Below are positions 1-33,354 of a stretch of DNA of 33,354 nucleotides, piece by piece. Source of the stretch: an uncultured Prevotella sp. (GTDB lineage Bacteria > Bacteroidota > Bacteroidia > Bacteroidales > Bacteroidaceae). The position numbers and the translations under genes are program-made. The stretch is from positions 1-33,354 of the forward strand of contig ONPM01000041.1 in NCBI GenBank assembly GCA_900319715.1, given 5' to 3'. The notes beneath the pieces were generated by a model. That model did no database searches and was not told where the DNA came from. It saw only the letters and a program-made list of their open reading frames with translations. The stretch's first letter is position 1. Each line of letters starts with the position of its first letter.

Positions 1-56
1 GCGCTCATGGTGGTGGCAACAAGACAGAGCAACAGGATGGTAATAATCTGTTTCAT
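1..56 (-). CDS. Exported protein, N-terminal fragment (runs off left edge)
   Basis: The first 18 codons of a gene continue past the window edge. They read MKQIITILLLCLVATTMS, a short basic start followed by a hydrophobic stretch, which is a typical Sec signal peptide. The ATG at 56 lies three bases after the stop of the anti-sigma gene, so the two are almost certainly co-transcribed. In Bacteroidetes the gene after a sigma/anti-sigma pair with DUF4974 is often a TonB-dependent receptor or other outer-membrane protein. That identity is inference, because nothing beyond the signal peptide is visible. Confidence 0.6.
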   Translation of the reverse strand, partial: MKQIITILLLCLVATTMS

Positions 57-59
57 GGT

Positions 60-644
60 TTATTCGACAAATAGTTGACTGTCTTTAACCGTGACATGGA
101 TGCGGTTGAACTGATTAAACGTCTCGATGATTTCCTCTAACGGCATTTGTTTGTCCCAGGTAAAAAAGAGACGGGTGTGCTGGACCTCTTCGCTTTTATA
201 TATTACCTTATAATTATAATAGGTGGCTATTTCGCCGAGTATCGCCTTCAGTTCTGCATTCTCATAAACGACAGGCTTCAGCATGGTACTGTCATTCTCT
301 GAGAGTTGTGTATTTGAGATGGTTGGCTGTACTGTTTCAGACTGAGATTGCCTGGCTCGTGATGTAGACTTCACAAGTTGTACTGCAGCAAAGGCAATGC
401 CTGAGAGCATCAGCACTCCAATGAATATGGCAGCCGTCTGCAGCCATCGGCGACTCCGACGACTGGTGCTGTTGACGGGTGAATGGCGTGGACGAAGCAG
501 GGCTGTAACATGCGCCATCTCATCGTAATACCGCTTACATTCGTCGCACTCGGCCATGTGGCGTTCGCATTCGGATATGACCTGTGGATCAGTCTCTCTG
601 TCAAAGAGATCGACCACTATGCTCTTGAATTCCATACAATCCAT
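60..644 (-). CDS. Membrane anti-sigma factor, zinc-finger N-terminus plus DUF4974-like C-terminus
   Basis: A 194-residue protein that probably holds the sigma factor encoded just upstream. Residues 26-36 carry Cys26, His29, Cys33 and Cys36 in an HxxxCxxC arrangement, the core of a zinc-binding anti-sigma (ZAS) domain facing the cytoplasm. Residues 67-90 form one transmembrane helix. Residues 131-194 (from ELKAILGEI to the end) resemble the DUF4974/STN-like domain that closes FecR-type anti-sigma factors and contacts an outer-membrane receptor. The usual FecR core domain is missing, so the protein looks like a ZAS head joined to a FecR tail. It starts 25 bp after the sigma gene and ends 3 bp before an exported protein. 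An alternative start is Met4 at 635. Confidence 0.8.
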   Translation of the reverse strand: MDCMEFKSIVVDLFDRETDPQVISECERHMAECDECKRYYDEMAHVTALLRPRHSPVNSTSRRSRRWLQTAAIFIGVLMLSGIAFAAVQLVKSTSRARQSQSETVQPTISNTQLSENDSTMLKPVVYENAELKAILGEIATYYNYKVIYKSEEVQHTRLFFTWDKQMPLEEIIETFNQFNRIHVTVKDSQLFVE

Positions 645-669
645 TGTTAATGACTTTTAAGGGTTATAC

Positions 670-1182
670 TTACGTTACGGAAGAACGTACTTCCCGTCTG
701 ATCTTATCTATTCCATATTGAAATCGCGACTTGACCGTCGTGAGTGGCAGGTCAAGTATCTCTGCTATCTCACGGAAACTCTTGTCGCCATAGAACCTCA
801 GTCGGATTACCTCTCCCTGCTCTTCCGGGATCTTGGCCAACAGTCGGCTGATGCGGCAGAACTCTTGTTCAAAGTCTTCTTGGACAGAGTCTGATATTTC
901 AGCCTGGCCGTCGAGTGTGACGAAACTTACATGTCCCAACTTTCTCTGGCGACTGATGCAGAGATTCGCCAGTGACCGGTAGAGGTAGGACGTGAGGTTT
1001 TGAATGTCGTGGCTACTCTCTCGCAGTCGTTGGTGCAGGCGGATAAACACATCCTGTACAGCATCTTCAGCATCGTCTCTGTTGCCCAGCCGATAGCAGG
1101 CATATTGCAGAAGCCTGAGACGTTCAGCCTCCATCAACTGATCTAATTCCTGATTCTTTTTTCTGATACTCAACAGTCTCAT
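670..1182 (-). CDS. ECF RNA polymerase sigma factor
   Basis: A 170-residue sigma-70 family factor of the extracytoplasmic-function type. Region 2 spans about residues 14-85, including the acidic helix DDAEDAVQDVFIRL at 36-49. Region 4 spans about 112-166, with the helix-turn-helix SFREIAEILDLPLTTVKSR at 135-153. The frame stays open to a TTG at 1212, but that TTG sits inside a TAnnTTTG promoter element. The ATG at 1182, preceded by an AAAAAGG purine run, is therefore the better start. The next gene encodes its likely anti-sigma factor. The target regulon is not visible here. Confidence 0.88.
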   Translation of the reverse strand: MRLLSIRKKNQELDQLMEAERLRLLQYACYRLGNRDDAEDAVQDVFIRLHQRLRESSHDIQNLTSYLYRSLANLCISRQRKLGHVSFVTLDGQAEISDSVQEDFEQEFCRISRLLAKIPEEQGEVIRLRFYGDKSFREIAEILDLPLTTVKSRFQYGIDKIRREVRSSVT

Positions 1183-1209
1183 GGAAGGTGCCTTTTTACT
1201 TTTATGACG

Positions 1210-1217
1210 CAAAAATA
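1210..1217 (-). promoter_or_regulatory. -7 promoter element of the sigma/anti-sigma operon
   Basis: The minus strand reads TATTTTTG, an exact match to the Bacteroidetes housekeeping -7 consensus TAnnTTTG. Transcription would begin near 1204, giving a leader of about 22 nt before the ATG at 1182. No clear -33 TTG was found. Confidence 0.5.
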
Positions 1218-1240
1218 AGGAAAAAGACGTAAATAGGAGA

Positions 1241-1290
1241 AAGAAAATACAAAAATGTACAAAGAGCCACCCATTGCTGAGTGGCTCTTT
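1241..1290 (-). terminator. Rho-independent terminator after ftsZ
   Basis: Positions 1261-1270 and 1281-1290 form a perfect 10-bp inverted repeat (AAAGAGCCAC / GTGGCTCTTT) with a 10-nt loop. On the minus strand it is followed by a T-rich run (1241-1258). It begins 24 bp after the ftsZ stop and closes the dcw operon before the sigma factor promoter. Confidence 0.88.
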
Positions 1291-1314
1291 ATGATGGATG
1301 GGCTTGGTTCTACG

Positions 1315-2646
1315 TCAGAACTTGATAACACCCTGTACGGGCTCAGAGGGCTCTATGGGGGCGGAGTCGGTATGATCGGCATAGTTGCCACCAGCCTGAG
1401 AGTTGATGCTGTCGAGAATCTCACGGGTTCGCTTATAGGTCGGCGTCTGCTCTACGGCAGAGATGACATCATCGTTGTCGAGGTCTTCGGGACGGAAGAG
1501 ATAGATGTTCGGACGACGCTTATAGCGCTTCGTGGCACCCTCGCCGCCATAATAACGGTTACGACGGTCCTGACGCTCAGCAGCCTTCTCCTGCTCGGCA
1601 GCAATGCGATTGATGTCTTCCTGACTCTGTTTCTTCAAGTGACCGTTCATACCGTCGATGCTCTCGATACCGAAGCCGGTAGCGAGGATGGTGACCTTCA
1701 CCTTCTTGCCCAGTTCGAGGTCGGTGGCAAGACCCCACTTGATCTCGAAGTCGTTGCCGAACTTGGCCATGAAGTCGTTCACGTCGTTCATCTCCTCCAT
1801 CATCAGCGACTGCTGGCCGTCCTTCGAACCAGCGAAAGAGATGGAGAGCAGGATCTTCTTGGCGTTGAAGACATCGTTATCGTTGAGCAACGGAGAGTTC
1901 AAGGCGTCTTCGATGGCTTTCTTCACACGGCCCTCGCCCTCGCCATAGCCTGTAGACATAATCGCCACACCGCCGTCCTTGAGAACGGTCTTCACATCGT
2001 TGAAGTCAAGGTTGATGAGTCCGTGTACGGTGATGATCTCCGCGATGCTCTTGGCAGCCACAGAGAGCGTATCGTCGGCCTTGCCGAAGGCATCGAGCAC
2101 GGAGAGTTCGGGATAAATGGCACGCAGGCGCTCGTTGTTGATCACCAACAGGGCATCGACATGCTTCTGCATCTCCTCCACACCGTCGAGGGCCTGGTCG
2201 ATCTTACGGTCGCCCTCAAAGCGGAAGGGGATAGTGACGATACCTACGGTAAGAATGCCCAGTTCCTTGGAAACACGGGCGATGACTGGTGCTGCACCAG
2301 TGCCAGTGCCACCACCCATACCTGCGGTGATGAAAGCCATACGTGTGCCGTCGGAGAGCATGCTGCGGATGTCCTCGATGCTCTCCTCGGCGGCCAGACG
2401 GGCCTTCTCGGGCTTGTTGCCTGCGCCGAGGCCTTCCTTACCTAACTGCAGATGAACAGGCACAGGCGAGTCGTTGAGTGCCTGATTATCTGTGTTGCAG
2501 AGTACGAACGTGACATCATGGATGCCCTCACGATACATGTGGTTGACGGCATTGCCACCACCGCCACCGACACCAATCACCTTGATGATACTGTGATCCT
2601 GCTCGGGTGCTCCGAAATCCAGAATCTGAATATTATTATCTCCCAT
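1315..2646 (-). CDS. ftsZ: Cell division GTPase FtsZ
   Basis: The tubulin-like GTPase that polymerises into the cytokinetic Z ring. The 443-residue protein has a glycine-rich GTP-binding N-terminus (KVIGVGGGGGNAVNHM, 22-37) and the tubulin signature GGGTGTG at 111-117. The T7-type catalytic loop is recognisable as the segment NLDFNDVKTVL. The globular core ends near residue 325. It is followed by a basic linker with the segment NIYLFRPEDLDNDDVIS, and the protein ends in EPVQGVIKF, the position of the conserved peptide that docks to FtsA in other bacteria. The tail differs from the E. coli DIPAFLRKQ form. It is the last gene of the dcw operon, 12 bp after ftsA and followed by a strong terminator. 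Confidence 0.98.
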   Translation of the reverse strand: MGDNNIQILDFGAPEQDHSIIKVIGVGGGGGNAVNHMYREGIHDVTFVLCNTDNQALNDSPVPVHLQLGKEGLGAGNKPEKARLAAEESIEDIRSMLSDGTRMAFITAGMGGGTGTGAAPVIARVSKELGILTVGIVTIPFRFEGDRKIDQALDGVEEMQKHVDALLVINNERLRAIYPELSVLDAFGKADDTLSVAAKSIAEIITVHGLINLDFNDVKTVLKDGGVAIMSTGYGEGEGRVKKAIEDALNSPLLNDNDVFNAKKILLSISFAGSKDGQQSLMMEEMNDVNDFMAKFGNDFEIKWGLATDLELGKKVKVTILATGFGIESIDGMNGHLKKQSQEDINRIAAEQEKAAERQDRRNRYYGGEGATKRYKRRPNIYLFRPEDLDNDDVISAVEQTPTYKRTREILDSINSQAGGNYADHTDSAPIEPSEPVQGVIKF

Positions 2647-2658
2647 TTGCTAATTTTT

Positions 2659-4110
2659 TTATTCTTCCTCAATCATTGACTTGCCGAACTTCTTGATGCC
2701 CTTGATGGCCTTATTCCAGAAACTGTTCTCACGCCTCTCTGCTGCGATGCGTTCACGCTCTGCCTCTTCCTCCTCACGCTTGATGCGCTCTTCTTCCTCC
2801 TGCTGACGGCGCTTCTCCTCGTCGGCAGCCTTCTTCTCGCTCTCAGTACGGATGACCCCCTGAGGAATCTCGCTGGCCTGACGAGGCTGACGGGAATCAG
2901 CAGCGGGAGCAGAGGGTTCCTTCTTCGTGCTGAAGAGGTCGCCATTGGGGTCGACGCCATCACCGGCACAGTTGATATCTCCCTTCACCAGCAGTCCAAG
3001 CACTGTATTCATCATGCCGTTATGAGACTTGATGTCCTCGTTGTTGGAGAGGATGGTCTGGGTGACGAACTTCGCAACACGGATCTTCTCGACATGAGTA
3101 TGATTCGTGAATGCCTGCTCGATATTCTTCATGTTCGAACCGCCACCAGTGAGAATGATACCACCCAACAGTTTATCATAGTACTCAGAAGGCACCTGGA
3201 ACCATACATTCTCTACGATTTCCTCCAGGCGGCCCTCGACAATCTCGATAAACTTACGACTCTCTATCTGACGCTCAGTGTCGATGGAGTACTTTAGGTC
3301 GTTATCGATGTCATTGTTGTCGGTAAATGCCGAGGCATATTTCAGTTTCATGCGCTCAGCATCGCTCTCCTCCATCTGCAGGGTGGCAATATCCTTGGTG
3401 ATGTTATTACCTCCGAGGGGGATGACGGCGAGATGGCGCAGGATGTTCTTCGAATAGACGGATACGGTGGTCGTATCAGCGCCCAGGTCGACAAGCACAC
3501 AGCCAGAGCGTTTCTCAGCCTCGGTGAGCACGCTGTCGGCGAGTGCCAGTGGGGCGAGGTACATCTCTGCCACACGGATACCGGCGGTCTCGAAGCACTT
3601 GTTCAGGTTCTTGTAGAATGCCTTCCGCTCGAGGATATTCAGGAAATTGCCTTCGAGACGTGTGGCCTGGATGCCTACGGGGTCGAGTTGCAGTTGCGAG
3701 CCCACCTTGTATTCCTGCACGGCTGCGTCGAGAATCTCCTGATCCTGATAGGTCATGCTACGATTGGCATCCATCAGTTCGATGACCATATCTTGTGTGA
3801 CAATGGTCTCACTGGGCAGATCTTTGGTGATGATGTTACGGACACTACGGATAGACTGTCCGCCGACACCGACGTACACCTGAGTAATTTCAGTCTTGAG
3901 TTGGTTTTCCAGCTTCTTGATAATGCTGGTAAGGCATTGGGCGGTCTTGTCGATGTTGTAGACCACACCCTTTCTGATGAAAGAGGACGAACTCTCCTTC
4001 ACAACGGCCAATACATTGATGCTGCCGTCGAGGTTCTTCTGTCCAGCGATACCGGTCATCTTGGATGATCCGAGTTCGATTGCTACGATAAATTCCTTTG
4101 CTGCCACCAT
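2659..4110 (-). CDS. ftsA: Cell division protein FtsA
   Basis: An actin-family ATPase that tethers FtsZ filaments to the inner membrane and recruits later divisome proteins. The N-terminal phosphate-binding loop is in FIVAIELGSSKMTGIAG (7-23), and a second nucleotide-binding segment LVDLGADTTTVSVYS follows the 1C-type insertion. GGIILTGGGSNMKNIEQAF is the adenosine motif. The protein is 483 residues, longer than the roughly 420 of E. coli. The extra length is a charged, Glu/Arg-rich linker or coiled coil (about 423-462) placed before the terminal amphipathic helix (NSFWNKAIKGIKKFGKSMI), the membrane-targeting sequence. The linker contains EIPQGVIRT (414-422), which echoes the FtsZ C-terminal peptide. 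It lies between ftsQ and ftsZ. Confidence 0.97.
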   Translation of the reverse strand: MVAAKEFIVAIELGSSKMTGIAGQKNLDGSINVLAVVKESSSSFIRKGVVYNIDKTAQCLTSIIKKLENQLKTEITQVYVGVGGQSIRSVRNIITKDLPSETIVTQDMVIELMDANRSMTYQDQEILDAAVQEYKVGSQLQLDPVGIQATRLEGNFLNILERKAFYKNLNKCFETAGIRVAEMYLAPLALADSVLTEAEKRSGCVLVDLGADTTTVSVYSKNILRHLAVIPLGGNNITKDIATLQMEESDAERMKLKYASAFTDNNDIDNDLKYSIDTERQIESRKFIEIVEGRLEEIVENVWFQVPSEYYDKLLGGIILTGGGSNMKNIEQAFTNHTHVEKIRVAKFVTQTILSNNEDIKSHNGMMNTVLGLLVKGDINCAGDGVDPNGDLFSTKKEPSAPAADSRQPRQASEIPQGVIRTESEKKAADEEKRRQQEEEERIKREEEEAERERIAAERRENSFWNKAIKGIKKFGKSMIEEE

Positions 4111-4119
4111 ATATATATA

Positions 4120-4152
4120 CTTTGAACTTTGAACTTTAAACTTTGAACTTTA
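4120..4152 (-). repeat. Heptamer tandem repeat in the ftsQ-ftsA spacer
   Basis: The plus strand reads four 7-bp units, CTTTGAA, CTTTGAA, CTTTAAA, CTTTGAA, plus a partial fifth (CTTTATG). The array lies in the 60-bp spacer just upstream of the ftsA ATG and follows an A/G-rich stretch that already covers the last codons and stop of ftsQ. Its role is unknown. Such arrays can change copy number by slippage. Confidence 0.85.
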
Positions 4153-4170
4153 TGATTACTTTTCCTTTTT

Positions 4171-4920
4171 TTACTTTTTTACTTTCTTGCAGATAATCTG
4201 ATTGTCGAATTCGACATTGATGTATGAGTATTTGTTCCATCCTGCCTTGTTCAGACCATAGAGATAGAACTTGCGCATACGCTCCAGTTTCTTGTCTACA
4301 CCATTGGGCGAACCAATATAGATAATGTGGTCGCCAACCCGCGGCACCAGTTCCACCGTCAGGTCGGGCAGCACATTGATCTGCACGACCTGGTTCTGCC
4401 AGAACTTGTCCTGCATGATGAAATTAGCCACGCGGCTCAGATGCGACTGAGCATACTTCCGGCTGATATGCCCCGTAGCGACAATGAGGTCGTTGACATA
4501 ACGGTTCTCTGGCATCACATTGGCGTGGGAGTCGATGTAGTAGTTCTCGCCGTTATCGGCCATCACCTTAACAACAGGCACCCGCTGCCGAACCTGGATG
4601 CAGACATGACCACTCTGCGTCTTGTAACACTCAGCCCTCTCGACAAACGGACTTTTCTGGAGGGTTTCTTCTATCTGTCGGGCATTGATGTCCTGCATGG
4701 GCAGCGAGAGAGGATAGACCTTCTCCTGCCTCAACATCTTGCTGATTTCATCGGCCGTCAGGAAACCATCCACAATGTTCTGCTCTATATCCGTCTTCAC
4801 CTCCGTACAGTGAGTGGCAGCCGCATCCGGCTTATTGAAAGCCGTGACAGCCATCACCAGGTAGCCGGCAATGACAACGTCGCAGAGGACAATGAGAGAC
4901 TTTTTCCAGTTGACAGTCAT
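4171..4920 (-). CDS. ftsQ: Cell division protein FtsQ/DivIB
   Basis: A bitopic inner-membrane divisome protein that links early FtsZ/FtsA assembly to the septal synthase FtsW-FtsI. The 249-residue chain has a short cytoplasmic N-terminus, one transmembrane helix at about 9-28, and a periplasmic part with a POTRA-like segment (from GFLTADEIS through KSPFVERAECYK) followed by the FtsQ/DivIB beta domain. Identification rests on this topology and on its position between murC and ftsA, because FtsQ sequences are poorly conserved. The C-terminus KKVKK is encoded by an A-rich run that merges into the repeat-bearing spacer. The ATG follows a spacer containing an 18-bp repeat shared with the murD-ftsW spacer, and no Shine-Dalgarno sequence is evident. 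Confidence 0.9.
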   Translation of the reverse strand: MTVNWKKSLIVLCDVVIAGYLVMAVTAFNKPDAAATHCTEVKTDIEQNIVDGFLTADEISKMLRQEKVYPLSLPMQDINARQIEETLQKSPFVERAECYKTQSGHVCIQVRQRVPVVKVMADNGENYYIDSHANVMPENRYVNDLIVATGHISRKYAQSHLSRVANFIMQDKFWQNQVVQINVLPDLTVELVPRVGDHIIYIGSPNGVDKKLERMRKFYLYGLNKAGWNKYSYINVEFDNQIICKKVKK

Positions 4921-4924
4921 ATAG

Positions 4925-4942
4925 TGATTTACGATTTACTGA
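4925..4942 (-). repeat. 18-bp spacer repeat, copy 1 (murC-ftsQ)
   Basis: The plus-strand sequence TGATTTACGATTTACTGA occurs here and again, identically, at 8732-8749. It contains two GATTTAC heptamers and sits 5 bp upstream of the ftsQ ATG, filling almost the whole 23-bp spacer. Confidence 0.9.
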
Positions 4943-4943
4943 T

Positions 4944-6320
4944 CTATTTGTTTTTGCTCTTGAGGATTGTGGTGATTTGCGGGACCATATTGTCCAGGTC
5001 GCCAGCACCTAAGACGACAAGCACCTCAAACTCATGGGTCTTGACATAGTCGAGCACCTGGGCCTTTTGGATCATCTCTTTCTTAACACCCTCTTTCAGA
5101 TTGTCATAGATGAGTTGTGAGGTCACACCCTCAATGGGCAACTCACGGGCCGGGTAGATCTCTGTAAGGACGACCTCATCTAACTGGCTCAGCGCCTCGG
5201 CAAAGTCTTTATAGAAGTCACGAGTACGAGTATACAGGTGGGGTTGGAAGATGGCCGTGATATGCTTGTCTTTATACAACTCACGAATGCTCTTGGCACT
5301 CTGGTAGATTTCCTTCGGGTGATGAGCATAGTCGCTCAGGAATACCAGGTTCCCTGTCTTGATCTTAAAGTCGAAACGACGGTCCACGCCGCCATAGGTC
5401 TTCATGCCATAGCGCAACTCTTCGGCCGTACAACCATTCAACTGTGCCATAGCCATCGCTGCGATACCATTCTCAATATTGATGGGAATAGGTTGTCCAA
5501 GTTCCACATCCTTCACGCTCTCAATGGGTGAGATAAAGTCGAAGGTAATACCGCCATTGACGACACGGACATTCTCCGCGTGGAAGTCGCCCTCGCTAAG
5601 GCTGTAGTCATAGCGTCTCACCCCGTCTTGCAGGTTCTCCTTCATCTCCAGTCCACGATGGATGATCAGCGCACCACCAGGCTGGATCAGTTCCGAATAG
5701 TGACGGAAACTCTCAAGATAGGCCTCCTTAGTACCATAAATATCGAGATGATCAGGATCTGTGGAGGTGATGACACTCATCCAAGGACGCAGCCAATGGA
5801 ACGAACGGTCGAACTCATCAGCCTCGATAACCACGAAGTCGGAATCGGACAGGATATAGTTGGTACCATAGTTCTTAGAGATGCCGCCCAGGAAGGCGTT
5901 GCAGTCAAGATGACTCTGGTGCATGATATGGGCACACATCGTCGAGGTGGTTGTCTTTCCGTGAGTGCCAGCCACACAGAGTCCTTTGTGAGACTGTGTG
6001 AGGAAGCCAAGTACCTGAGCCCGCTTCTGGATCTCGAAGCCGTTCTCACGGAAGAAACAGAGTTCCCGATGACTCTCCGGGATAGCAGGGGTATAGATGA
6101 CGAGACAACTCTCACGTCGTTTACAGGCAAAGGGTATCTCGTCTACATTCTCCTCATAATGAATCAGCATACCTTCCTTCTCCAGATGGCGCGTCAAGTC
6201 GGAGGGGGTCTTATCGTAGCCCGCCACGACGAGTCCCTTCTTCAGGAAATAACGGGCGATGGCACTCATGCCAATGCCGCCAGCACCAATGAAGTAGACC
6301 GCTTTAATATCTTTAATCAT
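4944..6320 (-). CDS. murC: UDP-N-acetylmuramate--L-alanine ligase
   Basis: A cytoplasmic ligase that adds L-alanine to UDP-MurNAc with ATP, the first amino acid of the peptidoglycan stem peptide. The 458-residue length is typical. The N-terminal Rossmann-like UDP-binding domain starts with YFIGAGGIGMSAIA (9-22). The central ATP-binding P-loop is AGTHGKTTTSTM (117-128). The Mur ligase middle domain continues with VVIEADEFDRSF, and the C-terminal domain holds DYAHHPKEI. It lies 2 bp after murG and 23 bp before ftsQ, the order usual for Bacteroidetes. Confidence 0.97.
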   Translation of the reverse strand: MIKDIKAVYFIGAGGIGMSAIARYFLKKGLVVAGYDKTPSDLTRHLEKEGMLIHYEENVDEIPFACKRRESCLVIYTPAIPESHRELCFFRENGFEIQKRAQVLGFLTQSHKGLCVAGTHGKTTTSTMCAHIMHQSHLDCNAFLGGISKNYGTNYILSDSDFVVIEADEFDRSFHWLRPWMSVITSTDPDHLDIYGTKEAYLESFRHYSELIQPGGALIIHRGLEMKENLQDGVRRYDYSLSEGDFHAENVRVVNGGITFDFISPIESVKDVELGQPIPINIENGIAAMAMAQLNGCTAEELRYGMKTYGGVDRRFDFKIKTGNLVFLSDYAHHPKEIYQSAKSIRELYKDKHITAIFQPHLYTRTRDFYKDFAEALSQLDEVVLTEIYPARELPIEGVTSQLIYDNLKEGVKKEMIQKAQVLDYVKTHEFEVLVVLGAGDLDNMVPQITTILKSKNK

Positions 6321-6322
6321 AT

Positions 6323-7432
6323 TTACAATTTTGCTAATTTGATGACCTCTTTGGCGATGATCTCTGCAGAGTCGGGCAACGCAAGTTTCTTCACGTTCTC
6401 ACTCAGAGTCTTCAGTCGCTTTTCATCCGCCACGGTTCTGATGGCCAATTCGAGCAGGACATCAGGGGCCTCAGCATCTTTCACATAGAGGGCTGCCTCC
6501 TTATGAACCAAGGCCATGGCGTTCTTCGTCTGATGGTCTTCGGCCACATTCGGACTGGGCACGAGGATCACGGGTTTGCCGATGAGACAGAATTCGGAAA
6601 TACTACTAGCCCCAGCACGGCTGATGACGAGGTCGGCAGCGCGATAGGCACTACCCATGTCGGCAATGAAGTCCGTCACTTTCAGGTTCGGGATGCTCTC
6701 CCCCTTCAACCGTTCGGCAATCTCGGCACTGTAATATTTACCCGTCTGCCAGAAGAACTGGATGTCGTTCGCCTTAACAAGGTCAAGATGTCGGAGTACA
6801 CTCTCGTTGATGGTACGTGCGCCAAGGCTTCCGCCCACCAGAAGAACAATCTTCTTATCAGGATCAAATCCGAGGTTACGGGCAGCCTCTTCACGGGATA
6901 GTTTCGTGTCAAGCAGTGACTGGCGCACAGGATTACCTGTCAGGATGATTCTGTCGGCAGGGAAGAAACGCTCCATACCTTCATAGGCTACGCATATCTT
7001 TGAAGCCTTGGCAGCCAACTGTTTGTTGGCCAAGCCCGCATAACTGTTCTGTTCCTGAATGAGCGTCGGGATACCTAAACTATTCGCAGCGCCAAGAGCA
7101 GCACTGCTGGCATAGCCACCCACGCCTACAGCCACATCTGGCTTAAAATCACGCAAGATCTTCTTGGCGAGCCACTTACTCTTCAGATAGTCGATCGCTA
7201 CACCTATGTTGGCTGGTTTCCACAAAGGCCGGAAGAACCCTCGTATGGGCAGGCCTTCAATCTCATAGCCTGCTGCGGGCACACGCTGCATCTCCATACG
7301 GCCCTGGGCTCCGATGAACAGGATGGTCGCATCGGGACACAAGTCCTTGATGGCATTGGCAATAGACACGGCTGGGAATATATGGCCGCCAGTACCGCCT
7401 CCACTGATGATGACTCTTAATGCTTTGCTCAT
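6323..7432 (-). CDS. murG: Undecaprenyl-PP-MurNAc-pentapeptide N-acetylglucosaminyltransferase
   Basis: A membrane-associated glycosyltransferase that transfers GlcNAc from UDP-GlcNAc to lipid I, making lipid II on the inner face of the cytoplasmic membrane. The 369-residue GT-B fold protein shows the glycine-rich N-terminal loop IISGGGTGGHIFPA (8-21) and a second glycine-rich loop at LLVGGSLGARTINE. The C-terminal sugar-nucleotide site reads VISRAGASSISEF, followed by PVILVPSPNVAEDHQTKNA, which contains the conserved DxQ-type segment. It lies 33 bp after ftsW, and a possible internal promoter sits in that spacer. Confidence 0.97.
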   Translation of the reverse strand: MSKALRVIISGGGTGGHIFPAVSIANAIKDLCPDATILFIGAQGRMEMQRVPAAGYEIEGLPIRGFFRPLWKPANIGVAIDYLKSKWLAKKILRDFKPDVAVGVGGYASSAALGAANSLGIPTLIQEQNSYAGLANKQLAAKASKICVAYEGMERFFPADRIILTGNPVRQSLLDTKLSREEAARNLGFDPDKKIVLLVGGSLGARTINESVLRHLDLVKANDIQFFWQTGKYYSAEIAERLKGESIPNLKVTDFIADMGSAYRAADLVISRAGASSISEFCLIGKPVILVPSPNVAEDHQTKNAMALVHKEAALYVKDAEAPDVLLELAIRTVADEKRLKTLSENVKKLALPDSAEIIAKEVIKLAKL

Positions 7433-7453
7433 ACCTTATTTATATATTGCGTG

Positions 7454-7461
7454 CAAAATTA
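7454..7461 (-). promoter_or_regulatory. Possible internal promoter before murG
   Basis: In the ftsW-murG spacer the minus strand reads TAATTTTG, matching TAnnTTTG and identical to the elements before mraZ and the TonB receptor. A start near 7448 would leave a leader of about 16 nt before the murG ATG. No good -33 TTG lies at the expected distance, and AT-rich spacers can match by chance. Confidence 0.35.
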
Positions 7462-7465
7462 CAAA

Positions 7466-8719
7466 TTATATTTCTTTTAGCGTCATTTTATCGCTCTTTT
7501 TTTTCGCAGAACGGCTTACACTTAATATGGCTCCGATATAAGCGCAGTTGATGATGGTAGAAGTGCCACCTCTGGAGATGAGTGGCAGCGGTTGTCCCGT
7601 CACAGGGGCAATACCCACAGCCACCATCATATTGAACGAAGCCTGGATGACAAGCATCAGTGCCAGTCCGAGCACGAGGAAGGCCGGAAAGTTGTTGTCG
7701 CAGCGGCTGGCAATACGGGCTGCGCGGAAGAGCAGCACGATATATAGCAGCACGACGAAACCGGCTCCGATGATACCCAGTTCCTCGATGATGATCACGA
7801 AGATGAAATCACTAAAGGCTTGTGGCAGGAAGTCGCGCTCGATAGACTTCCCAGGTCCTTTGCCAATGATGTTGCTATTGACAATCGCAATGTTGGCATG
7901 GGCTACCTGGGCATCCTTGTCTAGGTCATAGTCCTGCGGAGCAACGTATTTTGAATTGAGTTTCTTATCAATGCGATTCTTCCATGTGGCAAAACGATGG
8001 AGAAGTGAACTGCCCTTCTTCGTACTCTTCTCCGTTTTACCATTAGCGATGGTCTCTGTCTGCGTCTCCGCAGGATCACTATTCTCCATGGTTCCAGCAA
8101 AGAAGATCAGTCCAATGAAAAGAGCAATGACCAACACAGCACCTGCCATGAGTTTCCCCAACTGCACAAACGGCACACGTCCGATAAACATCATCAGGAA
8201 TACAACCGCCATGATGAGGGCTGCTGTGGACAGATTCTCCAGTCCGATAAGAAAGATGAAGGGGATAACGACCCAGAGAATGAACTTGAAGGCCCGCTTA
8301 TCGGCTCCATCCTCCCGTTGCAGGGCGCTGAGAATCTGCGCCGTCACAAGTACCATCGTACCCTTTGCGATCTCCGAGGGCTGGAACTGGAATCCGAAGA
8401 GGCTGATCCAACGTCCAGCGTCGTTGGTCCTCTCGCCGAAGAACAGTACCCACAGCAACATAATAGCCGACACAACGAGCAAGGCTGGCGTCATCAATTT
8501 AAAGAAGCGGCACGGTATGTTCAGGATAAAAATAGCCACCGCCACTCCCATAATAATCTTCCCAGAGTGACCGATAATTGGCGACAGGTAATTCTGGCTC
8601 TTATACGTCAGAGAACTCGAGGCGGAAAACACCTCGACTATACTGATAAGGCACAGGAAGAGCAGTACCATCCAGATGACCTTGTCACCCTTAAACAAAT
8701 TACCTATCCTTAAATTCAT
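7466..8719 (-). CDS. ftsW: Septal peptidoglycan polymerase FtsW (SEDS family)
   Basis: A polytopic inner-membrane glycosyltransferase that polymerises lipid II at the septum together with FtsI. The 417-residue protein has many hydrophobic segments. The family signature is in the last third: FSDFIFVIIIEELGIIGAG, then PVTGQPLPLISRGGTS (372-387). The large hydrophilic stretch between them and the earlier helices (about 210-280, rich in Lys/Ser/Thr) is the extracytoplasmic loop typical of SEDS proteins, here rather long. It is called FtsW rather than RodA because it sits in the dcw operon, between murD and murG, in the same operon as its partner ftsI. Confidence 0.95.
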   Translation of the reverse strand: MNLRIGNLFKGDKVIWMVLLFLCLISIVEVFSASSSLTYKSQNYLSPIIGHSGKIIMGVAVAIFILNIPCRFFKLMTPALLVVSAIMLLWVLFFGERTNDAGRWISLFGFQFQPSEIAKGTMVLVTAQILSALQREDGADKRAFKFILWVVIPFIFLIGLENLSTAALIMAVVFLMMFIGRVPFVQLGKLMAGAVLVIALFIGLIFFAGTMENSDPAETQTETIANGKTEKSTKKGSSLLHRFATWKNRIDKKLNSKYVAPQDYDLDKDAQVAHANIAIVNSNIIGKGPGKSIERDFLPQAFSDFIFVIIIEELGIIGAGFVVLLYIVLLFRAARIASRCDNNFPAFLVLGLALMLVIQASFNMMVAVGIAPVTGQPLPLISRGGTSTIINCAYIGAILSVSRSAKKKSDKMTLKEI

Positions 8720-8731
8720 CGAGAGATTGAC

Positions 8732-8749
8732 TGATTTACGATTTACTGA
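8732..8749 (-). repeat. 18-bp spacer repeat, copy 2 (murD-ftsW)
   Basis: TGATTTACGATTTACTGA on the plus strand, identical to 4925-4942. It lies in the 38-bp spacer between the murD stop and the ftsW ATG, about 12 bp from the ATG, and is followed by a third, degenerate unit (ATTACAATTTA). Confidence 0.9.
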
Positions 8750-8757
8750 ATTACAAT

Positions 8758-10089
8758 TTAGAGATTTCTCACAAGTTCCTTAAACTGTTCTCCCCGATCC
8801 TCCATGTTCTTGAAGAGGTCGAAAGAAGCACAGCATGGGCTAAGCAACACTGTCTCACCAGGACTTGCCAACTCATAGCAGGCAGCCACGCAGTCCTTCA
8901 TCGAGTGAGTGTCACGAACAGGAATACCCAGAGCGTCGAAATTATCGTGCAATTTCTGATTATCTGCACCGAGGTAAACGATTCCGGAGCACTTCTCTTT
9001 TACCAAAGGTATGATGGGAGCATAGTCATTGCCCTTGTCCTTGCCGCCAATAATGAGCACGACTTTTGTCTTCATGGCCTCTAAAGCATACCAACAGGCA
9101 TCGACATTGGTGGCCTTTGAGTCGTTGATATATTGTACACCACGCACCATGCAGACCTTCTCCAGACGATGTTCCACACCTGGGAAGTCACTCAGGCTCT
9201 TGCGGATTTCCTCATTCTTGATGCCAGCCACCTTAGAGGCAACACCAGCGGCAAGTGAGTTATAGATATTATGCTTGCCTGTCAGGCTCAGACTCTCCTG
9301 TTCCATATTAAACGGCTCCGGTCTCTCAATCTTATACTGCCCCTCCTCGATATAACCTATGACACCCTTCTCTTTCAGTTCTGAGAACGGATACTGGATG
9401 GCCTTAATGTCATACTTCGTCAACTCCCGTTTGATAATCGGGTCGTCAGCCCAGTAGATAAAAGCATCCTGAGGTGTCTGGTTCTGGATGATACGCATCT
9501 TGGCATCTACATAATTCTGCATCTTGAAGTCGTAACGGTCCAGATGGTCTGGCGTGATATTGAGCAAGATGGCGATATTAGCACGGAAGTCGTACATATT
9601 ATCCAATTGGAAAGAACTGAGTTCGATGATATAGTACTCATGCGGATCTTCTGCCACTTGCAGAGCCAACGAATTGCCGATATTACCTGCGAGGCCGGCA
9701 TCATAACCCGCCTCCTTGAAAATATGGTAGATCAGTGACGTCGTCGTGGTCTTACCATTAGAGCCTGTGATACAGATCATCTTCGACTGTGTATAACGAC
9801 CTGCGAACTCTATCTCACTGATGATATGGATGCCTTTCTCTTCAGCCTTCTTCACCATCGGCGCCGTCTCAGGGATACCCGGACTCTTGATAATCTCGTC
9901 AGCGTTCAGGATCTTCGCCTCCGTATGCTGGCCTTCCTCCCACTCGATATGGCGGTCGTCGAGCATCCTCTTGTATTTATCAGCAATCTTCGACATGTCC
10001 GATACGAACACGTCAAAGCCTTCTTTCTTCGCAAGCACGGCTGCTCCAGCACCGCTCTCTCCTGCTCCTAAAATCACAATCCTTTTCAT
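8758..10089 (-). CDS. murD: UDP-N-acetylmuramoyl-L-alanine--D-glutamate ligase
   Basis: A cytoplasmic Mur ligase that adds D-glutamate to UDP-MurNAc-L-Ala. The 443-residue length matches the family. It begins with the Rossmann-like motif IVILGAGESGAGAAVLA (4-20) and carries the ATP P-loop ITGSNGKTTTTSLI (107-120). NITPDHLDRY follows in the central domain. The C-terminal domain has NDSKATNVDA and LIIGGKDKGNDY. It lies between mraY and ftsW in the dcw operon. Confidence 0.97.
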   Translation of the reverse strand: MKRIVILGAGESGAGAAVLAKKEGFDVFVSDMSKIADKYKRMLDDRHIEWEEGQHTEAKILNADEIIKSPGIPETAPMVKKAEEKGIHIISEIEFAGRYTQSKMICITGSNGKTTTTSLIYHIFKEAGYDAGLAGNIGNSLALQVAEDPHEYYIIELSSFQLDNMYDFRANIAILLNITPDHLDRYDFKMQNYVDAKMRIIQNQTPQDAFIYWADDPIIKRELTKYDIKAIQYPFSELKEKGVIGYIEEGQYKIERPEPFNMEQESLSLTGKHNIYNSLAAGVASKVAGIKNEEIRKSLSDFPGVEHRLEKVCMVRGVQYINDSKATNVDACWYALEAMKTKVVLIIGGKDKGNDYAPIIPLVKEKCSGIVYLGADNQKLHDNFDALGIPVRDTHSMKDCVAACYELASPGETVLLSPCCASFDLFKNMEDRGEQFKELVRNL

Positions 10090-10140
10090 TTCTTCAATCT
10101 TACAAAGTAATCATAATACTCTATTCATAATTCTCAATTA
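10090..10140 (-). repeat. Short-period repeat spacer between mraY and murD
   Basis: The 48-bp AT-rich spacer opens, on the minus strand, with TAATTGAGAATTATGAAT, whose first three bases are the mraY stop codon. The TTGAGAATTA core recurs at 20538-20547 in another spacer. No promoter or hairpin is clear. Confidence 0.45.
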
Positions 10141-11409
10141 ACGCATCTTAAGCGTTATAATCGTCAGAGCCGCCAGGATAATAGACATAATCCAAAAGCG
10201 GATGGTGATCTTCGACTCATGGAAAGGACGATTAGGCCAGCCTTTCAGGATATAATGACTGGTGGCGTCGAGTTGTGAGTCGAGTTTACGGAAGTTATCA
10301 TGGATGGGGGTTGCACGGAACACGCGGACCCGACGTCCCTTCTTCTTCTGAATCTTGAACCACTGCGTCTGGATGATCACACTCAGGCTCTCCATGAAGA
10401 AGATGCCGCATAGAATCGGTAGTAACAACTCCTTATGGATAATAATGGCACAAACACCGATGATGCCGCCGATAGTCAGCGAGCCAGTATCGCCCATGAA
10501 CACCTGAGCGGGGAAGGCATTATACCAAAGGAAACCTACCATCGCACCTATAAAGGCACAAAGAAACACCACCAACTCCTCAGAGTGTGGGATATACATG
10601 ATGTCGAAATACGAGGCATAACCAATATGCGAGGACACATAGGCCAAGATGCCCAAGGCTACACCGATGATGGCAGAATTGCCTGCACACATACCATCCA
10701 TACCGTCGTTGAGGTTCGCACCGTTGGAGACGGCCGTCACCACAAGGATGGTCATGAGGACAAACAACACCCAACCTGCAGCCACCTTGTTCTTACCCAA
10801 GAAGCCCATGACATCGGAATAGTTCAGATTATGGTTCTTGATAAACGGAATCGTCGTATGCAGCGATTTCACGGCCTCTTTCTTATGCTTCACCACAATC
10901 TCCTGATTCTGCTCCTGCACGTTGATATTCTCCCTTACCACAGCGTCAGGACTCAGCCAGAGCGTCAGTCCTACGATGAAACCTATACTCACCTGTCCTA
11001 CAATCTTGTATTTCCCTTTCAGGCCTTCCTTGTTGCGACGGAAAATCTTGATATAGTCATCGAGGAATCCTAAGAAACCCAGCCAGACAGTCGTGACGAC
11101 CATCAGGATGATATAGATGTTTCGGATACGGCACAGCAGCAGTACCGGCACCAAAATGCTAACAATGATGATGATGCCACCCATCGTCGGCACCCCTTTC
11201 TTCTCAACGCCAAAGGGGTCGATACTTGGATCACGCTCCGTCTCGAAGATCTTTCTGCGCTTCATCCACTTGATGAACCTCTCACCAAACCAAGCAGAGA
11301 TGAGTAGCGCCAGAATCAGTGTCAGCAAGGCACGGAACGAGATATAGGACCACATGTGTGAGCCAGGAATATTATACTGCTCTAAGAACCTGAAGAAATA
11401 GTAAAGCAT
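10138..11409 (-). CDS. mraY: Phospho-N-acetylmuramoyl-pentapeptide transferase
   Basis: A polytopic inner-membrane enzyme that transfers phospho-MurNAc-pentapeptide to undecaprenyl phosphate, forming lipid I. Catalytic signatures are present: KKGVPTMGGI (70-79), FLDDYIK (115-121) and NGANLNDGMDGM (229-240). Later come FMGDTGSLTIGG and the His-containing segment ATPIHDNFRKL. The protein is 423 residues against about 360 in E. coli. The extra residues form a hydrophilic insertion near 155-205 between transmembrane helices, a feature I believe is usual in Bacteroidetes MraY. It follows murE and precedes murD. Confidence 0.97.
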   Translation of the reverse strand: MLYYFFRFLEQYNIPGSHMWSYISFRALLTLILALLISAWFGERFIKWMKRRKIFETERDPSIDPFGVEKKGVPTMGGIIIIVSILVPVLLLCRIRNIYIILMVVTTVWLGFLGFLDDYIKIFRRNKEGLKGKYKIVGQVSIGFIVGLTLWLSPDAVVRENINVQEQNQEIVVKHKKEAVKSLHTTIPFIKNHNLNYSDVMGFLGKNKVAAGWVLFVLMTILVVTAVSNGANLNDGMDGMCAGNSAIIGVALGILAYVSSHIGYASYFDIMYIPHSEELVVFLCAFIGAMVGFLWYNAFPAQVFMGDTGSLTIGGIIGVCAIIIHKELLLPILCGIFFMESLSVIIQTQWFKIQKKKGRRVRVFRATPIHDNFRKLDSQLDATSHYILKGWPNRPFHESKITIRFWIMSIILAALTIITLKMR

Positions 11410-11430
11410 ATTTTATTTTCGATTTATTAC

Positions 11431-11454
11431 CCAATTCTCTAATTCTCAAATTCT
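11431..11454 (-). repeat. 8-bp tandem repeat in the murE-mraY spacer
   Basis: Three 8-bp units on the plus strand, CCAATTCT, CTAATTCT and CAAATTCT, run head to tail 22 bp upstream of the mraY ATG. This is another short-period array in a dcw spacer. Function unknown. Confidence 0.8.
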
Positions 11455-11462
11455 TGATAAAA

Positions 11463-12920
11463 CTATTTCGTAATCCCAAAAATCTCGCGGACCACCTCCT
11501 TGTCATCGAAATGGTGCTTCACGCCTTTGATTTCCTGATAGTCCTCATGTCCTTTGCCGGCAATCAGGATGACATCGCCTTTTTCTGCCATCATACATGC
11601 GGTACGGATAGCCTCACGACGATCGATGATACTGATTACCTTTTTCATCTGACGTGCATCAAGGCCTGCCAGCATATCGTTAATAATATCCTGCGGCTCT
11701 TCGAAACGGGGATTGTCAGAAGTGATAATGACGCGGTCGCTCTGCTTCACAGCCTCTTGTGCCATCAGCGGACGCTTACCCTTGTCCCGGTTACCACCTG
11801 CGCCACAGACGGTAATAACCTTTCCTTTGCCGTCGAGGACCTCGTGGATGGCATTAAGCACATTCTCAAGAGCATCGGGAGTGTGGGCATAGTCAACAAT
11901 AGCAGTATAACCCTCAGGAGAGCGAACCGGTTCCAAACGACCACTAACGCTCTTCAATGTACTGAGAATGAGCAGGATATCATCGGGATTCTTACCTAGC
12001 ATAACAGCAGCGCCATAGACAGCGAGCAAGTTGCTCACATTGAATTTTCCTATGAACTGCACACCCACCTCCTTGCCGTTGATGTCGAGATACATGCCTT
12101 CAAAGTGACATTCGATGAGTTTCGCCTTGAAGTCAGCCATACTACGGGTGGAGTAGGTCTTAACCTCTGCCTGACAGTTCTGTACCATAAACAGTCCGTT
12201 CTTGTCGTCAGCATTGGTGATGGCGAAAGTATCCTTTCCGAGTCCGTCGAAGAAAGCCTTCTTTGCATCGCGGTAGTTCTCGAAAGTCTTATGATAATCC
12301 AGGTGGTCGCGCGTCAGGTTGGTGAAGATGCCGCCTGCAAAATGCAAGCCACCAATACGTTTCTGAGCAATAGCATGGCTGCTGCACTCCATAAAGGCAT
12401 ACTCACAACCGGCATCGACCATCCGAGCCAGAAGCCTGTTCAGTTCTATAGGGTCTGGTGTGGTATGGTCGGCGGCAACGGCTTCGTCCTCGATATAGTT
12501 GCAGACTGTGGAGAGAAGGCCGCACTTATGACCGAACTTGCGAAACATATTATATAATAAGGTGGCAATAGTGGTCTTACCATTAGTTCCTGTGACACCC
12601 ACCAGTTTTAACTTGTCCGACGGATTACCAAAGAACTGTGTAGCCACCTCGCCGACACAGTCTTCTGTCGACTCTACAGCAATATAAGTGACACCTGGTT
12701 CCCGCTTGTTAGGGAAGTATTCACATAATACTGCCACAGCACCTTGCTCAATGGCCTTCGGGATAAACTTATGACCATCAGTCTGAGTGCCAGGAATGGC
12801 CACAAAAAGATGCCCAGCCTCAACACGACGGGAGTCGATGTTCACGCCTGTAATCTCGATGTCTGCATCACCGAGCAGATTGAGCACTTCTACATTCTTC
12901 AGCAGTTCGTTCAGTTTCAT
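11463..12920 (-). CDS. murE: UDP-MurNAc-L-Ala-D-Glu--meso-diaminopimelate ligase
   Basis: A cytoplasmic Mur ligase that adds the third stem-peptide residue. The 485-residue protein has the N-terminal uridine-binding segment [20 protein letters not shown] (25-44). The ATP P-loop [12 protein letters not shown] is at 109-120 and the central motif [10 protein letters not shown] follows. The C-terminal domain carries DNPR at 402-405, the motif associated with meso-diaminopimelate rather than lysine, so the cell wall is predicted to be of the mDAP type. GKGHEDYQ near the end is also typical. It lies between ftsI and mraY. Confidence 0.97.
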
Positions 12921-12965
12921 ATCTTTCTATTTTTCACCTTTTCATTTTTTACCTTTTCACTTCTT
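12921..12965 (-). repeat. Purine-rich repeat spacer between ftsI and murE
   Basis: The minus strand of this 45-bp spacer is built of degenerate GTGAAAAGG/GTGAAAAA units ending next to the murE ATG. Its core TTTTTCACCTTTTCA (plus strand, 12930-12944) recurs exactly at 26565-26579, in the spacer of an unrelated operon. Confidence 0.6.
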
Positions 12966-15083
12966 CTATCGCTCCATCACCAACTCACACATCATTCCTT
13001 GTTTGACGGCTGTACCAGCAAAGATACTCTGCGACTTCACCTTACCACGGCCTCTCACACGGGCTTTGACACCACGGCTCTCTAACTGATATACAGCATC
13101 TCGGGCACCCATGCCGACAACATTAGGTATAATATCACGAGAGGTCTTTGGAGCATTGGTACGCTGACCTTTCAAGCCAAGACTACTCATCACATAACCA
13201 GCAGCCTCCGTGTCACCAGTTTTAACATCCGGGGTGAAACTGGACTTTTCATCTCGTGCATCGTCAACACTGAGTTTCAAGTGCTGCGCCATCACTCCTT
13301 CGGAGATACGATGGAACACAACACCACTCATACCACCACCTGAGGCGGGAAGGCCTGACTTCTTCAAACAGACGATACAGGTGTAACGAGGATTGTCTGC
13401 AGGGAAATAGCCAGCAAAACTCAACCAGTAACGGGTGGTACCTGAGTGATAACTTCCATATTGGTCTGCCACCTGCGCCGTGCCCGTCTTTCCGGCCACC
13501 TTGAAGGATCTCGAACCTGCCTTACGCCCTAAACCCTGACTCACCACATGCTCCAGAATCGTCTGCATGGTCTTGATGGTCTGTGGCTTGGCGATACGTT
13601 CCTTCAGCACCTCTGGTTCAAACTCCCTGATCACCTGTCCGTCTTTCACAAGTTGTTTCACGAAACGAGGCTTCATCATCTTACCATTGTTGGCTATGGC
13701 GTTATAGAAACTGACGGTATTGATGGGTGCTATCTGCGTCTCATAACCAATACTCATCCAAGGCAATGTGGTCTTACTCCAATACTTAGCCCGGTCGGTC
13801 GTCTTCGTGTCTGGCATACGGATATAAGGCGGCTGATAACCTACGAGGGGAATCTTCAGGTCTTCGTGGATACCCACCCGGTACAGGCCTTGGACATATT
13901 TCGTCGGATTACTGCCATAGAACTTATCGATCACGTAACTGACACCAATATTCGAACTGACCTCCAAGGCACGGGCTACATTGATGTCCTGATACCCACC
14001 ACGGCGCCAGTTGTGATCTTTCATCGGACGCCCGTGCATCTCCATCACACCACTGCCCGTATGGATAACATAACTGGTATCAACCACCCCATCGTCGAGA
14101 GCCACAAGGAAGGAGGCGACCTTAAACACCGATCCTGGCTCGCAACGGAAACTGATTGCCCGGTTCACCATTTCGTGATACCCTCCGTCACTACCCCTTT
14201 CCATATTGACGATGGCTTTAATATCGCCCGTCTTCACTTCCATCAGGATAGCGACGCCCATCTCACCATTAATCTCTTTCAATTCATCAATGACGGCATG
14301 CTCAGCCAAATCCTGCATACCCACATCGATGGTAGTCACGACATCGGCACCATCGATAGGGTTCAAGACGGGAATATCCATATACTTGTTCAGCACCTTC
14401 CTACGGTGCATCATACCATTGGTTCCACGGAGGATAGAGTCAAACGAGAGTTCGAGACCATACTTTGCACTGTCTTTCGCACCAAACATATCGCCAATGG
14501 TGCGCTGAGCCAATGAACCAAAGGGACGACGACGGGAGTTGAACTCCTCCCAATGGAAACCACTCCGATAGATCGGCATGTTGAAGAAGGGAAGCGTCCG
14601 CACCTCACAAAACGTATTATAATCGATACGTCGCGGCCATATGGCCCAGTGGCGGGCCCCGACCTTACCATTCTTCATCACCTTATGACGCCCTTCCTCT
14701 AGATTGCTCTTAAACTCGGCGACTGTCCGTGATGGGAATATCTGGTTCAATTCAAAGCAGATACTGTCAATCTTCTCTGTCCACAGAGAATCACGTTTCC
14801 TTACCCATGTCGTATCGTCGGAGCCCGCCTGGAAGTCCATGTATATCTTGTACTCTGGGATGCTGCTGGCCATCAGTTGCCCGTCACAACTGAGGATATT
14901 TCCACGTCCAGGCTTTACGCTGACACTATCACGCTTCAACCTTGAAGCCACCTCCGTCCAATACTGTTTCTTCGCCGTCATGATATAGAGGGCCTTGCCT
15001 ATGACGGCAAGCCCAATCAATGTCAGGACTACTGCGATAGCGAAGTAGCGAGGCATTACTTTATCATTCCTGAACTTATTCAT
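12966..15083 (-). CDS. ftsI: Septal peptidoglycan transpeptidase FtsI (class B PBP) with one PASTA domain
   Basis: A class B penicillin-binding protein that crosslinks septal peptidoglycan as partner of FtsW. It has 705 residues. One transmembrane helix lies near 13-35, followed by the dimerisation domain with RGNILSCDGQLMASS (60-74). The transpeptidase motifs are SVFK (318-321, catalytic Ser318), SSN (376-378) and KTGT (532-535). A single PASTA domain follows at about 650-705 (IIPNVVGMGARDAVYQLESR), giving a SpoVD-like layout that is regular in Bacteroidetes but absent from E. coli FtsI. The start overlaps the end of ftsL by 8 bp, indicating translational coupling. Confidence 0.96.
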   Translation of the reverse strand: MNKFRNDKVMPRYFAIAVVLTLIGLAVIGKALYIMTAKKQYWTEVASRLKRDSVSVKPGRGNILSCDGQLMASSIPEYKIYMDFQAGSDDTTWVRKRDSLWTEKIDSICFELNQIFPSRTVAEFKSNLEEGRHKVMKNGKVGARHWAIWPRRIDYNTFCEVRTLPFFNMPIYRSGFHWEEFNSRRRPFGSLAQRTIGDMFGAKDSAKYGLELSFDSILRGTNGMMHRRKVLNKYMDIPVLNPIDGADVVTTIDVGMQDLAEHAVIDELKEINGEMGVAILMEVKTGDIKAIVNMERGSDGGYHEMVNRAISFRCEPGSVFKVASFLVALDDGVVDTSYVIHTGSGVMEMHGRPMKDHNWRRGGYQDINVARALEVSSNIGVSYVIDKFYGSNPTKYVQGLYRVGIHEDLKIPLVGYQPPYIRMPDTKTTDRAKYWSKTTLPWMSIGYETQIAPINTVSFYNAIANNGKMMKPRFVKQLVKDGQVIREFEPEVLKERIAKPQTIKTMQTILEHVVSQGLGRKAGSRSFKVAGKTGTAQVADQYGSYHSGTTRYWLSFAGYFPADNPRYTCIVCLKKSGLPASGGGMSGVVFHRISEGVMAQHLKLSVDDARDEKSSFTPDVKTGDTEAAGYVMSSLGLKGQRTNAPKTSRDIIPNVVGMGARDAVYQLESRGVKARVRGRGKVKSQSIFAGTAVKQGMMCELVMER

Positions 15084-15585
15084 CTATATATATTATATAA
15101 GGTGGTTGGTCTGCGACGTGCAACAGACTGTCCTTATTCTGTTTCAATGCTTCAAGCACATGACTCTCTCGACATCTCTCCGTCAGTGTGCTGGAACACG
15201 AGAGTGCCTTGTATTTGGCGTCGAGTACCTCTTTCTCCAACTTGTCAATAGCAATGAGATCTTGCTGGCACTGGTATCTGAAAGCCACATAGACAACGGT
15301 AAAGACCACCATCAGCATAAAAAGCCATATCTGACGGCGCACCATATCAGCCGTCAGGAAGTCGCCACCAAGAATCGTACGGAGTGTCAAGGTCGGGGTC
15401 AACTTAGGATCCTCCTCCTTAGCCTGCTCCTTGATTTTCTGAATGGTCTTACGGGCCTGCTCCTTCATCTCTGCAGCCTCGTCCCTCAGGTCGGCATCTT
15501 CCTTGGACACCTGCTCCTCCACGACGGCAGGCTCCTCCACAACAGCCTCCTGCAACTCCAGTTCTATTTCTTTCTTCTTACTCAT
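15076..15585 (-). CDS. ftsL: FtsL-like divisome protein
   Basis: A small bitopic membrane protein expected to scaffold FtsQ, FtsB and FtsW-FtsI. Of its 169 residues, the first 85 are a charged, Glu/Lys-rich cytoplasmic tail that is much longer than in E. coli FtsL. A transmembrane helix spans about 86-103 (IWLFMLMVVFTVVYVAF). It is followed by a periplasmic coiled-coil-like stretch (LIAIDKLEKEVLDAKYKALS) and the C-terminal segment PPYIIYIDE. The call rests on topology and on its place between rsmH and ftsI, since primary sequence is barely conserved. It overlaps rsmH by 4 bp (ATGA) and ftsI by 8 bp. Confidence 0.83.
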   Translation of the reverse strand: MSKKKEIELELQEAVVEEPAVVEEQVSKEDADLRDEAAEMKEQARKTIQKIKEQAKEEDPKLTPTLTLRTILGGDFLTADMVRRQIWLFMLMVVFTVVYVAFRYQCQQDLIAIDKLEKEVLDAKYKALSCSSTLTERCRESHVLEALKQNKDSLLHVADQPPYIIYIDE

Positions 15586-16508
15586 CTTTCTTCTTTCCTC
15601 ACTCTTTCAGCAATTCTAAGTTTGGCGCTTCTGCTTCTAGGATTACTCTGCTGTTCCTCTTCACTCGGCACAATCACCTTTCCTCCTATCTGACGGAAAG
15701 GCGACTCAATACGCCCGAAGAAGTCCTGCACCACCTTTCCTTCTACATTGCCAGCCTTCATCATATTCTTCACCAGTCGATCCTCCAACGAGTGATAGGT
15801 AATCACTGAAAGCCTGCCACCCGTGCGGATCAGGTCTCTGGCACCGTTGAGCATCTCCTTCAAGGCATCCATCTCGTGATTCACCTCAATACGAAGAGCC
15901 TGAAACAACTTAGCCGTCTCCTTCTTTTCCCGTTCACGCTGGAAGCACTTTTCCGTAGCCTCCATCAGATCGTTGGTAGTCTCGATGTGCCTGGCAGTCC
16001 TGGCCTGTATGATAGCAGCGGCAATCCGGCGCGCATTCTTCAGTTCCCCATAGATGTAGAAGATATCTGACAGTTGTTCCTCACTATCATTGTTCAGCAC
16101 GTCTGCCGCCGTCATCCCTGCCCGTTTGTTCATCCGCATGTCGAGGGGAGCATCGAAACGGAAGGAGAAGCCGCGCGTCTCATCATCGAAATGATGGCTT
16201 GACACCCCAAGGTCGGCCAACAAACCGTCGATTTCACCGATACCGTAATAGCGCATCCAGTTTTTCAGATAACGGAAATTACTCCTTACAAATGTAAAAC
16301 GCTCATCATTCACGATGTTCTGTTCTGCATCCTCATCCTGATCAAAACTGAACAGACGCCCCTTTGCACCCAGGCGACTAAGGATCTCGCGGCTATGTCC
16401 ACCGCCGCCGAAGGTCACGTCCACATAGACGCCATCGGGCTTAATATCAAGCCCGCCAACGCTCTCCCGAAGGAGCACTGGTACGTGATAACCTTCCGCC
16501 TTTATCAT
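15582..16508 (-). CDS. rsmH: 16S rRNA (cytosine1402-N4)-methyltransferase
   Basis: An S-adenosylmethionine-dependent methyltransferase (MraW family) that modifies C1402 in the decoding centre of 16S rRNA. The 308-residue protein has an early SAM-binding motif VDVTFGGGGHSREIL (29-43), preceded by HVPVLLRESV. DGLLADLGVSSHHFDD is the second conserved block, and ALRIEVNHEMDALK and SVITYHSLEDRLVK are later signatures. It overlaps mraZ by one base (TAATG) and ftsL by four (ATGA), so it is translationally coupled on both sides. Confidence 0.97.
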   Translation of the reverse strand: MIKAEGYHVPVLLRESVGGLDIKPDGVYVDVTFGGGGHSREILSRLGAKGRLFSFDQDEDAEQNIVNDERFTFVRSNFRYLKNWMRYYGIGEIDGLLADLGVSSHHFDDETRGFSFRFDAPLDMRMNKRAGMTAADVLNNDSEEQLSDIFYIYGELKNARRIAAAIIQARTARHIETTNDLMEATEKCFQREREKKETAKLFQALRIEVNHEMDALKEMLNGARDLIRTGGRLSVITYHSLEDRLVKNMMKAGNVEGKVVQDFFGRIESPFRQIGGKVIVPSEEEQQSNPRSRSAKLRIAERVRKEER

Positions 16509-16972
16509 TATTCTTCGCTCTCAACTTCTTCTCCGTTCATAATCCGTTCAAAGTCCGCTCCGAACTCATCGTCGCTTCTCAACGTCTTCTGGAGATCAGC
16601 GGGTGACCAGATCTCAATAGTATCATCCATACCTATGAACTGCAAGTCCTGACTGATGCCTGCTGCCCGCTGGAGCCGCTTCGAGATCAGAAAACGGCCG
16701 TTGCCGTCGAGGGTGACGACTTCAGCCTCTGATACGAACTGACGGAACATCTGCTGATGCACAGGCTTCCAAGGCTTCAACTGTGCCTTCAACATATCGA
16801 GCCGCGAGTTCCATACACTTTCCGGGTATAACACCAGACATGGCTGGAACACATCTTTCCTCAGCACAAGGTTTTCTTCGCCAGATGCCGAAAGCACCTT
16901 GCGAAAAACAGCCGGCAGGAAAGCCCTCCCTTTTGCGTCTGTCTTTGCTTCTACATTACCCAAAAAACGCAT
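16508..16972 (-). CDS. mraZ: Transcriptional regulator MraZ
   Basis: A DNA-binding protein of the AbrB-like fold that controls the dcw operon it heads. Its 154 residues contain the two tandem MraZ domains, each with the diagnostic DxxGR motif: DAKGRAFLP near 12-20 and DGNGRFLIS near 89-97. Family members form ring-shaped oligomers that bind short direct repeats upstream of their own gene. Three such 10-bp boxes lie at 17016-17045, overlapping where the -33 element of the mraZ promoter should be, so autorepression is the natural reading. Its stop overlaps the rsmH start. Confidence 0.96.
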   Translation of the reverse strand: MRFLGNVEAKTDAKGRAFLPAVFRKVLSASGEENLVLRKDVFQPCLVLYPESVWNSRLDMLKAQLKPWKPVHQQMFRQFVSEAEVVTLDGNGRFLISKRLQRAAGISQDLQFIGMDDTIEIWSPADLQKTLRSDDEFGADFERIMNGEEVESEE

Positions 16973-17000
16973 AAACCTTATTATATAATAGATTCGGTTA

Positions 17001-17008
17001 CAAAATTA
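17001..17008 (-). promoter_or_regulatory. -7 element of the mraZ/dcw promoter
   Basis: The minus strand reads TAATTTTG, matching TAnnTTTG. The predicted start is near 16995, about 22 nt before the mraZ ATG at 16972. The position of the -33 element is taken up by the MraZ boxes. Confidence 0.55.
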
Positions 17009-17015
17009 CGCATTT

Positions 17016-17045
17016 TTCCCCACTTCCATCCACTTTTCCCCACTT
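17016..17045 (-). promoter_or_regulatory. MraZ operator, three 10-bp direct repeats
   Basis: On the minus strand three contiguous 10-mers read AAGTGGGGAA (17045-17036), AAGTGGATGG (17035-17026) and AAGTGGGGAA (17025-17016). The first and third are identical and the middle differs at the last four positions except one G. Exact 10-bp phasing places all boxes on one face of the helix. This agrees with the known MraZ targets (GTGGG/AAGTG-type direct repeats at 10-bp spacing) in other bacteria. The array overlaps the expected -33 region of the mraZ promoter. Confidence 0.85.
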
Positions 17046-17154
17046 TTTTTTGATTTTAACTTTATTTTAATGATTTAAATGGCCTAAGTGTACAAAATAC
17101 TTTTAAATAATTCTTTTTTTTTCCAATTTATGCACACAATTGAAAGAAATGTGC

Positions 17155-17162
17155 TATTTTTG
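17155..17162 (+). promoter_or_regulatory. -7 element of the glsA/glsB promoter
   Basis: TATTTTTG matches TAnnTTTG. The predicted start is near 17168, about 20 nt before the ATG at 17188. A longer reading frame that opens at a TTG (17140) would place this element inside the coding region, which supports the ATG. Confidence 0.5.
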
Positions 17163-17187
17163 CAAACTGTTAGCGAAAAAGAGAGAA

Positions 17188-18012
17188 ATGGCAGACTTGA
17201 CAGAGAAGACGATTGACATCGACAAGATTCTCAAAGAGAAAATGGGTCCGAAAGCAAAATTCGTGCCTGGTTTCCTTGTCAACTGGCTCAAACGCATCGC
17301 TCACCAAGACCAAGTGAACGCTTTTCTTTGGGAGAGTCGGGAGAAAGTGGGGGTAGACTGGCTTGAGGAATGCGTCAGATACCTCGACATGACTCTCAAG
17401 ATTGAAGGGCGCGAAAACCTGCCCGCTCCTGATGACGGACGTTTATATACCTTCGTGAGCAATCATCCCCTCGGCGGCGAAGACGGTGTAGCGCTTGGTG
17501 CCATTATCGGGCGCCACTACGACGGACGGTTCCGCTATCTCGTCAACGACCTCCTCATGAACCTTCCCGGCCTTGCTCCTGTCTGCATCCCCATCAACAA
17601 GACTGGTAACCAGAGCCGCAACTTCCCTGCTATGGTAGAGGCAGGGTTCCAGAGTCAGAACCACATGCTCATGTTCCCTGCCGGTCTTTGTTCCAGAAAG
17701 AAAAACGGAATCATCAGCGATATTCCCTGGACGAAGACCTTTATCTCGAAAAGCGTCCAATATCAGCGCGATGTCGTACCCATCCACTTCGGTGGCCAGA
17801 ACTCCAATTTCTTCTACCGCCTCGCCAATTTCAGCGATCGATGCCTGCCCTTCAACCTCGCCATGCTTTTCCTGGTTGACGAGATGTACAAGAATGTCCA
17901 CAAGACTTTTCGCGTGGCCATTGGCAAGCCCATCCCTTGGCAGACGTTCGACAAGAGCCGAACCCCCAAAGACTGGGCACAATATGTTCGCCAGCAGGTC
18001 TATACACTCTGA
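17188..18012 (+). CDS. glsA: Lysophospholipid-type acyltransferase, GlsA-like
   Basis: A 274-residue acyltransferase of the PlsC-related family. It probably O-acylates the N-acylated glycine made by the next gene to form glycine lipids. The active-site block reads SNHPLGGEDG (91-100), with His93 and Asp99 as the likely catalytic pair, and the glycerophosphate-like block is FPAGLCSRK (163-171). A basic, amphipathic N-terminus suggests membrane association. In Bacteroides thetaiotaomicron the glycine-lipid enzymes GlsA and GlsB are encoded side by side, and the same arrangement is seen here (42-bp spacing). The gene is divergent from the dcw operon. The specific substrate is inferred from this pairing and not read from the sequence. 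Confidence 0.78.
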   Translation: MADLTEKTIDIDKILKEKMGPKAKFVPGFLVNWLKRIAHQDQVNAFLWESREKVGVDWLEECVRYLDMTLKIEGRENLPAPDDGRLYTFVSNHPLGGEDGVALGAIIGRHYDGRFRYLVNDLLMNLPGLAPVCIPINKTGNQSRNFPAMVEAGFQSQNHMLMFPAGLCSRKKNGIISDIPWTKTFISKSVQYQRDVVPIHFGGQNSNFFYRLANFSDRCLPFNLAMLFLVDEMYKNVHKTFRVAIGKPIPWQTFDKSRTPKDWAQYVRQQVYTL

Positions 18013-18054
18013 ACCGTAATCCTAAACAATAAACTCAAAAACGCCCAACTAAAA

Positions 18055-19047
18055 ATGGAACAAGAGATTATCCAGCCGATAGACAAGGAAATCCTCAAAC
18101 AAGAGTTGACTCCTGAGCGCCAACTCCGTATGACGAACAAGAGTCATAACGAGATTTACATCATTACAGCCCACAATGCACCGAACGTGATGAAGGAAAT
18201 CGGACGACTTCGTGAGATTGCCTTCCGCGAAGCGGGAGGCGGCACAGGCAAGGCGATGGACATTGACGAGTTCGACACCTGTGACAATTGTTACAAGCAA
18301 CTCATCGTTTGGAATCCTGAGGCCGAAGAGATTATCGGTGGTTATCGCTATCTCGAGGGTACCGAATGGGAGATGGACGCCAACGGACAGCCGAAACTTG
18401 CGACCAGCCATATGTTCCATTTCTCAGAGAAATTCCTTAAGGAATATGCCCCTTATACCATCGAGTTGGGCCGTTCGTTCGTCTCGCTGCCTTACCAGAG
18501 TTCCAAGATGGGTGCCAAGAGTCTCTTCGCCCTTGACAATCTATGGGACGGACTGGGAGCACTCACCGTCATCAAGCCTAACGTCCGCTATTTCTTCGGC
18601 AAATTCACCATGTACCCCTCATATATCCGTCGTGGACGAGACATGATTCTCTACTTCCTTCACAAGCACTTTGCTGACACAGAAAACCTCATCGTACCGA
18701 TGAAACCGCTCCAGATTGAGGCTGACCCCAAAGAACTGGAGCAATTGTTCTGCGAGGAGGATTTCAAGGAAGACTACCGCATCCTCAACGCCGAGATCCG
18801 CAAACTAGGCTACAACATACCCCCATTGGTAAATGCCTACATGAGTCTGTCGCCCACCATGAAACTCTTCGGCACCGCCATCAACTACGGCTTTGGCGAT
18901 GTTGAGGAAACGGGTATCCTTATCGCGATTGAAGAGATTTTCGAGCAGAAGCGTGTGCGCCACATCGATTCGTTCATCAAGGAGCACCCCGAAGCCCTTA
19001 AGATCACCAGCGGCGCCAACAAGATTATCTATAAAGAGAAAGGTTAA
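18055..19047 (+). CDS. glsB: GNAT-family N-acyltransferase, GlsB/OlsB-like
   Basis: A 330-residue protein with the hemolysin/OlsB-type acyltransferase fold, expected to transfer a 3-hydroxy fatty acid from acyl-ACP to the amino group of glycine, the first step of glycine-lipid synthesis. Recognisable blocks are IGRLREIAFREAGGGTGKAMDID (split here: IGRLREIAFRE then GGTGKAMDIDEFD), CYKQLIVWNPEAEEIIGGYR, and ELGRSFVSLPYQ, the ExxRSFV core of the family. KLFGTAINYGFGDVEETGIL lies in the C-terminal part. It follows glsA on the same transcript and is closed by a terminator 4 bp after its stop. Glycine lipids support stress tolerance and colonisation in Bacteroides. Confidence 0.82.
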   Translation: MEQEIIQPIDKEILKQELTPERQLRMTNKSHNEIYIITAHNAPNVMKEIGRLREIAFREAGGGTGKAMDIDEFDTCDNCYKQLIVWNPEAEEIIGGYRYLEGTEWEMDANGQPKLATSHMFHFSEKFLKEYAPYTIELGRSFVSLPYQSSKMGAKSLFALDNLWDGLGALTVIKPNVRYFFGKFTMYPSYIRRGRDMILYFLHKHFADTENLIVPMKPLQIEADPKELEQLFCEEDFKEDYRILNAEIRKLGYNIPPLVNAYMSLSPTMKLFGTAINYGFGDVEETGILIAIEEIFEQKRVRHIDSFIKEHPEALKITSGANKIIYKEKG

Positions 19048-19050
19048 AGA

Positions 19051-19083
19051 TAGGGGGCCAAACCATAGGCTCCCTACTTTTTA
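19051..19083 (+). terminator. Rho-independent terminator after glsB
   Basis: TAGGGGGCC (19051-19059) pairs with GGCTCCCTA (19068-19076) with one G-U pair and an 8-nt loop, followed by CTTTTTA. It starts just after the glsB stop. Confidence 0.8.
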
Positions 19084-19171
19084 CCTAAGACTTTTTGTTT
19101 AGCCAAGCAAATCTCCCACCGTATTAAAGGATTTTTCCTTAAAAAAGTTTAAATCTTCTTCCAAATCCATC

Positions 19172-19197
19172 AACCTTTTGCATTTTTCCAGTTATAG
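19172..19197 (+). promoter_or_regulatory. Candidate ECF-type promoter of the sigma/Dma operon
   Basis: AACC (19172-19175) is followed after exactly 16 bp by TTATAG (19192-19197). An AAC-containing -35 with a 16-17 bp spacer is the usual layout for ECF sigma factors, and no TAnnTTTG element is found before the operon. The predicted start near 19204 leaves about 23 nt before the ATG at 19227. If correct, the sigma factor at 21236 may drive its own operon. The -10 sequence is only a weak match to anything known, so this is tentative. Confidence 0.35.
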
Positions 19198-19226
19198 CAA
19201 TAGACGAACATTAAAAAGCAATAGTT

Positions 19227-19364
19227 ATGAAACAGTTTGGAATAATACTTTTAGGATATAGTCTGGCAATGACCACTTCGTGTTCAAGTGACAAGAGTGA
19301 AGATGACCCCATTGTTCCCCAGGAAGTGGTTAACAATACTGGTAATGGCCTTGATAGCCGTTAG
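19227..19364 (+). pseudogene. Lipoprotein leader without a body (45 codons), overlapping the next gene
   Basis: An ATG at 19227 opens a 45-codon frame whose first 25 residues are a clear lipoprotein export signal: MKQFGIILLGYSLAMTTSC, with the lipobox cysteine at residue 19, then the acidic stretch SSDKSEDD. It stops at TAG 19362. From 19303 it is overlapped, in the +1 frame, by the start of a secreted protein with its own signal peptide. The last 20 residues therefore look like out-of-frame noise. The leader resembles that of the broken lipoprotein at 20554 (MRRLRILLLGAGIAVALSC), so the two are probably paralogous. It may be a remnant truncated when the next gene was joined to it, or a short real peptide. 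Confidence 0.6.
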
Positions 19365-20511
19365 TACAAGCGCCCAGGAAGAGGGAGAGCAGGAATGTTA
19401 TAAATGGGTAGACTTGACACCGGACGAGTCTTTCCTCTACAGATATGTTCAGGCGATGGACGAGGCAAGTCAGGAAGCCATCGAATCCTTTTATGCCGAG
19501 AAAAAGGATTCAGAGGATAGACAAATCCTCAAGGGTGACAGGGATAGATGGTATGTAAAAAAGGACTGCAATCTGCCTGAGGGTAATTTCTTTGAATCCA
19601 GTTTCTATAAGATGGCTCATGAAAACGAGAGGATTTACGTCGTCCTTCCAAGAATTGATGTGGACTTAAGGTCAAGTTGCAAGATCGAAGGTCTGCTGGA
19701 ATACTTTGGCGACAAAGTGTCGCTAGGCCACAGTTCCGAATGGTCCCATGAGGGTGAGGGAGGTTCATCATATCAACTGGTCTGCCACATGAAAACATCG
19801 CAAGAGGTGCTAAAAGCCATCGACGACAGATACGATTTTGAGAAGGAATGCATCATAAGGATCGAGCCGGCAATGTATTCTCTTGAAACGGACTACGACG
19901 CCTATCTGATTCGTGTACTGACAGGCAATACTGAGAAGGCTGACGTGAATGGTGAGAAAATCATCTCTGAAACGAACTGGGAAGGTTTGGTGTATCAGGT
20001 AATATGGGAAAATTATGATAATTACCCCTGGGAGACGACAGATGAAGGATTGGCCATTCACAATCCAAGTTTGAAAGATTACATGTGGACAGAAGTTAAT
20101 ACTGAACGGCTCGCACTTGACAAGGATAGCGATTACATCGTCCGTCTGACCCTGAAAGTTCCGTCTGACGGCACCTATCGTGTAAGATTAGGCAGTTGGG
20201 ACGAAATCCACGTGGATCAAGTTCCTGTAACAGCCAGCGACGACTTTCAGACGTTCGATTTTGAATTTCCCGAGTTCGGTAGCAACATCTATTGGGATGG
20301 TTTCACCTTACTCGATACTGGTTGGGTCTTAGGAACCACCGTCGTCAAGAAGGTTCAGGTCATAGAGAAGGAGAAAGGCGCCCCTGCAGCCATTAAGACC
20401 TTAAAGGCCAATAAAGCCGACGATACTATCTACAATCTCGCAGGCCAGAAGGTCAACGCATCATACAAAGGCCTCGTGATCAAGAACGGGAAAAAGATGA
20501 TCAATAAATAG
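19303..20511 (+). CDS. Secreted protein with T9SS-type C-terminal domain, function unknown
   Basis: A 402-residue exported protein of unrecognised function. The ATG at 19303 gives a clean signal peptide (MTPLFPRKWLTILVMALIAV then STSAQ, cleavage before EEGEQE). An in-frame GTG at 19288 is less suitable. Residues of about 30-215 form a mixed, charged domain I do not recognise. About 255-360 looks like a beta-rich jelly-roll or carbohydrate-binding-like module (YIVRLTLKVPSDGTYRVRLG). The last 35 residues, with IYNLAGQKV and KGLVIKNGKK, match the Prevotella-type C-terminal sorting motif of the type IX secretion system. The start overlaps a truncated lipoprotein leader in another frame. It shares a transcript with the sigma/anti-sigma pair downstream. 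Confidence 0.75.
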   Translation: MTPLFPRKWLTILVMALIAVSTSAQEEGEQECYKWVDLTPDESFLYRYVQAMDEASQEAIESFYAEKKDSEDRQILKGDRDRWYVKKDCNLPEGNFFESSFYKMAHENERIYVVLPRIDVDLRSSCKIEGLLEYFGDKVSLGHSSEWSHEGEGGSSYQLVCHMKTSQEVLKAIDDRYDFEKECIIRIEPAMYSLETDYDAYLIRVLTGNTEKADVNGEKIISETNWEGLVYQVIWENYDNYPWETTDEGLAIHNPSLKDYMWTEVNTERLALDKDSDYIVRLTLKVPSDGTYRVRLGSWDEIHVDQVPVTASDDFQTFDFEFPEFGSNIYWDGFTLLDTGWVLGTTVVKKVQVIEKEKGAPAAIKTLKANKADDTIYNLAGQKVNASYKGLVIKNGKKMINK

Positions 20512-20553
20512 AAGATATTATATCAAGAACTAGAGTTATTGAGAATTAATGTT

Positions 20554-21232
20554 ATGAGACGACTTAGAATATTATTGTTAGGTGCGGGAATAGCGGTCGC
20601 ATTGTCTTGCTCAAAAGACAATGACCAATTAGATTCGAAATGACACGACTGACATCTCTGACAAGATAACCTCCGACGGTATCTTCGAGGGCGAGTGGAG
20701 GCTGAGCAAGTATGGCAAGACCTGCAAGGGACAGATAGAAGTGAAGGGCGACCAGATTGTCGTCGATATCCCTGCCGACTACCTCTTCCCGAGGCTAAGC
20801 ATTGTTACAGAGGAAAGGAAGGCAATGTATCCCGAAGAGCCTCTCTTTACGACAATTGCCCCCCTCACATACTTGAACACCAGCCAGACAATGTTTTGTT
20901 CTACGCAGGGAGTTTCGAAAGACGCCAACTACTATGATGTCAAAAACATCGTAGGTGAAGGACGTGAAAAGGCATCATTCAATAATTATCCCACGTTTGA
21001 CATTAAAGTCGACGGCGTGGACTATAATATTGATTTAATCGGCATCAAGGAAAAGCCGACGGCGGTGTTTGACATCAACACAAAGTTGTGGACAGTGGCC
21101 ATTCCGATCGACCAGGTGTCTATCTACAGTCACCTGTCGCAAAAACAGATCGACGCCGCCTACCTCGATGAAGAAAGGCCAGAGAAGTCAGCATGGCTAT
21201 TCATATTCAGGGCGACAAGAAAGATCAAATAA
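20554..21232 (+). pseudogene. Lipoprotein gene with +1 frameshift after the signal sequence
   Basis: The frame from ATG 20554 encodes MRRLRILLLGAGIAVALSC (lipobox Cys19) plus SKDNDQLDSK and then meets TGA at 20641. The frame +1 to it continues directly from 20642 with DTTDISDKITSDGIFEGEW and runs open to TAA at 21230. This gives about 197 more residues with no credible start of its own except a GTG at 20741 in mid-domain. The body has alternating beta-type sequence and no recognised domain. A single-base change at GAAATGAC would restore one lipoprotein of about 226 residues. It ends 3 bp before the sigma factor gene. It is either a recent mutation, a sequence error, or recoding at UGA-C. Confidence 0.75.
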
Positions 21233-21235
21233 GTC

Positions 21236-21787
21236 GTGCAGGAGACAGAACGACAGTTGGTAGAGGCGATACAGGCTGGAGATAGGGAGGCGTTGCGACG
21301 CCTCTATGAGCGTTTCTCCAGATACGCTATGGGGGTGAGCCTGCGGATTGTGCCAGAGCGGGAGGATGCGCTCGACATCGTACAAGACACCTTTGTCAGC
21401 ATTCTCACCACCATCGGCTCCTTCGAATATCGTGGCGAGGGTTCGCTGAGAAACTGGGTGGCGAAAATTACCACCAACCGCGCCCTGGACTGGATGAGGG
21501 ATCACGGAAGGCTGCTGTTCTATGACCAACTGCCCGATGAAACCGCAGAAGAGGAGGATGAAACGCCCCTCGAGGAGATACCTCCAGATATACTGAGCGA
21601 GATGATTGACCGTCTGCCAGATACGAGCAGGATGATTGTCAACCTCCGCACCTTCGGGCAAATGTCCCACAAAGAGATTGCCGATAGACTCGGCATCAGT
21701 GACAAGACTTCAATGTCAACTTTCTCAAGAGCCAGAATACAATTGGCAAACATGATTAGAGAATATTTAAACTCACAAAGGATATGA
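21236..21787 (+). CDS. ECF sigma factor, Das-like (partner of a Dma-type anti-sigma factor)
   Basis: A 183-residue sigma-70 family factor. Region 2 lies at about 14-90, with EDALDIVQDTFVSIL (43-57) and GSLRNWVAKITTNRALDWMR (69-88). An acidic linker at 101-115 leads to region 4 at about 123-178, with SHKEIADRLGISDKTS (144-159) as the DNA-binding helix-turn-helix. The start is GTG at 21236, 3 bp after the stop of the lipoprotein gene. Its stop overlaps the start of the anti-sigma gene (ATGA), the strong coupling expected for a sigma/anti-sigma pair. The arrangement matches the Dma-associated sigma (Das) factors described in Bacteroides thetaiotaomicron. Confidence 0.88.
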   Translation: MQETERQLVEAIQAGDREALRRLYERFSRYAMGVSLRIVPEREDALDIVQDTFVSILTTIGSFEYRGEGSLRNWVAKITTNRALDWMRDHGRLLFYDQLPDETAEEEDETPLEEIPPDILSEMIDRLPDTSRMIVNLRTFGQMSHKEIADRLGISDKTSMSTFSRARIQLANMIREYLNSQRI

Positions 21788-23088
21788 AACAGGAAAGGCA
21801 TCAGACAGACAAGCACAGCCAGGAAGACCAATGGACCCAACGGCTGCGCGACCATCTGGCAGACATCGAAGCGCCTGTGCCTGATGATCTGTGGGAGAAG
21901 ATCGAGGCGAGACTACCGAAGGAAGTGGCAAGTACGACTCCGAAGAAGGAGGCCCGCATCGTTCCTTTGTGGGCGAGATGGGCTGCTGCGGCAGTGATTG
22001 TGGGAGGATTGGTGATTTTGTGGAATGTGAAGAGTGGAATGTGGAATGAGAATAGTTTATTGAGCAGCAAAAGCGAGACGACGAAGAAGACCTCTGCAGA
22101 AAAGACACCTGCACTGATGAAATCGAAGAGATCTGAGGAGTCAGAGTCATCTGAGAGCATTGAACAGGGCGTAAAGGTTCCCACCCTCTTGGCTGAGGAA
22201 ATGCCGATGGAATCGGAGAAAAAAGTAGAAGAAATGCCTTTGGTGCCCGTTTCATCAGAAGAAAAGCCCAATGAGCCCATTTTGCCTGTTTCATCAGAAG
22301 AAAAGTCCAATGAGTCCATTCAGCCCATTTCATCGGAGAAAAAGCCCAATGATTCCGAGAAGAGTCCGGAGAATGTAATCCGCGAACTAAATCAGAAGAT
22401 CGCAGCATACAAGCAGCGTCGCAGCGGGAGCGCCACCATCAACCTCTATGCCTCCAACGGCTTCGGCAACCAATCATACCGTAACGGTGTGCTGATGAGT
22501 CAGGAACTGCTCTCTAATTATGATTACTATAGGAACCCCGACAGCCACGGAACCCGAGTCGGCGACAGTCCCGTCTATCTGGCAAACCATGAGGAAAGGC
22601 AGAATTTCTACCAACCTATCTCGTTCGGCTTGAGCGTGAATATCCCCATTTCATCGAAATTCTCAGTATCGACGGGTGTGGTCTATACCCGTCTGAGTTC
22701 TGACTTTACAAGTATCGCCAACAGCCTCGTCTATGAGCGGCAGCAGAAACTGCACTATGTGGGCATCCCGCTGACGGTACAGTATAACGTGTGGCAATGG
22801 CACGGGCTGAATGTCTATGCGACGGCTGGTGGACAAGCAGACTTTAATGTGAAAGCGTACATGACGACAGAGGGCACAGAAACGAAGTTGGAGAAAGACA
22901 ACTTGCAATGGTCGGTAAATGCCGCCCTAGGTGTCCAGTATAACTTCATTCCCCAGTTAGGTATCTATGTAGAACCAGGCATCAAGCACTACTTCAACAA
23001 TGGCAGCCATATCCAGAACTACTTCAAGCACCGTCCTACGAACTTCAACCTACAGATTGGACTAAGACTGAACATGGGAAAGAAATAA
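21784..23088 (+). CDS. Dma-like dual membrane-spanning anti-sigma factor (inner-membrane anti-sigma domain fused to outer-membrane beta-barrel)
   Basis: A single 434-residue chain that should span the whole envelope. Residues 1-60 are a cytoplasmic anti-sigma domain with the typical segment PVPDDLWEKIEARLPKE (31-47). Residues 62-82 are one transmembrane helix (WARWAAAAVIVGGLVILW). Residues 83 to about 210 are a hydrophilic, Glu/Lys/Ser/Pro-rich periplasmic linker that includes three 13-residue repeats (155-193). Residues of about 213-434 are a PorT/OmpX-type beta-barrel, with alternating strands such as ISFGLSVNIPISSKFSVSTG and the final strand NFNLQIGLRLNM. There is no signal peptide, as expected for a chain anchored by the internal helix. 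Dma proteins in Bacteroides control outer-membrane vesiculation; a similar envelope-sensing role is inferred here. Confidence 0.85.
   Translation: MKQERHQTDKHSQEDQWTQRLRDHLADIEAPVPDDLWEKIEARLPKEVASTTPKKEARIVPLWARWAAAAVIVGGLVILWNVKSGMWNENSLLSSKSETTKKTSAEKTPALMKSKRSEESESSESIEQGVKVPTLLAEEMPMESEKKVEEMPLVPVSSEEKPNEPILPVSSEEKSNESIQPISSEKKPNDSEKSPENVIRELNQKIAAYKQRRSGSATINLYASNGFGNQSYRNGVLMSQELLSNYDYYRNPDSHGTRVGDSPVYLANHEERQNFYQPISFGLSVNIPISSKFSVSTGVVYTRLSSDFTSIANSLVYERQQKLHYVGIPLTVQYNVWQWHGLNVYATAGGQADFNVKAYMTTEGTETKLEKDNLQWSVNAALGVQYNFIPQLGIYVEPGIKHYFNNGSHIQNYFKHRPTNFNLQIGLRLNMGKK
22246..22362 (+). repeat. 39-bp tandem repeat, three imperfect copies, in the Dma linker
   Basis: Copies at 22246-22284, 22285-22323 and 22324-22362 encode PVSSEEKPNEPIL, PVSSEEKSNESIQ and PISSEKKPNDSEK. 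The unit length is a multiple of three, so copy-number change would lengthen or shorten the periplasmic linker without shifting the frame. Confidence 0.9.
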
Positions 23089-23092
23089 CAAA

Positions 23093-23153
23093 CCACTAAT
23101 TTCACTAATTTTGCTGCGCACAGAATAATTAGTTTAATTAGTGTAATTAGTGG
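23093..23153. repeat. Inverted pair of 9-mer arrays between convergent genes; likely bidirectional terminator
   Basis: The left arm 23093-23110 and right arm 23136-23153 are 18-bp inverted repeats with one mismatch and a 25-nt loop. Each arm is itself tandem: the right side reads TAATTAGTT, TAATTAGTG, TAATTAGTG, G from 23126, and the left arm is two CACTAATTT-type units. It lies between the Dma gene (plus) and the response regulator gene (minus), ending 4 bp from the latter, where a shared terminator would be expected. It lacks a GC-rich stem. Confidence 0.7.
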
Positions 23154-23156
23154 TCG

Positions 23157-23861
23157 TTATTCAACCAACAATTGTAAGCCGACACCGCGGACGGTTTTAA
23201 GGGTGATTCGAGGTTCGTCGGAGAGCAGTTTACGCAGTTTGTTGACGAAGACGTCGAGAGAACGGGAAGCGAAATAGTCGTCCTCAGTATTCCAGAAGCG
23301 ACTGAGGATGGCCTCGCGCCTCACGACATGGTTCTGATTCTCTGCCAGAAGTTGCAGGATCTGGGCCTCGCGCTGGGTGATGGTCTGCGACAAGTCTGTT
23401 TCGTCATCACGCAGCGTGGCGTGGTCGGCATCGAGCGTATATTTACCCAGTTTATAATGGTTGGTCTCTTTCTGCGTCCTCGCCCCACCCCTCATCTTCA
23501 TCAGAGCCTGGATATGGGCATCCAGTTCCTCTGGCACGAAAGGCTTCTTCACGTAGTTGTTGATGCCAAGACGGTAGCCGGCCTTCACATCATTGGGCGA
23601 CGTGAGGGCCGAGGTGAAGATGATGATCACATCGCCGTCAGTCTCACGGATACGCTCCACCATCTCGAAACCGTTCATCACAGGCATGTCTATATCGGAG
23701 ATAATGACGTCGGGATGAGTCTGCTGCCAGGCTTGCAAGCCTTCCTTCCCGTTGGCAGCGGTGGTCACGTCGTAGCCGCCGATGATATCCTCGAGACCAG
23801 TCTTCTCGATATACGCTAACGATGCGTCGTCTTCAACCAAGAGTAACTTTACCATATTCAT
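23157..23861 (-). CDS. OmpR/PhoB-family response regulator
   Basis: A two-component response regulator of 234 residues. The receiver domain (about 3-118) has the acidic pair in LLVEDD, the phosphoacceptor in IISDIDMPVMNG (Asp56), a Thr/Ser in FTSALTS and the conserved Lys in VKKPF. The C-terminal winged-helix DNA-binding domain (about 135-234) includes ITQREAQILQLLAENQNHVV and SLDVFVNKLRKLLSDEP, ending in TVRGVGLQLLVE. The start is ATG 23861 or 23855; the TTG at 23864 is unlikely. It lies 24 bp after the kinase gene on the same strand, so the two form a pair. The direct targets cannot be read here. Confidence 0.92.
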   Translation of the reverse strand: MNMVKLLLVEDDASLAYIEKTGLEDIIGGYDVTTAANGKEGLQAWQQTHPDVIISDIDMPVMNGFEMVERIRETDGDVIIIFTSALTSPNDVKAGYRLGINNYVKKPFVPEELDAHIQALMKMRGGARTQKETNHYKLGKYTLDADHATLRDDETDLSQTITQREAQILQLLAENQNHVVRREAILSRFWNTEDDYFASRSLDVFVNKLRKLLSDEPRITLKTVRGVGLQLLVE

Positions 23862-23885
23862 CAAGATTTTTTATGAAGATCATCA

Positions 23886-25178
23886 TTATTGTTTGGGGAT
23901 AAATAGTGTAAATTCGGAGTACTGGTCTTTCTCACTCGTGACGGTCACCCTGCCTCCGTGGGCCTGCATGACCTGATCGACGTAGTTCAGTCCAAGACCG
24001 AAGCCTGAGACACCGCCCTTGCGGTTCTTCTCATGCACGGCAGCACGGCCGAACTTATCAAAGATAATACGCTGGTCTTCCTTGGAGATGCCGATACCGT
24101 TATCGTGGACCTTCAAAAGTACGTATTTGTCACTGTTCTGGGTGGTGATGCTGATGCTGACCGTGTCCTTGGAATACTTGATGGCGTTGTCGACGAGGTT
24201 GGAGATGGCCTCTGTGAGATATTGCTCATCAGCGAGGACATGATGCACCAGCAAATCTACGATGAAATCGATGTTTTTATCCGTTTTTGCCTTCGCTTTC
24301 TCTACGATATCATCGATGATGGGTTCCAGGTTCACGTCCTGCTTGTTCAAGATGAGTTTCTTGTTTTCAAGTTTCGAGATAGTGAGCAGTTTGTTGACGA
24401 GTGCCAGCAGGTGCTCCGCCTCACTCTCGATGATGGAGTAGTATTTCTCCTTGATCTGTGGCTTGTCGTCCACCTTGCCGCTATGCAGGAAGCGGGCTCC
24501 CATGATGATGCTCGACAGAGGCGACTTCATGTCGTGCACCATTGCATAGGAGAAGTCGTTACGAAGGTCTGCCATCATCTTCTGCTCGTCGAGGTAGCGC
24601 AGCAGTCTCAGCAAGATGGCTCCGAAGAGTATCAGGATGATGGCACTGGCCGCAAAGAGCGGGCTAAGCCTTCTGGCGAGCGTCGGATAGGGATTATTAA
24701 GCGCAAGCCTGATACCCCGCGACTGGTCACGACGGGTGCTGAATACCCGGGTCTTCAGCGATGCCGATGAGGACTGGGCATTGTTCTGGCGGAGGATGCG
24801 GCCGTCGGCGTCGACCTCCATCAGGGTAAAATTCCGGTCGAGGCTTACCACGCTGAGCAGGGAGTCGACATACTGTGCCAATGTATCGAGCGACACTTCG
24901 GAGTGATAACGCCGACTGAGCACATCGTTCATGCCCTCTACCGAAGACTCCAGCGAGAGGTCGCCGCGCAGATGAGGCAGGCTGAGGGTGTCGCCCACAG
25001 ACACGACCTCCGCCCGCTGGTAACTCTCGTAGAACATGCCCCACGTCAGTTGGTTGCCGGCTCTCTCAGAGATGTCACGAACGGCCGAGCGGTAGGTCAT
25101 CCACATATAGAGTCCCAACAGCAGCATCACTGCCACCATCGCCGCTACAGACACATATTTGTATTTATTCTTCTGCAT
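23886..25178 (-). CDS. Sensor histidine kinase
   Basis: An inner-membrane sensor kinase of 430 residues, partner of the next gene. Transmembrane helices lie at about 8-27 and 172-192 and enclose a periplasmic sensing domain of roughly 145 residues that I do not recognise. The dimerisation domain has the phosphoacceptor His215 in YAMVHDMKSPLSS. The ATP-binding domain shows the N box NLVDNAIKYS (327-336), G1 DNGIGI (359-364), F box FDKFGRA (373-379) and G2 GFGLGL (392-397). The ATG at 25178 is chosen over an in-frame TTG at 25190 that overlaps a possible -7 element. It lies downstream of the TonB/DUF4249/MG2 genes on the same strand. Confidence 0.93.
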   Translation of the reverse strand: MQKNKYKYVSVAAMVAVMLLLGLYMWMTYRSAVRDISERAGNQLTWGMFYESYQRAEVVSVGDTLSLPHLRGDLSLESSVEGMNDVLSRRYHSEVSLDTLAQYVDSLLSVVSLDRNFTLMEVDADGRILRQNNAQSSSASLKTRVFSTRRDQSRGIRLALNNPYPTLARRLSPLFAASAIILILFGAILLRLLRYLDEQKMMADLRNDFSYAMVHDMKSPLSSIIMGARFLHSGKVDDKPQIKEKYYSIIESEAEHLLALVNKLLTISKLENKKLILNKQDVNLEPIIDDIVEKAKAKTDKNIDFIVDLLVHHVLADEQYLTEAISNLVDNAIKYSKDTVSISITTQNSDKYVLLKVHDNGIGISKEDQRIIFDKFGRAAVHEKNRKGGVSGFGLGLNYVDQVMQAHGGRVTVTSEKDQYSEFTLFIPKQ

Positions 25179-25187
25179 TCCTGCCTG

Positions 25188-25195
25188 CAAAGGTA
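25188..25195 (-). promoter_or_regulatory. Possible promoter of the kinase/regulator pair
   Basis: The minus strand reads TACCTTTG, matching TAnnTTTG and identical to the element before the protease gene. It lies within the 106-bp gap before the kinase start. The leader would be only about 4 nt, which weakens the call. A TTCGC sequence lies at roughly the -33 distance. Confidence 0.3.
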
Positions 25196-25284
25196 GTGCA
25201 AAATTTCATTTTAGCGAAGAGAAAGCGAATATATTTGCTTTCTTGAGCGTGAGAAATTTATCCAAATCAGACGAATCTCCAAAT

Positions 25285-26550
25285 TTATTGAGGAAATTCA
25301 TATACCAGATATTGCGCATTGTGCTCAACAGGATAGTTCGTCAGGCGCCCCGAACGGGTTACAAACGACAGTATTCCATTATAGATGCCATTGCCGAATG
25401 TGTATTGGCCGCTGTATATGTTGATATAGTGAACGCGACGGGCATCATAGTCCAGAAGCCGCTCTACGTTGACGACAGGCATACCGTCTATGAAAACCAT
25501 TGTAGGCCATGAACTGTCGTAGGAGCCCTGCTCTTTTCGGACCATCAACTGTAGTACGTCATTCACTTTCCTGGTCGTCACACAATTCACATACTCAAGC
25601 AGCACCTCCTTGACCGTAAAGAACTGACGGTACTCGTCGAGATTATAGGTCAGGTCAGGTCTGGTACCCAAAATCGTTTCGTCATAGTCCAACGGCACAC
25701 CTTCCACGGCGGTGTCGTCCGCATCATCTCCGATCTTTATTTCACGTTTGGCTGGTGCGATAGCCATCTGATGCCGCTGCATGTCGATAGAACGGGCTTC
25801 CACCTCGCTGCGATTATAATGGAACACCAGATGCGGCAGGCGCTTCGGAATCAAGTTCGCAAAAGGACTGATCAACTCGACAGGCAGGCTCACGCCTGTT
25901 GTCGACACAGCAGAGAGCACCAGTGGCCGCTTGCCATGGATGCCATAGGTGTAGAAGACCGCGATAGAGTCGTTCATCATCCTACCCTCGAAATAATGGA
26001 TCTGCTTCCCAATGATTGCCAAGGAAGGACGTATCTGGTTGCCACTGAATGTGTTACCGTCACAGACATTCCTGACTCGTGCCCTGATGACGTGGCCTTC
26101 CGTCTCACGTACACTGGTGGCCTTCACGACCTGCTCAATGGGGAACGGGTCGGAGGACAGATAACTCAACGAGTCGGGATGGGCGATTTTCACCCATTCG
26201 ATATCGTCGTCCTCATGCTTGTGAAGAGGATTGACAACGGCGACCAGTTGACGGGACACCTGGGCTTTGTCACGAGTGTAAGCCGACAGCACATAATACC
26301 CGCTGTGGAGGTTGGAAGACAGTTCGATCATGCCCGCTCCCTTCCCTTCCTGAAGGCCAATCACGACGCCTGCCGCCATACCGTACGTATCACACAGTTC
26401 CGCGTAGGCTATCACGGCATCAGCCGTGACGCTGACTTTCATCGCCTCACCTGCAAGATACCAGGTGCGGTCTGTCTTTACATCTATAGCAAAGGTGCTC
26501 AGAGCAAGCACCAGCGCAGCTGTCAGCGATAATATTCTGTTGTTATTCAT
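25285..26550 (-). CDS. Exported protein with MG2-like N-terminal domain and receptor-plug-like C-terminus
   Basis: A 421-residue exported protein of unassigned function. A signal peptide is present (MNNNRILSLTAALVLALSTF then A). Residues of about 22-110 resemble a macroglobulin MG2-type domain (TDRTWYLAGEAMKVSVTA, then ELSSNLHSGYYVLSAYTRD). The last 110 residues resemble a TonB-receptor plug without a barrel, with VFIDGMPVVNVERLLDYDA, YINIYSGQYTFGN and GILSFVTRSG. The start is ATG 26550; the earlier in-frame codon is GTG at 26556. It follows the DUF4249 lipoprotein after a 26-bp purine-rich repeat spacer and belongs to the same transcript as the receptor. A role in handling the receptor's ligand at the cell surface is inference. 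Confidence 0.72.
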   Translation of the reverse strand: MNNNRILSLTAALVLALSTFAIDVKTDRTWYLAGEAMKVSVTADAVIAYAELCDTYGMAAGVVIGLQEGKGAGMIELSSNLHSGYYVLSAYTRDKAQVSRQLVAVVNPLHKHEDDDIEWVKIAHPDSLSYLSSDPFPIEQVVKATSVRETEGHVIRARVRNVCDGNTFSGNQIRPSLAIIGKQIHYFEGRMMNDSIAVFYTYGIHGKRPLVLSAVSTTGVSLPVELISPFANLIPKRLPHLVFHYNRSEVEARSIDMQRHQMAIAPAKREIKIGDDADDTAVEGVPLDYDETILGTRPDLTYNLDEYRQFFTVKEVLLEYVNCVTTRKVNDVLQLMVRKEQGSYDSSWPTMVFIDGMPVVNVERLLDYDARRVHYINIYSGQYTFGNGIYNGILSFVTRSGRLTNYPVEHNAQYLVYEFPQ

Positions 26551-26556
26551 CTTCAC

Positions 26557-26595
26557 TCTTTCACTTTTTCACCTTTTCACTCTTCTTCACTTTTC
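26557..26595 (-). repeat. Purine-rich repeat spacer before the MG2-like gene
   Basis: On the minus strand this is an array of GTGAAAAGG, GTGAAAAA, GTGAAAGA and GTGAAG units that begins within the last codons of the DUF4249 gene (residues EEE, stop TGA inside the array) and ends at the next ATG. Its 15-bp core (26565-26579) is identical to one in the ftsI-murE spacer at 12930-12944. Confidence 0.65.
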
Positions 26596-27758
26596 TCTAC
26601 CCAGAAATCAGGTTCTTCAATATATGCCCCTTTAGATCTCACGTCGAGTTGCCAGTCGAAGGCCCATGCCGTCTTCAACGAGCCAAACGATATCCTGTTG
26701 TCTTCCCATTCGCAGAGGAACATGCCTTTGTCCACCTGCAGGGCGCAATCATCTTCGGTGCAATTATCGAGCCACAAACGGGAGTCTTCCCTCTGAGGGA
26801 TCTGGATAGACAATTCTTTGGCATCGAGGAAGAACCTGTATTCACTGGTATTCAATGAGCATCCTACGAAGCCGATCACATGCTTGTCTGACGTGAGACA
26901 GTGGATATTAGTAGGCAGGGCAGACGGCTGGGGAGTAAACAGGCCTCCCATCTCCGAACCAGCCTGGCGACGGGCCATCTCGTACTCATACTCTGCCTTT
27001 GAGATGGCACGCTGGTGCACCAGACCGCTATACCTGTAATAGATACGCTCATTGCTGCAGTCTATGTCGTACATCTTGAGGCGACGGATATGCTGGTCTT
27101 TGTAACTGCTGCTGGCACCCACCATGATCGTCGGGGCTGTCGCATCCTTCCATCCTATATGAGGAAAGAGGTTCGCTTGATAGACACGCTTCATGGCCTC
27201 TTTGTCAAAATACATGTTGGTCGTGTAGTCGGAATGTACCTCCCAGGTCTCATCGCAGGTCCACGAATAATAGTTCGCCCTGTCAGGCTCAAAGGGATCG
27301 GCTGGCGTGACAAGCACGTCGACACGATTCTTCAGGGAGTCACGGACACCCGTCACCTCGACAACCTTCTCTGTAGGCATCGGTCTCTGAGGCTCTGACT
27401 CATAGACCTCGCCGTCGCTCTCGATATGCAGATAGTACTCCACGTCAGGAGAGAGCACGCCGACCTGGCAGACGTACTGGCCATAGACCCCCTGCGCCAG
27501 ATACTCAGAACCGTCGCTCCCCCTGACAGAGACATGGGCTCCCATGACCTTTTGCAACTCGTCGGAAGAGTTCAGAGCCTGAGTACGCGACAGGACAAAC
27601 GTGTTGATCCTGGAAGAACATATAGCGCCCTCCACAACGAGCAAGTCAGAATCATCTGCAGGAATGTCTGCCTCAAACTCCTCAATACAGCCCGACAGTG
27701 TACTCATGCCCACCATGAGACAAAGCACAATATATAGCGATCTCATCTGTTTCATCAT
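26577..27758 (-). CDS. DUF4249-family outer-membrane lipoprotein
   Basis: A 393-residue lipoprotein that regularly accompanies a TonB-dependent receptor in Bacteroidetes. The signal ends in a lipobox STLSGC with Cys24 as the lipid anchor, followed by the acidic IEEFEAD stretch. The first domain (about 36-130) looks Ig/beta-sandwich-like (LLVVEGAICSSRINTFVLSR, VSVRGSDGSEY). The second domain carries the family's aromatic segments such as YYSWTCDETWEV and the late DCALQVDKGMFLCEWED. It starts 3 bp after the receptor's stop, with AGGAT just before the ATG, so the two are translationally linked. Members are thought to act with the receptor in ligand capture, but no substrate is established. Confidence 0.85.
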   Translation of the reverse strand: MMKQMRSLYIVLCLMVGMSTLSGCIEEFEADIPADDSDLLVVEGAICSSRINTFVLSRTQALNSSDELQKVMGAHVSVRGSDGSEYLAQGVYGQYVCQVGVLSPDVEYYLHIESDGEVYESEPQRPMPTEKVVEVTGVRDSLKNRVDVLVTPADPFEPDRANYYSWTCDETWEVHSDYTTNMYFDKEAMKRVYQANLFPHIGWKDATAPTIMVGASSSYKDQHIRRLKMYDIDCSNERIYYRYSGLVHQRAISKAEYEYEMARRQAGSEMGGLFTPQPSALPTNIHCLTSDKHVIGFVGCSLNTSEYRFFLDAKELSIQIPQREDSRLWLDNCTEDDCALQVDKGMFLCEWEDNRISFGSLKTAWAFDWQLDVRSKGAYIEEPDFWVEKSEEE

Positions 27759-27761
27759 ATC

Positions 27762-30728
27762 CTAATTGAATCGTATATTAAGTGAGACGTACGGAATGGC
27801 CGTGCCAAACACAGACAACTTATACCCCTTGATTTCCTCCCCCTCTGTGACATAATAGACATTATAGGCATTCTTGCGGGCAAGGGCATTATAGACGCCA
27901 ATAGAGAACGATGTGTGGAGGAAGGATGTCAACTTATGGGTCGGCTCGATATTGAACGCAAGGTCCAGTCGCATATAGTCCGGAATACGATAGGTGTTGC
28001 GGTCTGTATAGTAGGGCATGTATTTCTGGTTGTACGAGTCGTAGTATTTGCCGGCAGGCAGTGTCGTCGGACGGCCCGTGGCGTAGTTGAAGTTGCTTGA
28101 GAAACTGTACCTCTCCGTGAACTTCAGGTTGAGTACGGCCTTCACCTCATGCGGTCTGTCATACTCTGAAGGGTACCACTCGCCATTGTTCAGAGGCACT
28201 GCCACCCGCTCGTCGTCCTGACGGAGTTGAGAGCGCGAGTAGGTGTAACTCACCCAGCCGTTCAGCGTTCCCACAGGCTTCTTCACCTGAAGTTCCACGC
28301 CGTATGCCCGTCCCTTCGTCGAGATCACGTCTGTCTCCAGATGATGGTTCATCAGCAGCACCGCCGAACTGCGATAGTTGAGGTAGTCGCCGATATGCTT
28401 GTAATACACCTCTGCCGAGAACTCATACTTCTTGCCTGCCGTCTCATGATAGATACCTGCCGCCACCTGCCAGCCGTTCTGGGGCTTGATGTTGAGGTCG
28501 GAGAGTTTCCAGATGTCTGTAGGCGACATGATCGACGTGTTCGACACCTTATGGATATACTGGTGCATCGTGTTGAAGCCCGCCTTCAGCGAGAGGTTCT
28601 CCATCAGCGCATAGCGGGCCGACAGGCGGATCTCCGGGGCATGATAGGTCTTGATGATACCCGTCTCACGGCGAGTCTCCAACAACGTCTCCTCTGTCGG
28701 GAGTTCGCCGTCATGGTAAAAGTTCACGTCACGCGGACCCAGCGCATTGAACATCGAATAGCGCAATCCTGCCGACACAGACAGTTTCTCTGTGAACGAG
28801 TGCTCATAGTCGATAAACGCAGCACTCTCCAGCGCCTTCTCCCGCTGTAACTGGTCTGTCGTGATGCACGACTCCTCGCTTATCGGCTCATACGTTCCGC
28901 CCTGCACGTTGTAGTGCTGTACAGAGAGACCGTACGAGAGCACCTGCTTCTCTGACAATCGCTGACGGACATGCAGTTTGCCCCATATCTGGTCGATGCC
29001 GAAACTCAGCCTGGCGGCCATAGAGGGCGTGTTCCTGTCCTCATTGAAATAGTCGTAGTGGTCCAGTCCTGCAGAGGCCGTGAGCGTCACCCTTTCATTC
29101 AGCAGCGAGCGCCACTCGGCAGAGAAGTTACGGTTCTCGTAGCCATACTTGTCCTGCGAACTGAACGAGAACTTATCATGACTCCAGTAACCATATATCT
29201 TGAGACGGTGCAGGCTGTTGAGTTTCCAGGTCAGCACGCCGCTGAAGTCATAGAAGTTGGCCGAGCCGTTCTTGTAGCCGCTGTCCTCAGGCAATTGCTT
29301 GAGCATCCAGTCGCTGTACGTCGTGCGCCCATTCAGCAACAGCGACACATGATCCTTCACGATAGGCACCTCGACATTCGCCTTACTGGTCAATGCGCCG
29401 ATACTGGCCGAGCCCGTCAGTTTCTGCATATTGGCCTCCTTCGAGGTCACCTTCAGCACACTGCTGATCCTGCCGCCATACTCCACGGGAATGCTCGACT
29501 TGAACAGTTCCACATCCTCTACGGCATCAGAATTGAACGACGTGAACAGTCCGAACAGATGCGAGGGATTATACACCGTTCCGCCATTAAACAATATCAG
29601 GTTCTGGTCTGTCGCCCCGCCTCGCACATTATAGCCGCTCGAAGCCTCTCCGACGGTAGTGACACCAGGCAACGTGAGCACCACCTTCATGATATCCGAC
29701 TCGCCAAAGGCCGACGGGATGTTCTTCAGCAACTGGGGCTTGAACTTCTCAGACCCCATCGTCGTGCTCCTCACCGCCGACTGGCGACCACCCACGACGA
29801 CGATCTCCGCCAGTTCCTGATCGTCGGCGACACTCGCCCTTGCCTTCTGCACCCCTGGCACGATATAGACCTTTGTCTTTGCTGAACCTGTTGTCGAAAG
29901 CGTGTCGCTGTCAAGAACGGGAATGCCGGCGATGAGGGAGTCCGCTGGGATGAGAATCGGAGGTACGGGGGTACGAGGGTACGGGGGTACGAGATTTGAT
30001 TCTGCGCTTGATGTATTCTCGAGCCCCCGCGCCACCGCGCCCCCGCGCTCCCGATCGTTCACAACGCCCTCCACCACCTTCACAAGACTCTGCTCCCGCT
30101 CCTTCTTTGAGAACGAAAGATGTCGCTGCTTCGCCATCTGCTTGATCTGGCCTTTCTGTTCAGGGAATATCCTGGCCACGTCCCTGGCATTCTTCACATG
30201 GTGGATGGCGCCGTCAGCAGTCTGCAGCGAGTAGTACTCATTCGTACTGAGTACCTTCACATATTTCTTCCCTCCGAAAGAGTTCTCACCGCCGTACACC
30301 TTCCACACACTATGATAAAGGCGGACCCCGTTCCCGCTTCCGTCGCAGAGCAGGGCCGCAAACCGTGAGCCGTCCTCAGGATCGTGCACATATCTGCGAC
30401 CATCCATCTCAAACCAGTCTATGCAGGCCTGCTCTGGCAGACAAAACACACCCTTGACGGGAGTGAGCACCGCCACCCGCTGCTCCAACTGGTCAAAGCG
30501 CAATTGCACCTCATCATACACCACCCCATGATAACAGATACGGCCCTGATACACATTCGTATTGCCTTTATAATAGGGGATATCATGCCACAACGACACC
30601 TGGTACTGAGGCTCTATCGGCCCCACATACAGTCGGGCATAGTCAGAAGCAGAGCGGAAGTAGTCCTGAGCCCCAGCATACTGTACGACTGCCATCATAC
30701 AGACTAATGCAAACAAAATCTTTTTCAC
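27762..30728 (-). CDS. TonB-dependent outer-membrane receptor with non-standard N-terminal domain
   Basis: A 988-residue outer-membrane active transporter. The start is GTG 30728, the only start in frame with the signal peptide (MKKILFALVCMMAVVQYAGA), 18 bp after a -7 element. Residues 21 to about 200 form a periplasmic domain that is not the usual carboxypeptidase-regulatory-like domain of these receptors (YFRSASDYARLYVGPIEP, YHGVVYDEVQLRFDQLEQRV). Residues of about 201-300 are a linker rich in Pro/Arg/Gly encoded by two 8-bp-period repeats. A TonB-box-like ELAEIVVVGGR is at 305-315. The plug follows (SGYNVRGGATDQNLILFNGG), then a 22-strand-type barrel ending in IPYVSLNIRFN. It heads an operon with DUF4249 and the MG2-like gene. 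Confidence 0.93.
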   Translation of the reverse strand: MKKILFALVCMMAVVQYAGAQDYFRSASDYARLYVGPIEPQYQVSLWHDIPYYKGNTNVYQGRICYHGVVYDEVQLRFDQLEQRVAVLTPVKGVFCLPEQACIDWFEMDGRRYVHDPEDGSRFAALLCDGSGNGVRLYHSVWKVYGGENSFGGKKYVKVLSTNEYYSLQTADGAIHHVKNARDVARIFPEQKGQIKQMAKQRHLSFSKKEREQSLVKVVEGVVNDRERGGAVARGLENTSSAESNLVPPYPRTPVPPILIPADSLIAGIPVLDSDTLSTTGSAKTKVYIVPGVQKARASVADDQELAEIVVVGGRQSAVRSTTMGSEKFKPQLLKNIPSAFGESDIMKVVLTLPGVTTVGEASSGYNVRGGATDQNLILFNGGTVYNPSHLFGLFTSFNSDAVEDVELFKSSIPVEYGGRISSVLKVTSKEANMQKLTGSASIGALTSKANVEVPIVKDHVSLLLNGRTTYSDWMLKQLPEDSGYKNGSANFYDFSGVLTWKLNSLHRLKIYGYWSHDKFSFSSQDKYGYENRNFSAEWRSLLNERVTLTASAGLDHYDYFNEDRNTPSMAARLSFGIDQIWGKLHVRQRLSEKQVLSYGLSVQHYNVQGGTYEPISEESCITTDQLQREKALESAAFIDYEHSFTEKLSVSAGLRYSMFNALGPRDVNFYHDGELPTEETLLETRRETGIIKTYHAPEIRLSARYALMENLSLKAGFNTMHQYIHKVSNTSIMSPTDIWKLSDLNIKPQNGWQVAAGIYHETAGKKYEFSAEVYYKHIGDYLNYRSSAVLLMNHHLETDVISTKGRAYGVELQVKKPVGTLNGWVSYTYSRSQLRQDDERVAVPLNNGEWYPSEYDRPHEVKAVLNLKFTERYSFSSNFNYATGRPTTLPAGKYYDSYNQKYMPYYTDRNTYRIPDYMRLDLAFNIEPTHKLTSFLHTSFSIGVYNALARKNAYNVYYVTEGEEIKGYKLSVFGTAIPYVSLNIRFN
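29962..29993 (-). repeat. 8-bp tandem repeat (4 units) inside the TonB receptor gene
   Basis: Four 8-bp units on the plus strand, GGTACGGG, GGTACGAG, GGTACGGG, GGTACGAG, form a perfect 16-bp duplication. They encode part of the Pro-rich linker (about residues 246-256). Because 8 is not a multiple of three, gain or loss of one unit would shift the frame. Confidence 0.92.
30025..30048 (-). repeat. Second 8-bp tandem repeat (3 units) inside the TonB receptor gene
   Basis: CCCCGCGC, CACCGCGC and CCCCGCGC follow head to tail, with a degenerate fourth unit TCCCGATC. The stretch is far more GC-rich than its surroundings and encodes the Arg/Gly/Ala part of the linker (about residues 227-234). It lies 31 bp from the other 8-bp array. 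Confidence 0.85.
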
Positions 30729-30745
30729 GTTCTCTAGTTTGAATG

Positions 30746-30753
30746 CAAAATTA
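30746..30753 (-). promoter_or_regulatory. -7 element of the TonB receptor operon
   Basis: The minus strand reads TAATTTTG, matching TAnnTTTG. The predicted start is near 30740, about 12 nt before the GTG start, with AGAGAA between. No convincing -33 TTG was found upstream. Confidence 0.5.
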
Positions 30754-30865
30754 TACCTTTTCCTATATATATAATGGATAGACGATAAAAAACTTGCATG
30801 AAATCAGAATTATTTAACAAAGTTTGGCTTTTACATGAGAGGTGGTAACTACTTAGCACTCTAGA

Positions 30866-30893
30866 AAAGGGCTCGCATTGCTGCGAGCCCTTT
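30866..30893 (-). terminator. Rho-independent terminator after the subtilisin-like protease
   Basis: AAAGGGCTCGCA (30866-30877) and TGCGAGCCCTTT (30882-30893) form a perfect 12-bp stem with a 4-nt loop, starting 4 bp after the protease stop. T-rich sequence follows on both strands, so it could also stop plus-strand transcription. Confidence 0.92.
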
Positions 30894-30897
30894 CTTG

Positions 30898-33285
30898 TTA
30901 TAGGCGGATGAGGGTAGAGCCGAGTCGGCCCAGTTGCACGGCATAGACGCCCCGGATAAGGCCATCGAGGGTGATGGCACCTCCCTGAACGGTGGTCTGG
31001 ACTACACGCACGCCCTGGAGGTCGTAGACGCTGACGGGCGTGCCGTCTGCTGCACCGTCGGCATAGAGCCTGTTGCCCTCCAGACGGAAGTTCACCTCCT
31101 CAGGCTGGTTCAGGCTCAGGTCCTTAATACCGGTATCGAGCCCGAGGACATAAAGCAGGCCCTTGTAGGCATTGATCTTGCCCTTTCCGAAGCGGAGAGG
31201 CGCCTTCTCCGTAAACTGGTCTGTGTCACAACTGTGAGCGATGATATCCTTGATGTCGGCATTGGTCAGGGTCTTGTTCTTATCCTTGGCAGCCTGCACC
31301 CAGAGCGCCATGATACCAGCGACGACAGGCGTCGACATCGAGGTGCCCGAAGAAAAGTGGTAACCATAGTTGCGGGGCGCTTTCTGGCCCTCGAACTGAT
31401 TGGAGAATGCTGCTTCGACGTAGTGGTCAGGATAGTCGAAACTGTTGGAGGCCGACAGCACGTCGTAGCCAGGAGCCGACACGTCAGGATAGGCCCTCTT
31501 CTTGCTGCTGAGGTCGTGGCCGAAACTGCTGAAGTTGCAGAAATCTCCCACGGTGACGACTTCCTCGTCCAACTGATTGGTTTCAGGGTTTACACTCTTG
31601 TTGTTGGCTATCCATGCCCCGACGACGACGGTCTCTCCCGAGGTGGTCCAGTCACCCATGCTGCAGTCGTTGATGCCGATTTTATAGAGCGTGGGGTCAT
31701 CCATGGAGTTGGCAAGCAAATCGGTCTTATAGTCGCCCCAGGCTCGCATCGTCACATCTTCCGCCGGGGTGATGTCGATGGCAAGCAGGTAAGCGGCCTT
31801 CAGGTTCTTGTCCAGTTTGGGACTGATTTTTATAGCGTTGAAGGTTATCTGTGAATAGGAGACAGGATTGCCCCCCTCGTTGATGACAGTACCTTGTGCG
31901 ACTTGCATATCCATCGCCAGCACTTCAAAATAGTTGGCAAGTTTCTTGGCAACTTCAACCTGGGCTGCTGTCCGGCCTATGCAGTTGACAACGCCAGACT
32001 CGTCCAGTTCGAGGGAGACACCCAGAATCTTATAGTCGTCGTCCTTCTTGCTGGGGTCAGAGGTCAATGGAAGGTTCGCTGTATAGACCACCTGGTTCCC
32101 GTTGGTACAGTCCACGATGCTGATGTCTGCTTTCACCTCCTTGCCTGTCACGAAGAAAGCGTCCATCGCTGCCTTTGAAAACTGGGGGTTGACCCAGACC
32201 GAAAGCGTCCTGCCGGCATCAATCTTCCGCTCCACGTAATTATTCACGTCGCCCTCGTTGCTGGCACAGAGGGCCAAGAGGTTGCCGGCCTTACAATAGT
32301 TGCCTAATATACGGGCGTTCGTGCTGGTTCCGTCGTGGAATCCCCTGTGGTCGTTACAACTCATGCTGATTACCAGCGGTTTCCCCTGCTGATCGGCATA
32401 GTTCTTCAAGGCATACAGTGATGTCGCGTCGTAATAACCCGACCTTTCTACCAAGGAAAGAAAGTTCAACTTCTGGGCTTCATCCGCCGACAGGGCATCA
32501 TTGGCAAGCACGATGTCGGCCTCGGGAGCCATGCCTCCCAGAGCCCCGCCGGAGACGCCAGTCAGTTTCTCCACCGTCGATCCGGCAGCAATGGCGGCGC
32601 AGTGGGTGCCGTGGCTTCCCGATTCCTTCAGTTTCAGGGTGTCGAGGATCACTTTCGGGTCGGTGATGAGCACACCAGGCAGATCCACCGAGGTGGTCAC
32701 GTTCTTCTCGTCGGTGAAGGGGATGTTCTTCAGTTTCTGCCCGCCTTCCATTTGGTTTTTCGAAGCCTGATAGACGGCTTTGATGCGGAGATGTCCGTCC
32801 TTGTCCTTAAAGGCGGGGTGGGTATAGTCGAAGCCGCTGTCTATGATGCCTACGATGACGCCCTTGCCCGTATAGGCCTGGGGCAACTTCTCGCCCGTAC
32901 CGTCAATCACCTCCTGGGCATGGGTGGCTTTCCTGCTGACGTCGGTCTTGTCTGACCCGCCGCTGGGCATATCGATGAGCAGCACGCCGTCGATGGCAGA
33001 AGCAGCCTCAAGTTGGGCCAGCGGCAGACTGACAACCACCATATTGCCAAACAGCGCGTTGACCTCCGCACCCAGTTCCTTGAGCGAGTTGGCGATGGCT
33101 GCAGCACTCTTGGCCGGGTCGCAGGTGATCACAAACCCTGCGCGCTCAGCGTCGTCGGCACCACGTGTGGCGGATGCATACTTCGTTGAGTTCATCAACA
33201 AGTTGACATTCGGTGAAAATGGTTTCTGTGCACTAGTAGTCAGTGTCATGGCCAATAGAAGAATGACCAAAAATCCCTTTCTCAT
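30898..33285 (-). CDS. Secreted subtilisin-family (S8) serine protease with T9SS C-terminal domain
   Basis: A 795-residue secreted protease. The ATG at 33285 gives the signal peptide MRKGFLVILLLAMTLTTSAQ and is preceded by AAGGA; the frame extends to 33333, but that would put the promoter inside the gene. A propeptide-like segment covers about 45-105. The catalytic triad is Asp149 (GIIDSGFDYTHP), His225 (GSHGTHCAAIAAGS) and Ser649 (FSSGTSMSTPVVAGIMAL). Asn-containing ALCASNEGD (338-346) fits the oxyanion hole. About 200 extra residues at 350-560 are inserted within the catalytic domain. The last 75 residues (VSVYDLQGVRV, GVYAVQLG) form a T9SS sorting domain, so it is probably exported to or anchored at the cell surface. 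It is a single-gene unit with its own promoter and terminator. Confidence 0.93.
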   Translation of the reverse strand: MRKGFLVILLLAMTLTTSAQKPFSPNVNLLMNSTKYASATRGADDAERAGFVITCDPAKSAAAIANSLKELGAEVNALFGNMVVVSLPLAQLEAASAIDGVLLIDMPSGGSDKTDVSRKATHAQEVIDGTGEKLPQAYTGKGVIVGIIDSGFDYTHPAFKDKDGHLRIKAVYQASKNQMEGGQKLKNIPFTDEKNVTTSVDLPGVLITDPKVILDTLKLKESGSHGTHCAAIAAGSTVEKLTGVSGGALGGMAPEADIVLANDALSADEAQKLNFLSLVERSGYYDATSLYALKNYADQQGKPLVISMSCNDHRGFHDGTSTNARILGNYCKAGNLLALCASNEGDVNNYVERKIDAGRTLSVWVNPQFSKAAMDAFFVTGKEVKADISIVDCTNGNQVVYTANLPLTSDPSKKDDDYKILGVSLELDESGVVNCIGRTAAQVEVAKKLANYFEVLAMDMQVAQGTVINEGGNPVSYSQITFNAIKISPKLDKNLKAAYLLAIDITPAEDVTMRAWGDYKTDLLANSMDDPTLYKIGINDCSMGDWTTSGETVVVGAWIANNKSVNPETNQLDEEVVTVGDFCNFSSFGHDLSSKKRAYPDVSAPGYDVLSASNSFDYPDHYVEAAFSNQFEGQKAPRNYGYHFSSGTSMSTPVVAGIMALWVQAAKDKNKTLTNADIKDIIAHSCDTDQFTEKAPLRFGKGKINAYKGLLYVLGLDTGIKDLSLNQPEEVNFRLEGNRLYADGAADGTPVSVYDLQGVRVVQTTVQGGAITLDGLIRGVYAVQLGRLGSTLIRL

Positions 33286-33322
33286 ATTCCTTAATTTTTC
33301 TATTTTAAAATGAATCTTGCCG

Positions 33323-33330
33323 CAAAGGTA
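33323..33330 (-). promoter_or_regulatory. -7 element of the protease gene
   Basis: The minus strand reads TACCTTTG followed by C, an exact TAnnTTTG match with the frequent trailing C. The predicted start is near 33317, about 32 nt before the ATG at 33285. The -33 region is at the window edge. Confidence 0.55.
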
Positions 33331-33354
33331 CATTTTATTTTTATTATGGCATCA

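What the first reader, a model, noticed from the sequence alone, without database searches (positions are those of the whole stretch)
21236..23088. Single-chain transenvelope sigma switch: ECF sigma factor plus Dma-like anti-sigma/beta-barrel fusion
One protein combines a cytoplasmic anti-sigma domain (1-60), one inner-membrane helix (62-82), a roughly 130-residue linker and an outer-membrane beta-barrel (213-434). It would let an outer-membrane event reach a sigma factor without a protein relay. The ATGA overlap with the sigma gene and the shared operon with a lipoprotein and a T9SS-type secreted protein support one sensing module. Dual membrane-spanning anti-sigma (Dma/Das) factors that control vesiculation are known in Bacteroides thetaiotaomicron. 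The new element here is the accompanying surface-protein cargo and a T9SS-bearing host.
Basis: partly seen in the sequence, partly recalled or inferred. Interest (0 to 1): 0.72.

Follow-up and report, generated by a model that had tools for sequence, protein, structure and literature searches.

The report
Envelope-spanning sigma switch with surface cargo
A Prevotella-family bacterium carries a gene switch whose control protein appears to reach in one chain from the cell interior through both membranes to the surface; this kind of switch is already known in gut Bacteroides, and what is added here is a likely promoter for it and an unexpected link to surface protease inhibitors in related genomes.

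Summary
Window 21236-21787 is an ECF sigma gene overlapping (ATGA) a 434-residue protein: N-terminal domain, one inner-membrane helix, a 139-residue low-complexity tether, C-terminal outer-membrane barrel domain (Pfam). This matches the published Dma/Reo anti-sigma kind of Bacteroidota. Added here: (1) Relatives fall into lineages: the window's has an unnamed 'GxFEGEW' lipoprotein where an EcfO-Reo-like one has NigD; a third fuses sigma directly to helix, tether and barrel. (2) A bipartite promoter-like motif (about TGCAAGATTT-N12/13-GTTATA-N3-ATAGA) precedes these operons; a matrix trained without the window finds its two best sites in the window at the Dma operon and at a neighbouring TonB-receptor/DUF4249/kinase/regulator operon. 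(3) Serpin genes cluster with Dma genes: 10 of 38 and, in a second genome set, 6 of 45 serpin places lie within 3 kb (expected about 0.2 each); a control peptidase family gave 0 of 150 listed rows. The own genome's serpin is not near its Dma gene. The upstream lipoprotein is frame-broken here and the cargo gene has an odd start. Barrel closure, sigma binding, location and vesiculation were not testable.

The parts
19051..19076 (+). terminator-like hairpin after the upstream acyltransferase gene (operon boundary)
   Evidence: 4 such sites found against 3.9 in shuffles, so weak on its own
19167..19205 (+). predicted ECF promoter of the Dma operon (CAACCTTT-N12-GTTATA-N3-ATAGA)
   Evidence: 19.1 bits with a matrix trained without the window, second best site in 33 kb; only 0-mismatch site of the N12 pattern in the genome (the pattern was designed to include it)
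19227..19364 (+). truncated lipoprotein leader (45 aa), remnant of a gene that is whole and separate in L032 (3008-3838)
19300..20511 (+). secreted protein with a T9SS-type C-terminal motif by eye (403 aa from ATG 19300); shares a domain with an own-genome protein downstream of another motif site
   Evidence: homologue in L032 1760-2983
20554..20643 (+). lipoprotein leader (29 aa), out of frame with its body
20633..21232 (+). body of the 'GxFEGEW' lipoprotein; 76% identical to the intact L032 gene
21236..21787 (+). ECF sigma factor
21784..23088 (+). Dma-like anti-sigma / outer-membrane barrel protein
21784..21963 (+). predicted cytoplasmic anti-sigma domain, residues 1-60
   Evidence: found in 32 of 32 unfused homologues by a profile trained on them, in 0 of 12 sigma-fused ones; alignment
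21967..22029 (+). inner-membrane helix, residues 62-82
22030..22431 (+). periplasmic tether, residues 83-216 (repeat at 22244-22352; conserved stretch 194-216)
22432..23085 (+). outer-membrane barrel domain, residues 217-434 (about 8 strands by eye on the alignment)
30761..30800 (-). predicted ECF promoter of the TonB-receptor operon
   Evidence: 28.9 bits, best site of the window; the orthologous place in L033 scores 32.8
27762..30728 (-). TonB-receptor-like protein (Plug domain), predicted regulon member
26577..27758 (-). DUF4249 lipoprotein
25285..26556 (-). 423-aa protein, no Pfam family
23886..25190 (-). sensor histidine kinase
23157..23864 (-). response regulator

Best explanation
An autoregulated envelope-stress switch. 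The Dma-like protein holds its cognate ECF sigma at the inner membrane with residues 1-60 (inferred) and is anchored by one helix. A disordered tether joins the helix to an outer-membrane barrel (architecture shown by sequence; closed barrel inferred). A disturbance at the outer membrane, sensed by the barrel alone or with the partner lipoprotein of the same operon, frees the sigma factor, most likely by cleavage of the chain near the inner membrane (inferred). The sigma then transcribes promoters of the type TGCAAGATTT / CAACCTTT-N12/13-GTTATA-N3-ATAGA (motif shown, its use inferred): its own operon, a few other surface lipoprotein genes, and the TonB-receptor/DUF4249/kinase/regulator operon next door. 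The outcome is a remodelled cell surface; in some related genomes the cargo includes serpins.
For: Domain order and ECF sigma. A sigma gene directly upstream in 30 of 32 unfused relatives tabulated, with a 4-base overlap in 19 (of the other two, L058 is at a contig end and in L041 the gene picker lost a sigma ORF that one search shows in L008). Tether length kept within about twofold (105-194 residues, median 132, n 32) while its letters are not: window against L032 25% in the tether, 80% in residues 1-60, 88% in the barrel. A lineage of 12 proteins in which sigma itself replaces the anti-sigma domain in front of helix, tether and barrel, so that release there implies cleavage. Motif upstream of the operons: leave-one-out, the operon site is the best hit of its stretch in 11 of 12 training loci and second in L033; a different version, TGCAGTCTTT, in 12 of 12 fused loci. 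Own-genome sites upstream of lipoprotein genes. Published: disruption of a same-architecture anti-sigma switches on its sigma regulon (PMC9308784; PMC13088901).
Against: No test of sigma binding, membrane location or cleavage. The motif was first aligned by eye, and in some loci the picked start codon had to be placed further downstream for the site to lie before the gene (L036, L043, L045, L054). Unfused loci L046, L047 and L062 and five of nine NigD-linked loci have no operon site with this matrix. Of 8 own-genome pattern sites 3 are judged chance, and for the N13 spacing the reversed-pattern control gave 2 against 2. By eye the TonB-receptor operon also has a housekeeping-like TAnnTTTG element, so it may not depend on this sigma. 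The frame-broken lipoprotein leaves open that the operon is decaying in this strain.
Confidence: 0.74

Rival explanations
1. Release without proteolysis: the barrel or tether changes shape or tension, the anti-sigma domain lets go, and the chain stays whole.
For: Tether length stays within about twofold, as a mechanical link might need; a conserved stretch sits just before the barrel (residues 194-216, 78% against L032, but 22% against L037).
Against: 105-194 residues of low-complexity sequence is slack rather than taut over a periplasm of usual width (inference), and in the fused lineage sigma cannot leave without cleavage.
Confidence: 0.3
2. The Dma half is a pure outer-membrane anchor with no sensing; sigma is controlled by partner switching or by the neighbouring kinase/regulator pair.
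For: A response regulator and kinase lie convergent next door and recur beside Dma genes in several relatives (L032, L033, L037, L038, L070).
Against: In P. vulgatus, insertions in the same kind of anti-sigma gene alone turn on the regulon (PMC9308784, passages). Kinase and regulator stay at the same site when the Dma type differs (L070), which suggests plain synteny.
Confidence: 0.1
3. The operon is degenerate in this strain: sigma and Dma remain, the output lipoprotein is lost, and the switch has little function.
For: The lipoprotein leader and body are out of frame, a second leader is truncated, and a candidate regulon lipoprotein on C147 also looks frame-broken after its leader.
Against: Sigma and Dma are intact with a high-scoring promoter; two other candidate regulon lipoproteins (C163, C151) look whole; the breaks may be assembly errors, the genome being an incomplete draft of 192 contigs (89% complete).
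Confidence: 0.2

Closest known systems
Dma1/Das1 and Dma2/Das2 of Bacteroides thetaiotaomicron (PMC13088901: abstract, introduction, discussion, one results section and passages read; the PNAS 2024 Dma1 paper is not held, not read)
   Same: Domain order (N-terminal sigma-binding part, helix, long disordered tether, C-terminal barrel), adjacent ECF sigma gene, small operon with an extra gene, Bacteroidota host.
   Different: Different partner gene (GxFEGEW lipoprotein plus CTD-type cargo here; a DUF4943 protein in the dma2 operon with a DUF4858 gene next to it; nigD1 at another place for Dma1). Vesiculation not tested here.
EcfO-Reo of Bacteroides fragilis and Phocaeicola vulgatus (PMC9308784 and PMC13114119, passages read; the 2013 EcfO paper is not held, not read)
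   Same: Sigma followed by an anti-sigma described as spanning cytoplasm to surface, surface lipoprotein genes in the regulon, proposed outer-membrane stress sensor.
   Different: EcfO-Reo has NigD lipoproteins; the intact orthologue of the window's lipoprotein has no NigD domain, and the window's sigma groups apart from the NigD-linked ones.
Dma3 of B. thetaiotaomicron (described in PMC13088901)
   Same: Helix, tether and barrel.
   Different: Dma3 carries its sigma in the same chain; the window keeps sigma as a separate protein. The 12 fused relatives found here look like the Dma3 form; no direct comparison with Dma3 was made.
FecI-FecR-FecA type cell-surface signalling (recalled)
   Same: Carries an outer-membrane signal to an ECF sigma.
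   Different: Uses separate inner- and outer-membrane proteins that touch in the periplasm, not one chain.

Membership tests
Dma (dual membrane-spanning anti-sigma) | N-terminal sigma-binding domain | tested here: inconclusive
   Conserved N-terminal domain in 32 of 32 unfused homologues (profile trained on them; alignment); binding not testable
Dma (dual membrane-spanning anti-sigma) | Single transmembrane helix after it | tested here: met
   Residues 62-80, mean hydropathy 1.79, the only stretch above 1.6
Dma (dual membrane-spanning anti-sigma) | Long disordered tether | tested here: met
   139 residues, 69% P/E/K/S/T/Q/D/N; 25% identical to L032 with 47 gap columns; disorder judged by composition only
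Dma (dual membrane-spanning anti-sigma) | C-terminal outer-membrane beta-barrel | tested here: met
   OMP_b-brl_2, 41.1 bits against cut-off 27; closed barrel not modelled, no PDB relative by sequence
Dma (dual membrane-spanning anti-sigma) | Adjacent ECF21-group sigma gene | tested here: inconclusive
   ECF sigma shown; no tool here assigns the ECF group number
Dma (dual membrane-spanning anti-sigma) | Control of vesiculation | not testable with these tools
   needs mutants
EcfO-Reo | NigD lipoproteins in the regulon (one seems to lie beside the pair, by locus number) | tested here: not met
   For the neighbour gene only: the intact orthologue of the window's lipoprotein (L032 4709-5413) matches no Pfam family at E up to 0.1, while a lipoprotein of the other class matches NigD_N 3e-23 and NigD_C 7e-38. 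The own genome was not searched for nigD genes elsewhere
Dma3-like (sigma in the same chain) | Sigma domain N-terminal in the barrel protein | tested here: not met
   Sigma is a separate ORF; fused forms are a separate clade of 12
Type IX secretion host | SprA/Sov translocon in the genome | tested here: met
   SprA_N E 3.2e-210; other components not searched
Type IX cargo (window 19300-20511) | C-terminal sorting domain matched by a curated family | tested here: not met
   No Pfam match in the C-terminal part and no NCBIfam match; only a recalled motif by eye and regex

The most novel reading that the evidence does not exclude
In Prevotella-like bacteria, Dma-type switches form a sensing and defence system against proteolytic attack on the cell surface: damage to the barrel, tether or partner lipoprotein frees sigma, which switches on surface lipoproteins, type IX cargo and inhibitory serpins. 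The window's version would be a branch of it whose targets also include a TonB-receptor/two-component operon.
Probability: 0.27. Interest if true: 0.75.

Novelty: new member of a known kind. Interest (0 to 1): 0.47.

Why it matters
What these envelope-spanning anti-sigma factors sense is open in the papers read. A promoter motif for this lineage gives a way to predict their regulons from genomes alone, and the recurring serpin neighbours give a concrete, testable idea of the stimulus. The natural series (paired, NigD-linked, sigma-fused) lets the release step be tested by comparison.

Tried and rejected
Orthologue of EcfO-Reo: rejected, the partner lipoprotein is not NigD and the sigma groups elsewhere. 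Solved relative in PDB: none significant. Kinase/regulator as part of the switch: not excluded, but the pair stays at the site when the Dma type differs, so read as synteny apart from the promoter evidence. A strict motif (GTTATA plus ATAG) over 40 relatives and the own genome: no match, too strict to be useful. Sigma-70-type promoter scan: 9 sites against 5.2 in shuffles, none used. The pattern site on C105 seems to lie inside a gene (place taken as the middle of the locus) and was read as chance. Peptidase C13 next to fused genes was noticed after the fact and is not claimed as tested.

Rows handled before counting. Serpins: split matches of one gene were merged (G016, G000, G025 C135; G091, G088 C21, G073 C112) and two rows under the family cut-off were dropped (G027, G009 C2). 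Dma places of the first set: only genomes G000-G035, single-sequence search; pieces of one gene merged. Second set: profile search; 52 places kept, rows that matched only the N-terminal or tether part, or a short barrel piece, dropped. Peptidase C10 control: only the 150 rows that one search listed, the rest being unlisted. L047_10 (a partial barrel hit) was dropped from the 45 barrel genes, leaving 44 (32 unfused, 12 fused). In the sigma tree the label 'GEWlipo' was set by hand and includes L042, whose lipoprotein did not join the cluster.

Full report
What is there. The window lies in a draft genome (3.19 Mb, 192 contigs, 89% complete). The two named assemblies found with this protein are uncultured Prevotellaceae (RUG195, RUG12181; 'RUG' recalled as rumen genomes). 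Beyond the cell-wall (dcw) gene cluster (recognised by eye) and two acyltransferase genes come, on the + strand, a truncated lipoprotein leader joined to a secreted CTD-type gene, a frame-broken lipoprotein gene, the ECF sigma gene and the Dma-like gene. Sigma and Dma overlap by ATGA. Pfam gives sigma regions 2 and 4 for the first and OMP_b-brl_2 for the end of the second. Residues 62-80 form the only strong hydrophobic stretch. In L032 the corresponding genes are whole: a DUF4377 lipoprotein, the CTD-type gene, three further lipoproteins, sigma, Dma.

Anatomy across relatives. A search of 60 related genomes found matches in 31. From 42 fetched stretches plus the window, 45 barrel genes were read; one partial hit was dropped, leaving 32 unfused and 12 fused. 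In the unfused form the tether runs 105-194 residues (median 132) and the barrel part has a median of 215 residues; in the fused form the tether is 106-140. Between the window and L032 the N-terminal domain is 80% identical, the barrel 88%, the tether 25% with 47 gap columns. The window's tether holds a 39-bp repeat and that of L033 a run of charged repeats. Length is kept within about twofold, letters are not: the mark of a passive tether (inference). The window's own genome gave only this one clear copy.

Three lineages. By the sigma tree (43 rows, quick method, SH-aLRT only, very distant outgroup) the 12 fused sigmas are one clade (support 99). The window sits in a group of 13 (support 86), 10 of which I had labelled as having the 'GxFEGEW' type of lipoprotein upstream; the 9 NigD-linked sigmas lie outside the larger clade that holds this group and the fused one (support 88). 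The GxFEGEW lipoproteins form one similarity cluster of 13 genes; 5 of the 13 were scanned and none reached a Pfam cut-off. The other cluster holds 12 genes; the one scanned is NigD by Pfam. In the fused lineage the helix starts right behind sigma region 4 (over the hydropathy threshold in 11 of 12) and no anti-sigma domain is found by a profile of the window's type. If that sigma works away from the membrane it must be cut free, which favours proteolytic release for the family (inference). A Dma3 of this form is described in PMC13088901.

Promoter motif. Stretches upstream of the operons share a bipartite element, in the window's lineage about TGCAAGATTT-N12/13-GTTATA-N3-ATAGA, in the fused lineage TGCAGTCTTT followed 11-13 bases on by GACT. 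TGCAGTCTTT occurs in 12 of 12 fused loci (17 sites; in L075 only before the neighbouring lipoprotein, the fused gene having a variant) and once in the other loci; the version with the GAC half was found in 6 of the 12 by the regex used. A matrix from 12 hand-aligned sites, the window left out, has its two best hits in 33 kb at 30800 (-), 28.9 bits, upstream of the TonB-receptor operon, and at 19167 (+), 19.1 bits, upstream of the Dma operon; the best score in 40 mononucleotide shuffles was 17.0. With each locus left out in turn, the operon site is the best hit of its stretch in 11 of 12 training loci and second in L033, where the receptor gene comes first (32.8 against 27.4). Some of these scores (L037, 15.0) are no higher than shuffles reach. 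Of the unfused, non-NigD loci outside the training, L040, L048, L053 and L063 have their best hit there; L046, L047 and L062 do not; L038, L058 and the second gene of L039 end too near a contig edge. In L036 the receptor gene has a weaker site (19.0, spacing 14). Of the 9 NigD-linked loci L057, L060 and L061 have their best hit before the NigD gene (14.3-17.1, about what shuffles reach) and L059 a weak one (12.1); L049, L050, L051, L052 and L055 have none there.

Own-genome sites. With at most 2 mismatches the N12 pattern gave 6 sites (reversed-pattern control 0) and the N13 pattern 2 (control 2). Apart from the two window sites, which the pattern was built to include, C147 and C163 (near-identical surroundings, so one duplicated unit) and C151 lie just before lipoprotein genes; C128 (inside a gene), C113 and C133 are judged chance. 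Downstream of the C151 lipoprotein, after a gap of 376 bases, come a 481-residue gene and a 517-residue CTD-type protein that shares a domain with the window's cargo protein (39% over 161 residues, E 2e-26). The EcfO motif is said in PMC7366714 (passages) to have been published in 2013; I could not read it, so I cannot say how close it is.

Serpins. Serpin genes (PF00079) were found beside or inside Dma operons. In genomes G000-G035, 10 of 38 serpin places lie within 3 kb of one of 49 Dma places (expected 0.22). In a second set, G060-G103, drawn before its Dma genes were known, 6 of 45 lie within 3 kb, at 4 of 52 Dma places (expected 0.18). As a control, of the 150 listed peptidase C10 rows in the same genomes 0 lie within 3 kb and 1 within 5 kb. 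Several serpin places share one Dma locus and genomes of one genus are not independent, so the probabilities printed there are optimistic. In L037 and L054 the serpin is the first gene of the Dma operon, behind the motif (15.0 and 28.6 bits); in L056 a divergent operon of lipoproteins that ends in the serpin has a motif of its own (20.6), in L053 the divergent serpin a weaker one (15.8). L095 has the same divergent order as L056; in L093, L094 and L071 the serpin follows a fused gene with a peptidase C13-like gene upstream. Of 9 serpin genes in the stretches scanned, 6 match an EEG(T/S)EA(A/S)A hinge, recalled as the mark of inhibitory serpins; those of L037, L071 and L094 did not match that regex. 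The own genome's only serpin lies on another contig and is split over two frames, so for the window itself the link is by kinship only.

Comparison with print. Read: PMC13088901 (abstract, introduction, discussion, one results section, passages), PMC9308784 (abstract, passages), PMC13114119, PMC12596196 and PMC7366714 (passages only). They describe anti-sigma factors of this architecture, their sigma partners, NigD in the regulon, induction by toxins that act on the envelope and effects on vesicles. The word serpin does not occur in PMC13088901 or PMC13114119, and the 8 papers shown by each of two searches joining serpin with sigma terms (49 and 412 papers in all) did not look to be about this link. 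That is not proof of absence: the lists were capped and subscription papers are missing.

Verdict. A real, well-conserved member of a known kind, in a lineage with its own lipoprotein partner. What is worth following is the promoter motif, the predicted neighbouring receptor operon and the serpin link. No laboratory step is shown here.

Noticed in passing
window 20554-21232; L086 2180-2627; window 19227-19364: Two lipoprotein genes of this genome that lie behind the motif break frame soon after the lipid-attachment cysteine, and a third leader runs into the cargo gene; draft errors, decay or slippage in Asp/Asn-rich codons are all possible.
   Followed up: partly
G000 C67:30035-31064 (L092): The genome's only serpin gene is split over two reading frames.
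   Followed up: no
L036/L037 (G018), L038 (G020), L070 (G013): What looks like the same chromosomal site (aminotransferase, a gene with an FGGERPLF motif, kinase/regulator) holds different Dma types, and in G018 two Dma systems flank receptor/DUF4249 genes: a possible exchange hotspot.
   Followed up: partly
L071, L093, L094: Recurring gene order: peptidase C13-like, CTD-type protein, sigma-barrel fusion, serpin.
   Followed up: partly
L065 6283-8433, L066 11548-13685, L074 1734-3814: Fused genes are accompanied by a 351-355-residue gene with a CxxxCxxC motif (recalled as radical-SAM type) and a 354-359-residue gene; the fused-lineage motif directly precedes the pair in L065 and L066.
   Followed up: no
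window 60-1212 (-): A second, unrelated ECF sigma gene with a downstream gene that by eye looks like an ordinary short anti-sigma factor.
   Followed up: no
window 17140-19047: Two acyltransferase-like genes (one GNAT type, PF13444; the other by eye) directly before the operon, resembling amino-acid lipid synthesis genes (recalled).
   Followed up: no
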